Shown here: positions 1 through 64,000 of the stretch, in pieces
How the letters are laid out: each line of letters opens with the position of its first letter
Numbering within the stretch: position 1 is the first letter of the stretch
Assembly: GCF_900156045.1 (NCBI RefSeq)
Contig: NZ_FTMX01000001.1
Coordinates: forward strand, 1,116,001 to 1,180,000
Length of the DNA stretch: 64,000 nucleotides
Origin: Peribacillus simplex
GTDB taxonomy: Bacteria > Bacillota > Bacilli > Bacillales > DSM-1321
Direction: 5' to 3'
The notes under the pieces: model-generated
Told to the model about the DNA's origin: nothing
Databases searched by the model: none
Seen by the model: the letters and a program-made list of their open reading frames with translations, nothing else
Position numbers and translations under genes: made by a program

Positions 1-30
1 GTGTGGAGAACACACTAGGAGGCAACAAAA

Positions 31-231
31 ATGGAACAAGGTAAAGTAAAATGGTTTAACGCAGAAAAAGGTTTTGGATTCATCGAACGTGAAGGTGGAG
101 ACGATGTATTCGTACATTTCTCAGCTATCCAAGGCGAAGGTTTCAAAACACTTGAAGAAGGCCAAGACGTTACATTTGATGTAGAACAAGGTCAACGTGG
201 ACCACAAGCATCAAACGTAAACAAAGCTTAA
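31..231 (+). CDS. cspC: Cold shock protein (CspC-like)
   Basis: A 66-residue single cold-shock domain that acts as an RNA/ssDNA chaperone in the cytoplasm. Both nucleic-acid-binding motifs are present: RNP1-like KGFGFI near residues 13-18 and RNP2-like VFVHF near 26-30. The MEQG start, [14 protein letters not shown] and FDVEQG segments fit B. subtilis CspC better than CspB or CspD, from memory. An AGGAGG ribosome site lies 8 bases before the ATG. The window opens inside its 5' leader, so the promoter and most of any cold-responsive leader are missing. It appears monocistronic, with a terminator just downstream. Confidence 0.95.
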
Positions 232-251
232 TTCAACCCTATATTATTTAC

Positions 252-284
252 AGACAGGCTCTCTTTTGGAGCCTGTCTTTTATT
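252..284 (+). terminator. Terminator of cspC
   Basis: A ten-base stem (AGACAGGCTC paired with GAGCCTGTCT) with a six- to seven-base loop is followed by a T-rich tail, 20 bases after the cspC stop. Confidence 0.9.
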
Positions 285-361
285 TTACGAATCGGGTAAC
301 CTGGCAGCATACATAAAAAAACATACATAATACGTATCATTTCTGATGGTTGGTAAATATC

Positions 362-390
362 TTGACTATTAATGTGAAATAAAGGATAAT
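362..390 (+). promoter_or_regulatory. SigA-type promoter of ypvA
   Basis: TTGACT and GATAAT are separated by exactly 17 bases, about 65 bases before the helicase start codon. Confidence 0.6.
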
Positions 391-455
391 ATACTTTTGC
401 CTAAGATTGTAATGATTCGGATACTATATACTGATGATAGATAAAAGGGGAGACC

Positions 456-2372
456 ATGATGCTTAAAACACTGCCTTTTTCGGTAACAAAGGAAGATTCT
501 TTTTACGATAAGCTTTCAGAATGGATCGGTGATGTTTTTTACGATATTCTTCCCGAAAAAGGATTTGAGCTGCGTGACGAACAAATCTTCATGGCTTTTC
601 AGTTAGAAAAGGCCTTTAAAGAAAAGAATGTAAGTTTTGCTGAAGCTGGGGTAGGGACCGGTAAGACTTTGGTCTATTTACTATATGCGATTTGTTATGC
701 GAGATATACGAATAAACCTGCAATTATTTCGTGTGCAGATGAAACGTTGATTGAACAGCTTGTCAAAGAGGAAGGCGACATCCAAAAAATCAAGAATGCT
801 TTAGGTATTGAAGTGGATGTTCGGCTTGCCAAGTATCATGATCAATATGTATGTCTTAAAAAATTGGATTACGCAGTGAATCATGAAGATTCCGAGGGAA
901 TAGATCAGTTATATGATGAACTTCCCAAGTTTGTCCATGATAACTCATCCATGAACGCCTATACAGCATATGGGGACCGTAAACAGTATCCATATTTAAA
1001 TGATGAAGACTGGTCTAAAGTTGGCTGGGATCAACTCCAAAACTGTTTTACCTGTGATAAACGCCATCGGTGTGGGCAAACCCTATCACGTGACCACTAC
1101 CGAAAATCAAGTGATTTGATCATTTGTTCACATGACTTCTTCATGGAGCATGTATGGACTAAGGAAAAGCGTAAGCGTGAAGGACAGTTACCATTGCTGC
1201 CTGATCATAGCTGCGTTGTTTTTGATGAAGGTCACCTATTGGAATTTGCTGCTCAAAAGGCTTTAACTTATAAAGTTGGGGAACAGACCCTTGCTTCAGT
1301 TTTAGAATTGCTTACAGCCAATCAGGTTCGTGAAGAAACCTTATACATCATTGAGGATTTAATTGATATCAATGAAGAGTTTTTTGATTTGTTGGATGAA
1401 AAAGCGATACATGTCAGTGGATCTAATCGTTACGAAATTCCGATGTCCAAAGAAATAACAAACTTTGCGCAAAAGCTTCACAAAAAGGTTGAAGAGTTAG
1501 AGGAGAACCTTGTTTTTGAAGCGGAAATGTACACGATCAATGATTATGATTTAAAAGTGACGGAAGAATATTTAGAGCAGCTGGGTTACTCACTTTCTCT
1601 ATTTGTGAAGGATGAGCAGGCCGTTTCCTGGTTTGAAGAAAATGAAATGACCAAAACATTGGTCATCATGCCAAGGCTTGTACAGGATATTTTGTCTGAA
1701 CAGGTTTTCTCTAAAAAAATCCCTTACATTTTTTCATCGGCAACATTATCAGATAATAAATCCTTCCAATATATTGCAGATAGTTTAGGGATAGAAAAGT
1801 ATGACAGCTTCTCCGTTGAATCACCATTTGATTACGATGAAGTCATGAAATTGAACATGCCGGTCTTCGAAAATGGAGATCAATTGGCAAAACTTCAATA
1901 TACGATGAAGACGATCGAGGAAAATGAAGGTCGAACACTAGTGTTATTTCATTCAAAAGAAGAATTGCATTGGTTCAAGGAAAACTGCCCAATATCTTCT
2001 TATCCATTTTATTTTGAAGGCGAAGCGGAAATCAGCGAGCTTGTTAAGAAGTTCCAAGAGGATGAGCAATCTGTCCTTTTCTCCTATCATTTATGGGAAG
2101 GGCTTGATGTTCCAGGACCTTCATTACAAAATGTAGTGATACACTCCCTTCCATTCCCGCCACGAGATCCGGTTTTCGAGGCCAAACGCAACTCGGTTAC
2201 CGACGCATTCGAAGAAGTGGATCTTCCATACATGCTCCTTCGATTGCGCCAGGGAATAGGGCGATTGATCAGGACGAGCAATGATTCGGGAACAGTCCAG
2301 ATTTTGACCGAAAAGGATCTTTCGGAACAGGTGAAAGAGAAGATTGTATCCATTCTTCCTGTAACGCTTTAA
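456..2372 (+). CDS. ypvA: DinG/XPD-family ATP-dependent DNA helicase (YpvA-like)
   Basis: A superfamily 2 helicase of 638 residues, expected to unwind DNA 5'-3' as other XPD/DinG enzymes do. Visible motifs are a Walker A (AGVGTGKT, about 64-71), a DEGH Walker B (256-259), and four cysteines at 133, 196, 199 and 205 spaced like the iron-sulfur cluster of XPD/DinG. A C-terminal GxGRLIR motif VI is also present. It lacks the N-terminal exonuclease domain found in the longer Bacillus DinG, so it matches YpvA. Two ATG codons are adjacent (456 and 459) behind AGGGGAGA; the first is used here. It has its own promoter and terminator. Confidence 0.9.
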   Translation: MMLKTLPFSVTKEDSFYDKLSEWIGDVFYDILPEKGFELRDEQIFMAFQLEKAFKEKNVSFAEAGVGTGKTLVYLLYAICYARYTNKPAIISCADETLIEQLVKEEGDIQKIKNALGIEVDVRLAKYHDQYVCLKKLDYAVNHEDSEGIDQLYDELPKFVHDNSSMNAYTAYGDRKQYPYLNDEDWSKVGWDQLQNCFTCDKRHRCGQTLSRDHYRKSSDLIICSHDFFMEHVWTKEKRKREGQLPLLPDHSCVVFDEGHLLEFAAQKALTYKVGEQTLASVLELLTANQVREETLYIIEDLIDINEEFFDLLDEKAIHVSGSNRYEIPMSKEITNFAQKLHKKVEELEENLVFEAEMYTINDYDLKVTEEYLEQLGYSLSLFVKDEQAVSWFEENEMTKTLVIMPRLVQDILSEQVFSKKIPYIFSSATLSDNKSFQYIADSLGIEKYDSFSVESPFDYDEVMKLNMPVFENGDQLAKLQYTMKTIEENEGRTLVLFHSKEELHWFKENCPISSYPFYFEGEAEISELVKKFQEDEQSVLFSYHLWEGLDVPGPSLQNVVIHSLPFPPRDPVFEAKRNSVTDAFEEVDLPYMLLRLRQGIGRLIRTSNDSGTVQILTEKDLSEQVKEKIVSILPVTL

Positions 2373-2390
2373 CTAAAGTCCAGTCCAAAA

Positions 2391-2427
2391 TAAGAGCCAA
2401 GGTGCCCCTTGGCTCTTATTTTATTTT
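2391..2427 (+). terminator. Terminator of ypvA
   Basis: TAAGAGCCAAGG pairs with CCTTGGCTCTTA around a three- to four-base loop, followed by a T-rich run. Confidence 0.9.
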
Positions 2428-2505
2428 AATTTATTTATCGAAGTGGTTCTGATATGAAAGACTTTTGTATAATATGGTAAAGTGTAGTTGGAAGGAGCAG
2501 TGAAT

Positions 2506-4023
2506 ATGAAAAAAAAGGGTATCGATCTGATAGAAAAAGAGTTTAGAGAATATGTAAAGAAAATCTCGGCCTATAATGAAGCTCTCGCGTTAATTTTTTG
2601 GGATTTGCGTACAGGTGCACCGAAACAGGGAGTTGAGCAGCGTTCCGAAGTTATCGGCGTGCTTTCCTCCGAGGTGTTTAATATGAGCACAAGTAAAGAA
2701 ATGGAATCCTTCATTGCCGAACTTTCGCTGGAGAAAGCCACTCTTAGTGAAACGACGAATAAAATGGTACAAGAGTGCAAAAAAGAGTTTGAAAGGAATA
2801 AGAAAATTCCTGCCAACGAATATAAGGAATTCGTCATTTTACAATCGCGTTCTGAAAGTGCATGGGAAGAGGCAAGGGAAAAAGCTGATTTTTCTTTATT
2901 TCAACCTTATTTGGAACAAATTGTAGCTTATACCCGTAGGTTCGTAGAGTACTGGGGATATGAAGGGACGAAATATAATACCCTTTTAGATATGTATGAA
3001 CCTGGCATGACCGTAGATATACTTGACAGCGTATTCAGTGAGCTTCGGGCGAGGATTGTTCCATTGGTAAAACAGATTGCCGAAAGCGAACATAGACCTG
3101 AAACAGCGTTCCTATATAAAGAATTTCCAAAAGACAAACAGCATCAACTTAACTTGGAAATTTTAAAACAGCTAGGATACGATTTCAAGGCTGGCAGGCT
3201 CGATGAAACAGTTCACCCTTTTGAAATTAGAATAAACAGGGGCGATGTCCGGGTGACGACCCGATACGATGAAAAGGATTTTAGGGGAGCAATCTTTGGG
3301 ACCATTCATGAATGCGGACATGCCATTTATGAGCAGAATATCGCCGAAGAATTAACTGGAACACTTCTCGATGGCGGGACATCAATGGGGATCCATGAAT
3401 CACAATCATTGTTTTTCGAAAACTTCATCGGACGGGACCATAACTTCTGGAAAAATAAATTCTCCTTATTAAAGGAATATGCTCCCGAACAATTCAACGA
3501 TGTGACACTGGATGAATTTTACCGGGGCATTAACGAATCAAAACCATCGCTCATCCGTATTGAAGCAGATGAACTGACGTATCCTCTACATATTATGATT
3601 CGGTATGAACTGGAAAAGGCTCTCTTTAATGGAGAACTTGAAGTGAAGGATTTACCGGAAGTCTGGAATGAAAAATACAGGGATTATTTAGGAATTGTGC
3701 CTGAAAATGATGCCATGGGCGTGTTGCAAGATGTACACTGGGCAGATGGCAGCTTTGGTTATTTCCCTTCTTATGCATTGGGATATATGTATGCAGCCCA
3801 AATCAAGCAATCGATGCTTAAAGATTTGCCTGATTTTGATGGACTGTTGGAAGCGGGTGATATTGCTCCAATCAGGAAATGGCTTAATGAAAAGATACAT
3901 AAATACGGAAAAACAAAAAAGCCTCTTGAGATTTTGAAAGAAACGACAGGAGAGGGCCTGAATGTTCAGTATTTAATAAAGTATCTTGAAAATAAATATA
4001 AAGAAGTTTATAAAATCAAATGA
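2506..4023 (+). CDS. ypwA: M32-family metallocarboxypeptidase (YpwA-like)
   Basis: A 505-residue zinc or metal-dependent carboxypeptidase that trims C-terminal residues from peptides in the cytoplasm; no signal peptide is seen. The M32 signature HECGH occurs at residues 268-272, followed by the conserved stretch around MGIHESQS that supplies the third metal ligand region. The length fits the family (about 500). The reading frame is open from a TTG at 2488, but the AAGGAG at 2491-2496 serves the ATG at 2506, which I chose. A TATAAT box is present at 2468-2473. Confidence 0.92.
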   Translation: MKKKGIDLIEKEFREYVKKISAYNEALALIFWDLRTGAPKQGVEQRSEVIGVLSSEVFNMSTSKEMESFIAELSLEKATLSETTNKMVQECKKEFERNKKIPANEYKEFVILQSRSESAWEEAREKADFSLFQPYLEQIVAYTRRFVEYWGYEGTKYNTLLDMYEPGMTVDILDSVFSELRARIVPLVKQIAESEHRPETAFLYKEFPKDKQHQLNLEILKQLGYDFKAGRLDETVHPFEIRINRGDVRVTTRYDEKDFRGAIFGTIHECGHAIYEQNIAEELTGTLLDGGTSMGIHESQSLFFENFIGRDHNFWKNKFSLLKEYAPEQFNDVTLDEFYRGINESKPSLIRIEADELTYPLHIMIRYELEKALFNGELEVKDLPEVWNEKYRDYLGIVPENDAMGVLQDVHWADGSFGYFPSYALGYMYAAQIKQSMLKDLPDFDGLLEAGDIAPIRKWLNEKIHKYGKTKKPLEILKETTGEGLNVQYLIKYLENKYKEVYKIK

Positions 4024-4030
4024 ATCAAAA

Positions 4031-4072
4031 GAAGAAGGACTTGGAGTAAATGTCAAGACCTTCTTCTTTTTT
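4031..4072 (+). terminator. Terminator of ypwA
   Basis: GAAGAAGG-A-CTTG pairs with CAAG-A-CCTTCTTC with a single internal mismatch, and is followed by seven T residues. Confidence 0.9.
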
Positions 4073-4221
4073 TCGGGTAGTTGCAAAAGTGACGTGTATG
4101 ATACCAGTAAATGGAACGTAAAGAGGGGTGATTATTTCTATTGAGAGGAAAATCCCTGTTATTTAGGCTTGTGATTTCGCAATTTTCTAATAATACGAAT
4201 GATGATTTGATTTTTTGAATG

Positions 4222-4234
4222 AAAGTTCGGTTTT
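4222..4234 (-). promoter_or_regulatory. PurBox (PurR operator) upstream of xpt
   Basis: Read on the minus strand, AAAACCGAACTTT fits the PurR half-site consensus AWWWCCGAACWWT at every position. A weaker copy in the opposite orientation lies near 4191-4203. A TATAAT at 4271-4276 is a plausible -10 of the xpt promoter, so the box sits where PurR repression would be expected. Confidence 0.7.
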
Positions 4235-4303
4235 TATCAAAAATACCTTTTCAAATAGAGCCAGCGTTGTTATAATTCATATATTAATAAAAAAATAAAG
4301 TTT

Positions 4304-4375
4304 CACTCGTATAATAGCAGGGATATGGCCTGCAAGTTTCTACCGGATTACCGTAAATAATTCGACTATGGGTGA
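4304..4375 (+). promoter_or_regulatory. Guanine riboswitch aptamer (xpt-pbuX)
   Basis: This is a purine riboswitch aptamer with P1 arms CACTC and GGGTG, the invariant joining segments TATAAT and GTTTCTACC, and the closing CGACTATGGGTG. The specificity base at 4366 is C, which pairs guanine or hypoxanthine; adenine riboswitches have U here. It controls xpt-pbuX through the terminator at 4428. Confidence 0.95.
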
Positions 4376-4427
4376 GTAATAGATCTTGTTGCATAATGAA
4401 GGTTTTTGCTGATCCTTTTTCATTCAT

Positions 4428-4484
4428 GCCCAAGAAGTATTGCTTCACTCCAAAAAAGTGCCGCAATGTTTCTTGGGCTTTTTT
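4428..4484 (+). terminator. Riboswitch-controlled terminator
   Basis: GCCCAAGAA pairs with TTCTTGGGC in an extended hairpin ending in six T residues, between the aptamer and the xpt ribosome site. Ligand-bound aptamer should favour this stem and stop transcription. Confidence 0.85.
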
Positions 4485-4523
4485 ATATGCCGGGAAATGA
4501 TTGCAAGATTGGGAGGAACCTTC

Positions 4524-5123
4524 ATGCAACTTTTAAAGGAAAAAATCTTGTCCGAGGGTCAAGCTTTATCAGAAGATATTTTAAAAGTAGATTCATTCTT
4601 AAATCATCAAATGGATCCTGTGCTAATGAAAGAAATTGGTAAAGAATTTGTAAAACGTTTCGAACAAAAGGAAATAACGAAAGTGCTGACGATTGAATCT
4701 TCAGGCATTGGACCTGGTTTGATGGCTGCGTTGGAATTGGAAGTTCCGCTAATTTTTGCCCGTAAACGTAAATCACTTACTTTAACAAATGATTTAGTGA
4801 CCGCGTCCGTTCATTCCTTTACAAAAAAAGAAACCAATACTATCACGGTTTCCAATAAATATATTGAAGCTGGGGATAAGGTTTTGATCATCGATGACTT
4901 CCTTGCGGTCGGACAGGCAGCCCGGGGCTTGGTGGAAATCTGTCAGCAGGTTGGAGCAGAAGTGGCCGGAATTGGCATCGTGATTGAAAAAGCATTCCAA
5001 AGCGGTGGTAAGGATCTTAGGGAACAAGGTTTTCAAGTTGAATCACTTGCGAGGATTGCTGAGTTGAAATTCGGTGAGATTACATTCGCCGACGAAATGG
5101 AAGGAGCAACCGTCAATGTCTAA
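4524..5123 (+). CDS. xpt: Xanthine phosphoribosyltransferase
   Basis: A 199-residue cytoplasmic purine-salvage enzyme that converts xanthine and PRPP to XMP. The PRPP-binding signature ([14 protein letters not shown]) lies near residues 125-138, and the N-terminal [12 protein letters not shown] is typical of Xpt. The frame is open from 4440, but that start lies inside the riboswitch terminator. The GGGAGGA at 4511-4517 fixes the start at ATG 4524. The gene overlaps pbuX by 8 bases, which indicates translational coupling. Expression should fall with guanine (riboswitch) and with PurR repression. Confidence 0.96.
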
Positions 5124-6429
5124 TCAATCACCTTTAAAAGTGGCTTCCTTAGGATTACAACATGTCCTTGCCATGTATGCCGGTGCAGTCGTCATTCCAT
5201 TGATCGTCGGTGGGGCGCTGGAATTGACTGCAGCGCAGTTGACTTATTTAGTTTCGATAGACATTTTGATGTGCGGGATAGCAACTTTATTGCAAGTGTG
5301 GAAAAATAAGTTCTTTGGAATTGGACTTCCGGTCGTCCTAGGCTGTACATTCACAGCAGTTAGCCCGATGATTGCAATTGGTACGCAATATGGAATCAAC
5401 TCCATTTATGGATCTATATTGGTGTCGGGATTGATCGTCGTTATCATTAGTAAATTCTTCGGAAAACTGGCAAGGTTTTTCCCACCCATCGTCACTGGAT
5501 CGGTGGTTTTGATTATTGGCATAACGCTCATTCCTGTTGCCATCAACAATCTTGGTGGAGGTCAAGGTGCTGCTGATTTCGGAGACTTGAATAATGTTGC
5601 TCTTGGTTTTGGAACTTTGTTATTCATCATATTCATGTATAAGTTCTCATCGGGATTCCTGCGCTCCATTTCTATTTTATTGGGGTTGTTAGTCGGAACA
5701 TTTGCAGCTTTCTTCCTTGGAAAAGTGGATTTTAGCTCAGTGGTTAGTGCCACTTGGCTGCATATGCCTCATTTTTTCTACTTTGGAGCTCCGACATTTA
5801 ATGTCACGGCGATCATTACGATGACATTGGTGGCGATCGTCAGCTTGGTGGAATCGACTGGTGTTTATTATGCCCTTGGTGAAATCACGGATAAAGAGAT
5901 ATCAGAAGACGATCTAGCTCGCGGATATCGTGCTGAGGGTCTGGCCATCATGATTGGTGGTTTGTTCAATTCGTTTCCGTATACGGCATTTTCACAAAAT
6001 GTCGGATTGATTCAATTGTCAGGCATTAAAACAAAAAATGTAATTTACACAACAGCGGGCATTCTCATTTTCATAGGATTTGTTCCAAAAATTGGTGCAT
6101 TCACGACGATTATTCCTTCATCCGTGCTTGGCGGTGCAATGGTTGCAATGTTCGGTATGGTAATTGCCGCTGGAATTAAGATGTTGAGTAAAGTGGATTT
6201 TGCCTCTCAAGAAAATTTATTGATCATCGCTTGTTCAGTAGGTATGGGACTTGGTGTGACGGTCGTTCCTGAACTATTTGCACAAATTCCGGAAAACTTT
6301 CAAATCTTGACGGAAAACGGTATTGTAGCCGGAAGTTTGACCGCCATTTTCTTGAATATCGTTTTTAACATCGTCCCTACAAAAGGGAAAGTGAAGGAAG
6401 CTCGTATTGAAGGGCAAAAAGTAGCCTGA
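5116..6429 (+). CDS. pbuX: Xanthine permease, NCS2 family
   Basis: A 437-residue integral membrane uracil/xanthine-type transporter (NCS2) that imports xanthine for Xpt to use. The sequence is almost entirely hydrophobic helices and keeps the family segment around [13 protein letters not shown] (here [13 protein letters not shown]). The start at ATG 5116 lies inside the last codons of xpt, behind GGAAGGAG. It is the second gene of the riboswitch-controlled xpt-pbuX operon and is followed directly by a strong terminator. Confidence 0.95.
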
Positions 6430-6471
6430 TTAATAATAGATTCGGTAAACTTGATAGATTCAACCATTTAA

Positions 6472-6513
6472 TGCCTAAAATCCTCAGGTAATGAGGATTT
6501 TAGGCATTTTTTC
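6472..6513 (+). terminator. Terminator of xpt-pbuX
   Basis: TGCCTAAAATCCTCA pairs with TGAGGATTTTAGGCA around a four-base loop, followed by six T residues. Confidence 0.95.
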
Positions 6514-6626
6514 ATTTATGCCAAGCATATCATTGATAATGAAATTGAAGTTTTGTCAGATAAAAGGAAACTCTCTTCACTTTTTGAATATATTGATAGT
6601 ATATGTTCAGGAAAGTAGTGATAGGG

Positions 6627-6761
6627 ATGGAGAAAAAATATTGTATTCATTGTCGAACCATTTTAAGCCAGGAGTTTAGGTGCAGCGTTTGTGGAAAAGA
6701 GGAGTTTCAAAATATCATTATTCAAGTGCAAAATCAATCTTCTGTAAAGAAAGAAGAGTGA
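6627..6761 (+). CDS. Small zinc-ribbon-like protein, 44 residues
   Basis: A short frame encoding 44 residues with two CxxC pairs (CIHC at 6-9 and CSVC at 19-22) separated by 9 residues, as in a minimal zinc ribbon or knuckle. A polar tail rich in Gln, Glu and Lys follows. The ribosome site is weak (TAGGG directly before the ATG). The frame is closely followed by its own terminator, which supports it being transcribed as a unit. I do not recognise a family. It could be a zinc-binding regulator or a chance frame; the CxxC spacing argues for a real gene. Confidence 0.55.
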   Translation: MEKKYCIHCRTILSQEFRCSVCGKEEFQNIIIQVQNQSSVKKEE

Positions 6762-6766
6762 CAGCG

Positions 6767-6797
6767 CCCCCTTACAGATTTTTGGTAAGGGGGTTTA
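6767..6797 (+). terminator. Terminator after the small zinc-ribbon frame
   Basis: CCCCCTTAC pairs with GTAAGGGGG around a nine-base loop, and is followed by TTTAAT. Confidence 0.8.
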
Positions 6798-6808
6798 ATA
6801 TTTCATGA

Positions 6809-7110
6809 TTACATATCGATAATAAAGATGATATGAAGAGTACAAACGCCTTTTATTGACATGGGTATATAGATTGCTTCTTGATTGCCCACAAAAACGG
6901 TGGGTGGGGTAATATCATTAAATGCATCCCCGCCTGCTAAAGAAGTGGCCACTGGAAAGCATGTTGCCGAGTTCTGCTGCAAAAGATTCAAGCATCTCAC
7001 CTTCTAACGGCATGCAAAACGTGCTTTCACCTAATTTGCTCATTTATTCTCCCACGGATATCCCCTGTCATGCCAATAAGGACGCTTTTGATTCCTATTA
7101 GAAAGGCTGT
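6809..7110 (-). pseudogene. Decayed chemotaxis phosphatase gene (cheX-like)
   Basis: Three minus-strand frames together read like a CheX protein. First comes VLIGMTGDIRG, then in another frame GEMLESFAAELGNML (with the CheX/CheC catalytic pattern E..N). In a third frame, from TSLAGGDAFNDITPPTVFVG on, come the residues to the stop at 6809. The two frame changes fall near 7040 and 6945. The stretch up to about 7240 may hold a further degraded N terminus. No intact product is possible. CheX dephosphorylates CheY-P in chemotaxis; no other chemotaxis gene is nearby, so this looks like a relic. Confidence 0.6.
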
Positions 7111-7240
7111 TTTAAGAGGTACACGGCTTTTAAATGTCAAAAGAGAAAGGAATAACGAACTTAACGGCCACGATCGATAAGGCATAATTGATATCCTGCT
7201 GGGTATATTAACCATATCATGAATGATAAGGGGTGCAATC

Positions 7241-8329
7241 ATGCCGTATTTATTATCTGCATCACATATAAAGCTGCCACATTTACTTTCTCAGGAGAAA
7301 ATCTTGGAATTTTCGAGAGAAATATTTGGAGCCTCATTTAAGAATATAGAAAGGTTACTTAAAGCCTTTAAGAATGGACAAGTGGAAAATCGATATTTTT
7401 CTAATGATCTTGATTGGTTTAAAGAGGATCATTCTTTTGCCGATCGGAATGATTTATATATTCAACAGGCAGTCAAGTTTGGGAAAGAAGCTATAGAAAA
7501 ATGTTTAGCCAACCCAGAATTTTTAAAAGAAGAACTGCAGGCAAACGAGTTAGATGCTTTCTTCTTTATCTCAAGCACGGGTATTGCTACCCCGACAATT
7601 GATGCCAGGATAATGAATGAACTTCCATTTAGCCCGCATGCTAAAAGGATTCCGATTTGGGGACTTGGCTGTGCAGGGGGAGCAAGTGGCCTATCGCGTG
7701 CATTTGAATATTGCCAAGCATACCCGACGGCGAAGGTCATTGTTTTATGTGTGGAGTTATGTAGCCTGACGTTTCAAAGGAATGATATCTCCAAAAGCAA
7801 TTTAATTGGAACTTCTTTATTTTCTGATGGAGTAAGCTGTGTTTTGGTTTGCGGTGATGAAGTGCCTGATGAACAGTTTTCAAAAAAAGTAAGACATCTG
7901 CAATTTTTGAATTCGCAATCCACGCTAATGCCGAATTCATTGGACGTAATGGGGTGGGATGTTAAAGATCAAGGGTTATATGTGATCTTTTCTAAAGATA
8001 TCCCTACAATCATCAAAGATTGGCTTAAACCGAATGTTCAAGAGTTCTTAATGGAGAATGGATTGGATCTCAGGGATATAAAAGATTTCATTGCTCATCC
8101 CGGAGGCAAAAAAGTAATTGATGCGTATCACGAAGCCCTCGGGTTCGATGAAAGCATGACGGCAGAGTCAATGAGCGTATTGAGGGAATTTGGCAATATG
8201 TCCTCAGCAACTATTTTGTACGTCCTGGAGAGGTTCATGCAGCGTGGCGGGAATAAAGATGAGGTGGGCTTGGCTGCTGCATTGGGGCCTGGGTTTTCGT
8301 CTGAACTTGTGTTAATGAGGTGGAAGTGA
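7241..8329 (+). CDS. bcsA: Type III polyketide synthase (chalcone synthase-like, BpsA)
   Basis: A 362-residue thiolase-fold enzyme that condenses a long acyl-CoA starter with malonyl-CoA to make alkylpyrones in B. subtilis. The catalytic triad can be read as Cys144 (WGLGCAGGAS), His286 (FIAHPGGKKV) and Asn319 (EFGNMSSAT). The frame is open from ATG 7223, but AAGGGGTG at 7229-7236 points to ATG 7241. The stop overlaps the start of the methyltransferase gene (TGATG), so the two are translationally coupled. The product is expected to be a membrane-associated alkylpyrone; the exact product here is not visible. Confidence 0.93.
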   Translation: MPYLLSASHIKLPHLLSQEKILEFSREIFGASFKNIERLLKAFKNGQVENRYFSNDLDWFKEDHSFADRNDLYIQQAVKFGKEAIEKCLANPEFLKEELQANELDAFFFISSTGIATPTIDARIMNELPFSPHAKRIPIWGLGCAGGASGLSRAFEYCQAYPTAKVIVLCVELCSLTFQRNDISKSNLIGTSLFSDGVSCVLVCGDEVPDEQFSKKVRHLQFLNSQSTLMPNSLDVMGWDVKDQGLYVIFSKDIPTIIKDWLKPNVQEFLMENGLDLRDIKDFIAHPGGKKVIDAYHEALGFDESMTAESMSVLREFGNMSSATILYVLERFMQRGGNKDEVGLAAALGPGFSSELVLMRWK

Positions 8330-8859
8330 TGATCTTTGCCATTTTCATTATCTTGATCGCTATACAGCGCATGTTTGAATTATATATCGCCAAACAAAAT
8401 GAAAAACAGCTAAAGTCTGCCGGAGCAGTGGAATATGGTGAGTCCCATTACAGTTGGATGGTTCTAATGCACCTTAGTTTTTTTATTGCTCTCATTATTG
8501 AAGTGGTCGTGCTTGAAAGGGATGTGGCTGGACTATGGCCTATTTGGCTGACCCTTTTTCTAATTGCACAGTCAGGCAGGATTTGGGTAATCCGTTCATT
8601 GGGCAAACATTGGAATACAAAAATCATAGTGGTTCCTGATGCCGATGTGGTCATTAAAGGTCCTTATAAATATTTCAAACATCCGAACTATATCATAGTG
8701 GCAACTGAGATCATGGTTATTTCTTTATTATTCAATGCATATTATACTGCTATCATCTTTAGTTTATTGAATGTTTGGATGATGACGGTAAGAATCCCAT
8801 TGGAAGAGAAAGCCTTAAAGGAACATACGGAATATTCTACGGTTTTTAAGGGAAAATAA
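8329..8859 (+). CDS. ypbQ: Isoprenylcysteine carboxyl methyltransferase-family protein (YpbQ/BpsB)
   Basis: A 176-residue membrane protein with four to five hydrophobic helices and the ICMT-type motif around GPYKYFKHPNY (residues 108-118), which forms the SAM site. In B. subtilis the partner protein methylates the alkylpyrones made by BcsA. The overlap with bcsA supports the same role here. Upstream in-frame GTG codons exist, but ATG 8329 behind GAGGTGG is the best start. The reaction is inferred from the operon partner. Confidence 0.88.
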   Translation: MIFAIFIILIAIQRMFELYIAKQNEKQLKSAGAVEYGESHYSWMVLMHLSFFIALIIEVVVLERDVAGLWPIWLTLFLIAQSGRIWVIRSLGKHWNTKIIVVPDADVVIKGPYKYFKHPNYIIVATEIMVISLLFNAYYTAIIFSLLNVWMMTVRIPLEEKALKEHTEYSTVFKGK

Positions 8860-8879
8860 TAAAAAAAGTTAATTTCTTA

Positions 8880-8908
8880 TTGAAAACGATTATCGTTCGT
8901 GATAAGAT
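8880..8908 (+). promoter_or_regulatory. Promoter covered by a Fur box
   Basis: TTGAAA (8880-8885) and TAAGAT (8903-8908) are 17 bases apart. Across the -35 element lies TGAAAACGATTATCG (8881-8895), which differs from the 7-1-7 Fur consensus at three positions. Fur binding here would block the promoter when iron is plentiful. Confidence 0.65.
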
Positions 8909-8920
8909 TCTAAATGAAGA

Positions 8921-8935
8921 TGAAAATTATTCTCA
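8921..8935 (+). promoter_or_regulatory. Second Fur box
   Basis: TGAAAATTATTCTCA differs from the 7-1-7 Fur consensus (TGATAATNATTATCA) at two positions. It lies just downstream of the predicted transcription start, 40 bases from the first box. Confidence 0.65.
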
Positions 8936-9002
8936 TTCGGATTTCGATAAATATATTTTAACAACTAAAAGCTAATCAATATATAAGAGGATGGTGTTGG
9001 TA

Positions 9003-9161
9003 ATGGTTTGGCTATTCATTTTATTGACAATCGTTACATATGGTTTTGTGATGAAACATGTATTGAATAATATTCAAAAATCGGCAAAGGCAGTAAAGCC
9101 TTATACCGAGTCACCAATGGAAAACCGGACTGCTTTTAACCCCGCCCCTACAACCAGGTAA
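9003..9161 (+). CDS. Small Fur-regulated membrane protein, 52 residues
   Basis: A 52-residue frame starting MVWLFILLTIVTYGF, a single membrane helix, followed by a basic segment (KHVLNNIQKSAKAVK) and a polar tail ending in FNPAPTTR. The ribosome site is AGAGGATG, about ten bases before the ATG. Two Fur boxes and a SigA-type promoter lie directly upstream and two terminators directly downstream, so it is an independent unit probably expressed under iron limitation. I do not recognise the family. It could insert in the membrane and partner an iron transporter, or act as a small regulatory peptide; neither can be decided from sequence. Confidence 0.7.
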   Translation: MVWLFILLTIVTYGFVMKHVLNNIQKSAKAVKPYTESPMENRTAFNPAPTTR

Positions 9162-9178
9162 ATATCCTGGTTTTTTTT
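9154..9178 (+). terminator. First terminator after the Fur-regulated gene
   Basis: CCAGG/CCTGG hairpin overlapping the stop codon, followed by eight T residues. Confidence 0.8.
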
Positions 9179-9203
9179 GCATTCAAAATCAATCGGCATG
9201 AAT

Positions 9204-9227
9204 CCACCAATCGGTGGTTTTTTTTTT
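9204..9227 (+). terminator. Second terminator after the Fur-regulated gene
   Basis: CCACC/GGTGG hairpin with a four-base loop followed by ten T residues, 25 bases after the first terminator. The tandem arrangement insulates dynA. Confidence 0.8.
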
Positions 9228-9342
9228 GAACATGGCCAGCGATGAATCATATAGTAAAAATAAAGCTGATGGTATGAATAACAATCGAAATCGTTTACAA
9301 TAAGAATATCAAAAAAGACGATAGATTAAGGGGTATGGATTC

Positions 9343-12300
9343 ATGATTCAAGAAACATTAAAGCAACAGTCCAAATTGGGGATTTTGACTGCCATGTATG
9401 AGAAATTTCAATCGGCAGGTGATACAGGAAATGCCGATAAACTAAAACAGTTAATCATGAAAGTGAATAATGAAGAGTTCATCATTGCTTTTTGCGGGCA
9501 TTTTTCAGCAGGGAAATCTAGTATGATCAACTTTTTCCTCGGTGATCAAGTATTGCCTTCAAGCCCGATTCCAACAAGTGCAAATACGGTAAAAGTCCAA
9601 AAAGGGGAAGACTATGCCAAAGTCTTTTACCATCATCAGCCACCAGTCTTATTTCCTGCACCTTATGATTTTAAAGAGGTCAAGAAATTTGCCAAGGATG
9701 GAGATTCAGTATCGGCAATAACGATAAGTTCCAATGATTTTTCACTGCCGGATTCATGCGCGATCATGGATACGCCGGGAATAGATTCGACAGACGATGC
9801 ACATAGGGTTTCTACGGAATCTGCCTTGCATCTAGCTGATGTCGTCTTCTATGTCATGGACTACAATCACGTCCAATCGGAAGTGAACTTCCTATTCACG
9901 AAAGAATTGCTAGAGGCTGAAAAACCGACATACTTAATTATCAATATGATCGATAAGCATGATGAGAACGAGCTTAGCTTTCAAGACTTCAAGCTTTCCG
10001 TTTCTGAGGCATTTGCGAACTGGAATGTATATCCTGATGGAATTTTTTATACATCCGTAAGAGACTTGAACAATCCCGAAAATGAAATAGAAGTGGTCAA
10101 GCAATTCATATCTGAAATTGCGGGCAGAGGTCTAAATGATGGGAAAGATGCCATCATGCAATCGGCTAATGCCCTGGTCGAAAGGCATCTTAACTGGCTG
10201 AAAGAGCAGTATGAAGAGGAACATGCCGATGATTTTGAAGTATTATCAGAACTTCCATATGAAGAGCGAATACACCTGACGAATCAGGTGGACAGCCTAG
10301 TGAAAGAAAAAAAATCATTAACTGGACGTATAGAGGAAATAAAGGTCCAATATGCTGATGCATTAGAAACCATTTTGAAAGGTGCATACATCATGCCCGC
10401 GGCAACACGGGACCTAGGTAAATCTTTCTTGGAATCGGCTCAGCCGGACTTTAAAGTGGGTCTATTATTTGCCAAGAAAAAAACGGATGCCGAACGTGAG
10501 GCACGTATCAATGCGTTCTTGACCGATTTACAAGAAAAGGTGAAGACCCAGCTTGAATGGCATCTTAAAGAACTGGCCGTTAAAACGCTTAATCAAGCGG
10601 AGATCCATGATTCAACACTTGAAAGTAAGGCTCAGGCACTTCAAATCGAGGTAACGGAATCTTACATAAAAAACTCTTTGAAGCCTCAAGTCGATATTAC
10701 GGGTGAATACGTTTTAAACTATACGAATGATTTGGCATCAGCCATCAAAAAGAAAGCACGTGATGTATCAGAAGGGTATTTGAATACACTGGTTACCGTT
10801 ATGGAAGGGGTAGTGGAACAGCAGTCCATATCCATCGATAAGGAACTTGAAGGTTTTTCAGAATTTGCGGAAGCCCTTAAAGTTACTGCTGCGATGAACG
10901 CGGAAATCGAGTACCAAACGGAACGATTAGAGGCCATTGCCCATCAAACAGAATCATTAGTCGATGAGCGTGATATCGATATGCTTTTAAATCAATGGAA
11001 TGAAGAGGAAAAAAATATTACAGTCAAAATCATGAATACCGATAAGGGAAGTGATTCGAGGTCCGCCAACGAACAACTTGAAACGGATCATGATAAAGAA
11101 AACAAGGAAGCTGTACCTTCGGTGACTGTTTCTTCATCTGATGCTACTGATTTACGCGGAAAAGAAAAGCTGATGGAGACTGCATCGAGTTTACAACAGG
11201 CAGCTAAACTAATTCAACCTTTGAGAGGGTTTCAATCACTTTATAAGGAATTGAAAGAGAAAGCGAATCGCTTGGAACAGCAGACGTTCACGGTTGCGCT
11301 TTTCGGTGCATTCAGTGCGGGTAAATCTTCCTTTGCCAATGCGTTGATGGGAGAAAGCGTCCTTCCTGTTTCACCAAATCCAACAACTGCCGCAATCAAC
11401 AAAATCATGTCTTCAGACGCTGAGCATCCACATGGAACGGCAACCGTCAAATTGAAGACGGAAGCAATGCTGTTGGAAGATGTAAGCCTGGCCTTGGCGG
11501 CTTTTGATAAATCGGCAAAGACTCTAGATGAAGCACTTCTACTGGCAGGACAAATCATTGCGAAGGCGGGGGAAGTTGATAAGGGGAAAACGCATTTATC
11601 CTTTCTTAGGGCTTTCCATCAAGGGCTGCCCGAGTACCAAAATGATTTAGGTAATGTGGTTACGGTAGATCTTGAAGGATTTAAACGGTTTGCTGCAGAA
11701 GAGTCCAAGTCGTGTCTTGTTGATCTGATTGAATTGCGTTATGACTGTGAAATGACAAGGCAGGGGATGGTCCTTGTTGACACACCTGGGGCCGATTCAA
11801 TAAATGCACGACATACAGGAGCAGCTTTCGAATATATTAAGAATTCGGACGCCATCCTATTCGTGACCTATTATAATCACCCATTTTCACGGGCAGACAG
11901 GGAGTTCTTGATTCAACTTGGACGTGTGAAAGATTCTTTCGCCATGGATAAGATGTTTTTCATCGTCAATGCCGTCGATTTGGCACAAACCACTGACGAA
12001 TTGGACGAAGTGATGGACTATGTCACAGATCAATTGAATGGATTCGGAATCCGTTTTCCAAAACTGTTCCCGCTTACGAGTAAGGGGGCATTGATGGAAA
12101 ATCAAACGCCTGGTTCGTTTAAGCATTCGTTCCTTCCTAATAGCGGAATCTCGAAATTCCAAGGTCAATTCGATTCGTTCATAGAAAACGATTTAACGGG
12201 ACTTGCAATTGAATCGGCTCAAGCGGCTGTAAAAAGAACGGAAGAACTGCTACGAGATGTAATTACAGCTTCCAGGCAGGATGAGAAAGCGAAACGAAAT

Positions 12301-13056
12301 GCCCTGGAGACCCTTTCTCATGAGGCACAGTCCATTTCGGAACTTCTCTCAGTCATTAAAGGGGATGCCGAAAAGCAACGTTTGAAAAAAGAGATAGACG
12401 AATTGACTTTTTATAGTAAACAACGGGTCTTCTTCCGGTTTAATGATTTCTTCAAAGAATCGTTCAATCCCGCTGTTTTAAAAGATGATGGAGGCGATCT
12501 GAAGATTGTCCTCAAGCAATCCATGAAGAATTTATTGGAGGCTCTAGGCTTTGACCTTGCCCAGGAAATGCGGGCAACGGCTTTAAGGACGGAAATGTTC
12601 GTAAATAAATTACTGAATGAGAAACAAAGCAGTTTGCTTTTGCAGATGCAAAAAATAAGAAGGAACCTTTCATTACAGCCTTATGAACCTAATGAGCGGG
12701 AGTCTCTTGAATTTACAGGAGCTTTTGCCCAATTAGATACGGGGGAATTCAAAAAGGAATTGGCATTATTTAAGAATCCAAAATCTTTCTTTGAAAAGAA
12801 TGAAAAAGCTAAAATGAGCGAAGGGCTTCAGAAGCGTTTGGATGATCCTGCCCTTGTATATGTAAAAGAACAGGGTGGACGGATTTTCGAAATGTATAAT
12901 GAAGTCCTCGATCAAGAGTTACTTGCCATTCAAAAAGAGTTTAAGACGGAAATATCGGATATCTTTGCAGGTTTACGTGCAGCATTAGAGGAAACGGTCG
13001 ATTTACCGTATTATGAAAATGCCGTAGCGGAATTGGCTAAAATGCATTCGAAATAG
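9343..13056 (+). CDS. dynA: Double dynamin-like GTPase DynA (YpbR)
   Basis: A 1237-residue bacterial dynamin containing two dynamin modules fused head to tail, as in B. subtilis DynA (about 1190). The first P-loop is GHFSAGKSS (52-60) with switch motif DTPGIDS. The second is GAFSAGKSS (about 655-663) with DTPGADS. Long alpha-helical, charged stalk and neck regions follow each GTPase. The protein tethers and fuses membranes and helps cells withstand membrane stress and phage. The ribosome site AAGGGG precedes ATG 9343. A nucleotidyltransferase gene follows 16 bases later and may be co-transcribed. Confidence 0.95.
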   Translation: MIQETLKQQSKLGILTAMYEKFQSAGDTGNADKLKQLIMKVNNEEFIIAFCGHFSAGKSSMINFFLGDQVLPSSPIPTSANTVKVQKGEDYAKVFYHHQPPVLFPAPYDFKEVKKFAKDGDSVSAITISSNDFSLPDSCAIMDTPGIDSTDDAHRVSTESALHLADVVFYVMDYNHVQSEVNFLFTKELLEAEKPTYLIINMIDKHDENELSFQDFKLSVSEAFANWNVYPDGIFYTSVRDLNNPENEIEVVKQFISEIAGRGLNDGKDAIMQSANALVERHLNWLKEQYEEEHADDFEVLSELPYEERIHLTNQVDSLVKEKKSLTGRIEEIKVQYADALETILKGAYIMPAATRDLGKSFLESAQPDFKVGLLFAKKKTDAEREARINAFLTDLQEKVKTQLEWHLKELAVKTLNQAEIHDSTLESKAQALQIEVTESYIKNSLKPQVDITGEYVLNYTNDLASAIKKKARDVSEGYLNTLVTVMEGVVEQQSISIDKELEGFSEFAEALKVTAAMNAEIEYQTERLEAIAHQTESLVDERDIDMLLNQWNEEEKNITVKIMNTDKGSDSRSANEQLETDHDKENKEAVPSVTVSSSDATDLRGKEKLMETASSLQQAAKLIQPLRGFQSLYKELKEKANRLEQQTFTVALFGAFSAGKSSFANALMGESVLPVSPNPTTAAINKIMSSDAEHPHGTATVKLKTEAMLLEDVSLALAAFDKSAKTLDEALLLAGQIIAKAGEVDKGKTHLSFLRAFHQGLPEYQNDLGNVVTVDLEGFKRFAAEESKSCLVDLIELRYDCEMTRQGMVLVDTPGADSINARHTGAAFEYIKNSDAILFVTYYNHPFSRADREFLIQLGRVKDSFAMDKMFFIVNAVDLAQTTDELDEVMDYVTDQLNGFGIRFPKLFPLTSKGALMENQTPGSFKHSFLPNSGISKFQGQFDSFIENDLTGLAIESAQAAVKRTEELLRDVITASRQDEKAKRNALETLSHEAQSISELLSVIKGDAEKQRLKKEIDELTFYSKQRVFFRFNDFFKESFNPAVLKDDGGDLKIVLKQSMKNLLEALGFDLAQEMRATALRTEMFVNKLLNEKQSSLLLQMQKIRRNLSLQPYEPNERESLEFTGAFAQLDTGEFKKELALFKNPKSFFEKNEKAKMSEGLQKRLDDPALVYVKEQGGRIFEMYNEVLDQELLAIQKEFKTEISDIFAGLRAALEETVDLPYYENAVAELAKMHSK

Positions 13057-13072
13057 AAACGAGGTCTCGTTC

Positions 13073-13834
13073 ATGAAAGAAAACCTTATTTCACGATTGA
13101 GATACCTGGAAAAGAAAGAGGATATGACCATTTTGATGGCTGCTGTTACTGGCAGCCATTCTTTTGGTTTATCATCAGGCCAATCAGATTACGATGTTCG
13201 GTTTATATATGTCCATAATGATAAGCGGTCATACCTTAGCTTGAGTCAGCCAGTTGAAGTCATTCAAATGAAAGAAGATCTATTTGACATGGAAGGCTGG
13301 GATTTATTTAAATCTTCACGTCTTATCTTAAAGAGTAATCCTGCACTATTTGAATTATTTCAGTCGCGAATCAAGTTGATTACGCATCCGGATTATTATA
13401 GGAAGGTGAAGGGCTTGATAGCTGAATGCTATTCCAAAAAGGCACTGGGCCACCATTACTATCGGATGATGCGTGACAATCTTCAACAATTGACAAAAAC
13501 AAGGGCGTCTGAAAGAAAAGAATTAAAAACATGGGTACAAGTATACCGTTCGTATTTAATCCTAGAATATATAATCCAACGGGGTTCGCTGCCCCCTTTA
13601 TCGGTATGGGAATTACTTGATTTGGTTTCTATTGATCAAGAATTGAAAACCACGATTACCCGGACATTTAAAGCAAAACAAATGGAGGAATATATAAGCA
13701 ACAATGAAAGTGAAAAGAATTTTTTAATAATGGAAGGGAAATCACTTTCCTTAAAGAATGAGATAACTAGGCTACATCAAGGAAAGAAGATGGAAACGGA
13801 GCTTAATGAATTAATTTGGACCATTTTGAAGTAG
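13073..13834 (+). CDS. Nucleotidyltransferase-superfamily protein (YcgL-like)
   Basis: A 253-residue protein of the polymerase-beta-type nucleotidyltransferase superfamily. The active-site motif GSHSFGLSSGQSDYDVRF (about 26-43) supplies the GS and the two metal-binding aspartates of SDYDVR. The rest is helical and resembles B. subtilis YcgL, whose substrate is unknown to me. It could nucleotidylate a small molecule, RNA or protein. It starts 16 bases after dynA and ends 12 bases before the sulfurtransferase gene, so the three may be one transcript. Confidence 0.75.
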   Translation: MKENLISRLRYLEKKEDMTILMAAVTGSHSFGLSSGQSDYDVRFIYVHNDKRSYLSLSQPVEVIQMKEDLFDMEGWDLFKSSRLILKSNPALFELFQSRIKLITHPDYYRKVKGLIAECYSKKALGHHYYRMMRDNLQQLTKTRASERKELKTWVQVYRSYLILEYIIQRGSLPPLSVWELLDLVSIDQELKTTITRTFKAKQMEEYISNNESEKNFLIMEGKSLSLKNEITRLHQGKKMETELNELIWTILK

Positions 13835-13846
13835 GGGGTTTTTCGA

Positions 13847-14674
13847 ATGAGTTTTATAATTGAAAAAGAAGAGCTGTTGCCGATGTTGAATTCTCAATAT
13901 ATCAGAATTTGTGACTGCCGCTTTCAGCTAGGGTCTCCTGATGCGGGGTATAATGAATACAAAAAAGACCATATTTCCGGCGCTGTTTATTTCGATCTTG
14001 AAAAGGACTTATCGGGGCAGGTTCAAGAACATGGCGGAAGACATCCTCTTCCTGACCTGGAAACCTTTAAAGATAAACTGGAATCAAATGGTATCACCAA
14101 TGATACGGTACTTATTGCTTATGATGGCGGGGAAGGTTCCTTTGCTTCCAGGTTTGTCTGGCTGCTCAGCTACCTTGGGCATCAGAAAGTATTTGTTCTT
14201 AACGGGGGCTTTCGCGCCTGGAGGGATGAGGGCTATCCAATTGACTCGAATCCAACGAAATATGTGCCAGCAGAATATCATATCGATTTAAATGAGACCG
14301 TTTTTGCATCTTTTAAAACAGTGAAGGATTACACTATGAATAGGCCTGACGATATCGTATTAATGGATTCAAGGGAATCTAAGCGCTACGAGGGAATCGA
14401 GGAGCCGATTGATAAAAAAGCCGGACATATACCTGGTGCAGTAAATAAGGTGTGGACGAACGTTCTGGAAAATGGCTATTTTAAAAAGAAGGAAGATCTT
14501 CAGTCGAATTTTACAGGCATCGGTAAAGATAAGAAAATCATTGTGTACTGCGGTTCAGGTGTAACTGCATCACCCAATTATATCGCCCTGAAAGAAGCGG
14601 GCTTTAAAGATGTGAAGATTTATATTGGCAGTTTCAGTGACTGGATCTCGTATGATGATAATCCAATTGAATAA
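13847..14674 (+). CDS. 3-mercaptopyruvate/thiosulfate sulfurtransferase (two rhodanese domains)
   Basis: A 275-residue cytoplasmic tandem-rhodanese protein that transfers sulfur from 3-mercaptopyruvate or thiosulfate to an acceptor such as cyanide or a thiol. The catalytic loop is YCGSGVTA with Cys235 in the second domain; CGSGVT-type loops are typical of mercaptopyruvate sulfurtransferases. The first domain (about 1-135) lacks the cysteine, as expected, and has YDGGEGSFA instead. It follows the nucleotidyltransferase gene by 12 bases with an AGGGGG ribosome site. The preferred donor cannot be settled by eye. Confidence 0.88.
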   Translation: MSFIIEKEELLPMLNSQYIRICDCRFQLGSPDAGYNEYKKDHISGAVYFDLEKDLSGQVQEHGGRHPLPDLETFKDKLESNGITNDTVLIAYDGGEGSFASRFVWLLSYLGHQKVFVLNGGFRAWRDEGYPIDSNPTKYVPAEYHIDLNETVFASFKTVKDYTMNRPDDIVLMDSRESKRYEGIEEPIDKKAGHIPGAVNKVWTNVLENGYFKKKEDLQSNFTGIGKDKKIIVYCGSGVTASPNYIALKEAGFKDVKIYIGSFSDWISYDDNPIE

Positions 14675-14753
14675 TATTTTTTCCAATTAAACGATCCTTA
14701 AAAAAGGGGACAGTTATGTTAAAATGGAAGTACATCATGATAGAGGTGATAAT

Positions 14754-15635
14754 GTGTTAATGAAAGAAAACGAGCAGCATCCTTCCTTTTTGCTTGTCGA
14801 TGGGATGGCGCTTTTATTTAGGGCTTTTTATGCAACGGCAGTTACAGGTCAATTCATGATTAACTCAAAAGGCATCCCGACTAATGCCGTTCAAGGTTTT
14901 TTGAAGCATATGCTGACGGCGGTGAATCACTTTTCACCTAGTCATGTAGCGGTGTGTTGGGATATGGGCAGCAAGACTTTCAGAAATGAATTATTTGATG
15001 GATATAAGGCTAATCGATCAGAAGCTCCAGTCGAAATGATCCCTCAATTCGAACTAGCGAAACAAGCGGTTGAAGCATTTGATATCCCTAACATAGGGCT
15101 CTCTGGCTATGAGGCGGATGACTGTATCGGGACAATTGCCAAGGCATCAGCCCAACATAGCCGGGTGGGTATATTGACTGGCGATCAAGATATGCTTCAG
15201 CTAATAGATGAAAACATTTCTGTGCTATTGTTAAAAAAAGGATATGGTAACTATGAAGTTCATAATCCCGTTAGCTTTTTTGAATGGAAAGGGATCACAC
15301 CAAGGCAAATGATCGATTTAAAAGCTTTAATGGGTGATACAGCTGATAACTATCCCGGAGTTAAAGGAATTGGGGAGAAGACAGCGCTGAAATTATTGAT
15401 CCAGTATCAAAGTATCGAAGGGATTCTTGAAAATGTTGCTTCATTGACGAACGGGCAGCGGGCTAAAATTGAATCCGCCGTCGATATGCTTCATTTATCC
15501 AGAAAGCTAGCAGAAATAAAATGTGATGTACCAATTTCATGTTCTTTGGACGATGCTGTCTATCAGTATGATCGCGAGAAGGTCAAAAATCTGGCTAGGG
15601 ATCATGAATTCAGGACTTTACTGCGAATGATCTAA
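14754..15635 (+). CDS. ypcP: 5'-3' exonuclease (YpcP, PolI N-domain-like)
   Basis: A stand-alone flap/5'-3' exonuclease of about 293 residues, equivalent to the N-terminal domain of DNA polymerase I, able to remove RNA primers and 5' flaps. Metal-binding acidic motifs are visible: LLVDGMALLFRAF, then GYEADDCIGT, TGDQDMLQL and KALMGDTADNYPG with the helix-hairpin-helix GVKGIGEKTA. The frame is open from ATG 14724. AGAGGTGAT at 14742-14750 best serves GTG 14754, with ATG 14760 as an alternative. A terminator follows the stop. Confidence 0.92.
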   Translation: MLMKENEQHPSFLLVDGMALLFRAFYATAVTGQFMINSKGIPTNAVQGFLKHMLTAVNHFSPSHVAVCWDMGSKTFRNELFDGYKANRSEAPVEMIPQFELAKQAVEAFDIPNIGLSGYEADDCIGTIAKASAQHSRVGILTGDQDMLQLIDENISVLLLKKGYGNYEVHNPVSFFEWKGITPRQMIDLKALMGDTADNYPGVKGIGEKTALKLLIQYQSIEGILENVASLTNGQRAKIESAVDMLHLSRKLAEIKCDVPISCSLDDAVYQYDREKVKNLARDHEFRTLLRMI

Positions 15636-15644
15636 TACAATAAG

Positions 15645-15675
15645 CGGAGCTTCCAAAGTGGGAGCTCTTTTATTT
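15645..15675 (+). terminator. Terminator of ypcP
   Basis: GGAGCTTCCA pairs with TGGGAGCTC around a short loop, followed by TTTTATTT. Confidence 0.8.
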
Positions 15676-15744
15676 ATACGGTGATTTTTTTGTCGAAAAA
15701 TGGATAGTCAAAATCTTTGATATACGGTAAGATGAAATTAAGGC

Positions 15745-16038
15745 ATGAAGTATGGAGTGGATGCAGAAGTGGTGAAATCAACTGAAGAGTATGTTAGTTT
15801 TTTAGAGGGTAAGGGATTCACTTTTGGTAATGACGCTATTGGTTTTATTTATTTTGGTAAGCGCTACACGGATGCGAGTGATATTTTAGTCAATGCAGCA
15901 ATAGAATTGACATTGAAGGTACAAAAGAACTTTGATGGCAGCTTTTATATCTCCTTTTTGGAAAACTTAAAACAAAATGGCATTGAAACGCGTAGTGCAG
16001 CGGTATCTTTTGCAAAAGAACAGGGGCTGCTTAAATAA
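15745..16038 (+). CDS. Uncharacterised small protein, 97 residues
   Basis: A 97-residue soluble protein I do not recognise. It reads as a compact alternating helix/strand sequence with FIYFGKRYTDASDILVN in the middle and a C-terminal helix ending AVSFAKEQGLLK; there are no cysteines, signal or membrane segment. The ribosome site before ATG 15745 is weak (TTAAGG); GTG 15769 is a possible later start. A bidirectional terminator follows immediately. Its position between ypcP and a transporter gives no functional clue. Confidence 0.6.
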   Translation: MKYGVDAEVVKSTEEYVSFLEGKGFTFGNDAIGFIYFGKRYTDASDILVNAAIELTLKVQKNFDGSFYISFLENLKQNGIETRSAAVSFAKEQGLLK

Positions 16039-16077
16039 AAATCGGACTTCGTAACTGGAAGTCCGATTTATTTTATT
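16039..16077. terminator. Bidirectional terminator
   Basis: AAATCGGACTTC pairs with GAAGTCCGATTT, with A residues before and T residues after the stem. It serves the convergent 97-residue gene and the DMT-type transporter gene. Confidence 0.85.
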
Positions 16078-16084
16078 GGCCTTT

Positions 16085-16993
16085 TCAAGAAAACTCCTGT
16101 GTCACGGGTTTCTTTTTCTTAACAGGCAGTTCAGCGAAAATCATCCCCAAGAATATGAATGCGCAGCCGATAATGGAGGCGGTAGTCAATTTTTCCCCTA
16201 TCAATATGTATGAGGATAACGCGGCAAAAACCGGTTCCATTGAAAAGATCAGCGCCACTCTTGTAGGTGTCGTATAGGCTTGGAAGAAGGTTTGTGCAAA
16301 AAAGGCGAACGCAGTGGCAAGGGCAGCCGTAACCAATAAAGCAGTCCATACGTCCTTCTGTAACATGACCTCTGAGCTGAAGATGACGGAATGATTCTCT
16401 TTGAAAATGAAGGCTGACACAAATGATAATAAAGAAACGGTGGAAACCTGAATCAGCGTCAACGGTAAAGCGGGTAAGGTCTTGGCATATCTAGCGGTTG
16501 TAATGATCTGCATGGCAAAACTGATTGCACATAAAAATACCAGTAAATCACCGATATTCAAATTGGAGCGGTCAGCGAAAGTCATTAAATAAAGCCCGAT
16601 GGTTGCGGCTGCGACACCTATTATTGTATTGCGGGAAAGCCTATGTTTTAAAAGCAGCAGGGAAAACACGGGTACCATGACGACACTTAATCCTGTTATA
16701 AAGCCTGTCTTCGCAGGGGTTGTATAATTCAATCCGATCGTTTGAAGCCCATACCCCAGAAAAAGCCAAACCCCAATATGAAATCCAGCTATAAAAAGAC
16801 CCTTGTTCCAAGTTTTCCCCTTTTTGTGTAAAGTCGATATATAAGGGATGAGCAAGAAAACGAACGCCATGAAGAAACGGACCGCATTAAACGTGAAGGG
16901 GTCTAGAAAAGATAGCGCATTTTGGACCATGACAAAAGTGACGCCCCAAATGAATACAACGAATAGTAATGAAAAATCAGCTGTCTTGTTCAT
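16085..16993 (-). CDS. EamA/DMT-superfamily transporter
   Basis: A 302-residue membrane protein with about ten hydrophobic helices arranged as two EamA repeats, each with the GxTFxxxxxA-type start (WGVTFVMVQNALSFLDP in the first). Drug/metabolite transporters of this type export amino acids or other metabolites; the substrate is not predictable. The C terminus is a lysine-rich cytoplasmic tail. Its start codon overlaps the end of the RNase H-like gene by 17 bases, so the two genes probably form an operon on the minus strand. Confidence 0.85.
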   Translation of the reverse strand: MNKTADFSLLFVVFIWGVTFVMVQNALSFLDPFTFNAVRFFMAFVFLLIPYISTLHKKGKTWNKGLFIAGFHIGVWLFLGYGLQTIGLNYTTPAKTGFITGLSVVMVPVFSLLLLKHRLSRNTIIGVAAATIGLYLMTFADRSNLNIGDLLVFLCAISFAMQIITTARYAKTLPALPLTLIQVSTVSLLSFVSAFIFKENHSVIFSSEVMLQKDVWTALLVTAALATAFAFFAQTFFQAYTTPTRVALIFSMEPVFAALSSYILIGEKLTTASIIGCAFIFLGMIFAELPVKKKKPVTQEFS

Positions 16994-17390
16994 GAATTTC
17001 CTCAGACTTATTCATTCGAATGGCCCGTCTCGCCAACTCATCCGCGGACTTGTTTTCGAGATTTGGAATCCATTTCATGAAAAATAATTCAAGCTCATCG
17101 GAAAGCTTTAGCGCCCGTTCCAACAAAATGGCATACTTATTCTTTGCAAATCTTTTTTCAATGGCCTGGTTGATGGCTTGTGAGTCAGTACGAAAAGAAA
17201 CGGTTTGATACTTATTGGCTACACAAATTTCCAATGCTTTGATTAAAGCATGGTACTCCGCTTCATGGTTTTCCATATTTCCAAGCGGAAAGGCATGCCG
17301 TTCGACTACACCATTATTATTTATGAAAACACCTGCGCCGCTCGGCCCTGGATTGCCTGCACTGGCACCATCAATATACACTTCGATCAA
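16977..17390 (-). CDS. ypdQ: RNase HI-family protein (YpdQ-like)
   Basis: A 137-residue RNase H fold. The four acidic active-site positions are all present: D in IDGASAGNPGPSG, E in ENHEAEYHA, D in FRTDSQAI and D in KSADELARRA. An enzyme cutting RNA in RNA-DNA hybrids is therefore possible, although I recall that Bacillus YpdQ lacks clear activity. The open frame extends far upstream, but homologues begin at EVYIDGAS. GAGGAGG at 17399-17405 fits a TTG start at 17390. It overlaps the downstream transporter gene. Confidence 0.8.
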   Translation of the reverse strand: MIEVYIDGASAGNPGPSGAGVFINNNGVVERHAFPLGNMENHEAEYHALIKALEICVANKYQTVSFRTDSQAINQAIEKRFAKNKYAILLERALKLSDELELFFMKWIPNLENKSADELARRAIRMNKSEEIHEQDS

Positions 17391-17610
17391 GATGTGCTCC
17401 TCCTCGAGTTTAACTGTCAATATGCTATGATAAAAAAACGTTTCATATAAAATAAGATTGAAACATGAGAATTTCAGACTGATATGGGAACTATAATTAA
17501 AAAAGCGATACAAATGCTTACAATATATTATAAAGGGTAAGACGAAAAAAAGGTATGAAAATTGTAAGCTGTTCTGCAAGAATGGTGAATGGATAAGGAG
17601 CTGGAAATCT

Positions 17611-18282
17611 TTGAAGGTAATCATGCAATGGACATATCATGCTTCAAAAAAACCATCTGCCGACTTCGTTTCGGATTGGCTTGATGCAGGGACTGCGCTG
17701 GTCATTACGGAAGATCTTGAAAAGGCAGGAAGGCTGAAAGAAGTGGAGTTCAAGGATGAATTCGATACAACCTGGACCAAGAAGGAGCTAAAGAAACTCC
17801 TGACGGAAGTTGAGGAAGAACCGCAGGATGTGACTGTCTTTTTTGATGGCGGTTTTCAAAAAGATGAAAAGGTGGCAGGAATCGGTGTTGCCATTTATTT
17901 TCGTCAAGGTAAGAAGTTCTGGCGGTTACGCACCAATTTGAAATTGGAGCAATTCGAATCCAATAATGAAGCGGAATATGCGGCCTTTCATGAAGCGGTC
18001 AGGCAGATGGACGAACTTGGAATCCACCATCAAAGCTGTGTCTTTAAAGGGGATTCTCTCGTTGTCTTAAATCAACTTTCCGGTGAATGGCCCTGTATGG
18101 AAGAAAACTTAAATAAATGGCTTGACCGCATTGAAGCCAAACTGGATAAATTAAAGATCATTCCGGTCTGCAAGCCAATTTCTCGAAAGGAAAATCAGGA
18201 AGCCGATCGCCTGGCAACACTTGCACTGCAGGGAAAAGCCATTTTCAGCAAAATGGAAATTGCTGAGTCAAAGGAGCCATAA
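17611..18282 (+). CDS. ypeP: RNase H-like protein with N-terminal domain (YpeP-like)
   Basis: A 223-residue protein with an N-terminal region of about 75 residues (reverse-gyrase/RNase-binding-like, ending LTEVEEEPQ) and a C-terminal RNase H fold. Acidic positions are D in FFDGGFQ, E in NNEAEYAAFHEA, D in KGDSLVV and D in EADRLA, so the catalytic set looks complete. The start is TTG 17611 behind AAGGAG at 17595-17600; ATG 17623 is an alternative. It is divergent from ypdQ and followed 5 bases later by ypeQ, matching B. subtilis gene order. Confidence 0.82.
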   Translation: MKVIMQWTYHASKKPSADFVSDWLDAGTALVITEDLEKAGRLKEVEFKDEFDTTWTKKELKKLLTEVEEEPQDVTVFFDGGFQKDEKVAGIGVAIYFRQGKKFWRLRTNLKLEQFESNNEAEYAAFHEAVRQMDELGIHHQSCVFKGDSLVVLNQLSGEWPCMEENLNKWLDRIEAKLDKLKIIPVCKPISRKENQEADRLATLALQGKAIFSKMEIAESKEP

Positions 18283-18287
18283 CAACA

Positions 18288-18473
18288 ATGAACAGGAAAA
18301 AAATATATGAAGAAGTGGAAGACGTTCTCGCTTCATTTTGTCAAGATTGTTTTTTAAGAAAGCATTTTCGAAAAGAGAAGGGGCGTACTTATGCCCATCA
18401 GTTCTGTATTTCGGAATGTACGGTTGGTGAAAAATTAAAACAGCTGGGCAATGAACTTAGTAACCGATCTTAA
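18288..18473 (+). CDS. ypeQ: Small zinc-finger protein (YpeQ-like)
   Basis: A 61-residue protein with CQDCFLRKHFRKEKGRTYAH, then CISEC. Two cysteine pairs and histidines make a plausible zinc-binding site of the small Bacillus zinc-finger family. It follows ypeP by 5 bases and should be co-transcribed with it. The role is unknown. Confidence 0.78.
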   Translation: MNRKKIYEEVEDVLASFCQDCFLRKHFRKEKGRTYAHQFCISECTVGEKLKQLGNELSNRS

Positions 18474-18652
18474 GTGCCCAAAAATCGCTTTCATTATTGG
18501 TCGGAAAAGAAGTCATGCTTACCAATGAACGAATCGGGACAATCGTAATGATCAATCCATACGATCCCCTTAAAGTTTTATTGAAAACCAGTACAGGGAT
18601 CATGGATTTGCGAATGGAAAAGGAATGGAAGATCGAACAAATCATCGGTTAA
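18473..18652 (+). pseudogene. C-terminal remnant of an HD-GYP-type protein
   Basis: The frame reads LSLLVGKEVMLTNERIGTIV, then MINPYDPLKVLL and a charged tail ending at 18652. This matches, in my reading, the distal segment that follows the HD-GYP domain in Bacillus c-di-GMP phosphodiesterases (GxEVxLxxGExGxVVxINPxDPLxPLV). No HD or GYP catalytic part precedes it and the frame is closed at 18461. A 45-residue product from ATG 18515 could still be made but lacks an obvious ribosome site. Confidence 0.45.
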
Positions 18653-18658
18653 TGAAAA

Positions 18659-18690
18659 AGAGCCCGATTATAAAAAATCGGGCTCTTCGT
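18659..18690. terminator. Bidirectional terminator between the remnant and nsrR
   Basis: AGAGCCCGATT pairs with AATCGGGCTCT. On the minus strand the stem overlaps the last codons of nsrR. Confidence 0.75.
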
Positions 18691-19132
18691 CATTCTTCTT
18701 TACCGAATCGAAATAAGTTTTGAGCATCACTTTATTTTCGCTGAAGTCTGCAATCGTATATTGATCAAGGACCTTTAGAAAAGCATCCAAGGCATTATTA
18801 AGAACAAATTTCAATGAACAAACGGGAGAAATCACACAGTTATCGTGATCTTTAAAACATTCCACTAGATAAAAATCCTCCTCGGTTCGCCGTACAAGTT
18901 CCCCTACATTTATTTCAGCGGGTGATTTTGCAAGCCGAAATCCGCCATTTCTTCCACGAATCGTCTCAATATAGCCTAATTTTCCAAGATTATGAACAAT
19001 CTTCATCAAATGATTTTTAGACAGTTGATAAACTTCAGAAATCTCTTTAATATTTGATAATTTGCTTTGGTCGTGGGAAGCCAGGTAAATCAACACTCTA
19101 AGTGAGTAATCGGAATAACTCGTCAACCTCAT
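18668..19132 (-). CDS. nsrR: Nitric-oxide-sensing repressor NsrR (Rrf2 family)
   Basis: A 154-residue Rrf2-family winged-helix regulator. It has the N-terminal HTH (MRLTSYSDYSLRVLIYLAS, recognition region around YQLSKNHLMK). Three cysteines at 92, 99 and 105 are spaced as in NsrR and ligate a [4Fe-4S] cluster that reacts with NO. The frame is open from 19159, but family members start at MRLTSYSDY (ATG 19132). It is divergent from hmp, whose promoter carries NsrR-type dyads, so NsrR probably represses hmp until NO damages its cluster. Confidence 0.92.
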   Translation of the reverse strand: MRLTSYSDYSLRVLIYLASHDQSKLSNIKEISEVYQLSKNHLMKIVHNLGKLGYIETIRGRNGGFRLAKSPAEINVGELVRRTEEDFYLVECFKDHDNCVISPVCSLKFVLNNALDAFLKVLDQYTIADFSENKVMLKTYFDSVKKNDEEPDFL

Positions 19133-19213
19133 GTTTATCGCCTCACATTCTATCCCCATTTGACTATATCATAAATGTGAACATTTTATAAACATGAAAA
19201 CTTATTTTTTAAA

Positions 19214-19238
19214 AAGATGTATTAAATATATTGCTTTT
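19214..19238 (+). promoter_or_regulatory. Upstream NsrR-like site
   Basis: AAGATGTATTAAATATATTGC resembles the NsrR dyad (ATGTATTT-N-AAATACAT) on its left half. It lies at and above the hmp -35 box. Confidence 0.45.
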
Positions 19239-19259
19239 AATGCATTTAAGTTCTAATAT
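19231..19259 (+). promoter_or_regulatory. hmp promoter
   Basis: TTGCTT and TAATAT are separated by 17 bases; transcription would start near 19266, inside the downstream NsrR dyad. Confidence 0.6.
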
Positions 19260-19260
19260 A

Positions 19261-19284
19261 AACATGTATTCAAAATACTTGTTT
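19261..19284 (+). promoter_or_regulatory. NsrR operator of hmp
   Basis: AACATGTATT-CAA-AATACTTGTTT is a near-perfect dyad matching the NsrR consensus. It overlaps the predicted transcription start of hmp, so binding would block transcription. Confidence 0.75.
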
Positions 19285-19302
19285 ATGAAGAGGGGTTTAC
19301 CT

Positions 19303-20511
19303 ATGCTATCCCAAAAAACTATTGACGTCATCAAATCAACCGTACCTGTATTAGAAGTGCATGGTACAACAATCACAACTGTATTCTATAAAAATCTTTT
19401 CGAAGCACATCCTGAATTATTAAATATTTTTAATCACGCCAATCAAAAAAAGGGGCGCCAGCAAAATGCACTAGCCAATACGGTTTTGGCAGCAGCTAAA
19501 TATATAGATCAACTCGAAACGATATTACCTGCCGTGAAGCAAATAGCACAAAAACACAGAAGTCTTGCCGTTAAAGCCGAACATTATCCCATTGTTGGAG
19601 AGTTTTTATTAGGTGCAATCAAGGAAGTGTTACAAGATTCAGCTACAGAAGAGATCCTCCAAGCTTGGGGAGAGGCCTATGGAGTCATTGCCGATGTTTT
19701 TATTAGCATCGAAAAGGAAATGTACGAAGAAGCTTCCAATCAGGACGGCGGATGGTCTGATTTCAAACGATTCACAGTGGTGGAAAAAGTACGGGAAAGT
19801 GATGTAATCACATCCTTTTATTTAAAGCCATCAGATGGAGATAAGGTTCCATCATTTCGTCCTGGACAATATATTACCGTTCGGATCGAGATACCGGGTG
19901 AACGCTATTTATTCAACCGTCAGTATAGTTTGTCTGATGTTCCGGGAAAAGATTATTTCCGGATTTCCGTTAAAAAAGAAAAGCCGGGAACCACTCCTGA
20001 TGGAAGGGTCTCTAACTACTTGCATGAATCCATTCAAATGGGTGACAGTATTGACGTAACGGCTCCTGCAGGTGATTTCACCATCGATTTGGAAAAACGA
20101 ACACCGGCAGTATTCTTGAGCGGAGGCGTTGGCATAACACCTTTCATGAGCATGATTCATGCGATAGCTGAACAAACACCTGAGCGTGATGTACAATTCA
20201 TTCATGCTTCCGATAATGGTCAGTTACAGCCGTTCAGAATCGAACTGACAGAACTAGCCCACAAGCTTACCAGCTATCAATTATCCTTTGTCTTTAAAAA
20301 TCCGGGTGAGGATGATAAGAACCTACCGAATTTTGAAAAGGAAGGGTATATCGATAAGGAATTATTGAGCGGTTTTGTTAAACCTGAAGCTGACTATTAT
20401 GTGTGTGGCCCTGTTCCTTTCATGAAGGCGATCATTACTTACCTGAAAGAGTTGGGAATAGATGCGGACAAAATCCACTATGAGTTCTTCGGCCCGGCAA
20501 TCGCGTTATAA
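19303..20511 (+). CDS. hmp: Flavohemoglobin, nitric oxide dioxygenase
   Basis: A 402-residue fusion of an N-terminal globin (about 1-145, with the proximal histidine in [11 protein letters not shown]) and a ferredoxin-NADP reductase-type module. That module has an FAD-binding RQYSLSD motif and an NAD-binding [11 protein letters not shown] motif. It oxidises NO to nitrate using O2 and NAD(P)H in the cytoplasm. The frame opens at 19231, but GAAGAGGGG and homologue lengths (about 399) place the start at ATG 19303. It is paired with divergent nsrR and is expected to be NO-induced. Confidence 0.96.
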
Positions 20512-20535
20512 GGTTCATACATTGTAGGAATGTTA

Positions 20536-20566
20536 TTGACATCAAGAAGATAATTTTGCATACTAT
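20536..20566 (+). promoter_or_regulatory. proBA promoter
   Basis: A consensus TTGACA (20536-20541) is followed after 17-19 bases by CATACTAT, which can serve as the -10. It lies just ahead of the T-box leader. Confidence 0.6.
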
Positions 20567-20599
20567 ATTAAAACAATGAACGTTGAGAGAAGATTAGTA

Positions 20600-20812
20600 T
20601 GCGAAAATCACTGTGACAGAGAGCGGCGTCAATTGCTGGAAGACCCGCGACAGGAAAACGCAGAACCTGCTTCTTGAGTCCTATGCAAAACATAGGCGCA
20701 AATCCTGGCGTTATCAGGCAAAGTGGAATGCATGAACTTGCATTCAATGAAGGTGGTACCACGGAGAGCAGCCCTTTTCGTCCTTATTTCGAGGATGAAA
20801 AGGGCTTTTTTT
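20600..20812 (+). promoter_or_regulatory. Proline T-box leader with terminator
   Basis: The antiterminator T-box sequence AAGGTGGTACCACGG is at 20750-20764; its TGGT can pair with the tRNA acceptor end. The 3' side of Stem I contains AAATCCTGG, giving CCT (20704-20706) as a candidate proline specifier codon. A GC-rich terminator (GCCCTTTTCGTCCT paired with the segment before AAAAGGGC) and seven T residues end the leader at 20812. Uncharged tRNA-Pro should therefore switch on proBA. Confidence 0.88.
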
Positions 20813-20845
20813 CATGTCTTAGATATTTATTGGAGGAAGTAATCG

Positions 20846-21934
20846 ATGGAAAAGAAACGCATCGTTGTAAAGATAGGAAGTAGTTCTTTGACCAACACAA
20901 AAGGTGATATCGACCAAAATAAATTTTCCGATCATATCCAGGCAGTGGCAGCTTTAAGGAAAGCGGGACATGAAGTTGTCCTTGTTTCATCAGGTGCTGT
21001 AGCAACAGGTTTTCGCAAGCTCGGCTATCCTACGAGACCGGTCACTCTCAAAGGAAAACAAGCTGCTGCAGCGGTCGGGCAAAGCTTATTGATTCAATCA
21101 TATATGGAACAATTAGGGCATTTTGGAATCGTTCCAGCGCAGATTTTGTTAACAAGGAAAGATTTCTCGAAAAAAGATAGATATAAAAATGCATATGCGA
21201 CATTGATGGAATTACTTGAACGCGGCATCCTTCCGATTATTAATGAAAATGATACAGTATCTGTGGAGGAGTTGACTTTTGGTGATAATGATATGCTATC
21301 CGCCTTAGTAAGCGGACTTGTCCACGCCACCAACTTGATCATATTAACTGACATTAATGGGCTATATGATTCCAATCCACAGACAAATCCAGGGGCGAAA
21401 CGATTTGACAAGCTATCCGAAGTAACGCCGGATTTATTGCAAATGGCAGAAGGTGCAGGATCCAATGTCGGAACCGGGGGTATGAAATCTAAGCTGATTG
21501 CAGCGCAAACTGCATTGTCTCTTGGGGTGAAAGTATTCATTGGCTCTGGTTATGGGAGTGATAAACTTTTAACAATCCTTGAAGGCAAAGGTGATGGCAC
21601 GTATATAGGGAATGATGTCTTGACGACGGTAACGAAAAACAAACAATGGATTTCCCTTCATTCACAAGTATCCGGAAAAATTTTCGTTGATGAAGGTGCC
21701 GAAAGGGCCTTAGTTTCAAATGGCAGCAGTCTGCTGCCAGCTGGAATTTATGAAATCAAAGGAGTCTTCAATAAGGGGGATGTTGTAGAAGTCTATGGTG
21801 CAAATGGATTATTGGGGCGGGGTGAGGTCCTATACTCCGACGAAGAATTAAAACAGGCGATGGGAAAGAGGACATCCGAGCTTGTGGTCACTTCCATAGA
21901 AGTGATCCATCGCGATAAATGGGTGAAAGCATAA
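20846..21934 (+). CDS. proB: Glutamate 5-kinase
   Basis: A 362-residue cytoplasmic enzyme phosphorylating glutamate for proline synthesis. It has an N-terminal amino-acid kinase domain (KIGSSSLT start, [19 protein letters not shown]) and a C-terminal PUA domain (about 275-355, starting [14 protein letters not shown]). The start is ATG 20846 behind TGGAGGAAG. It is the first gene of proBA, controlled by the proline T-box, which makes it the anabolic copy that responds to proline starvation. Confidence 0.96.
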
Positions 21935-21972
21935 AAAATCAATTTTAGTGAAGGAAAAGGGGGCATTTGGAA

Positions 21973-23220
21973 ATGAGTGAAGTGACGGCGAAAGGAAAGG
22001 CAGCCAAAAAGGCCAGTTATCAGTTAATAGGATTGAGTACGGAACAAAAGAACGAGGCACTTGGAAACATTGCTAAGCAACTAATTATCGATAAAGAATT
22101 TTTGATAAAAGAAAACCAAAAAGATCTGGAAGATGGCAGGAAAAAAGGCTTCAGTGAGTCCACATTGGATCGAATTATGTTAAATGATAACCGTATTGAC
22201 GACATGGCTGCGGCCATTATGCTTTTAATCGATTTAAATGATCCTGTTGGGGAACAATTGGAGACGATCGAAAAAGAGAACGGTTTATTGATTAAAAAGT
22301 TACGGGTGCCGATCGGCGTAATCGGGATGATTTATGAAGCCAGACCTAACGTGACCATCGATGCAGCTACTTTGTCCTTGAAAACGGGAAATGCCGTCCT
22401 ATTAAGAGGCAGCTCGTCAGCCAAAAACTCCAATATGGCACTAGTCTCATCCATCCATAAGGCATTAGAGGATACGGAAATTCCTGTAGAAGCAGTTCAG
22501 TTGATCGAGGATACGAGTCGTGAAACCGCTAAGGAACTTTTTCATCTTAACGAGTATTTAGATGTTTTGATTCCACGCGGCGGAAAGAATTTAATTGAAA
22601 CGGTCATTAAGGAGTCCACTGTTCCCGTTCTTGAAACAGGAGCAGGCAATTGCCATATCTTCATCGATCAGACCGCAGATATCACGATGGTCGAGAGAAT
22701 TGTCTTAAACGGTAAAATTCAGCGCCCATCCGTATGCAATGCTATCGAGGGGCTTCTGATTCATGAAAAATGGTTTGAAGAAAACGGAGTGCGTATTTTG
22801 GAACTCCTGGACGAAAAGGGTATTGAAGTATATGGAGATGAAGCGGTCTGCAGTGCATTTCCAAGAGCGAAAACGGCTACGGAGGAAGATTGGTCAACGG
22901 AGTACCTGGCATTAAAAATAAGCGTGAAAACTGTAAAAGGTGTATTCGATGCGATTGAACACATTAACCGATACGGTACCAAGCATTCTGAAGCAATCCT
23001 GACGGGGGATGAACAAAACGCTTCCGCATTTTTGAATAAAGTAGATGCCGCCGCAGTTTATCACAATGCTTCCACCCGTTTTACCGATGGCTTTGAATTT
23101 GGTTATGGCGCAGAAATCGGCATTTCGACACAAAAGCTGCATGCACGTGGACCAATGGGTTTACCTGCCTTGACATCAAGCAAGTTCTTCATTTACGGCC
23201 AGGGGCAAATCCGGGAATGA
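21973..23220 (+). CDS. proA: Gamma-glutamyl phosphate reductase
   Basis: A 415-residue NADPH-dependent aldehyde-dehydrogenase-fold enzyme that reduces glutamyl phosphate to glutamate semialdehyde, the second step to proline. The catalytic cysteine sits in [29 protein letters not shown] and the C-terminal [13 protein letters not shown] are family signatures. ATG 21973 gives the same 415-residue length as B. subtilis ProA; TTG 21967 in frame is closer to the GGGGG site and cannot be excluded. Cotranscribed with proB. Confidence 0.96.
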
Positions 23221-23241
23221 AGTTCATTTCGTTCATGGAAG

Positions 23242-23266
23242 GTTATTAAAACTCAATTAAGGGTAT
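23242..23266 (+). promoter_or_regulatory. SigB-like promoter overlapping a SigA -10
   Basis: GTTATT, a 13-base spacer and GGGTAT fit the general-stress SigB pattern (GTTTWW-N12-15-GGGWAW) with one mismatch. A perfect TATAAT (23269-23274) overlaps it and could be a SigA -10. The gene served is a YflT-type general stress protein, which supports SigB use. Confidence 0.55.
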
Positions 23267-23300
23267 TGTATAATACATTACTTTTAAAGGAGCAGATACC

Positions 23301-23735
23301 ATGGACAAGAGGTTTATAGCAATATATGAAACTGCAAATGAAGCGACTTCTGCAGTCGAAAACTTAAAGACACAAGGATATACATCCAATCAAATATCAG
23401 TGGTGGCAAAAAACATTGATCAATTACCCAGTGAAGCCGAGGAAGTCGCCCCGGCAAAGACTGATGGATTAGTAGCTGGGGCAGCAGCCGGCGGAGCTGT
23501 CGGATTAACAGGCCTGCTTATTGGAATGAGTGCATTGGCCGTACCAGGAATTGGTCCGATATTGGCAGCAGGACCTATTTTCGCCACTTTTGGCGGAGCT
23601 GCAGCCGGGGCAGCATCGGGTGCAGGCGGATTGAGAAAGCCATTATTGGATATTGGACTGGAGGAAGCCGAAGTCGATCAATATGTGGAGGATATTAAAG
23701 CAGGGAAAATCCTTGTCATCGCCGATCCTTTTTAA
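23301..23735 (+). CDS. General stress protein, YflT/GsiB-type glycine-rich family
   Basis: A 144-residue protein with an N-terminal alpha/beta segment (MDKRFIAIYETANEATSAVENL) of the heat-induced YflT-like family. A glycine/alanine-rich hydrophobic centre (about residues 52-115) and an acidic C-terminal strand segment (EEAEVDQYVEDIKAGKILVIAD) follow. The central region looks like two glycine-zipper helices that could touch a membrane. Function is unknown; relatives in B. subtilis belong to the SigB regulon. A SigB-like promoter lies 35 bases upstream of the start. Confidence 0.75.
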   Translation: MDKRFIAIYETANEATSAVENLKTQGYTSNQISVVAKNIDQLPSEAEEVAPAKTDGLVAGAAAGGAVGLTGLLIGMSALAVPGIGPILAAGPIFATFGGAAAGAASGAGGLRKPLLDIGLEEAEVDQYVEDIKAGKILVIADPF

Positions 23736-23826
23736 GTCCGTAAGTAAAACCACCTTGAATGAACAGATTTACGAAGGATTACTGCTCAATGCCCACAAAA
23801 AACTCAAAATAAAAATTTATTGAAAA

Positions 23827-23860
23827 AACCCCGTTCAGGATTTCTTGAACGGGGTTAATA
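23827..23860. terminator. Terminator, likely of the general stress gene
   Basis: AACCCCGTTCA pairs with TGAACGGGGTT; A residues precede the stem and TTAAT follows it. Confidence 0.75.
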
Positions 23861-24154
23861 TGTTTGTAGACTAATTTTATTGTCCGTACCTATAAAATCA
23901 AAAGGAATTCCACATTTGTATGAAGAATAAAAGGAATAAAGTCCTATTACCGAGAATAGAAGGGGAATTTTGGAAAATAAAGTAGATGACGATGCCACTT
24001 TAAGAAATTAAAGAGGATTTTTCATGATGATTTTCACCTTAAGAATCATTATACTGATGATAATGTTAAAAAGCGTAATCTAGTGAAGAAAAGCAAGCTT
24101 TAATGTGATGACCTGAATAACCCTATTAAATACCGATCGAAATCCTTATGTTGA

Positions 24155-24186
24155 AAAAACCCACGATAACAGGGTTTTTTATTTTT
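24155..24186. terminator. Hairpin terminator in the intergenic interval
   Basis: AAAAAACCC/GGGTTTTTT with an eight- to ten-base loop and a T-rich tail. No gene immediately precedes it. Confidence 0.55.
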
Positions 24187-24395
24187 CTAAGTCATTAATG
24201 TGAAATATCTAATATCAGTATTACTATTTTAGAAGTCTCACATTGCTTTTCTTATTGCGGTTTTGAATGATCACCTTTGCGGCATTCTTAACTTACCCGA
24301 TTATGTCAAGTCCTTGTATGACAAGGGCTAGAATAACAGATTGCTTGAGCTTATATCAAATAAACCAAAATGACTTTACGTTGGAGGTGGGTGTT

Positions 24396-26330
24396 TTGAT
24401 AAAAATAAAACTCGTTGTTCCTCGAAAAGGGTATATTACGGATGCTTTTGAAAGATTTGAGGAATTCAACAAGTTGGAAGAATCGGACAACAATGATAAC
24501 GGTGCAGTGAAGTTTGTTTTAGAGGAGGTGGTTGAGGATGCCGATAAGATTGGGAAGTTGAAGCTGGATGCTGATGTAATCATTTCAAGGGGATTAATCA
24601 CGAAACTATTAAAAGAAAGCAATGAATTCATTCCTATCGTTGATATACCTGTACAAGGTATTGACCTCATTCGTTCCCTGTATGATTGCAAGGCACGTTT
24701 TGGCAGTAAAAAAGTGGCCGTTATAGGAGCGTTAAACATGATTTATGGCGTGGAAAACCTTTCGGATATTGTTGATTTGCCGATTCAGTCCTATATATTA
24801 AATGATATCGAGTCCTCAGTCAGTTTAGTGGATTTGGCTACCAGCGATGGCTGTGAGGTTGTGTTAAGTGGTTTAAGTACCTGTAAATATGCTGAAGAGA
24901 TAGGGTTGGGAGCCATTCTGGTTGACACTGGAAAGGAATCATTTCGGCAGGCGTTGATTGAGGCGAAAAGAGTAGCTCTTGTCAGCAGAAGGGAACAGGA
25001 GAAGACCAAGCGTTACCAAACGATTCTTAATTATGCCTATGAAGGGGTTATTGCTATAGATTTAAAAGGACAAATATCTGTATTTAATACGGCGGCTCAG
25101 GAGATATTATCCATTTCGAGGGGGAGCTTAATTGGAAATTCCATATACGAGATAATAAAGCCCGGGAAATTTCGTAATATGCTTTTAAGCGACGATGAAT
25201 ACGAAAAAGATACCGTTGCTTACCAATCGATTCAATTATCGGTAAAAAAAGTTGGGATATTTTTAAAGGGTAAAAAAGTGGGCGATATGGTCGCCTTTCA
25301 AGATGTTACGCGCATTCAAGAGATGGAAGGGAAGTTCTTTAGAAAGCTTCATTTACGCGGACATGTGGCTAAGTACACATTTGATGATATATTGTATCGA
25401 AGTTCCGAAATTAAGAGGACGATTGAAACAGCTCAACGTTATAGTGAAGTAGATTCAAACATTCTTATAATTGGAGAAACCGGAACGGGCAAGGAAATAT
25501 TCGCCCAAAGCATACATAATCATAGCAATCGGAAAAATAACCCGTTTGTAGCCATTAATTGCGCGGCGCTTCCCGAAAATTTATTGGAAAGTGAGCTTTT
25601 CGGATATGCAGAAGGAGCTTTCACGGGAGCCATGAAAGGCGGAAAGCAAGGATTTTTTGAACTGGCTCATAGAGGTACGATTTTTTTAGATGAAATAGGG
25701 GAAATCTCCCCAAAAATGCAAAGCCGGCTGCTACGTGTCCTCCAAGAGCGGGAAATCATGCGCATCGGTGATGATAAAGTAATTCCGGTTGATGTGAGAA
25801 TTGTATCCGCAACGAACAAAGACCTCATGCAAATGGTGAAATGTAATGACTTTCGGGAGGATCTGTATTATCGCTTGAGTGTACTGGACCTTGTATTGCC
25901 TCCACTTCGGGAACGCAGAGAAGATATACCGTTATTGGTGAATGCATTTATTCAGAAAGGTCATTCGGATCAAAAGCAAATTAAGATTACGGATGCAGCC
26001 ATGAAAAAGCTGAGCGAAGAAAATTGGGAAGGGAATATTCGCCAATTGCAAAATTTTTGTGAGCGATTATGCGCCCTTTATAAAGATAAGTTAATTGATG
26101 TGTACGATATTGAAATGTATTTTCCCAATAGAAGTAAAAAGAAAATACAGTTGTCGACACAAGACGAAGAAATGGATATGTCACCTGGGATGCATTTATC
26201 CGAGCGTGAAAGAATTGTTCAAATGTTAATCAAGGTTAATTTTAATAAAGGAAAAGCTGCTTTTGAGTTAGGAATGAGTCGCACGACTTTATGGAGAAAG
26301 ATGAAACACTTGAATATTGAAACAAATTGA
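24396..26330 (+). CDS. Sigma-54-dependent activator with PrpR-N sensor and PAS domain
   Basis: A 644-residue enhancer-binding protein. Domains: a PrpR-N-like effector domain (about 1-165), a PAS domain (about 200-300, ending GDMVAFQDVTRIQEM), a sigma-54 AAA+ domain (Walker A GETGTGKE at 360-367; GAFTGA at 407-412, which contacts sigma-54; arginine fingers near FREDLYYRLSVL), and a Fis-type HTH at the end (GKAAFELGMSRTTLWRKM). The frame opens at 24267, but GGAGGTGG at 24383-24390 places the start at TTG 24396. It reads toward the catabolic operon that begins after a -24/-12 promoter, and most likely activates it. Confidence 0.92.
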   Translation: MIKIKLVVPRKGYITDAFERFEEFNKLEESDNNDNGAVKFVLEEVVEDADKIGKLKLDADVIISRGLITKLLKESNEFIPIVDIPVQGIDLIRSLYDCKARFGSKKVAVIGALNMIYGVENLSDIVDLPIQSYILNDIESSVSLVDLATSDGCEVVLSGLSTCKYAEEIGLGAILVDTGKESFRQALIEAKRVALVSRREQEKTKRYQTILNYAYEGVIAIDLKGQISVFNTAAQEILSISRGSLIGNSIYEIIKPGKFRNMLLSDDEYEKDTVAYQSIQLSVKKVGIFLKGKKVGDMVAFQDVTRIQEMEGKFFRKLHLRGHVAKYTFDDILYRSSEIKRTIETAQRYSEVDSNILIIGETGTGKEIFAQSIHNHSNRKNNPFVAINCAALPENLLESELFGYAEGAFTGAMKGGKQGFFELAHRGTIFLDEIGEISPKMQSRLLRVLQEREIMRIGDDKVIPVDVRIVSATNKDLMQMVKCNDFREDLYYRLSVLDLVLPPLRERREDIPLLVNAFIQKGHSDQKQIKITDAAMKKLSEENWEGNIRQLQNFCERLCALYKDKLIDVYDIEMYFPNRSKKKIQLSTQDEEMDMSPGMHLSERERIVQMLIKVNFNKGKAAFELGMSRTTLWRKMKHLNIETN

Positions 26331-26370
26331 AACGTAATGATACTGATTAATTCATTTTGAAACAATTTGT
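26317..26370 (+). promoter_or_regulatory. Candidate enhancer sites of the sigma-54 activator
   Basis: TTGAAACAAATTG (26317-26329) and TTGAAACAATTTG (26357-26369) are near-identical and lie exactly 40 bases apart, about four helical turns. They are 70-120 bases upstream of the -24 element, which is where enhancer proteins bind. The first copy overlaps the activator's stop codon. Confidence 0.55.
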
Positions 26371-26438
26371 TAACTTTATTTTTGTCTTAATATAAGAGCT
26401 AATTGGCTTCTTTCTTGAAAAAACGGATGTTTTTTATA

Positions 26439-26455
26439 TTGGCACAATAATTGTA
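26439..26455 (+). promoter_or_regulatory. Sigma-54 promoter of the catabolic operon
   Basis: TTGGCAC-AATAA-TTGTA matches the -24/-12 consensus (TTGGCAC-N5-TTGCW) except for one T at the -12 GC. The GG and G(C) elements have the required spacing. The first gene starts 57 bases downstream, and the preceding gene encodes a sigma-54 activator. Confidence 0.85.
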
Positions 26456-26511
26456 TATATAACAATGCAGTAGGAAAGATTTTTCCTTCAAGGTTAATAT
26501 GAAAGGTTGGT

Positions 26512-27492
26512 GTGAAGTTGAGTCATTTAGTGTATATTCCTCAAGATATTGAGAAAGAGGGGAAAAGTTATTTACTAGAAAAGGGCTATAAGATTAAAGT
26601 TGGGTCTGATCTGTCGCAAGAAATTCTTATGGAAGAAATCAAGGGGTGTGATGCAGTACTAACGAGATCAACGGCTGTAATAAATAAAGAAGTTATTCAA
26701 GCAGCTGAAAACCTCAAAGTGATTGCCAAGTATGGTGTGGGTTTAGACAATATTGATATCGAAGCTGCTACAGAGCGTGGCATTTATGTAACAAATACAC
26801 CAGAGGCAAATGCGAATTCTGTAGCTGAACATGTAATGGCATTAATTTTATCATTGTCCAAAAATTTAAGCTTGGCTGATAAAGAGCTGCGCAGCGGGAA
26901 TTTTGCTATTCGTAATCAACTTTTTGGCATGGACTTGGAAGGCAAGACCTTGGGGATTATCGGACTGGGGAGAATCGGTAGAATACTGGCAAAAAAGGCT
27001 TTCCAAGGCTTCGATATGAAAGTGATTGGCTACGATCCCTATGTTACAGCAAGAACGAGTTCGGAGTTGGAGATAGCAACAGATTTAGAATGGGTATTCA
27101 GAAACTCTGATGTTATTAGCCTGCATCTGCCGTTAACGAAAACAACAAAAGGGATAATAGGAAGCCGTGAGTTTTCCTGGATGAAACCTTCTTCCTATTT
27201 TGTAAACGCTTCCAGAGGCGGTGTGGTGAAGGAAAGTGATTTAGTAAATGCTTTGCAAGCTGGCCAGATTGCCGGCGCTGGAATTGACGTATTTGAAGTT
27301 GAGCCTCCTGATAAATGGAACCCACTTTTTAAATTGGATAATGTGATTGTCAGTCCACATAATGCGGCATTGACGAAGGAAGGCTCGATACGCATGGCTG
27401 TACATGCAGCAATGCAAGTGGAACAAGTTCTTACAGGCCTGCAACCGAATTGGGCTGTAAATGAGCCCTTAACTAAAGGGCTGTCAATGTAA
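26512..27492 (+). CDS. D-2-hydroxyacid dehydrogenase (phosphoglycerate dehydrogenase family)
   Basis: A 326-residue NAD-dependent dehydrogenase that interconverts a 2-hydroxy acid and a 2-oxo acid. The Rossmann motif GLGRIGRILAKKAFQGFD is near 149-166. The catalytic set is Arg in NASRGGVVKE, Glu in IDVFEVEPP and His in SPHNAALT. There is no ACT domain, so it is unlikely to be the biosynthetic SerA. The start is GTG 26512 (TTG 26518 is an alternative). It is the first gene after the sigma-54 promoter, which implies catabolic oxidation of an unknown hydroxy acid or reduction of the operon's oxo acid. Confidence 0.88.
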   Translation: MKLSHLVYIPQDIEKEGKSYLLEKGYKIKVGSDLSQEILMEEIKGCDAVLTRSTAVINKEVIQAAENLKVIAKYGVGLDNIDIEAATERGIYVTNTPEANANSVAEHVMALILSLSKNLSLADKELRSGNFAIRNQLFGMDLEGKTLGIIGLGRIGRILAKKAFQGFDMKVIGYDPYVTARTSSELEIATDLEWVFRNSDVISLHLPLTKTTKGIIGSREFSWMKPSSYFVNASRGGVVKESDLVNALQAGQIAGAGIDVFEVEPPDKWNPLFKLDNVIVSPHNAALTKEGSIRMAVHAAMQVEQVLTGLQPNWAVNEPLTKGLSM

Positions 27493-27578
27493 TAATATAG
27501 AAAAAATTATCTGTTTTTTCAGAAAACGAAGGATTGGATGGTTCAAGTTGGGCATTTGTTGATAAGGATGGTGAACAA

Positions 27579-27770
27579 ATGAAGAAAATGATCTATGTGA
27601 TAAGTGCAATACCGGCACTTGGCTCGCTTGTGGTTATCAATCGGATTGAACCTTATGTTTTAGGGATGCCATTTGTTCTTTTTTGGGCCATATTATGGGT
27701 TTGTCTTACATCAGTGTTTTTAATAATTGCCAATAAACTTGATCCTGCAACCGAGGAGGAAGAAGACTGA
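27579..27770 (+). CDS. DUF3311-type small membrane subunit of a symporter
   Basis: A 63-residue protein with two hydrophobic helices (MIYVISAIPALGSLVVI and FVLFWAILWVCLTSVFLII) and an acidic tail. Proteins of this type (DUF3311) regularly precede sodium:solute symporter genes and probably form a small accessory subunit. The frame is open from 27534; AAGGATGGTG points to ATG 27579. The stop overlaps the symporter start by one base (TGATG), so the two are coupled. Confidence 0.82.
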   Translation: MKKMIYVISAIPALGSLVVINRIEPYVLGMPFVLFWAILWVCLTSVFLIIANKLDPATEEEED

Positions 27771-29263
27771 TGAATGAAGCCCTGCTTGTTATCCTTTTCT
27801 TTCTGGTTCTGTGTATTTGGTTAGGGCTTCAAGCTCGAAAAGGTAAAAATATGAGTTTGGAACAATGGGCTATAGGCGGAAGGGGTTTCGGCAGCTTTTT
27901 GCTCTTCTTCTTGATAGCAGGTGAAATGTTTACGACCTATACGTTTTTGGGGGCAAGCGGCGGAGCTTATAGATCTGGTATGCCTCCTGCCTTATACGCT
28001 TTCAATTGCTTCTATTTTGTAATCGCCTATTGGCTGTTGCCGCCTATTTGGAGATATGCAAAAAAAAATAATGTCATCTCTCAATCTGATTTTTATGATA
28101 AAAAGTACAATAGTCCGGCTTTAGGAGTTCTTGTGGCGGTAATTAGCGTCATTTCAATTATTCCATATCTGATCATGCAGTTGAAAGGGTTAGGAATTAT
28201 CGTATCGGAAGCCTCCTATGGGTCCATTTCTCCAAATGTGGCTATAGTCGTAAGTGTCATTGCGATCACAATTTATGTAACTGCTTCAGGGATGCATGGG
28301 GTAGCGTGGACCGCGGTCATTAAAGATATCATGATTCTGACTGTTGTCGTCTTCATGGGGATTTATTTTCCACTTCATTATTACGGTGGTTTACAGCCGA
28401 TGTTTGAAGCAATCGATACGGCAAAACAAGGTTTTTTGATTTTCCCGGAACAAGGTTTGAGTATCTCTTGGTTTATTTCAGCTACGATCATGACGGCACT
28501 GGCATTCTATATGTTTCCTCATATGTTGGCGGGAGTATTCTCTGCAAAAAGTCCAAAATCACTTCGTTGGAATGCTGGGGTTATGCCAATTTATCAAGTA
28601 ATCATCATTTTTTCGTTATTTATTGGTTTTTCTGCGATTCTCCAAGTTCCGAATTTACAGGGGGCAGAAACAGACTTAGCTTTATTTAAACTGGCGAAGA
28701 TGTCATTTGATCCCTGGTTTGTAGGGGTTATTGGAGCATCAGGGGCGATGGCCGCCCTTATACCTAGTTCACTCGTGTTGACGGCCACTGCCACGATACT
28801 TTCCAAGAATGTTTATAAGGTGTGGAGGCCGAATACATCAGATGAACAGCTTCAAAGACTGAGCAGGATGTTAGTGCCTGCCATTTCCATAGTGACTCTA
28901 TATTTTACGTTTAATGGCGGGGAGTCGATTTTTACGCTGTATCTTATGGCATATAGCTTCATGGCACAGTTGTTCCCCGCATTATTTTTTAGTTTGTGGA
29001 AAAAGAACCCTGTTACCGTTCAAGGAGCTTTTGCCGGAATGATCGTTGGAATTCTAATTGTCATATACTCGACTACTTCAGGTACGACACTTGCTACTTT
29101 ATTTCCATCTCTACCGCAAGCAATACAAGATCTTGATGTAGGGTTAGCTGTATTACTCATCAACATTGCAGTAACTTTGGGAGTGAGTGCCGTTACAAGA
29201 AAAACATCAATTGGGATGGAAGAAGATAATAAACAAGCTTCAGGAATGGACAAAACTAGTTAA
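27770..29263 (+). CDS. Sodium:solute symporter (SSS family)
   Basis: A 497-residue membrane transporter with about 13 helices of the LeuT fold, related to pantothenate/monocarboxylate/proline symporters. Family features include the N-terminal GGRGFG segment followed by GEMFTTYTFLGASG, and a polar C-terminal tail. It should import an organic acid or zwitterion with Na+. Position in the operon, coupled to DUF3311 and next to oxo-acid enzymes, suggests it imports the pathway substrate. The substrate itself is not readable. Confidence 0.88.
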   Translation: MNEALLVILFFLVLCIWLGLQARKGKNMSLEQWAIGGRGFGSFLLFFLIAGEMFTTYTFLGASGGAYRSGMPPALYAFNCFYFVIAYWLLPPIWRYAKKNNVISQSDFYDKKYNSPALGVLVAVISVISIIPYLIMQLKGLGIIVSEASYGSISPNVAIVVSVIAITIYVTASGMHGVAWTAVIKDIMILTVVVFMGIYFPLHYYGGLQPMFEAIDTAKQGFLIFPEQGLSISWFISATIMTALAFYMFPHMLAGVFSAKSPKSLRWNAGVMPIYQVIIIFSLFIGFSAILQVPNLQGAETDLALFKLAKMSFDPWFVGVIGASGAMAALIPSSLVLTATATILSKNVYKVWRPNTSDEQLQRLSRMLVPAISIVTLYFTFNGGESIFTLYLMAYSFMAQLFPALFFSLWKKNPVTVQGAFAGMIVGILIVIYSTTSGTTLATLFPSLPQAIQDLDVGLAVLLINIAVTLGVSAVTRKTSIGMEEDNKQASGMDKTS

Positions 29264-29346
29264 ATGATAGTGGGAATGAGTCCAATTTTAATATAATCAT
29301 AAATTACTAGAACAATAACACGTACTTGAAAGCGGGAGGCTTGATT

Positions 29347-31011
29347 ATGAAAGTCAGTGGAGGAAGAGCAGTCGTAGAAGTAATGGCTAAAGAAGGGGTA
29401 AAAAAAGCTTTTTGTGTACCAGGTGAAAGTTATTTAAGTGTAATGGATGCACTATATCAACATCCTGAAATAGAACTTATTTCCGCCAGGCATGAAGGGG
29501 GTGCCTCTTTTATGGCGGAAGGGTATGCCAAGGCTTCGGGAGAGGTGGGGGTTTGTATGGCAACGCGTGGAGTTGGTGCTACAAACTTAGCTATCGGCAT
29601 TCATACTGCTGCCCAAGACTCAACCCCTTTGGTTGCGCTTATTGGCCAAGTCGAACGTCCTTTTAAAGAAAAGGAAGCATTCCAGGAGGTGAATTTGACG
29701 GGTTTTTTCAGTCATTTATGTAAATGGACGGTAGAGATCGATCGTGTGGAAAGGATCCCGGAATTATTGCAACGGGCGTTCCATATTGCGCGATCGGGGC
29801 GTCCGGGCCCTGTATTGGTGGCTTTGCCGCATGACATGTTAGAAGATGAGGCAGAGTTGAACATAAATCCTTCTTATCGCTCGCTTCCTCCTCAACCGCA
29901 TATGGAAGTTGTGAAGCAGGCGATGGATATGATACGAAACGCGGAGCGTCCTGTATTGATTGCTGGTGGAGGTGTGATTCATGCTAAGGCCAACAGGTTG
30001 CTTGTACAGTTTGTGGAGGCAATGAAACTTCCTGTCATTACAGCTTTCCGGCGATTTGACGCGTTTCCGAACTCACATCCTTGCTATGCGGGATGGCTTG
30101 GGTTTGGGACACCACAATATTTACTTGATGCAATCCGCGATGCAGATGTAGTTTTGGCATTGGGGACACGATTCTCTCAAGTAGGAACACAAGATTACAC
30201 CTTGCTTTCTAAAAATTCAAAGCTGATCCATGTGGATATTTGTCCCGATATTTTTGGTAAAGTATATGCACCTTTTCTTGCCATTGAAGCGGATGCCAAG
30301 AGCTTCCTGGAAAAAGCACTGCAAGCGCCAGAACCAGGATCTATTATTTCAAGCGAAGACCATTTGAAAGAATTGCATGATAAATATATGGAATTTTCTG
30401 AAACAAAAGCCGACTACACAGAAGACTTCGTGGATATGGACGGATTGATGCATGATCTTGCCGTCTGTCTGCCGAAGGATACCATCATTACAAATGATGC
30501 TGGCAACTTTTTCGGATGGCTATCTAGATATTACCGTTTCGAACAAGAAAACACATACGTAGGGCCGACGTCGGGTGCGATGGGATACGGACTGCCCGCT
30601 GCTATTGGGGCAAAGCTGGCGCAGCCTCACAAACATGTTGTATCAATTTCTGGAGATGGCGGCTTTATGATGACTCTCCAAGAGATTGAAACCGCTGTAC
30701 GGTATAAAATTCCGACCATATCAATTGTTGTCAACAACAATATTTACGGGACAATTCGTGTACATCAAGAAAGTCATTTTCCAAATCGGGTCGTTGGAAC
30801 TGACTTGTCTAATCCTGATTTTGCCGAATTGGCACGATTATTTGGAGCACATGGTGAAAAGGTTGAAAAAAATAGTGATTTTGCGCCAGCGCTGCAAAGG
30901 GCGATTGCTTCTGGGCTGCCGGCTGTAATCGAGGTTGCAGTCAATCCAAAGATCTTATCTGTAGGCCAAGATAAGAAAGAAGTACACGAAAAGCTAGTGT
31001 CAAACAATTAA
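29347..31011 (+). CDS. Thiamine-diphosphate-dependent decarboxylase/synthase (acetolactate synthase-like)
   Basis: A 554-residue ThDP enzyme with all three domains. The N-terminal PYR domain has the catalytic glutamate in SARHEGGASFMAEGYA, the central domain follows, and the C-terminal PP domain has the cofactor motif GDGGFMMTLQEIETA ending VVNNN. Family members cleave or join 2-oxo acids: acetolactate synthase, benzoylformate decarboxylase, benzaldehyde lyase. With an amino-acid dehydrogenase, a hydroxyacid dehydrogenase and an aldehyde dehydrogenase in the same operon, decarboxylation of a 2-oxo acid to an aldehyde is the likeliest role. No small regulatory ilvH-like subunit is present. The start is ATG 29347 behind GCGGGAGG. 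Confidence 0.88.
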   Translation: MKVSGGRAVVEVMAKEGVKKAFCVPGESYLSVMDALYQHPEIELISARHEGGASFMAEGYAKASGEVGVCMATRGVGATNLAIGIHTAAQDSTPLVALIGQVERPFKEKEAFQEVNLTGFFSHLCKWTVEIDRVERIPELLQRAFHIARSGRPGPVLVALPHDMLEDEAELNINPSYRSLPPQPHMEVVKQAMDMIRNAERPVLIAGGGVIHAKANRLLVQFVEAMKLPVITAFRRFDAFPNSHPCYAGWLGFGTPQYLLDAIRDADVVLALGTRFSQVGTQDYTLLSKNSKLIHVDICPDIFGKVYAPFLAIEADAKSFLEKALQAPEPGSIISSEDHLKELHDKYMEFSETKADYTEDFVDMDGLMHDLAVCLPKDTIITNDAGNFFGWLSRYYRFEQENTYVGPTSGAMGYGLPAAIGAKLAQPHKHVVSISGDGGFMMTLQEIETAVRYKIPTISIVVNNNIYGTIRVHQESHFPNRVVGTDLSNPDFAELARLFGAHGEKVEKNSDFAPALQRAIASGLPAVIEVAVNPKILSVGQDKKEVHEKLVSNN

Positions 31012-31096
31012 TTGCCGGCATGACTGCTTTGGTATTGTTTGCATTGGAAGATAGCAGGAACCAATAAAAGTAGGATATTCAAGGGAGGTTTCATAG

Positions 31097-32278
31097 TTGT
31101 TAAAACCATATTTAGTTGTGGAATGGAATGATACGGAAACGGATGCTAAAGGCTGGCTGGTCGTCCATAACTTTGTAAAAGGCTACACAGGCGGCGGTAC
31201 AAGAATGCACCCAACGGTTACAAGAGAAGAGGTCGAAAGGCTGGCCGAGGCCATGGCTTATAAGTATGTTGCCTGTGAGTCTGAGACGACTGGCGGTTGT
31301 AAAGCGGGCATTGCCTATGATTATAAGGCGCCAGACGCATATGCGGTGTTAAGAAGATTTCTGATTGCGATGATGCCTTATATAGATATAGGGGTATCTT
31401 TAGGCAGTGATTTAGGTACCAAATATGAAGATGTGCTCAAAATATTTAATGAATTTGGTATTGATATCCCACTAACGAAATCAATGAAGCAGAATCCGAA
31501 TGTTCTGCAAGGCATAAAAGACTTCGATGAATTGTTGACGACAAAAATCGATGGGCTGTTTATAAACGATGTCGTAACAGGCTATGGTGTGGCATTTTCC
31601 GCAGATGAGGCGTGGAAATTTAAAAGCGGAAAAGGTGGAGCGAGAGTTGTCATTCAAGGATTCGGCTGTGTAGGGGCAAGCTGTGCATTGAAAATGTCCC
31701 AGTTAGGTTATAAAGTCGTGGGAATTTCCGATGCAGCTCTTTTGGTAACGTGTGAAGCAGGATTAGATGTCCAAAAGCTCATTGATCATAAGAATATGTA
31801 CGGAGAAATGGATAAAGCCTTTTTTGAACCGCATTATGACGTAAGACCGAACACGGAATGGCTCGACATAGAGTGCGACATTTTAATTCCGTCCGCACTG
31901 GAGGATGTCATCCACATATCTAATGCTAAAAGCGTAAAAGCGAGCTTGATTGTGGAGGCGGCAAACATTCCCCTTTCTTCTGAGGGAGACGAAATCATAA
32001 AACAAAGAGGAATTGATGTTGTCAATGATTTTGTTGCCAACCTGGGGGCGATAAGATTTTATGATGCGGTTATTTTCGGACTAGTTAAACCAAATCCACA
32101 AGCTGTCGTTGATGATATTGAAAAACTATGCAGGAAAAATACGTATCACTTGTTTACACAAGCTAAAAACCAAAATAAATATCAAAGAGAAGTAGCTTAT
32201 GAAATATTTAAACCGACAATCAGCGACTTACCGGAATTTGCAGAGCCTTCCGAAGCGTTATCGGGGAACTCTCGTTAA
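31097..32278 (+). CDS. Glu/Leu/Phe/Val-family amino-acid dehydrogenase
   Basis: A 393-residue NAD(P)-dependent oxidative deaminase. The substrate-domain signature GGGTRMHPTVTREEVERLA and the catalytic lysine in TTGGCKAGI are visible. The nucleotide domain carries VVIQGFGCVGASCALKMSQLG. The segment where GluDH has KDIPAPD reads SLGSDLGTKYEDV, so it is not an ordinary glutamate dehydrogenase. A substrate other than Glu is likely, giving a 2-oxo acid that the ThDP enzyme next door could use. The start is TTG 31097, 8 bases after GGGAGG. Confidence 0.85.
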   Translation: MLKPYLVVEWNDTETDAKGWLVVHNFVKGYTGGGTRMHPTVTREEVERLAEAMAYKYVACESETTGGCKAGIAYDYKAPDAYAVLRRFLIAMMPYIDIGVSLGSDLGTKYEDVLKIFNEFGIDIPLTKSMKQNPNVLQGIKDFDELLTTKIDGLFINDVVTGYGVAFSADEAWKFKSGKGGARVVIQGFGCVGASCALKMSQLGYKVVGISDAALLVTCEAGLDVQKLIDHKNMYGEMDKAFFEPHYDVRPNTEWLDIECDILIPSALEDVIHISNAKSVKASLIVEAANIPLSSEGDEIIKQRGIDVVNDFVANLGAIRFYDAVIFGLVKPNPQAVVDDIEKLCRKNTYHLFTQAKNQNKYQREVAYEIFKPTISDLPEFAEPSEALSGNSR

Positions 32279-32336
32279 CTTTTGTTAATCAAAAAAGTGT
32301 TTAGGCAGTTTATCGATTAGAAACGGGGGGGAATTC

Positions 32337-33767
32337 ATGCAAGCAGAACATGAAAATCAACCAAAAGAATTACAGCGCTCAATGAAGAGTAGACATTTAT
32401 TCATGCTCTCCTTAGGTGGGATAATTGGAACAGGTCTTTTCCTGGGATCAGGATATGCAATCGGTGAAGCTGGACCCTTAGGAGCGATTGTTGCCTATTT
32501 AGTCGGTGGTTTGTTAATGTACTTGGCGATGATTTGTCTTGGTGAATTATCGGTAGTGATGCCTGTGTCCGGTTCCTTTCAGGTCCATGCAACGAAATTC
32601 ATTGGACCTGCCACTGGTTTTGTCATTGGCTGGATTTACTGGCTGAGCTGGGCTCTTTATGTAGGCTTGGAATTCGTAGCGGCCGGTTTGCTCATGACTA
32701 GATGGTTTCCCGATATACCAGTATGGATATGGTGTGTGATATTTACGGTACTTTTATTCTCTATAAATGCATTAACAACGAGAAGTTTCGCAGAGACAGA
32801 ATATTGGTTCTCCGGAATTAAAGTACTTGCCGTTATTCTATTCATAATTATCGGTGCGGCAGCGATGTTTGGCTGGATTCAAATGGAGGATGCACAACCC
32901 GCCCCGTTCTTTTCCAATTTTATAGGTGATGGACTATTCCCTACAGGTTTCACGGGTGTGTTTATTTCGATGATGACAGTCGTATATGCATTCCAGGGAT
33001 CGGAAATCATGGGTGTTGCAGCAGGAGAGACGGAAAACCCGCAACATAGCATTCCGAGAGCGATTAGAAACATCGTAATACGTGTGCTGCTTTTCTATGT
33101 ACTGGCAATCTTTGTTCTATCGGCTATCGTTCCGTGGCAAGAAGTCGGAGTACTGGAAAGCCCATTTGTTACCGTGTTTGAAATGGTAGGCATTCCTTAT
33201 GCAGCTGACATTATGAATTTTGTAATATTGACTGCGGTACTCTCTGTTGGGAACACGGGACTGTTTGCTTGTACCAGAATCCTTTTCTCCCTTTCCCAAA
33301 ATGGTATGGCGCATTCTGCATTTGGAAAGCTCAATCGGCGCGGTGTACCGTTTAATGCCTTACTCGTCACCATGGTCTTTGCCTTGCTGTCGCTACTTAC
33401 TAGTGTAGTAGCGGAAGAAACGTTATTTGTTGTGCTACTTTCCATAAGCGGGGTTGGCGGGGTGCTTACTTGGATAGCGATTGCGTTCGCACAGTATAGA
33501 TTCCGTAAACAGTATATCAGAGCAGGCGGAAAGGTTGAAGATCTGAAGTTTAGAGTACCTTTCTTCCCATTTGTCCCTATTCTCTGCATACTTATGTGTC
33601 TAGGCATTTTCGTGTTCACCGCATATGATCCGACACAGCGAACTTCGTTGTATTGGGGTTTAGGTTTCGTCGTTGCTAGCTATATATTTTACTATTTTAG
33701 ATATACGAGAAGGAAAATAGAGGTGCCGGCATTATCGAATGAACCGCCCAATGACTTTGTCCAATAG
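32337..33767 (+). CDS. Amino-acid permease (APC superfamily, AAT type)
   Basis: A 476-residue, 12-helix permease starting ELQRSMKSRHLFMLSLGG followed by GIIGTGLFLGSG. This is the classic first-helix signature of the amino acid transporter family (GabP, LysP, AnsP relatives). It carries a cationic-neutral type consensus around ETENPQHSIPRAI. It imports an amino acid by proton symport. Its location between the amino-acid dehydrogenase and the aldehyde dehydrogenase genes suggests it brings in the dehydrogenase substrate. The start is ATG 32337 behind a G-run ribosome site. Confidence 0.88.
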   Translation: MQAEHENQPKELQRSMKSRHLFMLSLGGIIGTGLFLGSGYAIGEAGPLGAIVAYLVGGLLMYLAMICLGELSVVMPVSGSFQVHATKFIGPATGFVIGWIYWLSWALYVGLEFVAAGLLMTRWFPDIPVWIWCVIFTVLLFSINALTTRSFAETEYWFSGIKVLAVILFIIIGAAAMFGWIQMEDAQPAPFFSNFIGDGLFPTGFTGVFISMMTVVYAFQGSEIMGVAAGETENPQHSIPRAIRNIVIRVLLFYVLAIFVLSAIVPWQEVGVLESPFVTVFEMVGIPYAADIMNFVILTAVLSVGNTGLFACTRILFSLSQNGMAHSAFGKLNRRGVPFNALLVTMVFALLSLLTSVVAEETLFVVLLSISGVGGVLTWIAIAFAQYRFRKQYIRAGGKVEDLKFRVPFFPFVPILCILMCLGIFVFTAYDPTQRTSLYWGLGFVVASYIFYYFRYTRRKIEVPALSNEPPNDFVQ

Positions 33768-33899
33768 GGATTATTCTTAATATGCCCGACAAAAGAAATC
33801 GTTCGAGATGCAGGGATCGTTGAAGGATCCATTTAGAAGTTCCGGTTATAAGAAAAACTATGATTGAAAAGTAGAAAAATAGAATACGGAGGAAATATT

Positions 33900-35342
33900 A
33901 TGCGTTACTTAAATTATATTAACGGAAAATGGCAAGAACCAACTACAGGGGAGTACAAGGAAAACCTTAGTCCCCATAATGGAGAGAATTTAGGAGAATT
34001 TCCATCTAGCTCGGCGGCTGATTTACATGATGCAGTGGCTGCCGCAAAAAATTCATTTCCTGCTTGGAAAAAACTATCGTTTCAGCAAAGGGCTTCATAC
34101 TTGCAGAAAGCAGCTGAAATTTTGAAAAAGAATATGCAGGAAGTGGGTCAGGATTTGATAAAGGAAGAAGGAAAAACATTTCTGGAAGGGATGGGGGAAG
34201 CCAATCGAGCTGCCAGCATTCTTGAATATTATGCTGCTGAAGCCCGGCAGCCACTCGGGGAAGTAATTCCTTCAGCGAATGCCAATACATTTTTATACAC
34301 TACCCGTACCCCTCTCGGACCGGTGGGGTTGATTACACCATGGAACTTTCCAATTGCCATCCCTGTGTGGAAATTGGCGCCTGCCCTGATTTACGGGAAT
34401 ACAGTCGTGATTAAACCGGCTGATCTTACACCTAAGTCGGTTTATCATGTGATAAAAGCATTTGATGAAGCGGGAATTCCGGCCGGAGTCATTAATTGTG
34501 TATTCGGAAGGGGGTCCGTCATTGGTGCTGCATTAGTGGAGCATCCTGATGTGAAGGCAATATCTTTTACTGGTTCGAATCAAGTAGGTCAGCAAATCCA
34601 AAAACAAGCCATTGAACATGGGAAGAAAGTGCAAGTGGAAATGGGAGGGAAAAACCCGCTCGTCGTATTAGCTGATGCTGATCTAGAAAAAGCAGTGGAA
34701 ATCGCTGTAGGCGGAGCCTTTAAGTCCACTGGGCAAAAATGTACAGCCACCAGCAGGGTGATTGTCGAAGAAGGAATATATGAAGCATTCCGGGACCGTC
34801 TTGTCGCCCGTACGAAAGAATTAAAGGTAGGTAACCCGCTCAACGAAGAAACATTTATCGGTCCCGCTGTATCTAGATCACAACGCGATGGCGTGCTTGA
34901 AATGATTGATGCTGGGAAATCAGAAGCAACGTTATTGTGTGGAGGAGAGGTTCCGACCGATGAGGAATTGGCGAACGGTTATTATGTACGACCGGCTATC
35001 TTTGAAAATGTTGCCCAGCATGCCCGCATTGCACGTGAAGAAATCTTTGGACCAGTCATCGCACTGTTTAAGGCAGGAAATTATGAGGATGCAGTTAAGA
35101 TGGCGAATGATTCCGAATATGGATTGAGCGCAGCAATTTGCACGAATAATTTAACGGCGGCTCAAAAGTTTATTGAAGATGTCGAAGTGGGTCTTGTCCA
35201 TGTCAATTCGGAAACAGCAGGAACTGAGCCGCAAATGCCATTTGGCGGATGTAAAAATTCAAGTGCAGGCAGCCGTGAACAAGGGAAGAGTGCCGTTGAA
35301 TTTTATACAGAAGTCAAGACAGTCTATATGGATCGGGTATAA
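33900..35342 (+). CDS. NAD(P)-dependent aldehyde dehydrogenase
   Basis: A 480-residue aldehyde dehydrogenase. The catalytic cysteine is in KSTGQKCTATSRV, the general base Glu in VQVEMGGKNPL, and the cofactor loop in SFTGSNQVGQQI. It is closest by eye to succinate- or 2-oxoglutarate-semialdehyde dehydrogenases, but the substrate is not certain. In this operon it should oxidise the aldehyde released by the ThDP enzyme. The frame is open from 33864; the ACGGAGGA site sets the start at ATG 33900. Confidence 0.92.
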   Translation: MRYLNYINGKWQEPTTGEYKENLSPHNGENLGEFPSSSAADLHDAVAAAKNSFPAWKKLSFQQRASYLQKAAEILKKNMQEVGQDLIKEEGKTFLEGMGEANRAASILEYYAAEARQPLGEVIPSANANTFLYTTRTPLGPVGLITPWNFPIAIPVWKLAPALIYGNTVVIKPADLTPKSVYHVIKAFDEAGIPAGVINCVFGRGSVIGAALVEHPDVKAISFTGSNQVGQQIQKQAIEHGKKVQVEMGGKNPLVVLADADLEKAVEIAVGGAFKSTGQKCTATSRVIVEEGIYEAFRDRLVARTKELKVGNPLNEETFIGPAVSRSQRDGVLEMIDAGKSEATLLCGGEVPTDEELANGYYVRPAIFENVAQHARIAREEIFGPVIALFKAGNYEDAVKMANDSEYGLSAAICTNNLTAAQKFIEDVEVGLVHVNSETAGTEPQMPFGGCKNSSAGSREQGKSAVEFYTEVKTVYMDRV

Positions 35343-35407
35343 GAACAAATTATACCAAGCGTTTTTAAACTTTTAAATTAGATTATAATTCAGGAGGGAT
35401 CTTCAAT

Positions 35408-36439
35408 ATGTCCACTAAAGAAAATGTACAGTTCAGCCCTACACTCCCATATTCACGGTATGTCGATCCAGAGGTATTCAATGAAGAAAGAAAAAAAATC
35501 TTTAGAAAGAGTTGGATATTGGCAGGGCATGCAAGCCAAGTTGAAAAAGTGGGCGATTTCATGACATTGGATATCGCTGGAGAGCCCATTATCGTTTCTC
35601 ACGGTCCTGATGGTGAACTGCGAGCTTTTTACAATATTTGCCCTCATCGCGGAATGAAAGTAGAAAACTCCGATAAAGGAAATAAAAAAATTTTACAATG
35701 CGGATACCATGGATGGACGTTCAAATTAGATGGAAGTGTAAATAGAGCTCCTAATTTTAAAACGAATGAATTGGGCATACACAGCTGTATGAAATCCATA
35801 CGCTTAGAAGTTCAGAATGCCATGATTTTTGTCAATCTAGACAAAAATGCACCTTCCATGGCAAAAGCATATCAGGAATTTTTAGAGGAAATGAAAGAGT
35901 ATCCCTTCTTTGATTCACTGAAACTAGTTAGGGAAACCCGCCGTGTAGTTAAAGCTAACTGGAAAGCTGTTGTTGACAATTACCTTGAATGTGATCATTG
36001 TTCCATTGCTCATCCTGGCTTTGCAAAATCTTTTGATTTATCAAACTTTTGCACAACGACACACGACAAATTCACCTATCAATATATGACCGTAAGCAAG
36101 AATGGTGAGGGTGACCAAGCACGTTTTTATTGGGTTTGGCCAAATATGATGATTAACGTTTATCCAGGAGACGGGAATGTGAATACCATTCAAGTAATTC
36201 CTGTTGATGCTGAGACGTCGTTAGGTATTTATCGTGATTACTCCCTCGATGAAAAAACAACCATAGAAAAAGAAGAATATTTTAAATTTGTTGATCAAGT
36301 ACGGCAGGAAGATTTTGAACTGGTGGAAAAATTGCAAAAAGGATTAAGTTCCGAGGCATTTACAAATGGTATCTTCTCTCCAACTGAACATGCTGCAGTT
36401 TATTTTCATGAACTTATTGATAATAACCTCCAGAACTAA
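35408..36439 (+). CDS. Rieske non-heme iron oxygenase, alpha subunit
   Basis: A 343-residue oxygenase component. The Rieske [2Fe-2S] ligands are Cys78, His80 (CPHRG), Cys98 and His101 (CGYHGW). The mononuclear iron site shows His197 and His202 in ECDHCSIAH, with a distal Asp near RQEDFELVEK. The residue three before His197, normally a bridging Asp, is Glu194. From memory, Glu at this place is seen in the carnitine/quaternary-amine oxygenase group (CntA). No reductase or ferredoxin gene is in the operon, so electrons must come from elsewhere. The substrate is unknown; hydroxylation or N-demethylation are both possible. Confidence 0.9.
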   Translation: MSTKENVQFSPTLPYSRYVDPEVFNEERKKIFRKSWILAGHASQVEKVGDFMTLDIAGEPIIVSHGPDGELRAFYNICPHRGMKVENSDKGNKKILQCGYHGWTFKLDGSVNRAPNFKTNELGIHSCMKSIRLEVQNAMIFVNLDKNAPSMAKAYQEFLEEMKEYPFFDSLKLVRETRRVVKANWKAVVDNYLECDHCSIAHPGFAKSFDLSNFCTTTHDKFTYQYMTVSKNGEGDQARFYWVWPNMMINVYPGDGNVNTIQVIPVDAETSLGIYRDYSLDEKTTIEKEEYFKFVDQVRQEDFELVEKLQKGLSSEAFTNGIFSPTEHAAVYFHELIDNNLQN

Positions 36440-36512
36440 CTAGCTGCCAATTGGAATGCACTTAAAAAAGAAACGTTATAGATAATATGTAAATTTAATA
36501 GCACTTAAGCAA

Positions 36513-36562
36513 ACAACCAGTATGATTCGGTAGTTTACCGGAGCATACTGGTTGTGTTGTTT
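36513..36562 (+). terminator. Terminator of the catabolic operon
   Basis: ACAACCAGTATG pairs perfectly with CATACTGGTTGT around a longer, partly paired loop; a T-rich stretch follows. It marks the end of the operon after the Rieske oxygenase gene. Confidence 0.8.
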
Positions 36563-36620
36563 TATTTGTGATGACTTTTTTGCTTATTTGAACGACCGAT
36601 AAAATTGAACTGCCTTTTAT

Positions 36621-37067
36621 TTATTCCGGGTGTGAGGATTTGTTCTTCCATTGTTGTTCTTCAGCAAGAAACTCAAAAAAAACATTCATGGCAGTAAGCG
36701 GATGCTCATTTACTCTTTTAAAGTAGTTACTTTTTCTGGCATCTGTTAAATAGCTGCTATTTTTGATTCTTTCCAACATGAATTTTTGACTCATTATCAC
36801 TATTTCTCTTTTGTTGTGTTTGTTTTCTTTTAATAGGGCAAATCCTACAGCTCCCACCAATGCATAGATTCCAAGTGCGATTTTCGAGATGGGTATGGAT
36901 TCGTTCTTAAATAAAAGAAAAAATAGATTAATGATGGAAAAGCCTATCAACACCGTCGAAAAAAAACCGTATTTCATATTTTTCTTCAACAAGGGGGACA
37001 GTTTTGATTGAAGTTGTTCGATTTCGGCTTGAATGAAGCCAGGTATATTATTTATTTTGATATTCAT
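36621..37067 (-). CDS. Membrane protein of the YwnF/DUF5392 type
   Basis: A 148-residue protein with an N-terminal amphipathic region (IPGFIQAEIEQLQSKLSPLLKK), two adjacent membrane helices (about 35-55 and 62-80) and a basic cytoplasmic C-terminal domain. It resembles the B. subtilis YwnF family by pattern; the function of that family is unknown to me. The frame opens at 37136, but TAAGGAGGAA directly before ATG 37067 fixes the start. Confidence 0.65.
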   Translation of the reverse strand: MNIKINNIPGFIQAEIEQLQSKLSPLLKKNMKYGFFSTVLIGFSIINLFFLLFKNESIPISKIALGIYALVGAVGFALLKENKHNKREIVIMSQKFMLERIKNSSYLTDARKSNYFKRVNEHPLTAMNVFFEFLAEEQQWKNKSSHPE

Positions 37068-37574
37068 TGTTTCCTCCTTATTATCTTGCATGAACCCAAT
37101 AAGTATATGGCACCAAAAAAAATTGTACCTATTCAATGAAACAGGAAAAGGAACCTGATAATATATATCTTATCGTTTGGAATCGTGTTTGTCATTTAAT
37201 ATATCCCATTGACTTTTTTAGGGAAAAGTATACGAAGTGATGTAGGTGATAAATGGAATGGGCAATTTATTTGTGTTGAACTAATCCAGATAGACAGCGT
37301 TCTTGCAGTATGAGGGAGGTGAATAAAGGTCATTTGCCTTAATATACACACAATGGTATAAATGATGAATGGATTATGGTAAAATGGTCCTCAAATGGAA
37401 GTAATTTTTTTCGTTTTTTCATCATTGATAGTTATGGATGGCCACCCTGCGCCTTTTTTTGTCATAAATACGTGACTATTGTGGTATTTTGTTCTTTTAA
37501 ATCGAGTTTTGGAACAAATCAATATATAATTAGAAAGCGAGATATTAGATTCAAAGATTAAGGAGGGACATAGA
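37068..37574. other. Intergenic interval without a gene call
   Basis: About 500 bases of AT-rich sequence between two divergent genes. I see no convincing coding frame; frames there lack ribosome sites. It should hold the two divergent promoters. Confidence 0.4.
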
Positions 37575-37955
37575 ATGATGGAATGGGCTCTGATCATTTT
37601 GTTTGCTGCAGCAGTATTACTGTTCATTTTATCGTTTATTAAAAAGGATTCTGTAAAAGTGGACAGTCAATTGGAACAGGTTGCTATCACTTTTGGAGAT
37701 GAAATGAATGTATTACAGGAAAAAATCAGGAACATCGAGATAGATGCTGAAATTACGGTGCAAGAGGCAGGCATTCTAGCAATGTCTTCCGAAAAACGGA
37801 TTTTGTTGCGTGAAGTACTTGACCTACATAAGCGAGGCTATTCATTTGAAAGCATTGCACTGAAGACAAAACAGCCGGAAGATGAAATAGAACGCATGCT
37901 TACTCCTTACATACAAACGAAGAATGAAAGGAGAAATGTGGCCAATGACATCTAA
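37575..37955 (+). CDS. Membrane-anchored coiled-coil/HTH-like protein (SwrB-like pattern)
   Basis: A 126-residue protein with one N-terminal membrane helix (MEWALIILFAAAVLLFILSFI), a charged coiled-coil-like middle, and a C-terminal helix pair. The tail, EVLDLHKRGYSFESIALKT then EDEIERML, looks like a small helix-turn-helix. This layout recalls SwrB/DUF6115 proteins of Bacillus, but the locus is not the flagellar one. ATG 37575 and 37578 are both possible behind AAGGAGGGA. It overlaps the next gene by 11 bases. Confidence 0.6.
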   Translation: MMEWALIILFAAAVLLFILSFIKKDSVKVDSQLEQVAITFGDEMNVLQEKIRNIEIDAEITVQEAGILAMSSEKRILLREVLDLHKRGYSFESIALKTKQPEDEIERMLTPYIQTKNERRNVANDI

Positions 37956-38415
37956 ATCAATGCGCAGCTTTGCCGGGGGCATTGTTGTTGCAGCAGGCTT
38001 ATGCGGTGCAGTGTACTTCTTTGGTCCAGGTGAAGCGACCGGCACATCGGAGAAACTTTCAGAAGATGAAATGAAAGAGTCTCTGGCCTCAGACGGGTAT
38101 GTCATACATACCGAACAAGAATGGGAAGATCAGATTGCTGAAGCACAGTCGGTTAAAGATAAAGCGGATGCGGAAAAAGAAACGGTAAAAGAACCAACAG
38201 AAAAAATCATATACCGTACAGTTCTTAGAGTGTCTAAAGGCTCGACGAGCATCGATGTGGGTAAAACCCTACAAAAGGCAAAAGTCATTAAAAATGCCAA
38301 TGATTTCTCTGACGCAGTTGAGAAGAAAGGCAAGGCCAACGGATTACGACCTGGAACGTATGTGGTAGATAGTGCGATGACGACGGAAAAAATAATTTCC
38401 ATCATATTTAAATGA
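37945..38415 (+). CDS. Membrane-anchored YceG/MltG-like small protein
   Basis: A 156-residue protein with an N-terminal membrane helix (SFAGGIVVAAGLCGAVYFF), an acidic extracellular linker (about 30-90), and a C-terminal domain. That domain (RVSKGSTSIDVGKTLQKAKV to LRPGTYVVDSAMTTEKIISII) matches the LysM-like, ligand-binding part of MltG/YceG proteins. The catalytic transglycosylase part is missing, so it probably binds the cell wall without cutting it. AAAGGAG lies 11 bases before ATG 37945; ATG 37936 is too close. It overlaps and is likely co-expressed with the preceding gene. Confidence 0.65.
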   Translation: MTSKSMRSFAGGIVVAAGLCGAVYFFGPGEATGTSEKLSEDEMKESLASDGYVIHTEQEWEDQIAEAQSVKDKADAEKETVKEPTEKIIYRTVLRVSKGSTSIDVGKTLQKAKVIKNANDFSDAVEKKGKANGLRPGTYVVDSAMTTEKIISIIFK

Positions 38416-38421
38416 ACATGA

Positions 38422-38452
38422 AAACGACCATCGATAAGATGGTCGTTTCTGT
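38422..38452 (+). terminator. Terminator of the YceG-like gene pair
   Basis: AAACGACCATC pairs with GATGGTCGTTT around a five-base loop, with T residues following. Confidence 0.85.
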
Positions 38453-38540
38453 TTGTCGACAAAAGGGTGTTAGGAATGGTCTTATCCCGAACCCTTTTCG
38501 TTTATATGGGATGAAACTTCATTAGATTGAAAAAATTTGC

Positions 38541-38644
38541 GGCATTCCTGCCGAATAATCGGCTAGCCGTGACCCCGCTAGATGCTTACGGCGAGGAGTC
38601 TTGGCAGACAGTCAGCGGCAAGGGAGCGGATTTCTGAAATCAAC
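38541..38644. repeat. Degenerate palindromic intergenic repeat
   Basis: A GC-rich stretch with the landmarks ATTCCTGCCGAATAATCGGC, GTGACCCCGC, TTACGGCGAGGAGTC, GGCAGACAGTC and GGGAGCGGA and a terminal GAAATCAAC. The order of landmarks parallels the repeat at 41954, so it is probably a diverged relative. Confidence 0.6.
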
Positions 38645-38656
38645 TGGAACGATTTT

Positions 38657-39232
38657 TCATGTTTTCTTTAACTTAATCTTTGTCCGTACTCCAGCCCACA
38701 CTGCAATGATAAGTCCTCCAATAGTATCCGCGATTAAATCTATCATTGTATCTTTATTTCCCCCGCCTTGTAGTGTCATTCCGAATAATTGATCAGAACT
38801 GAATTCGTAGATCTCCCATATGACACCCCCAAGTGCTGCGAAAGAGAGGGTAAACAAAAAGACAAACCAAGGGGATATCTCTTTGCCTGCATTTCTGTAT
38901 ACCAATCGTTCATATAAAGCAATTCCCGTAAAAGCAAGCAGGGAACCGCTTAGTAAATGTAATAATGTGTCCCACCACCCGAGTCCATACCAACCTAAAA
39001 TAGAACCTAAAAATTGTGAACCGAATAAGAAGATTAAATAGGAAATGATAATGGGCAGGTTGAATTGAAGTTTGGTAAAAAGGGCCAGTAAAAGGGGAAT
39101 TGCCCCGCATACCACACCGCCTATCGCAACCAGGGATTTGAAAGTTTCATCGGCAGAATAGAAAAAAATGGATAAAGTTGCCATGAAAAGTACATACACT
39201 AAACTTAATGAAATAACTAGCTTACGATTCAT
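38657..39232 (-). CDS. DUF2238/YjdF-like integral membrane protein, copy 1
   Basis: A 191-residue protein with about six membrane helices. Polar motifs lie between helices: WWDTLLHLLSG, VIWEIYEFSSDQ and DTMIDLIADTIGG. The conserved His, Glu and Asp residues inside the membrane region suggest an enzyme or metal site, but the family's function is not known to me. The downstream paralogue at 39250 has the same length and motifs. The ATG start lies behind TGAGGTAAT. Confidence 0.75.
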   Translation of the reverse strand: MNRKLVISLSLVYVLFMATLSIFFYSADETFKSLVAIGGVVCGAIPLLLALFTKLQFNLPIIISYLIFLFGSQFLGSILGWYGLGWWDTLLHLLSGSLLAFTGIALYERLVYRNAGKEISPWFVFLFTLSFAALGGVIWEIYEFSSDQLFGMTLQGGGNKDTMIDLIADTIGGLIIAVWAGVRTKIKLKKT

Positions 39233-39249
39233 ATGATTACCTCAACAAA

Positions 39250-39816
39250 TTATAATTTTGATTTTTGTACACTAGAAAAAATGGAGATAAGCAGGCCGCC
39301 CGTAAGACCGAAAATTATATCGTACATGGTGTCTTTATTACCGCCTCGCTGCATGGTATGAGTAAAAGTGAGATCACCTGCGAACTCATATATTTCCCAA
39401 AGAACAGTGGCAGTGACTGAAAGTGAGAGAACAAAAAGAAAGATGACCCACCTTGAAACATCTTTTCTCGCTTTTTGAGGGATGTATAGTTTATAAAGAG
39501 CAATCCCAACAAAACCTACGAAAATACCTTTGTAAAAGTGAATGCCAGAGTCCCACCATTTAAAATCAACATAAAAATTTGCGATAGATCCTAAAAATGT
39601 CGTACAGAAAATAAAAACATAATAACCGATTATGATTGGAATGTTAAAGGGGTTATTTTTTAAAAATAGTAATGATAGAGGCAAGGCACTTACCAATATT
39701 CCCCCTAGAGCTACCATCCATCGCGATGAATCATCTTTTATGAGGTAAAAGATGAATAAACCAGTCATGAATGCTATAAAAACCAGACTAAAAATAATGA
39801 TTATTTTATGTTTCAA
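39250..39816 (-). CDS. DUF2238/YjdF-like integral membrane protein, copy 2
   Basis: A 188-residue paralogue of the adjacent protein with the same motifs: WWDSGIHFYKG, VLWEIYEFAGD and DTMYDIIFGLTGG. The frame opens at a GTG (39825), but aligning with copy 1 and the GAGGTGAG ribosome site favours TTG 39816. It ends 17 bases before copy 1 begins, so the pair is probably a tandem duplication transcribed together. Copy 2 is more AT-rich. Confidence 0.75.
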   Translation of the reverse strand: MKHKIIIIFSLVFIAFMTGLFIFYLIKDDSSRWMVALGGILVSALPLSLLFLKNNPFNIPIIIGYYVFIFCTTFLGSIANFYVDFKWWDSGIHFYKGIFVGFVGIALYKLYIPQKARKDVSRWVIFLFVLSLSVTATVLWEIYEFAGDLTFTHTMQRGGNKDTMYDIIFGLTGGLLISIFSSVQKSKL

Positions 39817-39849
39817 TATACTCACCTCATACGTAAATATTCATTACGA

Positions 39850-40451
39850 TCATATCCAATTCAGCCAAATGCAACCCGGCAAATTGAAAAGTGTCCCTCG
39901 TATAACAGGTTTGGCGCCATTTTCAAATACTGGCTGAATGTGTTGGATATTTGCTTGAGGAATGATGGAAACCAAAAAAATAAACAGTAATATTAATACG
40001 GGTATGAAGAATATTTCCAACGTGCGTGTAAAAGTTTCGATACCAAGGCGTATTGTAAAGATCACTACTGTAGCTAACATTATATTTAGTGCGATAAGGG
40101 GGGGATCCGGCATCCAAAAGGTTTCAATGAAATTCCCCACATAATAAGTAGTCTCGGCTGCAGTGGAAAAAGACCAGAAAAAAATGTGAGATTGATCATC
40201 TTTCCGACTAACTTACCGAAAACCTTTTCATTTATTTGATTTAAAGCGAGATCAGGATATAAATTTCCAACCCTGATGTAAAACCATACAAAAATTAATG
40301 CGATTCCTGTCCCAAGTAATGCAGCAAGCCACTCATCCTGCTTTGCAAAACCAGCTAAAGGAGAAGGAGTATGTAAAATAACCGTTCCTACCGAATACAA
40401 AAGGATTAAAATCATCAATTGATGTGATGAAATTTTGAAACTACCAGGCAT
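39850..40451 (-). pseudogene. Broken germinant-receptor B-subunit gene (gerAB-like)
   Basis: The N-terminal frame (MPGSFKISSHQLMILILLYS, then LAGFAKQDEWLAALLGTG) is a GerAB/spore-permease start. It shifts frame in a run of A residues near 40171-40178. The second frame resumes with VGNFIETFWMPDPPLIALNI and continues through FIFLVSIIPQANIQHIQPVFE. It stops at 39850, about 160 residues short of the usual 360. Both the frameshift and the missing C terminus make it nonfunctional. An intact gerAB of a full receptor operon lies at 45587. Confidence 0.8.
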
Positions 40452-41068
40452 TATTATTCACCTTTTGTTTTTTCCTTCCTTCTTAATACTCCTTATTTTT
40501 GGCTATTCATTTTAAAGCTATTCACACAGAAATTAATTGCCTTTCTTCAACAATCCATCCCCGTTTCCGGGTTTTCCTGGGATTCACCTCAAAATTCCGA
40601 TATTTCATTAGAACCAATTCCATTGGTAATATCGCGAAATCGCTTTAAAAGAAATACAATGCATTGACAAATTATTTAGAACTGCTAGATTCAAACGAAA
40701 ATAAACAACCTGTATTTTAAAAAGTGTAGCACTCCTGCACAATAAATGAGTGATAATCAGTGATGGCATTAGCGAGACAAAAAAAAATATGAATGAAGAA
40801 CACGTTTTTTCTTAAACTTTCCACTGGAGCGCTCCTTCGCGATTTTTGAACTGGTACGATTCTTGCATAATATTTTTGTGAATGTCTGTTGTGTGTATTT
40901 TTAATATTTATGGAGAAAGGAAAAGAATGGGAATCTGTTAAACGCACAATTATCGAAAAATATTTAGTTGACGTTTAATTTGCCCTTGGTTATTTGTCAG
41001 AAAATTAATCCGGATTCATAAAGGGAAGGCGAAGCAATTAAATTTAAAAAGGTTAGGAGAATATTCGC
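40452..41068. other. Gene-free interval with an orphan promoter
   Basis: About 600 AT-rich bases. It contains the GGAGCGCTCC palindrome (40826-40835), a sigma-54-like promoter (40852) and a 22-residue frame (40910-40978) that lacks a ribosome site. No other coding signal is visible. Confidence 0.45.
40852..40867 (+). promoter_or_regulatory. Orphan sigma-54-like promoter
   Basis: TGGTACGATTCTTGCA keeps the invariant GG and GC with ten bases between them, as -24/-12 promoters require. The next sizeable frame is the truncated acetyltransferase 200 bases downstream, so its natural target may be lost. Confidence 0.5.
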
Positions 41069-41422
41069 ATGAAAATACCAGTGGAAAATATAGTAGAGTT
41101 AACTGTAGAACATCAATTCTTACAGGCGTATCCTATATTGAGTCAGTTACGGACTGATTTGACTTTAGAGGAATATCTAGAATTATTAAATGATATGCTT
41201 AATGAGGGTAAACAGTTATTTGCTTTATATCATGATACAAGCATCGTAGCTTTAGCAGGTATTAGCTGGCGTGAAGATTCATATAATGAACGCTATGTTT
41301 TTGTACAAGATTTGGTTACTGATGAAAATCATCGTCCTAGTGGCCTTGGATATAGTCTGCTCAGTTATATACATAATTGGGCAAAAGAACAGGGAGCTGA
41401 GTATATTACATTGGAATCTTGA
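41069..41422 (+). pseudogene. Truncated GNAT-family acetyltransferase
   Basis: A 117-residue protein containing the first part of a GNAT domain: FALYHDTSIVALAGISWRED, then VQDLVTDENHRPSGLGYSLLSYIHNWAKEQG, which covers the acetyl-CoA loop. It stops at YITLES. Intact relatives continue with about 30 residues (the final strand and helix, typically with an AHRFY-type motif). The gene therefore lost its 3' end or gained a stop. The ribosome site (TAGGAGAA) is good, so a truncated product may be made. Confidence 0.65.
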
Positions 41423-41477
41423 ATTCGGCGCCTTGACACCATAAATTGTTCATTTCAAGTACAATTTTTTTAGGATG

Positions 41478-41507
41478 GGCTAGCACCTTTTGGGTGTAGC
41501 CTTTTTT
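41478..41507 (+). terminator. Terminator downstream of the truncated acetyltransferase
   Basis: GGCTA-G-CACC pairs with GGGTG-TAGCC around TTTT, followed by six T residues. Confidence 0.8.
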
Positions 41508-41953
41508 CGTATATAGTCACCAGCAATGAAATTTTAAACACTTCTAGGATGGGGAGGATTTGGACAAAACATTATGAAATAAGGTTGAAAAAACAGGGTA
41601 TGTTTGGACTTGGGATCAAACAATCATCTGAATAAGTTTAAGGGAGAATTCTTTGCACCTATTCAAAAGCAAGTTGCCCTGTCACCAAAAAATTAGTTAG
41701 TTATCAGCTTATTGAAACTCTGTGGAGGTCTGCAGAGTTCTTCTTCATGTTATTATGCCCCAAAACCATCCAACTTTCTGCCACTTAGTTCAACAGAAAA
41801 ATAGAAATTTTTTGCTCTCGAAAAGTGATAATAGAACAAAATAATTATGCGAATATTGGCGGTTTATGCATTTTCTCATAGAATTCCACTAAATGACTTT
41901 TTCATTTTGGCTCTTTTCGTAAAGATTGTTGTTTTTAAAACGAAACGATTTAA

Positions 41954-42081
41954 GGTTGATTGGAGCGCAAGTGCGAGACTCCTGCGGGAGCAGCGGGACA
42001 GGTGAGACCCCACAAGCGTTTACGCCGAGGAGGCTCACCACCCGCCCCGCGGAAAGCCAGCATCTGGAGGGGAAATCAACC
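41954..42081. repeat. Palindromic intergenic repeat, near full-length copy
   Basis: A 128-base GC-rich element bounded by GGTTGAT and ATCAACC. Internally it has TGCGAGACTCCTGCGGGAG, AGGTGAGACCCC, GCCGAGGAGGCTCACC and GCGGAAAGCCAGCATC. The arms can fold into a long hairpin. Elements of this type are, as I recall, dispersed in many copies in Bacillaceae genomes. A shortened copy is at 58818 and a diverged one at 38541. Confidence 0.8.
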
Positions 42082-42420
42082 ACACCGCTTTACTTGGTAA
42101 ATAGCAACAAAGTATGCGAAAACAGCCTTCATTTTTCTGTTTTTCTCATTGTAGCAGCGACCATTCCTGTATTAATCATCCTCAACAAAACTAGGTTCGG
42201 AAAGGTTAATCAGAGGTACTTTCAGCAACCTTCAATTTTAAAAGATCGATCTTCATGAAGCGTTTTTTATTGAACAAAAAAGTAGAATTTCAATAAAGAT
42301 TATCATGTCTACAATGGTTTAACTCTTTATTAATTGCAATTAATTTTACTTAGATGGATATAATTGCAGCCAAGGTGAAAACATAATTTTAACAGGCTAT
42401 TGGTTATGAGGGGGTAAGCA

Positions 42421-44109
42421 TTGAAATCTCGAGTTCCTATCCCATTGAGGAAGTTAATTGAAAAAAAACAATCAGTTAAAAATAAAAAACAACAAGAAGA
42501 CCTAAATCAAAGCAAAAATCCAAACTCCAATAAAACTAAAAATCAAAACCAAAATCCAGTTCAAGCCGAAAATCGAAGTAAAGAGTCAAAGAATCATGAA
42601 ACAAAGCTTATATCCTCTGATCTTCAATATAATTTAGACCATATTAAGAAAACGTTAGGAAATAGTTCAGACATAGTTATAAGGGATTTTCAAGCAGGTA
42701 AAAATGGGGAAATTAAGTTAGGCATCGTTTACACTGATGGTTTAACGGATTCGGTATCCGTTCAAGATTTCATCCTCGACACTTTGATGATTGAAATTCG
42801 GAACTCTGATTTGGACGTAGCAGTCTTTAATCCCTCTGACTGTTTTGAAATGATAAAATCACATACCCTTCCTATAGGGGGAATGGGGGAAATAACTGAT
42901 TTCCCAAAACTTTTTACCCATGTTTTATCGGGAGACACGTTGTTATTGATGGACGGCTCCCCAAAAGGAATAGCACTAGGCTCAAGAGAATGGGTCGATC
43001 GCGGAGTTCAGGAACCTTCTTCACAAACAGTAGTAAGAGGACCGAAGGATGGGTTCACTGAAACTCTGAGAACAAATACTGCTTTAATAAGACGGAGAAT
43101 CAAAGATCCTAACCTTTGGCTTGAAACAAAACAGATTGGTGAAAAAACGCAAACAGACGTTTCAATTATGTATCTAAAAGGTGTTGCCAATGATAAAACG
43201 GTTTCAGAATTGCAAAGCCGGTTAAATCGAATCAAAATAGATGCGATTCTTGAGAGTGGCTACATTGAAGAACTTATACAGGATGAAGTATATACTCCAT
43301 TTCCTACCGTATATAATACGGAACGTCCTGATGCTGTAGCCGCTGCCTTATTAGAAGGAAGGATTGCGATATTTGTTGACGGTACACCGTTTGTCCTTAT
43401 CGTTCCAGCATTGATGGTGCATTTTTTCCAGTCCAGTGAAGATTATTATCAAAGGGCAGACATTGCCACATTAATTCGAATATTACGGTATTTATCTTTT
43501 TTCCTTGCTTTGCTTACACCGTCACTTTACGTAGCTGTCTCAACCTTTCATCAAGAAATGCTTCCTACTCCTTTACTCATAAGTCTAGCCTCACAACGTG
43601 AGGGTGTTCCTTTTCCAGCTTTTGTAGAGGCGATGATGATGGAGGTAGTGTTTGAAATCTTGCGTGAGGCAGGTGTGAGGATGCCTAGGGCTATCGGTTC
43701 ATCCATTTCCATCGTAGGTGCATTAGTTATTGGGCAGGCTGCTGTCGAAGCAGGGTTCGTTTCAGCAACAATGGTCATCATCGTGTCCTTAACAGCCATC
43801 TGCAGCTTTGTGTTCCCAGCCAATAGCATGGCCATGGCTTTTCGGATGCTTCGGTTCTTGTTTATGATCCTTGCCGCTACATTTGGATTATACGGGATCA
43901 TTTTGGGGCTGATCGTGATGGTCCTACATTTAAATAGCTTACGATCTTTTGGTTTGCCATATCTAGCTCCAAATGCACCATTCATTTTACAAGATCAAAA
44001 AGACAATATCATTCGATTGCCGCATTGGTCGTTATTAAAGCGGCCTCGTTTGATCAATAAAAATGATACAGACAGAGGAGATGTCAGTGCTCCGAAACCA
44101 CCTGAATAA
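42421..44109 (+). CDS. Spore germinant receptor A subunit (GerKA/GerAA-like)
   Basis: A 562-residue spore inner-membrane protein. A hydrophilic N-terminal half (with a Lys/Asn/Gln-rich stretch at about 15-60) precedes the conserved GerA core. The core includes VDGTPFVLIVPALMVHFFQS and about five membrane helices to residue 525. The segment MPRAIGSSISIVGALVIGQ is a family signature. With subunits B, C and D it senses nutrients and triggers germination. The start is TTG 42421 behind GAGGGGG. Confidence 0.92.
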   Translation: MKSRVPIPLRKLIEKKQSVKNKKQQEDLNQSKNPNSNKTKNQNQNPVQAENRSKESKNHETKLISSDLQYNLDHIKKTLGNSSDIVIRDFQAGKNGEIKLGIVYTDGLTDSVSVQDFILDTLMIEIRNSDLDVAVFNPSDCFEMIKSHTLPIGGMGEITDFPKLFTHVLSGDTLLLMDGSPKGIALGSREWVDRGVQEPSSQTVVRGPKDGFTETLRTNTALIRRRIKDPNLWLETKQIGEKTQTDVSIMYLKGVANDKTVSELQSRLNRIKIDAILESGYIEELIQDEVYTPFPTVYNTERPDAVAAALLEGRIAIFVDGTPFVLIVPALMVHFFQSSEDYYQRADIATLIRILRYLSFFLALLTPSLYVAVSTFHQEMLPTPLLISLASQREGVPFPAFVEAMMMEVVFEILREAGVRMPRAIGSSISIVGALVIGQAAVEAGFVSATMVIIVSLTAICSFVFPANSMAMAFRMLRFLFMILAATFGLYGIILGLIVMVLHLNSLRSFGLPYLAPNAPFILQDQKDNIIRLPHWSLLKRPRLINKNDTDRGDVSAPKPPE

Positions 44110-44145
44110 CACCAAGATAAAATGATGAGATGATGAGGGTTCACG

Positions 44146-45333
44146 ATGAAAAAAATGTTAATCGTATTTCTAATGTTACCTATAATTTGTTTATCCGGTT
44201 GTTGGAGCAGCATTGAATTGAATGAACTTGCCATCGTTACTGCCATGGGAATTGATAAGACAGAAGCTGGGTATCTGGTAACCGTCCAAGTTCTAAATCC
44301 GAGTGAGCTGGCGGGTGATGCCAGGTCTGGTCGCACGGAAGTTGTAACATTCAGGAAGAGTGGAAAAACCATTTTTGAAGCACTTAGAAGCCTATCAACT
44401 GATGTACCAAGGAGGTTATATGTAGCACATCTTCGTGAAGTTGTCTTTGGTGAGGAAATGGCTAGGGAAGGAATAGCGAAGCCTCTGGATTTCCTTTCCC
44501 GGCTAAAGGAGTTGCGTTCCGATTTCTATATGACTGTTGCTAAGGGTTCAACTGCTTATGATACGCTTAATGTGCAAACGGCACTTGAGAAAATACCGGC
44601 AAATAAAGTTTTTGACTCCTTGGAAAATTCAGAGAGAAGATGGGCACCGACAAGGACGGTCACTTTGGATGAGCTGGTCAGCAGTATCGTCAGTAAAGGC
44701 AGACAGGCCATGCTAACGGGGATTTACGTTTATGGTGATCCCGAATCAGGAAGCAATGTTACGAATGCACAAAATATCTCCCCGAAATCTGGATTGCGAT
44801 TGGATTATCTTGGAGTATTCAAGAAGGATAAACTTGTCGGCTGGTTAAACAGGAACGACAGTAAAGGTGTTAGTTACATAACAGATCATGTTAAGTCCAC
44901 TGCGGTAAATATTCCATGTGAAGGTGACCAAATTACGGTCAACACGACTAGTTCAAAAACGAAAATCAAGGGGAAAATGGAAAAAGGAAATCCCAAAATT
45001 GATATAAATGTTACGTCAGAAGGGAGTATAGGTGAAGTAGAATGCACAATCGATTTAACTAAACCAGAAAAAATCGAAGAATTGAATAAAAAATACGCAA
45101 AAGATATTAAAGGTAAGATAGAAGGGTCGATAAAAACGCTTCAAGAGAAGTATCAAAGTGACATCTTCGGTTTTGGTGATGAAATCCATAGAACTGATCC
45201 TAAAGCATGGAAACGTTTAGAAGGAAATTGGGAACAGGAATTTGCAAATTTGGACGTGAATGTAACCGTTAAAGCAAAGATTCGTAATTTAGGAACAATA
45301 TCAGAATCCTTTCAAAAAGAAATCGAGGAGTAA
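44146..45333 (+). CDS. Spore germinant receptor C subunit, lipoprotein (GerAC-like)
   Basis: A 395-residue lipoprotein. The signal peptide ends in the lipobox LSGC with the lipidated cysteine at 19, followed by WSSIELNELAIVTAMGID, a typical GerAC start. It is anchored on the outer face of the spore inner membrane and is required for receptor function. Domain III resembles the family C terminus (KYQSDIFGFGDEIHRTDPKAW). It begins 36 bases after the A-subunit gene and is followed 6 bases later by the small D-type gene. Confidence 0.92.
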   Translation: MKKMLIVFLMLPIICLSGCWSSIELNELAIVTAMGIDKTEAGYLVTVQVLNPSELAGDARSGRTEVVTFRKSGKTIFEALRSLSTDVPRRLYVAHLREVVFGEEMAREGIAKPLDFLSRLKELRSDFYMTVAKGSTAYDTLNVQTALEKIPANKVFDSLENSERRWAPTRTVTLDELVSSIVSKGRQAMLTGIYVYGDPESGSNVTNAQNISPKSGLRLDYLGVFKKDKLVGWLNRNDSKGVSYITDHVKSTAVNIPCEGDQITVNTTSSKTKIKGKMEKGNPKIDINVTSEGSIGEVECTIDLTKPEKIEELNKKYAKDIKGKIEGSIKTLQEKYQSDIFGFGDEIHRTDPKAWKRLEGNWEQEFANLDVNVTVKAKIRNLGTISESFQKEIEE

Positions 45334-45339
45334 AGAACA

Positions 45340-45573
45340 ATGTGGGCAATTATTGGAACAGTGTGTACTGGAGCTATTATTTCATTTTTCGAAATACCTC
45401 CTCTTATTAAAAAGAAATGCTGGAAGGAAATTGTCATTTTCATTTTATTGCTTTTAGTTGGCATGACGTTGAGTATTTTGATAATCAAGGATATTACCAT
45501 TCCCACTCCTATAGACTGGATAACGAAAATATATAGTCCACTCGCTCATTTCATGGATCGTATTTTATCCTAG
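45340..45573 (+). CDS. Small receptor-associated membrane protein (D-subunit type)
   Basis: A 77-residue protein with two membrane helices (MWAIIGTVCTGAIISFF and IVIFILLLLVGMTLSILII) and a C terminus ending IYSPLAHFMDRILS. Its size, topology and place inside a gerA-type operon match the D subunits that modulate germinant receptors in some Bacillus species. No conserved catalytic residues are visible. It lies 6 bases after the C gene and 13 before the B gene. Confidence 0.75.
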   Translation: MWAIIGTVCTGAIISFFEIPPLIKKKCWKEIVIFILLLLVGMTLSILIIKDITIPTPIDWITKIYSPLAHFMDRILS

Positions 45574-45586
45574 GGAGGTATCGATC

Positions 45587-46672
45587 ATGCTCGAAAAAGG
45601 AAAAATCAGCTCTGGTGAATTTCTTATATTGGTCATCATATTCACCATAGGAGGAGCGATACTTACTTTACCTTCCGTACTTGTCTCATTAGCAAAACAG
45701 GATGGCTGGATTGCCTATATCATAGCTACTCTCATCGGTTTATGTTTCGTTTTCTTATATACCCGGCTCGCCTCGCTTTACCCATCCATGACTTATATAG
45801 AAGTTAATGAAAAAATATTTGGAAAATTGATCGGGAAAATCTCGGCACTGCTATTCCTGCTTTATATTTATTATCTTTCTTCTGCGTTACTAAGTGAAAT
45901 TGGGAACTTCTTTTCGACACAGGTTCTGGGTGAGACACCTATGGAAATGATAATGATCTTATTTATATTAACAAGCTTATTTGGTGCAAGGCTAGGACTG
46001 GAAGTCATCTGCCGAACTGCATTAATCTTTTTTCCTTGGCTTGTACTGCTGCTTTTCATATTATTCGTATTTCTTATCCCGGATATCAAGATCGAAAATA
46101 TGCAACCTATATTTGAAGAAGGCATGAAACCAATAATGAATGGAGCATATCACTCTTTAGCACTGCCTTATGTTCAGCTTGTTTTCTTTTTAATGCTCAC
46201 GCCATATGTAAAAGAAAAGGCTGAAATGAAGAAAAGCTTTTATTTAGGGACTTTATTAGGTGGCGGCGTTCTATTGTTAGTGATCATTTACAGTATCGTT
46301 GTATTGGGTGCCGCTAATACAGCAAGATTAAACTATCCTTCTTATAAACTGGGTATGAAGATAAGCATTGGTGATTTTTTTGAAAGGGTCGAGGTCATTG
46401 TGGCTTTCATTTGGGTTTTTACAGAGTATTTTAAATTGACCATTTGCTTTTATGGCCTCGCCCTAGGATTAGCTCAATTGCTAGGATTAAAAAATTACAA
46501 AATTCTTCTATTTCCATTAGCTTTTCTAATTCTCTCTTTAACCATTTTTTCGCATCCCGATTTAATACATTATCAAAACTTTATGGCCACAGCTTGGACA
46601 CCATTATCCTTAACGATTTGTTTTATTCTGCCATTGTTCTTATTAATGGTTGGGAAAATTAGAAAAAAGTAA
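45587..46672 (+). CDS. Spore germinant receptor B subunit (GerAB-like)
   Basis: A 361-residue APC-superfamily membrane protein with ten helices, the probable germinant-binding subunit of the receptor. The start GKISSGEFLILVIIFTIGG and the segment SLAKQDGWIAYIIATLIG are family hallmarks. The PDIKIENMQPIFEEGMKP loop is shared with the broken copy at 39850. It is the last gene of the operon, in order A-C-D-B. The start is ATG 45587 behind AGGGAGGT. Confidence 0.92.
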   Translation: MLEKGKISSGEFLILVIIFTIGGAILTLPSVLVSLAKQDGWIAYIIATLIGLCFVFLYTRLASLYPSMTYIEVNEKIFGKLIGKISALLFLLYIYYLSSALLSEIGNFFSTQVLGETPMEMIMILFILTSLFGARLGLEVICRTALIFFPWLVLLLFILFVFLIPDIKIENMQPIFEEGMKPIMNGAYHSLALPYVQLVFFLMLTPYVKEKAEMKKSFYLGTLLGGGVLLLVIIYSIVVLGAANTARLNYPSYKLGMKISIGDFFERVEVIVAFIWVFTEYFKLTICFYGLALGLAQLLGLKNYKILLFPLAFLILSLTIFSHPDLIHYQNFMATAWTPLSLTICFILPLFLLMVGKIRKK

Positions 46673-46886
46673 GAATACCCGTTGCACAATGATGGCAAAT
46701 GCTAAAGGATAGCCGATATCGTTAGTTCAATTAGTAAAGAAATCAAGCCTACAGATAACTTGGTAAACAATTAAATTTCCATGAGAATTTTTGATGGGAT
46801 AAGGATTGCATGCAGCAGTTAACTGATTCATGGTCTGTTAAGGGGGAAAGGGGAAAAAGAATAAATAAAATATTCTGACAAATATA

Positions 46887-46915
46887 TTGACTAAAGAAAA
46901 CCGATGATTTAATAT
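46887..46915 (+). promoter_or_regulatory. frlB promoter
   Basis: TTGACT and TAATAT separated by 17 bases; the predicted start falls at the edge of the dyad at 46923, about 50 bases ahead of frlB. Confidence 0.75.
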
Positions 46916-46922
46916 AACAATA

Positions 46923-46944
46923 TATAACATTACATAATGTTGTA
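46923..46944 (+). promoter_or_regulatory. Candidate FrlR operator at frlB
   Basis: TATAACAT-N6-ATGTTGTA is a 22-base dyad at the frlB transcription start. The same architecture, TATAACGT-N6-ATGTTATA, occurs upstream of frlR at 52855. Shared by the two ends of the locus, it is the likely GntR-type FrlR site. Confidence 0.65.
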
Positions 46945-46969
46945 TATCAAATATTAAAGGAGTGGGAAA

Positions 46970-47956
46970 ATGAGCAAATCGGTTATTAATGTAAAAAGTA
47001 ATGTAAAAACAGTATTGGAGCAATTAAAGGGTAGGAAAATTAACAATATTTATTTTGTGGCATGCGGGGGATCTTCTGCCATTATGTATTCAGCTAAGTA
47101 TATACTGGATCGTGAAGCTCAAAATATAGCTTCCGATCTATATAGTTCAAATGAGTTTATACATCGTAACCCACAACAACTAGGGAAGGAATCCTTAGTA
47201 ATTTTATGTTCTATGTCTGGAACTACTCCTGAAACAGCAGATGCTGCTAAGTTTGCAAAAAGTAAAGGTGCGTTTACAGTGGCATTAACGAACGAACCAG
47301 CATCACCATTAGCCCAAAATTCGGACCTTTTCATTAAATATGAATGGGGGAACGGTGTAAACGCCTTTGATACAAACCTCAGTGTTTTATATCAACTAGT
47401 TTTTGGTGTACTTCATTTAGCGGAAAACAATGAGAAGTTTGGAAAACTGGTATCAAGTTTAGAGAACTTACAGCCAGTGTATGAAAAAGCTCTACAGCAA
47501 GAAGCTTCTAATGCAAGAGTGTTCGCACAATCTCATGCAAAAGAACCTGTCATTTATACAATGGCAAGTGGTTCCAACTATGGGACAGCCTATTCTTTCA
47601 GTATTTGTATCTTAATGGAAATGCAATGGATACACTCACATGCCATTCATGCTGGTGAGTACTTCCATGGACCATTCGAAATTATTGACGAAAACGTACC
47701 GTTTATCATTCTATTGGGATTGGATGAAACAAGACCATTAGAGGAAAGAGCGTTATCTTTTTCTCAGCGTTATGGCAAAAAGCTAACGGTGTTAGATGCA
47801 AAACAGTATGATCTTGATGGTATCGATGAAGAAGTAAAAGGATATATTGCACCGCTTATATTAAATCGTGTATTGCGTCAATATGCAGAAGAATTAGCGG
47901 AAGCGCGTAATCATCCTTTAAGCAAAAGGCGTTATATGTGGAAAGTAGAATACTAA
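46970..47956 (+). CDS. frlB: Fructosamine deglycase (FrlB, SIS domain)
   Basis: A 328-residue double SIS-domain enzyme that cleaves 6-phosphofructosamines (Amadori products phosphorylated by FrlD) to glucose 6-phosphate and an amino acid. Phosphosugar-binding serine loops are FVACGGSSAIMYSA and LCSMSGTTPET. The segment HAGEYFHGPFEIID is typical of this deglycase group. The length equals that of B. subtilis FrlB. First gene of the frl operon, with AAAGGAGTGG as the ribosome site. Confidence 0.93.
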   Translation: MSKSVINVKSNVKTVLEQLKGRKINNIYFVACGGSSAIMYSAKYILDREAQNIASDLYSSNEFIHRNPQQLGKESLVILCSMSGTTPETADAAKFAKSKGAFTVALTNEPASPLAQNSDLFIKYEWGNGVNAFDTNLSVLYQLVFGVLHLAENNEKFGKLVSSLENLQPVYEKALQQEASNARVFAQSHAKEPVIYTMASGSNYGTAYSFSICILMEMQWIHSHAIHAGEYFHGPFEIIDENVPFIILLGLDETRPLEERALSFSQRYGKKLTVLDAKQYDLDGIDEEVKGYIAPLILNRVLRQYAEELAEARNHPLSKRRYMWKVEY

Positions 47957-47995
47957 AAGTAGAAGAAAACTTAATATTCTGTATATTTTATTTAC

Positions 47996-48035
47996 AAATT
48001 ATACTATAATGTTTTATAACATTATAGTATAATTT
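47996..48035 (+). promoter_or_regulatory. Long perfect inverted repeat between frlB and frlO
   Basis: Two 18-base arms, AAATTATACTATAATGTT and its exact complement, flank a TTAT loop. It carries TATAACAT and ATGTTTTA half-sites like the frl operators. It could be another FrlR site, a processing or attenuation hairpin that sets the frlB:frlO ratio, or both. It is not followed by a T-run, so a simple terminator is unlikely. Confidence 0.6.
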
Positions 48036-48072
48036 CCTGATAATAAAAGCATTTATAAAAAGGAGGGTATTC

Positions 48073-49359
48073 ATGAGAAAAACAAAACTTATCTTTGCAT
48101 CATTATTAAGTTTATCTTTAATGCTTGGGGGATGTTCTGGTGAAAAAACATCTTCAGAATCAGATGTTGGAAAAACTACCTTAACATTTTTCCATAGGTG
48201 GCCAAAGGAACCGGAAAAAACTTACTTTAATGAAGTTGTAAAAGAATTTGAAAAACAAAACCCCGATATCCATATTAAAACCGAAGCAGTGTTAAACGAT
48301 TCGTATAAAGATAAAATTAAAGTAATGACTGGTACAAATAATCCACCTGATGTTTATTTCTCATGGAGTGATGAATTTGCCAGTCAGTTTGTGCGAGGCA
48401 ATAAAGCTTTGGATTTAACTTCTTATTATAAAAACGATCCGACATGGTCATCTCAACTCGTTCCATCCCAAGTCAAACCATATACATTTAATAATAAGGT
48501 GTATGGTGTCCCCGTAACAATGGATGGAAAAATGTTTTTCTATAACAAGGATGTCTTCGAAGAATTGAACATACACCCACCTAAAACCTGGAATGAATTA
48601 ATCGATGTATTAAAAGTGTTAAAAAAGAATAACTACACAGCCCTTCAATTCGGTAGTCAGGATACTTGGACAATTTCCCATTATGTGGGCACATTGAATC
48701 AACGCCTTGTGAAACCGGAAGTGCTGACGAAGGACTATAATCGAAAAACCGGAGAATTTAAGGATGACGACTACATAAAAGCGCTTGAAAAATTCCAAGA
48801 GTTGTTACCTTATTTTAATGAGAATACGAATTCAATTGATCATGAATATGCTAGGCAGCAATTTTCAAATGGTAAAGCACCTATGATTTATGCAGAAACC
48901 GCAGAAATCAAGCTATTTGGACCCACTAAGTTTGAACTTGGAATGTTTAACTTTCCTGAAGTAGAAGGCGGAAAAGGTAATCAAACAAATCTAACCGGTT
49001 CGCCCGAGGGCTTTATGATTTCTTCCAAGACAAAGCATCCCAAAGAAGCAATGGAGTTTTTAAAGTTTTTATCTACTAAACAGATGGGAGAAAAACTAGT
49101 CAATGATGTGGGCAAGTATAGTGCAGTTAAAGGTACAGTGAATGAAAATAATTCTACCCCAGAACAGCTGGAAGCGGTTCAAAGCATTTTAAACGCAAAG
49201 GAAATGGCCCCATGGTTTGACATGAGCATTGATGCGCGTATTGCAGATGCCTATTTAACAGGAACACAAATGATGTTAAATGGAGATAAAACACCTAAAC
49301 AAATTATGCGTGATGTTCAAAAAGCCGCTGATACCGTTAGAATTGAAGCGGGGAAATAA
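48073..49359 (+). CDS. frlO: ABC transporter substrate-binding lipoprotein for fructosamines (FrlO)
   Basis: A 428-residue extracellular solute-binding protein of the sugar type, anchored by a lipobox LGGC with Cys21. [20 protein letters not shown] and [20 protein letters not shown] are typical of cluster B sugar-binding proteins. In the frl operon it captures fructose-amino acids for the FrlN/FrlM permease. It follows the long inverted repeat and has a strong AAAGGAGG site. Confidence 0.9.
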
Positions 49360-49400
49360 GGGAAATCATTTTTCCGTTTTATTAAGGGAGTGATATTTAA

Positions 49401-50279
49401 ATGATAAAACTCGATAAATTTGTACCTTATCTATATCTTCTTCCAGCCTTAGTTTTTTTATTGCTCGTTTATATCCCTATTTTCCAGAATATTGGCGATA
49501 GTCTGTATAATTAGAGTACTTTTTCACCAAATAAAGCATTTGTAGGGTTGGACAACTACTTTACTTTGTTTAAAGATCCCGTATTTTATGAAGCTTTAAA
49601 AAATAATATTCTTTATGCAGTCATTTCAATTGTTTTCCAGGTTTTTGGAGGGTTAATTGTTGCAGCTGTTTTAGAAGATAAATTAATCCGTAAATTTTCA
49701 CCTATCTTTCGAACAGTCTATTTCCTGCCAGTCGTCGTTTCAATGACGGTCATAGCATTGCTGTTTTCATTTTTTTACAACCCGGAAGTGGGATTGTTAA
49801 ATCAGTTTCTTAAAATGATTGGATTGAATAATTTAGCACAACCATGGTTGGGAGATAGTGAAACGGCAATCTATGCAGTCATTGCTGTCTCACAGTGGCA
49901 ATCGATTGGTTATATAGCTATGTTATATATCGTATCCATTCAAAAAATATCACCTGAACTATATGAAGCGGCTGAAATGGATGGAGCGAATAAAATAAAA
50001 ACGTTTTTTCACATTACGGTTCCAGCAACCAAGGAAATGACATTTGTTGCCGTAATATTAACATTGACAGGTGCTTTTACAGTGTTTAATGAGCCATATA
50101 TCTTAACCGGAGGGGGACCGGGAACTTCTTCGGAAGTCCTAAGTACCTATTTATATAAAACGGCTTTTTCAAAAGATATGATGGGATATGCTTCTGCCAT
50201 TGCTACGGTCATCTTAATCATTACGTTACTTATTTCTCTTGTTCAAATGAAAATATTTAAAACAGGAAAGGAGGACTAA
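49401..50279 (+). pseudogene. frlN: frlN permease gene interrupted by an in-frame TAG
   Basis: From ATG 49401 the frame encodes MIKLDKFVPYLYLLPALVF and reaches ...DSLYN at codon 37. Codon 38 (49512-49514) is TAG, then the same frame continues STFSPNKAFVGLDNYF through to 50279 with no further stop. Homologous permeases have Trp here (YNW), so one TGG-to-TAG change is the probable cause. Intact, the protein would be a 292-residue membrane permease with the EAA loop YEAAEMDGANKIKTFF. Reinitiation at TTG 49548 would lose the first helix. It could also be a sequencing error. Confidence 0.85.
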
Positions 50280-50281
50280 TA

Positions 50282-51172
50282 ATGGAGATACCTAAATCAA
50301 CTATCAGAGTACCGGAATTAGTTGTCGAAAATCTAAAATATGCCAGGAAAAGAAAAGCCTATAATATGAGACTAGCGCTTGTCTATGCAGGTTTGATCGC
50401 GTACTTTCTTGTTGTTGCATATCCCTTATTATGGATGGTCATCAGCTCTTTCAAAAGCACAGAGGAAATTTTCAACGATAGTTGGTCCCTTCCTCATACA
50501 TGGTTGTTTGAAAATTATATAACAGCTTGGAATGGTGGGATTTCCTCCTATTTTTTTAATAGTGTCATGGTTACTGGCCTGACTTGCATTCTAACGGTAT
50601 TAGTAAGTGCGTTAGGTGCCTACGGATTATCTCGCTTTGATTTTCGTGGAAAGGCTTTCATTTTGGTCATATGCTTAGGCGGTTTGATGCTATCTCCCCA
50701 AGTAAGCTTGATCCCTTTGTATAATATCATTCAGAAGCTAGGTATATATAACACCCATTGGGCGTTAATTTTACCTTATGTAGCATATAGAATTCCGCTA
50801 ACCATCTTATTGATTCGGGCTTACTTCCTGTCCATTCCAAGAGAACTGGAAGAGGCTGCCCGGTTAGATGGATGTACAAACCTTGGAATCCTTTTTAGAA
50901 TTTTCATTCCTATGAGTAAGCCTATTTTATTAACAACGACAATTTTAACAGCTTACTATACATGGAATGAATTCATGTTCGCCATCATCTTTATAGACGA
51001 TGATAGCTTACGCACAATTCCAGCCGGTTTAATGCAATTCCGAGATGCACTGCAAACTGATTGGGGAGTGTTACTTTCTGGATTGACGATTTCTGCGGCA
51101 CCTATCGTCATTTTATTTTTATTCATGCAGAAGTATTTTATCCGTGGAATTGCTAGTGGAAGTGTAAAATGA
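50282..51172 (+). CDS. frlM: ABC transporter permease for fructosamines (FrlM)
   Basis: A 296-residue binding-protein-dependent permease with six predicted helices after a 35-residue N-terminal extension. The EAA loop is LEEAARLDGCTNLGILFRIF, the contact site for the ATPase. It begins 3 bases after frlN, with which it should pair. No ATPase gene is present in the locus, so a shared MsmX-type ATPase elsewhere is needed. Ribosome site AAAGGAGG. Confidence 0.92.
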   Translation: MEIPKSTIRVPELVVENLKYARKRKAYNMRLALVYAGLIAYFLVVAYPLLWMVISSFKSTEEIFNDSWSLPHTWLFENYITAWNGGISSYFFNSVMVTGLTCILTVLVSALGAYGLSRFDFRGKAFILVICLGGLMLSPQVSLIPLYNIIQKLGIYNTHWALILPYVAYRIPLTILLIRAYFLSIPRELEEAARLDGCTNLGILFRIFIPMSKPILLTTTILTAYYTWNEFMFAIIFIDDDSLRTIPAGLMQFRDALQTDWGVLLSGLTISAAPIVILFLFMQKYFIRGIASGSVK

Positions 51173-51189
51173 TAACAGGGGGAACAGGC

Positions 51190-52026
51190 ATGAAATTAAT
51201 TGGAATCGGAGATAACGTAGTGGATTTTTATAAAGACCAAGGAAAGATATATCCTGGCGGCAATTCATTAAACGTGGCAGTATTGTACAATCGTTTAAAT
51301 GATGAGCAATCTTCATATATTGGCATTGTAGGAAATGACGGGGCAGCAGACCATGTGTTAGAGGTGTTGCAGAAGGAAAAGATAGAGATTAGTAGAATAA
51401 GACAAGCAGTAGGAGAGAATGGTATGGCAGTCGTCGCGTTGGATAAGGACGGTGACCGGATCTTTATTGGTTCCAATAAAGGGGGAATTCAATCCAGATT
51501 GGGGATTGTACTGGATGACGAGGATTTGGATTATATTCGGCAACACGACCTTCTTCATACAAGTGTATATAGCCGTATAGAGCATAACCTTCCAATATTA
51601 AGCCAATTCATTGACATTTCTTTTGATTTTTCCACGAATCAAGAGGATCACTATTTACTAAAAGTTTGTCCGTATGTGACTTATGCATTTTTTTCCGGAA
51701 GCAATTTGAACGAGGCAGAGTGCAATGCACTTATTCAAAAGGTGCATTCGTTCGGCACAAAAGTGATATGTGTTACTCGTGGGGAGAAGGGAGCAATTTT
51801 ATCAACTGAAAATCAATTATATGAACAAGCCATTATCCAAACCAAAGTTGTAGATACGTTGGGGGCGGGAGATTCCTTTATTGCTGGTTTTCTCTCATCG
51901 TATATCCAGGGTCAAGATGTATATAAAGCCTTACAAAAAGGAGCTTTAGTTGCCTCCCAAACCTGTCAGGATTATGGGGCTTTTGGATATGGTAAGGAAT
52001 ATGTTCCTGACCATATGATGGTTTAA
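51190..52026 (+). CDS. frlD: Fructosamine kinase FrlD (PfkB/ribokinase family)
   Basis: A 278-residue sugar kinase that phosphorylates fructosamines at C6, giving the substrate of FrlB. The PfkB features are the N-terminal GDNVVDFY and PGGNSLNVAV segment and the C-terminal signature DTLGAGDSFIAGFL, with the catalytic base in GAGD. The frame opens at ATG 51169, but AGGGGGA just before points to ATG 51190. Last gene of the operon, ending at a strong bidirectional terminator. Confidence 0.92.
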   Translation: MKLIGIGDNVVDFYKDQGKIYPGGNSLNVAVLYNRLNDEQSSYIGIVGNDGAADHVLEVLQKEKIEISRIRQAVGENGMAVVALDKDGDRIFIGSNKGGIQSRLGIVLDDEDLDYIRQHDLLHTSVYSRIEHNLPILSQFIDISFDFSTNQEDHYLLKVCPYVTYAFFSGSNLNEAECNALIQKVHSFGTKVICVTRGEKGAILSTENQLYEQAIIQTKVVDTLGAGDSFIAGFLSSYIQGQDVYKALQKGALVASQTCQDYGAFGYGKEYVPDHMMV

Positions 52027-52042
52027 AATGATTTATAGATGG

Positions 52043-52091
52043 AAAAAGGTAACGAGATCCCGGATTAGGACGGGGATTCGTTACCTTTTTC
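52043..52091. terminator. Bidirectional terminator between frlD and frlR
   Basis: AAAAAGGTAACGA pairs with TCGTTACCTTTTT in a long hairpin with A/T runs on both sides. On the minus strand it overlaps the last codons of frlR. Confidence 0.85.
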
Positions 52092-52823
52092 TTGCGATAT
52101 GGAACTATCAATCGTAAAAGTCACGCGATTGGCAGGATAATATAGGAAGGATGAATGGATAGGCTGCTTCTTAGCGTCATATGCCACTTTCTCCACTTTG
52201 AAAAGGGGATCTCCCACTTCGCATTCTAAATATTTTGCTTCATCAGCATTTGCCAAAACCATATTTAAAAGTTTCGTGTTATGAACAGGAGTTATATGAT
52301 ATTTATGCTTTATGATATCATACATGGAAACAGAGTTATGGACATGTTGATTTAAATTTGGCAGAACCTTTAAGGAATAATGAGAAATTTCTAAGGTGAG
52401 AGGTTGATTATCATAGTATAAGATCCGTTGTAATTCAAGAACATCACTTTCAGGAGTAAGCTCCAAGGATTTGGAAATATTAGCTGGTGCAGGTATTATC
52501 CCAAATGAAAGGATTTTAGTTTGAGGTATCTTTCCTAATTCTGACATATATTCAGCATGACCATTAACAGCAAATAATTCTCTTTTTACTTTAGGATATT
52601 GAACGAATGTTCCCTTTCCTTGTTGCCGTGTTAGAAGCCCTTCTTCAACCAAGTCCAAAACCGCTTTTCGAACAGTAATGCGACTTACTCCATAAATGTC
52701 GCATAGTTCTGTTTCGGTTGGTAATCTTTCACCAGAAGAGTAAATCCCTTTGTTTATATCTTCGATAATGGATTGTTTTAATTGCATGTATAATGGCGTA
52801 GAACTATGTGTGTTGAGTTTCAT
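52065..52823 (-). CDS. frlR: GntR/HutC-family regulator FrlR
   Basis: A 252-residue regulator with an N-terminal GntR winged helix (PLYMQLKQSIIEDINKG, then LPTETELCDIYGVSRITVRKA) and a C-terminal UTRA effector domain (about 80-245). It is convergent to and adjacent to frlD, as in Bacillus frl loci, and should repress the operon until a fructosamine phosphate binds. A matching dyad 30 bases upstream of its start codon suggests autoregulation. The ATG lies behind GAAAGGGGA. Confidence 0.9.
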   Translation of the reverse strand: MKLNTHSSTPLYMQLKQSIIEDINKGIYSSGERLPTETELCDIYGVSRITVRKAVLDLVEEGLLTRQQGKGTFVQYPKVKRELFAVNGHAEYMSELGKIPQTKILSFGIIPAPANISKSLELTPESDVLELQRILYYDNQPLTLEISHYSLKVLPNLNQHVHNSVSMYDIIKHKYHITPVHNTKLLNMVLANADEAKYLECEVGDPLFKVEKVAYDAKKQPIHSSFLYYPANRVTFTIDSSISQEKGNESPS

Positions 52824-52854
52824 ATTTTCCCCTTTCTCGTATTTTTCCTTTTAT

Positions 52855-52876
52855 TATAACGTAATGTGATGTTATA
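52855..52876 (-). promoter_or_regulatory. Candidate FrlR operator at frlR
   Basis: TATAACGT-N6-ATGTTATA is a dyad with the same spacing as the one at frlB (46923). It sits just upstream of the frlR start, where it would give autorepression. Confidence 0.6.
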
Positions 52877-53110
52877 GTACAAATCATCAATACGATTATT
52901 GCTTAGCCAATATTTTTACATGGTTAAAGACATCCAGCAACAACGTTCCGTGATAAGAATGTCGCGGATCTTTTTGTGTGGGAAAAGACCGCACCTTTTA
53001 CACAGTTACCATAAAAAAGCCATAATGCGACATCATATTCCAACATATTTCTACTATGCCATTTTGTATAATGAGATAGAAAAATATATTAAGGGAGTGA
53101 TTGTTGTAAT

Positions 53111-54304
53111 ATGAAAAACAGGAAACTTGTTTCAACTCTAGGAGTTGCCGTCTTATCGGCGGGTATTGCGGCACCAACATTTGCAGCTAATGAAACATCC
53201 CCAGGAACCCCCATTCAACAAACTTATTCGGTTTCAGGTTTTACAGACCATGCTGAACTAGGGAAAAAGCTGGAACAAATTGCGAGTGATAGCCAAGGTA
53301 AAGTAAAAGTGGATGTAGCTGGATATACCAATAGGAATAGAGAAATATATAAAGCAACCGTGGGAACAGGCGACAAAGTCGTTTTAATTCAAAGTGAGAT
53401 TCATGGAAATGAGAAGACGGGTACGGATGCCATCTTGAATATTTTGAAGTTTTTGGGGACCAATTCTCCTGAAGCGGAGAAAATTCGTAAAGAAATTACC
53501 CTAGTGGCTTTGCCTAAAATTAATCCGGATGCTGCTGAATTGAACCGTCGGGGAAATGATATGACCTGGGCAGAGGTCGTGGAACAGTTTCCGCAGTTAG
53601 CAGGAGCGAAACCATCCTGGAACTATTATACATACAAAAATGAATCATTCGATTATGAATCCAAACCTGGCTTTGATGTCAATCGTGATTTTAATCCTGA
53701 TTTAAACTATATTCCTCAAGCAAAAGACTTCCCTGGAAAATCATCCACCCCTGGTTGGTTCATTACACCTGAATCACAAGCATCACGTGATGTTTACAAG
53801 TCTCTGCAGAAGCAATACGGAAAGGTGGAGATTTTTGTAGACTTGCACCACCAAGCTCCCTATTATGAAATCGATGGAACGGATGATTTAGTCACATACT
53901 CGCTTTCCGCTCAATTTGTACCTGATCCAAACTCGCCTTCAGGACAAGAGTATGCCAAATATGCAAAAAACTATAACTATGATTTTTCCAGACAATTGAA
54001 TGTGGCGGTATATAATGCGATGAAGGAACAAGGTAATTCTCCATATGGAAATATATCCTTATATCCGCAAAACCAAAACCTTCCTGGAACGGCTTTAGGA
54101 GCCTTTGCTTTAAACGGGAGTGGGACAGTACTCTTTGAAGTTAGAGGACAAACACAATCCTTTGGCCAAAAGAAAAAAGGCATGCTTATTAAGGCAGTGG
54201 AAAGAGGGTTATATGGAATAATTGATGGAGTTACTGATGGCTCAGTATATAAAATCAATCCGGAACAATACGAGTCAATTCCACTGATCGAGGGCAGGCA
54301 ATAA
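53111..54304 (+). CDS. Secreted M14 zinc carboxypeptidase, copy 1
   Basis: A 397-residue secreted peptidase. The signal peptide (MKNRKLVSTLGVAVLSAG) ends near AFA, with cleavage at about residue 26. Zinc ligands are in SEIHGNEKTG (HxxE) and VDLHHQAPYYE (distal His); the general base is Glu in LFEVRGQTQ. It would release C-terminal residues from peptides outside the cell. A TATAAT box lies at 53067-53072. Amino acids released from glycated peptides could feed the adjacent frl system, but this is only positional inference. Confidence 0.88.
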   Translation: MKNRKLVSTLGVAVLSAGIAAPTFAANETSPGTPIQQTYSVSGFTDHAELGKKLEQIASDSQGKVKVDVAGYTNRNREIYKATVGTGDKVVLIQSEIHGNEKTGTDAILNILKFLGTNSPEAEKIRKEITLVALPKINPDAAELNRRGNDMTWAEVVEQFPQLAGAKPSWNYYTYKNESFDYESKPGFDVNRDFNPDLNYIPQAKDFPGKSSTPGWFITPESQASRDVYKSLQKQYGKVEIFVDLHHQAPYYEIDGTDDLVTYSLSAQFVPDPNSPSGQEYAKYAKNYNYDFSRQLNVAVYNAMKEQGNSPYGNISLYPQNQNLPGTALGAFALNGSGTVLFEVRGQTQSFGQKKKGMLIKAVERGLYGIIDGVTDGSVYKINPEQYESIPLIEGRQ

Positions 54305-54332
54305 TAAAAATTGATAGTTTTATCAACTTAGT

Positions 54333-54362
54333 AACCAGACGGATACCCGCCTGGTTTTTCTT
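54333..54362 (+). terminator. Terminator of the first M14 peptidase gene
   Basis: AACCAG and CTGGTT with inner CGG/CCG pairing, followed by five T residues. Confidence 0.75.
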
Positions 54363-54559
54363 CATGATCGGTTACGGCAAACAGAAAAAGTTTTTTGAAT
54401 ATCGCCTTTGAAGAAGTCATTCCTTTCAAGTTATATGGTGCTGAAGAAAACTATTTGAAACATAGTTATTTTTCACTATTAACACAAAGTGCTAAAAATG
54501 TCAGAATATTAGTAATAATCATTTTTCATGATTATTAAATTTGATAAGGAGGGTTTTTA

Positions 54560-55624
54560 TTGAATATTAAAAAGAAAGTCCTATCAGTTTCATTATCTAG
54601 TTTAATGGCGTTAAGCGCAGTAACAGCTGTTGCGATGCCAGTCGGAGCGGTTGGAAATGGTCCCAGTGCTGGAAATGGTCAAGTGACAACTTCAAATCTT
54701 CATACATATGAAAGCCTGGTAAGCTATCTTAAAACGCAGGATGCTAAACAAGGAAGCCTGGCACTGGAAGTAATCGGCGAAACGGTAAAAGGGAGGGATA
54801 TTTATCTAGCGAAATACATTTCAAATCCTAAGAATCCTACTATACTATTTTTAACTCAACAGCACGGAAATGAACAACTGACTACTGAAGGTGCACTTGA
54901 ATTCATTAAACATCTAGGCACGAATAAGACGAAAGGTTTATTGGAAAATGTTAATATACTGATCATTCCCATGTTAAATGCAGATGGGGCAATGGGAGAT
55001 GTTAATTTCCCTCTTGATGACTATTTAGCTAAAGGTGATCGACATCTAACACGGGCAAATGCAAATGGGGTCGACTTAAACCGTGAGCATGATAAAAAAA
55101 CTGATTCCATGCAAGTGGAGGTAAAGGCTTTACACGAAAATGTATTCGCGAAATACGATATAGATTACATGATAGATTTACATCATCAAGGGACGCTAAG
55201 CGAAACAGATGGTGAACTTGTTTCAGGTTCAATTCTTTATCCTACAAACGCTAACGTAAAGCCTGAAGTATTAGAAGCGTCAAAAAAACTTGGTGCCGTT
55301 GTATATAACTCCATTGAACCAACTGGTTGGGGGCATATTGGTAAGTATGATGGCGGTTCTGGAGAAAATATAGGCCGTAATGGTGCAGCCGTTCGTTATG
55401 ATATTGCCACATTGCTCTTTGAGATGCGAGGTATGTCGGACCACAATATCGAGTCAGTGGCGCTTGGGCAAAAAAGCAATGGCTATCTAATAAAGCAAAC
55501 AGTAACCACTTTGGATGCAGCTGTCAGAGCTATTGCCGATGATTCAATTGGAACTGTTGATGCTAGCTTTTGGAACACCTTGCCAACACAATACAATCGT
55601 CCTGGGGCAGAATCAGACGAATAA
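54560..55624 (+). CDS. Secreted M14 zinc carboxypeptidase, copy 2
   Basis: A 354-residue paralogue of the preceding peptidase. The signal peptide is MNIKKKVLSVSLSSLMALSA, with cleavage near residue 30. Zinc ligands lie in TQQHGNEQLT (HxxE) and MIDLHHQGTLSE; the catalytic Glu lies in LLFEMRGMSD. The start is TTG 54560 behind AAGGAGGG. The two copies differ considerably in the middle region, so they probably have different peptide preferences. It has its own terminator. Confidence 0.88.
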   Translation: MNIKKKVLSVSLSSLMALSAVTAVAMPVGAVGNGPSAGNGQVTTSNLHTYESLVSYLKTQDAKQGSLALEVIGETVKGRDIYLAKYISNPKNPTILFLTQQHGNEQLTTEGALEFIKHLGTNKTKGLLENVNILIIPMLNADGAMGDVNFPLDDYLAKGDRHLTRANANGVDLNREHDKKTDSMQVEVKALHENVFAKYDIDYMIDLHHQGTLSETDGELVSGSILYPTNANVKPEVLEASKKLGAVVYNSIEPTGWGHIGKYDGGSGENIGRNGAAVRYDIATLLFEMRGMSDHNIESVALGQKSNGYLIKQTVTTLDAAVRAIADDSIGTVDASFWNTLPTQYNRPGAESDE

Positions 55625-55628
55625 AATG

Positions 55629-55666
55629 AAACACATCCCATTCTTTCAGATGGGATGTGTTTTTTA
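55629..55666 (+). terminator. Terminator of the second M14 peptidase gene
   Basis: AACACATCCCAT pairs with ATGGGATGTGTT around a short loop, followed by six T residues. Confidence 0.92.
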
Positions 55667-55739
55667 TAGCTCGAACTTTTTCATCGGTTATTTGAAATAC
55701 TTATAGAGGAAATGCGGGACAAGAATAAACATGATATAG

Positions 55740-55778
55740 AAAAAAGGCATCTGCTTTCATTAAAAGCAGATGCCTTTT
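55740..55778 (-). terminator. Terminator of the ureohydrolase gene
   Basis: AAAAGGCATCTGCTTT pairs with AAAGCAGATGCCTTTT. On the minus strand it ends in a T-run, 55 bases beyond the stop of the ureohydrolase gene. Confidence 0.8.
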
Positions 55779-55831
55779 GAACGATAACGTATCGATCTGT
55801 AATATCCTTCTTTAATAATTACCGCTTGCTT

Positions 55832-56800
55832 CTATAAACTTTTTTCGGCTGAATTCTCCTTTTTTTGTTCTTCTTTTAGCTGTAAGGCTACTAAACTGGC
55901 AAAGTCATGAATGATGGTGGCCGCCAATAGTGATGTAATTTGTGTTGGATCATACGGCGGGAGGACTTCCACCAGGTCAAACCCAATAAAGTTGAATCCT
56001 TTGAGAGAGCGTATCATCTCTAGGGTTTCAAAGCTATTTAGACCGCCGACCTCCAAGGTGCCAGTTCCAGGAGCACATGATGGATCTACAAAATCAATAT
56101 CAAAGGTCAAGAAACATGGTGTATCCCCAATGGTTTTCTTGACTTCCTTCACGACATCTTCGATTCCTCTTTTCTTCAGCTCAGGCGTAGTTATCACATT
56201 GTATCCTAGCTCTGTACTTGAATCTATATCTCCTGGATGATTGAGCGTACCTCTGATGCCAATCTGGAAAACTTTATCCGTTTGGAGCAAACCTTCCTCA
56301 TATGCACGGATAAACGGAGAACCATGCCAGTATTTTTCATCATAATAAGTATCCCAGGTATCTGTATGTGAATCAAAATGAAGAAGTGCAACAGGACCGT
56401 GTATTTTTGCGGCAGCTCTTAGATTAGCCAATGTTACTGAATGATCTCCTCCGATGCCTATTGGAATGATACCGTTTTTCATCAAGTCTGCCATAGCCTT
56501 TTCAATTAACTCATAGCTTCGATGTATATTATGGGGAATCACCGAAACGTCCCCAATATCAATTGCATTACATTCGTCAAACGGAAATACCTTGTGAATG
56601 GGATGGTAAGGAAACAACGTCATGGATGCTTGGCGGACAGCCTGTGGAGCAAACCGGGCTCCTACCCTGAATGAAGCGGCTGTATCAAAAGGCATACCTA
56701 CCACTGCCAATTTGGCATTTTCCCTTGAAGAAGGTAAGCGCATAAATGATCCGGTGGTACAAAACTCTGGTTTAACATCAGGGGATAAAGGATATTTCAT
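55832..56800 (-). CDS. Ureohydrolase (agmatinase/guanidino-acid hydrolase family)
   Basis: A 322-residue manganese-dependent hydrolase that would split a guanidino compound into urea and an amine. All metal motifs are present: GIGGDHSVT, LHFDSHTDTWD and FDIDFVDPS. The sequence is of the agmatinase type rather than a classic arginase, so agmatine or a guanidino acid is the likely substrate. The frame opens at 56848; GGAGGAATAG places the start at ATG 56800. A minus-strand sigma-54 promoter lies 78 bases upstream. It is divergent from an APC transporter with its own sigma-54 promoter. Confidence 0.88.
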   Translation of the reverse strand: MKYPLSPDVKPEFCTTGSFMRLPSSRENAKLAVVGMPFDTAASFRVGARFAPQAVRQASMTLFPYHPIHKVFPFDECNAIDIGDVSVIPHNIHRSYELIEKAMADLMKNGIIPIGIGGDHSVTLANLRAAAKIHGPVALLHFDSHTDTWDTYYDEKYWHGSPFIRAYEEGLLQTDKVFQIGIRGTLNHPGDIDSSTELGYNVITTPELKKRGIEDVVKEVKKTIGDTPCFLTFDIDFVDPSCAPGTGTLEVGGLNSFETLEMIRSLKGFNFIGFDLVEVLPPYDPTQITSLLAATIIHDFASLVALQLKEEQKKENSAEKSL

Positions 56801-56877
56801 TTTTCTATTCCTCCATTTTCTTATAACGATAATATTTTTGAAACTCATATTAATGAATTCCTATGGATGATTAATCA

Positions 56878-56893
56878 TGCAATTATCATGCCA
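56878..56893 (-). promoter_or_regulatory. Sigma-54 promoter of the ureohydrolase gene
   Basis: Read on the minus strand, TGGCAT-GATAA-TTGCA is a good -24/-12 element with correct GG-to-GC spacing. Confidence 0.75.
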
Positions 56894-56933
56894 GGTCACA
56901 GAAGTGATTTAATGAGGGTTTTACCCGATATCA

Positions 56934-56952
56934 TTTGCTTTGGGTATGCAAA
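56934..56952. promoter_or_regulatory. Candidate shared enhancer site
   Basis: TTTGC-N9-GCAAA is an inverted repeat between the two divergent sigma-54 promoters, about 50 bases from one and 150 from the other. Those are usual enhancer distances. The activator protein is not known; RocR is a guess based on arginine context. Confidence 0.45.
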
Positions 56953-57096
56953 GGCGAATAATTTATGGGAAATTGAATCGCCAATGAAAAGATGCTGCAA
57001 GACTTCATTTCTATGAATCAATCATGGGCCGTTAAGAATACAGGAATTAAGTAGCGTTTTTGGCGTTTTCGTTTATCGAAGTAAACCAAAATCATG

Positions 57097-57112
57097 TGGC
57101 ACAGAAATTGCA
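57097..57112 (+). promoter_or_regulatory. Sigma-54 promoter of the APC transporter gene
   Basis: TGGCAC-AGAAA-TTGCA matches the -24/-12 consensus at every position. Confidence 0.88.
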
Positions 57113-57193
57113 ATAAGGTATACAGGTAAAACTATTAAAAAAAAAGAGGGAGGCATGGGGATTTATCTAGATAAGAAAATGAACCCACTGGTT

Positions 57194-57207
57194 TGAAAGC
57201 GGTTTCA
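57194..57207 (+). promoter_or_regulatory. CcpA-binding cre site
   Basis: TGAAAGCGGTTTCA fits the cre consensus TGWNANCGNTNWCA at every position. It lies downstream of the sigma-54 promoter and touches the ribosome site, where CcpA would act as a roadblock under glucose. Confidence 0.8.
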
Positions 57208-57221
57208 AGGAGGAATGATAG

Positions 57222-58568
57222 ATGGAAAATGAGGTTACATTGAAAAGATCACTGAAATTATGGCAAATCGTTATGATGGGGTTAGCATATATGACCCCCA
57301 TGGTCGTATTTGATACATTTGGAATTGTATCTGGAATTACGGGCGGCCATGTGCCGACTGCCTATATCGTTGCATTGGTGGGGATGCTTTTTACAGCTGC
57401 AAGCTATGGAAAACTTGTAAAGGTTTTTCCTGCTGCAGGTTCTGCCTACACTTATACGCAAAAGGCCATAAACCCGCATTTAGGATTCCTGGTGGGATGG
57501 TCTTCGTTGTTAGACTATTTGTTTTTACCTATGGTCAATGCATTGTTGACCAAAATTTATCTCACAGCATTATTTCCAGGGGTTCCTACATGGATTTGGG
57601 TAGTATTGTTCGTAGCAATTGTCACCATTCTCAATCTCCGGAGTGTCAATTTACTTGCAAACTTTAATGCGCTTTTTGTTTTAATTCAGATTGCCATCAT
57701 GGCAGTGTTCATCATTCTTGTCGTCAAAGGTTTAAATGATGGAGAAGGTACAGGAGAAGTGTTTACGATAAAGCCTTTCGTTAATGAAGGAATGGACTTT
57801 TCGGGAATAATAACCGGGGCCACGATCCTTTGTTTTTCCTTTTTGGGATTCGATGCGGTAACGACACTATCTGAGGAAACGCCGGATCCGAAAAAAACGA
57901 TTCCAAAAGCGATATTTTTAACTGCACTTTGGGGTGGAATCATCTTCATTACCGCATCTTTCTTTATTCAGCTCTTTTTCCCGGATATATCCCGTTTTAA
58001 GGAACCGGATGCTGCATTACCGGAAATCGCCCTTTATGTAGGTGGGAAGCTGTTTCAATCCATTTTTCTTTGTACGACTTTCGTCAATACGCTAGCCTCG
58101 GGACTAGCATCGCATGCCAGCGTTTCCCGGCTTCTGTATGTTATGGGACGTGATAAAGTGTTTCCGGAAAAATGGATTGGGTTTATTCACCCTAAGTGGA
58201 AGACACCAGCCATTAATGTACTCATAGTTGGAGTCATTTCATTGTCGGCTTTATTCTTTGATTTAGTGACAGCAACGTCACTGATCAACTTTGGTGCATT
58301 AATGGCATTTACCTTTGTAAATCTGTCAGTGATCAGCCATTTTATCATTCGGGAAAAGAAACACCGAACGATAAAGGGGTGTATTCAATACTTAATAATG
58401 CCTTTAATTGGAGCTATAGCAATTGGCATTCTTTGGATCAACCTTGAGACAAGTTCCCTAATAATGGGAACAAGTTGGTTCATTATTGGTTTTTGTTATC
58501 TATTATATATCACAAAGGCATTCCGGAAAGCTCCGCCCCAATACCAAGTTGAAGAAATTCAGCTATGA
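57222..58568 (+). CDS. APC-family amino acid/polyamine transporter
   Basis: A 448-residue permease with 12 helices. [20 protein letters not shown] and the [20 protein letters not shown] segment resemble putrescine/polyamine importers of the PuuP type. The family fits transport of agmatine, putrescine or an amino acid. It is divergent from the ureohydrolase, and both have sigma-54 promoters, so import and hydrolysis of the same guanidino or amine compound is likely. A perfect cre site suggests carbon catabolite repression. Confidence 0.85.
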
Positions 58569-58615
58569 GACTTTGAAAGTGAAAACTGATCCGAAAAGGA
58601 TGAGTCAGTTTGTAG

Positions 58616-58665
58616 CCAAAAAGGTTTTGGAATGGTTTCATTCCAAAACCTTTTTGGTTTTTTAT
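58616..58665 (+). terminator. Terminator of the APC transporter gene
   Basis: A perfect 19-base stem (CCAAAAAGGTTTTGGAATG with its complement) and a four-base loop, followed by six T residues. Confidence 0.95.
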
Positions 58666-58817
58666 TTGAATGAAGCATGTATAGAGAATAGTTGACCACG
58701 GCCCCCTTGCCAAGTCCAGTTGGCCTTCTTCTTTACATTCATCGCAGCAATTTACAATAAGTCCCCTCGCTATCTAGTGTGTAAACAAAAGGAGTTCTAT
58801 CTAAATTTTAAAGCAAA

Positions 58818-58874
58818 GTTGATCGGAGCGAGTGTACGAGACTCCTGCATAGAAAAGCGCGTGCCTGGAAATCG
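58818..58874. repeat. Shortened palindromic intergenic repeat
   Basis: GTTGATCGGAGCGAGTG, CGAGACTCCTGC, AAAAGCGCGTGCCTGGAAATC keeps the ends of the 41954-type repeat but has lost about 70 internal bases. Confidence 0.6.
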
Positions 58875-58917
58875 TTCAAATTGTACACAGCCCCTTAAAA
58901 CGACTGTAGACAACTGA

Positions 58918-58944
58918 CACATCCTTATAAGGATGTGTTTTTTT
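58918..58944 (+). terminator. Hairpin terminator upstream of the rocG promoter
   Basis: CACATCC/GGATGTG hairpin followed by seven T residues; it insulates the downstream sigma-54 promoter. Confidence 0.8.
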
Positions 58945-59080
58945 ATTTATTGTATTCTCATTGTTTACATATGCAAACCTGAATTGCTTATGAATTAATA
59001 CATATGTCCTGATGATGGTATATGTGATAGTGATGATTACAAATGGCGGTATATGGCTATCAACACGATATCTTCAAATC

Positions 59081-59096
59081 TGGCATGAAAGTTGCT
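59081..59096 (+). promoter_or_regulatory. Sigma-54 promoter of the glutamate dehydrogenase gene
   Basis: TGGCAT-GAAAG-TTGCT fits the -24/-12 consensus. An inverted GCAA-N7-TTGC lies about 100 bases upstream (58973-58987) and may be an activator site. B. subtilis rocG is also sigma-54 dependent. Confidence 0.8.
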
Positions 59097-59131
59097 TAAG
59101 TAAGTTATAAGAATAAAAGTGAGGTGCTCAA

Positions 59132-60409
59132 ATGACAGGGGAAATTAAAGTAATTGAAAAACGTCAGTTGGATAATCCACTGCAAGAATTCCAGGATATC
59201 TTAAAAGAAGCGATTGATGTTTTGGGCTATCCAGATCAGGTTTTTGATTTTTTGAAAGCGCCCATGCGTTTTCTGGAAGTCAGTATTCCTATTCAAATGG
59301 ATAATGGGGAGACAAGGATGTTTCAAGGGTATCGGGCTCAACATAATGATGCAGCCGGTCCAACGAAAGGAGGGATTCGGTTTCACCCGGATGTCACTCC
59401 TGAAGAAGTTAAGGCATTGGCCGGATGGATGAGCTTAAAATGCGGAATAACCGATCTTCCATATGGAGGGGCAAAAGGTGGCATTGTGTGTGATCCCAGA
59501 CAGATGAGTTCATCTGAGCTAGAACGATTAAGCAGAGGGTATGTCAGGGCAGTAAGTCAAATAGTGGGCCCTACAAAAGATATTCCGGCACCTGATATGT
59601 ATACGAATTCACAAATCATGGCCTGGATGCTGGATGAATACGATCACATCAGGGAATTCGATTCACCCGGATTCATTACAGGAAAACCTTTGAGATTAGG
59701 AGGATCGAAGGGCAGGGAAAAGGCCACTTCCAAGGGAGTATTATATACACTTCAAATGATATGTGATTTAAAGGGGATTCCTATTGAAGGCATGCGGGTA
59801 ATCATTCAGGGATTCGGGAATGTTGGCAGTCATTTAGCGTTGTATTTACATGAAATGGGGGCTAAGGTTGTCGGAATTGCGGATGAGCTTGGAGGCTTAT
59901 ATGATCCGGATGGCTTGGATATTCCTTACCTTTTGGAGAACAGGGACTCTTTTGGGGTCGTTTCGAACTTATACAAAGATTCATTATCCAATCAAGAATT
60001 GTTGGAAAAAGAGTGTGATGTGCTGATTCCCGCAGCTATTAGCGGAGTGGTGAATAAAGATAATGCAAAACGATTAAAATGTGAAATCCTGATCGAAGCA
60101 GCAAATGGGCCGACAACAAAGGAAGCGATCAAGATTCTCGATGATAAAGGTATAGTGCTGGTCCCGGATATTTTGGCGAATTCAGGAGGGGTGATAGTTT
60201 CGTATTTTGAATGGTGTCAGAACAACCAAGGTTATTACTGGACGGAAGAGCTTGTGGATGAACGATTGAAGGAAAAGATAACGGCCAGTTTTTTGAATGT
60301 CTACCATACTTCACAAAAATATTCCGTGAACATGAAAGTGGCGGCTTATATTGAAGGGATTCGCAAAATAGCAGAAGCATCCCAGCTTCGAGGTTGGGTC
60401 AGGTTCTGA
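59132..60409 (+). CDS. rocG: NAD-dependent glutamate dehydrogenase (RocG/GudB type)
   Basis: A 425-residue catabolic enzyme converting glutamate to 2-oxoglutarate and ammonia. Signatures are GPTKGGIRFHPDVTPEEV, the catalytic lysine in LPYGGAKGGI, KDIPAPDMYTN and the Rossmann motif IIQGFGNVGSHLA. The length equals that of RocG and GudB. A sigma-54 promoter 36 bases upstream of the start supports a RocG-like, arginine/ornithine-inducible role rather than constitutive GudB. The start is ATG 59132 behind GAGGTG. It is probably cotranscribed with two small genes. Confidence 0.93.
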   Translation: MTGEIKVIEKRQLDNPLQEFQDILKEAIDVLGYPDQVFDFLKAPMRFLEVSIPIQMDNGETRMFQGYRAQHNDAAGPTKGGIRFHPDVTPEEVKALAGWMSLKCGITDLPYGGAKGGIVCDPRQMSSSELERLSRGYVRAVSQIVGPTKDIPAPDMYTNSQIMAWMLDEYDHIREFDSPGFITGKPLRLGGSKGREKATSKGVLYTLQMICDLKGIPIEGMRVIIQGFGNVGSHLALYLHEMGAKVVGIADELGGLYDPDGLDIPYLLENRDSFGVVSNLYKDSLSNQELLEKECDVLIPAAISGVVNKDNAKRLKCEILIEAANGPTTKEAIKILDDKGIVLVPDILANSGGVIVSYFEWCQNNQGYYWTEELVDERLKEKITASFLNVYHTSQKYSVNMKVAAYIEGIRKIAEASQLRGWVRF

Positions 60410-60443
60410 GCGAATTAGGGCTTACAAGAAAGGAGGCAATCCA

Positions 60444-60734
60444 TTGAATTTTGATATTCTTTCCGAAAATAAAGAAAACCAGGCTATTCATCATTATTGC
60501 TTATTGTCCCAAGATTATAGATATGATGTGACCATTGTATATTCGGCCCAGTTTTTCGGTAAAGCAATGGTGACTTCCATGCAAAGTGGAAGAATGATCC
60601 TGCTTTGTGCAAATGATATTAATTTAGATCAGTACTGGGCTCCGACACTTGGGATTGAACAAGAAGATATACATGAGTTTCAAAACTTTCTCAAGTTGGT
60701 CTTACAAACCCCATTTCATTTAGAAGAATACTGA
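60444..60734 (+). CDS. DUF3055-like small protein
   Basis: A 96-residue soluble protein. The central YRYDVTIVYSAQFFGKAMVT and SGRMILLCANDI resemble the DUF3055/SAV0927 family of Firmicutes, whose role is unknown to me. The start is TTG 60444 behind an ideal AAGGAGG. It follows rocG by 34 bases and precedes the lipoyl-like gene by 17, so all three are likely one transcript. A regulatory role on glutamate dehydrogenase is conceivable but unsupported. Confidence 0.62.
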   Translation: MNFDILSENKENQAIHHYCLLSQDYRYDVTIVYSAQFFGKAMVTSMQSGRMILLCANDINLDQYWAPTLGIEQEDIHEFQNFLKLVLQTPFHLEEY

Positions 60735-60751
60735 AGGAAGGAATGATGTAA

Positions 60752-61000
60752 ATGTACGTTGATGTGATTCTTAGCCCATGTGAAGGCAGGATTGAAAAAA
60801 TTACAATAACCAAAAATTCGCGATTTTACGAATGGGAACAATTATTTCAGATTAGGAAGGCAGATGGACGTGTGGAAATCATTGATATTGGTGTCAGCGG
60901 GAAAATAGAATCATTGGAGGTATTGGAGGGTGAACCAGTGGTGGCCGGCGAGGTACTCGCCTATTTTAAAGAAGATTTATTTGTGACCGGCAGCGATTAA
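60752..61000 (+). CDS. Biotinyl/lipoyl-like domain protein without the modified lysine
   Basis: An 82-residue single hammerhead-fold domain. SPCEGRIEKITITKNSRFYEWEQL and SGKIESLEVLEGEPVVAGEVLAYF are the two half-repeats of a lipoyl/biotinyl domain. The hairpin that normally holds the MKM or DKA lysine reads RKADGRVEIIDIG, without a recognisable acceptor. It therefore probably does not carry a cofactor and may act as a binding module. It follows the DUF3055-like gene by 17 bases. Confidence 0.65.
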   Translation: MYVDVILSPCEGRIEKITITKNSRFYEWEQLFQIRKADGRVEIIDIGVSGKIESLEVLEGEPVVAGEVLAYFKEDLFVTGSD

Positions 61001-61007
61001 TATAAAA

Positions 61008-61045
61008 ACGAAAAAGAAGATGAAATGATTCATCTTCTTTTTCGG
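61008..61045. terminator. Terminator between the lipoyl-like and iclR genes
   Basis: CGAAAAAGAAGATGA pairs with TCATCTTCTTTTTCG around a short loop. It can serve both convergent transcripts. Confidence 0.75.
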
Positions 61046-61076
61046 CTTGTCCGATAATCCTCCACTGCTCTCTTAT

Positions 61077-61817
61077 TCATGTTCCCCTATACCCCAATTT
61101 TGCAGAAACCCGATTGCCTGATTCCATAACATTCTTAATGAGGAAATCAAGTCTTTCATCTGTCAGGTTAAAGCTGACAAAACCTATGCTCACCGCACCG
61201 TGAACTTCCCCAAAATGGTTCAGTATCGGTGCGGCAACAGAACATGTTCCCTCTGTTCTTTCACTGTGGCTGATTCCATGTCCCTTCGATTTAGTCTCCT
61301 GCAATATATCCCAAAATGCTGCTCTTTCTTGAATTGGCACAAGAGCATCAACGATTTTTTTCGATTGATTATATGGCATATAGGCGAGCATCGCTTTATT
61401 GGCAGCTCCAATATGCATTGGAACTCGTGAGCCAAGCTGGTCATAAACCCGGATTTGGCTTTTTTCACTGTCGATTCGTTCGATAACGAGTGATTCCATT
61501 CCTATTGGCTGGCTAAGGTATACGCTTTCCTCCACATTGTTCATCAGCCTTTCCAGTTCAGGCCTTATTTGGCTGATGTAATCCATTTTGTCATACATAC
61601 GTAATCCATATTCGAGCCAAATATTCCCCAAACCATATTGTTTGGATTGCCCGTCCTGTTGGATTAGTCCATGCAAGGACATCGCTTTTAACAAACGATG
61701 CATGGAGCTGACAGGAAGATCACATTCTTGGGAAAGTTCCGTAATTGACAGCCAGTTTTCCGATGAATTGGAAACCAGCACCTTTATAACGTTCATGGCA
61801 CGGTCGATCGATTGCAT
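61077..61817 (-). CDS. IclR-family transcriptional regulator
   Basis: A 246-residue regulator: an N-terminal winged helix (SIDRAMNVIKVLVSNSSENW, then ITELSQECDLPVSSMHRLLKAM) and a C-terminal IclR effector domain (about 75-240). The C-terminal core shows AAPILNHFGEVHGAVSIGF. It is divergent from the dimethylargininase-like gene and probably controls it through the repeated half-sites at 61933. The frame opens at TTG 61823, but the AGGTGG site and homologues favour ATG 61817. Confidence 0.88.
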   Translation of the reverse strand: MQSIDRAMNVIKVLVSNSSENWLSITELSQECDLPVSSMHRLLKAMSLHGLIQQDGQSKQYGLGNIWLEYGLRMYDKMDYISQIRPELERLMNNVEESVYLSQPIGMESLVIERIDSEKSQIRVYDQLGSRVPMHIGAANKAMLAYMPYNQSKKIVDALVPIQERAAFWDILQETKSKGHGISHSERTEGTCSVAAPILNHFGEVHGAVSIGFVSFNLTDERLDFLIKNVMESGNRVSAKLGYRGT

Positions 61818-61883
61818 AAACAAACCACCTATCTTTCATTACAAGTTGATTAAACTTCGATTTATTTGAATATTTAAAACATA

Positions 61884-61913
61884 TTGACATTATACCAAAG
61901 TTAATTTTATAAT
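61884..61913 (+). promoter_or_regulatory. Consensus SigA promoter of the dimethylargininase-like operon
   Basis: TTGACA and TATAAT, both perfect, are separated by 18 bases. Such a strong promoter would need repression, and the operator-like sequence lies just downstream. Confidence 0.85.
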
Positions 61914-61932
61914 AAAAGAAAAATTCCTATTA

Positions 61933-61961
61933 GCGGAAACGTTTTCCGTTATGCGGAAAAG
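61933..61961 (+). promoter_or_regulatory. Candidate IclR operator, three half-sites
   Basis: GCGGAAACGTTTTCCG is a palindrome, followed after two bases by a third half-site TGCGGAAAA. It sits about 20 bases after the -10 box, between promoter and start codon, fitting a repressor site for the divergent IclR protein. It resembles a cre site only loosely (three mismatches). Confidence 0.6.
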
Positions 61962-61973
61962 GAGGGGGAGGCA

Positions 61974-62870
61974 GTGACATATTGTTCGTCCATGTACAAA
62001 CCATTGGAACGTGTCATTGTAAAACATCCGAAAGAAGCTTTTATTAGTCAAGAGCATTTAAGTCAAGCATGGCGGAACTTCAACTTTGCGGAAGAGCCTG
62101 ATTTCAATGAAGCACTAAAAGAGTATGGTGACTTTATTTCCATTTTGGAGAAATATGTTCCAAACATCGATTATTTGCCAGCATCTTCGGTAGTCGGCAT
62201 TGACTCCTTATATGCTCATGACCCGGTCAAATTCACTAGCCAAGGAGCCATTATTTTAAAGTCCGGGAAAGAATTGAGACAGCCTGAAGCTAATGTATAC
62301 AAAGAATTTTGTAAGGAAAAGAACATCCCGATTATTGGGTATTTAACGGGTGATGCGGTCGCGGATGGCGGTGATATCGTTTGGCTTGATGATAAGACAC
62401 TGGTTGTCGGACATGGTTATCGTACAAACGCTGAAGCCATTCGGCAATTAAAAGAAATGACCGCTCATCTTGTGGATGAATTCATCGTTGTTCAGCTTCC
62501 GCATGATCAAGGAGAGGGAGAGTGTCTCCATCTTATGTCATTCATCAGCATGGTTGACCGGGATTTAGCAGTTGTTCACTCCCGACTTATGCCTGTCTTT
62601 TTCAGAAAACTGCTGATTGAACGAGGCATACAGCTTATCGAAGTGCCAGTTGATGAGTACTTAACCTTGGGCTGTAATGTTCTTGCCATTGCTCCTCGGG
62701 TTTGCGTGATATCTTCTGGGAACGCTTACACAAGGCAAAAGCTTGTTGATGCGGGAGCAACTGTTTATGAATACAAAGGAACTGAGATCAGTTTCAAAGG
62801 CACTGGCGGTCCAACTTGTTTAACCTGCCCGGTGGTGCGGACTAATATTAATGAAGGGGGATTGGAATGA
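61974..62870 (+). CDS. Dimethylarginine dimethylaminohydrolase/arginine deiminase-like enzyme
   Basis: A 298-residue enzyme of the guanidino-group-modifying superfamily. The active-site Cys is in GGPTCLTCP (Cys282, with Cys285 close by), His in GECLHLMSF (His186), and the acidic motif in ADGGDIVW. DDAH hydrolyses methylated arginines to citrulline and a methylamine; related enzymes act on arginine itself. The length fits DDAH (about 255-300) better than arginine deiminase (about 410). The start is GTG 61974, 8 bases after AAGGAGG. The stop overlaps the rocB start (ATGA), so the two work together. Confidence 0.82.
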   Translation: MTYCSSMYKPLERVIVKHPKEAFISQEHLSQAWRNFNFAEEPDFNEALKEYGDFISILEKYVPNIDYLPASSVVGIDSLYAHDPVKFTSQGAIILKSGKELRQPEANVYKEFCKEKNIPIIGYLTGDAVADGGDIVWLDDKTLVVGHGYRTNAEAIRQLKEMTAHLVDEFIVVQLPHDQGEGECLHLMSFISMVDRDLAVVHSRLMPVFFRKLLIERGIQLIEVPVDEYLTLGCNVLAIAPRVCVISSGNAYTRQKLVDAGATVYEYKGTEISFKGTGGPTCLTCPVVRTNINEGGLE

Positions 62871-64000
62871 GTCAATTACTATGGGGTACTCCAGAAAAGC
62901 TCCGTGCTTTGTTATGTGAACTTGTTAGCTGGGATAGCCGTACTCTTACACAAGGAGAACAATTGTTTCCGTATAAAGTGCAAGAGAAATTGAGGGAGCT
63001 TGATTATTTTAAAAGGAATCCGGCGCACTTATCGCTTCACGAGGCGGATTTAGGGAGGAACTTTGTCAATGCCTTTTATAAACATCCCGATAGCAAGGAG
63101 ACCGTTGTATTAATTAGCCATTTTGATACGGTTCATACTGAAGAATACGGTGATCTTGAGACACTTGCATTTCAACCAGAGGAGCTCACGAAAAAACTTC
63201 ATGACAGGAAAGATGAACTACCGGAAGAAGCGCGCATTGATCTTGAATCTGGAAAGTACTTGTTTGGCAGAGGAACGATGGATATGAAAATGGGTCTTGC
63301 CCTTCATATGGCTATCATCGAAAAGGCAAGCATCGAACAATGGCCGATCAATCTCCTGCTGTTAACGGTTCCTGATGAAGAAGTGAATTCTGCGGGAATG
63401 AGGGCTGCAGTTAAAGAACTTGTGACTTTACGTGATAAATATGGCCTTTCCTATAAAATGTTTTTTAATAGTGAACCGTCCTTTTCACAGAAACCGGGCG
63501 ATAATAGACATTATATTTATTCCGGAACTTTGGGGAAAATCATGCCCGCTGCCCTTTTTTATGGGAAAGAAACTCATGTAGGTGAGCCATTAAAGGGCAT
63601 GACGGCTAACTATATAGCCTCGTTCCTCACGCAGCTCATGGAGTGGAACACTCTTTTTCTGGAAAGTGATCTTGGTGAGGAGACACCTTTACCGGTATCG
63701 CTTCAGCAAAAAGATTTAAAACTACAATATTCAACTCAGACACCTTATCGGGCAGCCGCGCTTTATAATGTGTTCATTATGAAAAGGTCAGCTGCAGAAA
63801 TAATGGACCTATTCGAACAGGTTGCAAACGAAGCAGCGATGAAATGCAATGAATCTTATAAAGAGCTTTGTCTGCGTGAACAAATTGAAGGTGTAGGTAA
63901 AGTACAAGTATTGCGCTACGAAAAGTTACTTTCATATGCCGAGGGCAAATTTGGCGGGAGTTTTGTTGAGCAAATAAAGAGTGAAGTAAATGCGGATTTG
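62867..64000 (+). CDS. rocB: RocB-like M20-family peptidase/hydrolase, 3' end missing
   Basis: The first 378 residues of a protein that continues beyond the window. It starts MSQLLWGTPEKLRALLCELV and matches the arginine-utilisation protein RocB (about 560 residues). The M20 metal motifs are visible: His/Asp in LISHFDTVH, Asp in GRGTMDMKMG, and Glu-Glu in TVPDEEVNSAG. RocB belongs to the B. subtilis arginine catabolic regulon; its exact reaction is not settled to my knowledge. It overlaps the preceding gene by four bases. With a citrulline-forming enzyme next to it, citrulline or a related ureido compound is a candidate substrate. Confidence 0.88.
   Translation, partial: MSQLLWGTPEKLRALLCELVSWDSRTLTQGEQLFPYKVQEKLRELDYFKRNPAHLSLHEADLGRNFVNAFYKHPDSKETVVLISHFDTVHTEEYGDLETLAFQPEELTKKLHDRKDELPEEARIDLESGKYLFGRGTMDMKMGLALHMAIIEKASIEQWPINLLLLTVPDEEVNSAGMRAAVKELVTLRDKYGLSYKMFFNSEPSFSQKPGDNRHYIYSGTLGKIMPAALFYGKETHVGEPLKGMTANYIASFLTQLMEWNTLFLESDLGEETPLPVSLQQKDLKLQYSTQTPYRAAALYNVFIMKRSAAEIMDLFEQVANEAAMKCNESYKELCLREQIEGVGKVQVLRYEKLLSYAEGKFGGSFVEQIKSEVNADL

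What the first reader, a model, noticed from the sequence alone, without database searches (positions are those of the whole stretch)
24396..36439. Sigma-54-controlled catabolic operon for an unidentified amino/hydroxy acid
An activator gene plus eight co-directional genes form a coherent but unfamiliar set. A hydroxyacid dehydrogenase and an amino-acid dehydrogenase could both yield a 2-oxo acid. The ThDP enzyme could decarboxylate it to an aldehyde, and the aldehyde dehydrogenase could oxidise that. Two transporters from different families import the substrates. The chemistry resembles a mandelate/phenylglycine-type or Ehrlich-type route, but the Rieske oxygenase does not fit either one. I know of no described pathway with this exact gene set.
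Basis: partly seen in the sequence, partly recalled or inferred. Interest (0 to 1): 0.8.

Follow-up and report, generated by a model that had tools for sequence, protein, structure and literature searches.

The report
Predicted trimethyllysine breakdown operon
A soil bacterium carries a nine-gene set that probably breaks down trimethyllysine, a methylated amino acid released from proteins, and relatives of its key enzyme in oxygen-free gut bacteria suggest how the microbiome could make the metabolite delta-valerobetaine without oxygen.

Summary
The operon is real: a sigma-54 activator, a -24/-12 promoter at 26439, eight co-directional genes and a terminator-like hairpin. No single gene names the substrate, but comparing 51 loci built around the same divergent amino-acid dehydrogenase (AADH) points to N6-trimethyllysine (TML). 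Around AADH I find three interchangeable 2-oxo-acid decarboxylating modules: two distantly related ThDP enzymes in aerobes, and 2-oxoacid:ferredoxin oxidoreductase plus ADP-forming acyl-CoA synthetase in anaerobes. Quaternary-ammonium functions also cluster there: a Rieske oxygenase with the carnitine-monooxygenase (group Va) signature, betaine-aldehyde-type dehydrogenase, BCCT and OpuAC-type uptake, one MttB homologue. Glutarate-consuming genes lie in 11 of 32 aerobic loci. A six-carbon alpha-amino acid with a terminal trimethylammonium group best explains all three. Proposed route: TML -> 2-oxo acid -> 5-trimethylaminopentanal -> delta-valerobetaine -> trimethylamine + glutarate semialdehyde -> glutarate. 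In gut Lachnospiraceae and Desulfovibrio relatives it would stop at delta-valerobetaine, yield ATP and need no O2, whereas the published gut enzymes (DavB/DavA) include a monooxygenase. Every substrate is inferred; nothing was assayed. Main rival: Rieske acts first and AADH uses 2-aminoadipate.

The parts
24396..26330 (+). sigma-54-dependent activator, PrpR_N sensor + PAS + AAA+ + Fis-type HTH (TTG start)
   Evidence: no NCBIfam equivalog cut-off reached (best PrdR 408.1/795 bits)
26439..26455 (+). -24/-12 promoter TTGGCACAATAATTGTA
   Evidence: a site precedes hadh in L032-L036 and L038 as well
26512..27492 (+). D-2-hydroxyacid dehydrogenase (phosphoglycerate/glyoxylate reductase type), role uncertain
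   Evidence: family in 10 of 51 loci
27579..27770 (+). DUF3311 small protein, overlaps the symporter start (ATGA)
27770..29263 (+). SSF-family Na+/solute symporter (MctP best, 210.8/625 bits)
29347..31011 (+). ThDP-dependent enzyme, PRK08199 subfamily; proposed 2-oxo-6-trimethylaminohexanoate decarboxylase
   Evidence: 718.1 bits, cut-off 539
31097..32278 (+). AADH: divergent glutamate-dehydrogenase-superfamily amino-acid dehydrogenase; proposed TML dehydrogenase
32337..33767 (+). amino-acid permease, best NCBIfam hit S-methylmethionine permease (548.4/716); proposed TML importer
33900..35342 (+). aldehyde dehydrogenase, best hit alpha-ketoglutaric semialdehyde dehydrogenase GucD (667.3/770); proposed glutarate semialdehyde dehydrogenase
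35408..36439 (+). Rieske oxygenase of the quaternary-ammonium group (CntA-like); proposed delta-valerobetaine monooxygenase
36507..36562 (+). terminator-like hairpin
   Evidence: fold of 36500-36570; the simple scan shows only a weak site inside it (36537-36552)

Best explanation
This is an aerobic catabolic operon for N6-trimethyllysine (TML). The permease brings in TML. AADH removes the alpha-amino group to give 2-oxo-6-trimethylaminohexanoate; the ThDP enzyme decarboxylates it to 5-trimethylaminopentanal; an aldehyde dehydrogenase (in sister clusters a dedicated betaine-aldehyde-type one) oxidises that to delta-valerobetaine (5-aminovalerate betaine, TMAVA); the CntA-like Rieske oxygenase, fed by a reductase encoded elsewhere, hydroxylates the carbon next to nitrogen and so releases trimethylamine and glutarate semialdehyde; the GucD-type aldehyde dehydrogenase makes glutarate, consumed by GlaH/LhgO or by CoA-transferase + glutaryl-CoA dehydrogenase. 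Transcription is switched on by the PrpR_N/PAS sigma-54 activator. In anaerobes the same AADH family feeds an oxidoreductase and an ADP-forming acyl-CoA synthetase, so delta-valerobetaine and ATP are the products. Shown here: gene content, families, synteny, promoter matches, sequence signatures. Inferred: every substrate, the order of steps, the reductase's part, the activator's ligand.
For: (1) One AADH family, three decarboxylating modules: a ThDP gene in 29 of 32 aerobic loci and 0 of 19 anaerobic; the oxidoreductase alpha subunit in 18 of 19 anaerobic and 0 of 32 aerobic. The other ThDP type is only 26-29% identical to the window's, and the window type occurs in two separated AADH clades. 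(2) Quaternary ammonium: best solved match of the Rieske protein is CntA, 220.8 bits, against 117.6 for the next enzyme; CntA's E205 and C206/C209 are kept in 24 of 24 cluster Rieske proteins and its Y203 position is aromatic in 24 of 24 (Tyr 21, Phe 3) (meaning of the residues from passages of PMC7948474 and PMC10952381); the extra ALDH of sister clusters is best matched by betaine aldehyde dehydrogenase (590.1/668.6 bits; 522.5 bits to a solved one); a BCCT-type gene in 6 of 51 loci (three scanned; L044 best = CaiT, 499.7/541); OpuAC-type binding protein (L043), OsmF-like one (L061) and MttB homologue (L060). (3) Five-carbon end product: LhgO 603.4 bits (cut-off 299; 6 loci) and GlaH 433.1 (cut-off 333; 5 loci) (one member each scanned); best-hit succinate-glutarate CoA-transferase (399.5/750; 5 loci) and glutaryl-CoA-dehydrogenase-like gene (379/470, second best model; 4 loci), with a -24/-12 site before the CoA-transferase in 4 of 5. 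(4) AADH keeps the catalytic Lys/Lys/Asp but lost both gamma-carboxylate ligands of glutamate dehydrogenase: K89->Gly 20 of 20, S380->Tyr 19 of 20 (residue roles recalled). (5) Unseen genomes: 4 of 4 new high-scoring AADHs lie with the expected kind of partners (L166 without a ThDP match); 4 of 4 low-scoring relatives lack Rieske, ThDP, oxidoreductase and window-type permease. (6) The own genome holds GlaH, a 60% identical CoA-transferase and a reductase homologue preceded by a -24/-12 site.
Against: No substrate was assayed. The window operon has one ALDH, no reductase and no glutarate gene; candidates lie elsewhere in the genome. Glutarate genes are linked in 11 of 32 aerobic loci only, in L036 on the opposite strand. 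The Rieske gene is missing from 9 of 32 aerobic loci (L040 has a partial match; L046 and L052 are cut by contig ends; Oceanobacillus and Virgibacillus loci lack it), which would have to stop at delta-valerobetaine. Most NCBIfam matches are below their equivalog cut-offs. CntA did not act on longer-chain analogues (PMC7948474 passage). A BCCT gene is near AADH in 5 of 19 anaerobic loci, all from related clostridia; Desulforhopalus has 17 BCCT matches in its genome and none at the locus; MttB-like in 1 of 19. The hydroxyacid dehydrogenase and the invariant Arg320 of AADH are not explained. The permease's best hit is S-methylmethionine permease. The GlaH/AADH association in the genus (GlaH in 13 of 13 genomes with AADH, two of them broken, and 7 of 23 without) is confounded by ancestry. 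10 of the 32 loci scanned have no strict -24/-12 site upstream of a cluster gene.
Confidence: 0.6

Rival explanations
1. Same substrate, other order: the Rieske enzyme cleaves TML first to trimethylamine and 2-aminoadipate semialdehyde, ALDH gives 2-aminoadipate, AADH makes 2-oxoadipate, and the ThDP enzyme or the ferredoxin oxidoreductase decarboxylates it towards glutarate.
For: Also ends in glutarate and uses every gene class; AADH belongs to the glutamate dehydrogenase superfamily and has an invariant Arg320 that could bind a carboxylate.
Against: Both gamma-carboxylate ligands of glutamate dehydrogenase are replaced (Gly, Tyr). The extra ALDH is best matched by betaine aldehyde dehydrogenase, and the piperideine-carboxylate dehydrogenase model is not among the 25 best shown for it. 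Anaerobic loci have no Rieske gene (0 of 19), yet 5 have a BCCT-type gene.
Confidence: 0.15
2. S-methylmethionine is the substrate and DMSP the intermediate.
For: Permease best hit is S-methylmethionine permease; BCCT/OpuAC-type carriers can carry DMSP (recalled).
Against: The end product would have three carbons, but the linked genes consume five-carbon glutarate. I recognised no DMSP-specific gene among the shared neighbour clusters (by eye).
Confidence: 0.05
3. Another N6-substituted lysine, or lysine itself, is the main substrate.
For: Would also give a five-carbon chain; lysine catabolism through glutarate with CsiD/LhgO is established (PMC6265302, abstract and passages).
Against: 5-Aminovalerate is handled by GabT in that paper, with no need of a Rieske oxygenase; BCCT, CntA-like and MttB-like genes point to a quaternary amine.
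Confidence: 0.1
4. An Ehrlich- or mandelate-type route for an ordinary hydrophobic or aromatic amino acid, with the Rieske enzyme unrelated to it.
Against: The Rieske gene is in 23 of 32 aerobic loci, carries the quaternary-ammonium signature and has a -24/-12 site of its own in 12 loci.
Confidence: 0.05

Closest known systems
Carnitine monooxygenase pathway (CntA/CntB, Acinetobacter; PMC7948474, passages)
   Same: Group Va Rieske oxygenase that releases trimethylamine from a betaine; CaiT-like BCCT carrier in one sister cluster (L044)
   Different: Predicted substrate is a five-carbon betaine made from an alpha-amino acid; upstream AADH and ThDP steps; a TrxR-like reductase, not CntB, accompanies the sister clusters
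Gut TML -> TMAVA by DavB/DavA (PMC8976029 and PMC11773067, passages)
   Same: Start and product (TML, delta-valerobetaine)
   Different: DavB is a monooxygenase; here a dehydrogenase plus decarboxylation, with a version free of oxygenases in anaerobes
Anaerobic gamma-butyrobetaine to trimethylamine pathway of gut bacteria (PMC8364193, search listing only)
   Same: Anaerobic gut metabolism of a carnitine-like betaine
   Different: Four-carbon betaine as starting point; no trimethyllysine in that text according to the listing
Lysine -> glutarate -> L-2-hydroxyglutarate (CsiD/GlaH, LhgO; PMC6265302, abstract and passages)
   Same: Glutarate end part, genes above curated cut-offs in sister clusters
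   Different: Entry from a quaternary amine instead of 5-aminovalerate transamination
Arginine transaminase pathway (5-guanidino-2-oxopentanoate decarboxylase)
   Same: ThDP decarboxylation of a 2-oxo acid with a cationic side chain
   Different: Only a sub-threshold match of the alternative ThDP enzyme (322/500 bits); no ureohydrolase recognised among the shared neighbours (by eye)

Membership tests
Group Va Rieske oxygenase (quaternary ammonium, C-hydroxylating) | aromatic residue at CntA Y203 position (cation-pi) | tested here: met
   Tyr192 in the window; aromatic in 24 of 24 cluster proteins; meaning from PMC7948474 passages
Group Va Rieske oxygenase (quaternary ammonium, C-hydroxylating) | bridging Glu (E205) and Cys-X-X-Cys pair | tested here: met
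   Glu194, Cys195, Cys198; 24 of 24; PMC10952381 passages
Group Va Rieske oxygenase (quaternary ammonium, C-hydroxylating) | release of trimethylamine from a betaine | not testable with these tools
   needs assay
Glycine betaine monooxygenase GbcA | NCBIfam equivalog score of 670 bits | tested here: not met
   160 bits, partial match
Glutamate dehydrogenase | gamma-carboxylate ligands K89 and S380 (recalled) | tested here: not met
   Gly in 20 of 20, Tyr in 19 of 20
Glu/Leu/Phe/Val dehydrogenase superfamily | both Pfam domains and catalytic Lys/Lys/Asp | tested here: met
Sigma-54-controlled operon | -24/-12 promoter plus AAA+ sigma-54 activator | tested here: met
   activity not measured
Glutarate catabolism (GlaH/LhgO) | genes above curated cut-offs beside the cluster | tested here: inconclusive
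   met in sister clusters; in the window's genome GlaH and an LhgO-like gene (by eye) lie on another contig

The most novel reading that the evidence does not exclude
A previously undescribed trimethyllysine dehydrogenase family defines two pathways: an aerobic one to trimethylamine and glutarate in Bacillaceae, and an oxygen-independent, ATP-yielding one in gut Lachnospiraceae and Desulfovibrio relatives that makes delta-valerobetaine, the microbiome metabolite tied to obesity, heart and brain effects.
Probability: 0.55. Interest if true: 0.85.

Novelty: new variant of a known kind. Interest (0 to 1): 0.72.

Why it matters
Delta-valerobetaine (TMAVA) is formed from TML by gut microbes and is called an obesogen (PMC11773067, passages) and linked to cardiac hypertrophy (PMC8976029, passages); brain effects appear in reference titles seen. 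The enzymes proposed so far include lysine 2-monooxygenase, which uses O2. An AADH / ferredoxin oxidoreductase / acyl-CoA synthetase cluster in anaerobes such as Blautia and Faecalicatena would give an O2-free source and a marker gene, a directly testable idea. For soil bacteria it would assign a substrate to a nine-gene operon and to two uncharacterised ThDP subfamilies, and show how protein methyllysine carbon can be recycled to trimethylamine and glutarate.

Tried and rejected
Mandelate/phenylglycine and sulfonate (cysteate/sulfolactate) routes were considered; I recognised no desulfonating or aromatic-ring partner among the clusters shared by 4 or more loci (by eye, a subset checked by HMM). 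A betaine with its methyls on the alpha nitrogen was considered because one locus (L043) has an N-methyltryptophan-oxidase-type gene (455.2/257 bits), and dropped because AADH chemistry needs a free alpha-amino group and linked genes consume glutarate. S-methylmethionine was the first rival and lost to the glutarate genes. Structure prediction was not used: the fold is clear from sequence, and by its description the tool returns no coordinates for pocket inspection. Counts: the neighbourhood clustering used 51 of the 58 loci; L083-L089 (28-29% identical) were left out. The AADH tree used 49 of 51; L081 (interrupted frames) and L057 (my start motif did not match) were dropped. The low-scoring ones were not empty: single weak matches to hydroxyacid dehydrogenase, ALDH, M20, basic-amino-acid carrier or acyl-CoA dehydrogenase appeared. 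The sigma-54 control is a mononucleotide shuffle, five rounds, and near-identical loci inflate the 35 sites. The looser pattern with one mismatch over the window was weak (60 found, mean 48, 5 of 100 shuffles as high). An earlier count gave the Rieske residue numbers two too low; the numbers here are right.
Full report
What is there. The stretch holds a sigma-54 activator and eight co-directional genes, as reported. The 181-bp gap after the activator carries TTGGCACAATAATTGTA, a near-consensus -24/-12 promoter. The following genes are -1 to 132 bp apart, and a strong hairpin follows the Rieske gene (-31.7 kcal/mol, z -6.6). The window lies in a 6.08-Mb genome; of the five named loci with AADH 93-97% identical, four are called Peribacillus and one Bacillus sp. 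BA3.

How the substrate was approached. The amino-acid dehydrogenase (AADH) is the most distinctive gene: a divergent member of the glutamate dehydrogenase superfamily whose best solved relatives are glutamate dehydrogenases at about 124 bits. A scan of genome contigs with it gave 58 loci. Seven (L083-L089, 28-29% identity) were set aside; 51 were compared: 32 from Bacillales-type organisms, called aerobic here, and 19 others, called anaerobic (Lachnospiraceae and other clostridia, Desulfovibrionaceae, Desulforhopalus, two Deltaproteobacteria, Celerinatantimonas). The split is mine, by organism name.

Module swapping. In the aerobic set a ThDP gene is present in 29 of 32 loci. It comes in two forms that share only 26-29% identity: window type (PRK08199 subfamily) and PRK07064 type. 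In the anaerobic set 18 of 19 loci have instead the alpha subunit of a 2-oxoacid:ferredoxin oxidoreductase, with beta subunit in 17, gamma in 16 and an ADP-forming acyl-CoA synthetase in 17 (families from one representative). On an AADH tree of 49 rows, well-supported branches force at least three changes of the window-type ThDP label. Three unlike machines for decarboxylating a 2-oxo acid around one dehydrogenase indicate that AADH makes that 2-oxo acid.

A quaternary amine. The Rieske protein's best solved match is carnitine monooxygenase CntA (220.8 bits; next enzyme 117.6). In CntA, Y203 holds the trimethylammonium group, E205 bridges electrons, and C206/C209 form a pair found in some group V enzymes; GbcA and Stc2 (demethylating, group Vb) lack the aromatic residue (PMC7948474 and PMC10952381, passages). 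The window has Tyr192, Glu194 and Cys195/Cys198, and all 24 cluster Rieske proteins (in 23 loci) keep the set (Tyr in 21, Phe in 3). This predicts C-hydroxylation and release of trimethylamine. Other pointers: a betaine-aldehyde-type ALDH in a PRK07064-type cluster; BCCT-type genes in L044, L070, L072, L073, L076, L082 (L044, L073 and L076 scanned); an OpuAC-type binding protein (L043), an OsmF-like one (L061) and an MttB homologue (L060). As background, the Blautia parvula genome has 6 BCCT matches in 6.2 Mb, so one within 10 kb is rare by chance; but five of the six loci are related clostridia, and Desulforhopalus (17 BCCT matches) has none at its locus.

A five-carbon product. Behind the GucD-type ALDH in six loci (L039, L041, L042, L045, L048, L053) lie L-2-hydroxyglutarate oxidase LhgO (603.4 bits, cut-off 299), DUF3870 and, in five of them, glutarate dioxygenase GlaH (433.1, cut-off 333). 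In Gottfriedia-type clusters (L052, L054, L055, L063) and, on the opposite strand, in L036 there is instead a CoA-transferase whose best model is succinate-glutarate CoA-transferase (399.5/750) and, in four of the five, an acyl-CoA dehydrogenase with glutaryl-CoA dehydrogenase as second best model (379/470). P. frigoritolerans FJAT-2396 has a second GlaH about 2 kb beyond the end of its second locus. A six-carbon alpha-amino acid with a terminal trimethylammonium group, N6-trimethyllysine, satisfies the amino-acid, quaternary-amine and glutarate clues together.

Regulon. The strict -24/-12 pattern occurs 35 times in the 32 loci L032-L063 against 0-3 in five shuffles. By my count of its list, 31 of the 35 lie upstream of a cluster gene: Rieske 12, hydroxyacid dehydrogenase 6, permease 4, CoA-transferase 4, reductase 3, symporter 1, AADH 1 (773 bp off); 22 of 32 loci have at least one. 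A TrxR-like reductase gene occurs in 6 loci; in the window's genome its 73% homologue (C15:935983-936975) has a -24/-12 site about 150 bp upstream. I take it to be the missing reductase; this is inference.

AADH pocket. Against glutamate dehydrogenase numbering (recalled), K113, K125 and D165 are kept in 20 of 20 aligned AADHs, K89 is Gly in 20 of 20 and S380 is Tyr in 19 of 20. Glutamate is therefore unlikely, and a Tyr at the pocket end suits a cation. This is sequence reasoning only. The invariant Arg320 is unexplained and keeps the 2-aminoadipate rival alive.

Checks on further genomes. Samples of 398 (phylum), 397 (order) and 398 (class) genomes gave 3, 15 and 3 matches, the window's own included in each. 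Of the 14 regions then fetched, six were contigs already seen, four were new high-scoring AADHs: L141 and L142 with oxidoreductase and acyl-CoA synthetase, L163 with permease, CoA-transferase, ThDP, ALDH and Rieske, L166 with activator, hydroxyacid dehydrogenase, symporter, ALDH, Rieske and permease but no ThDP match. Four low-scoring relatives (311-330 bits; L167-L170) had no Rieske, ThDP, oxidoreductase or window-type permease. Within the genus, GlaH is in 13 of 13 genomes with AADH (two of them with broken AADH) and in 7 of 23 without (Fisher p = 3.4e-5), but ancestry confounds this.

Results against. Nine of 32 aerobic loci have no full Rieske gene, among them the Oceanobacillus and Virgibacillus ones, which have ThDP, betaine-aldehyde-type ALDH and AADH only; under my reading they would stop at delta-valerobetaine, perhaps as an osmolyte. 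The window operon has one ALDH; the closest homologue of the sister-cluster betaine-aldehyde-type enzyme in its genome (68%) lies in another gene group.

Literature. TML-to-TMAVA conversion by gut microbes is ascribed to DavB/DavA (PMC8976029 and PMC11773067, passages). Six phrases for trimethyllysine degradation returned 0 papers. Searches (11 of 11 listed; 25 of 62; 25 of 193; 20 of 3,278) showed no title describing such a gene cluster. I saw listings and passages only, and the library lacks most subscription papers.

What remains open. Order of steps, the hydroxyacid dehydrogenase's role (perhaps reduction of the 2-oxo acid, or entry of a hydroxy acid), the activator's ligand, the M20-type hydrolase found in 14 of 51 loci, and whether the anaerobic clusters really make delta-valerobetaine.

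Noticed in passing
L042, L045, L136, L137 (coordinates): DUF3870 genes sit with both kinds of glutarate module (LhgO-DUF3870-GlaH and CoA-transferase-acyl-CoA dehydrogenase-DUF3870), suggesting an unrecognised role in glutarate metabolism; two members checked by Pfam.
   Followed up: partly
L138 (own genome C15:926001-945000), 1767-12651: A second Rieske cluster with two -24/-12 sites in the same genome: reductase, Rieske (48% identical, same motif), ALDH, isocitrate/isopropylmalate-type dehydrogenase, a further ORF and a symporter-like ORF; might be a carnitine-type pathway (my guess).
   Followed up: partly
L177 (own genome C23:1189001-1209000), 2997-16978: Another gene group behind a -24/-12 site with a permease-like ORF, a reductase-like ORF and a betaine-aldehyde-type dehydrogenase (68% to the sister-cluster enzyme); by eye a possible amine N-demethylation set.
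   Followed up: no
L047 (Peribacillus frigoritolerans FJAT-2396): This strain carries both cluster types; the second has AADH 85% identical and the other ThDP type, with an extra GlaH about 2 kb beyond the fetched locus.
   Followed up: partly
L038 9743-11170 (Bacillus badius): Reduced cluster: no symporter, ThDP or ALDH match, and a ThDP-like N-terminal remnant (by eye) is in frame with AADH.
   Followed up: no
window 56879-59095: Exact TGGCN7TTGC matches at 56879 (-), 57097 (+) and 59081 (+) may mark another sigma-54-controlled gene in the window.
   Followed up: no
51 loci L032-L082: An M20-type amidohydrolase gene occurs in 7 aerobic and 7 anaerobic loci (two members checked by HMM); it might release the substrate from an N-acyl or peptide form.
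   Followed up: no
L068 (Celerinatantimonas diazotrophica): Minimal set of hydroxyacid dehydrogenase (divergent), AADH and MFS carrier without a decarboxylating module; together they could strip ammonia from the amino acid without net redox change.
   Followed up: no
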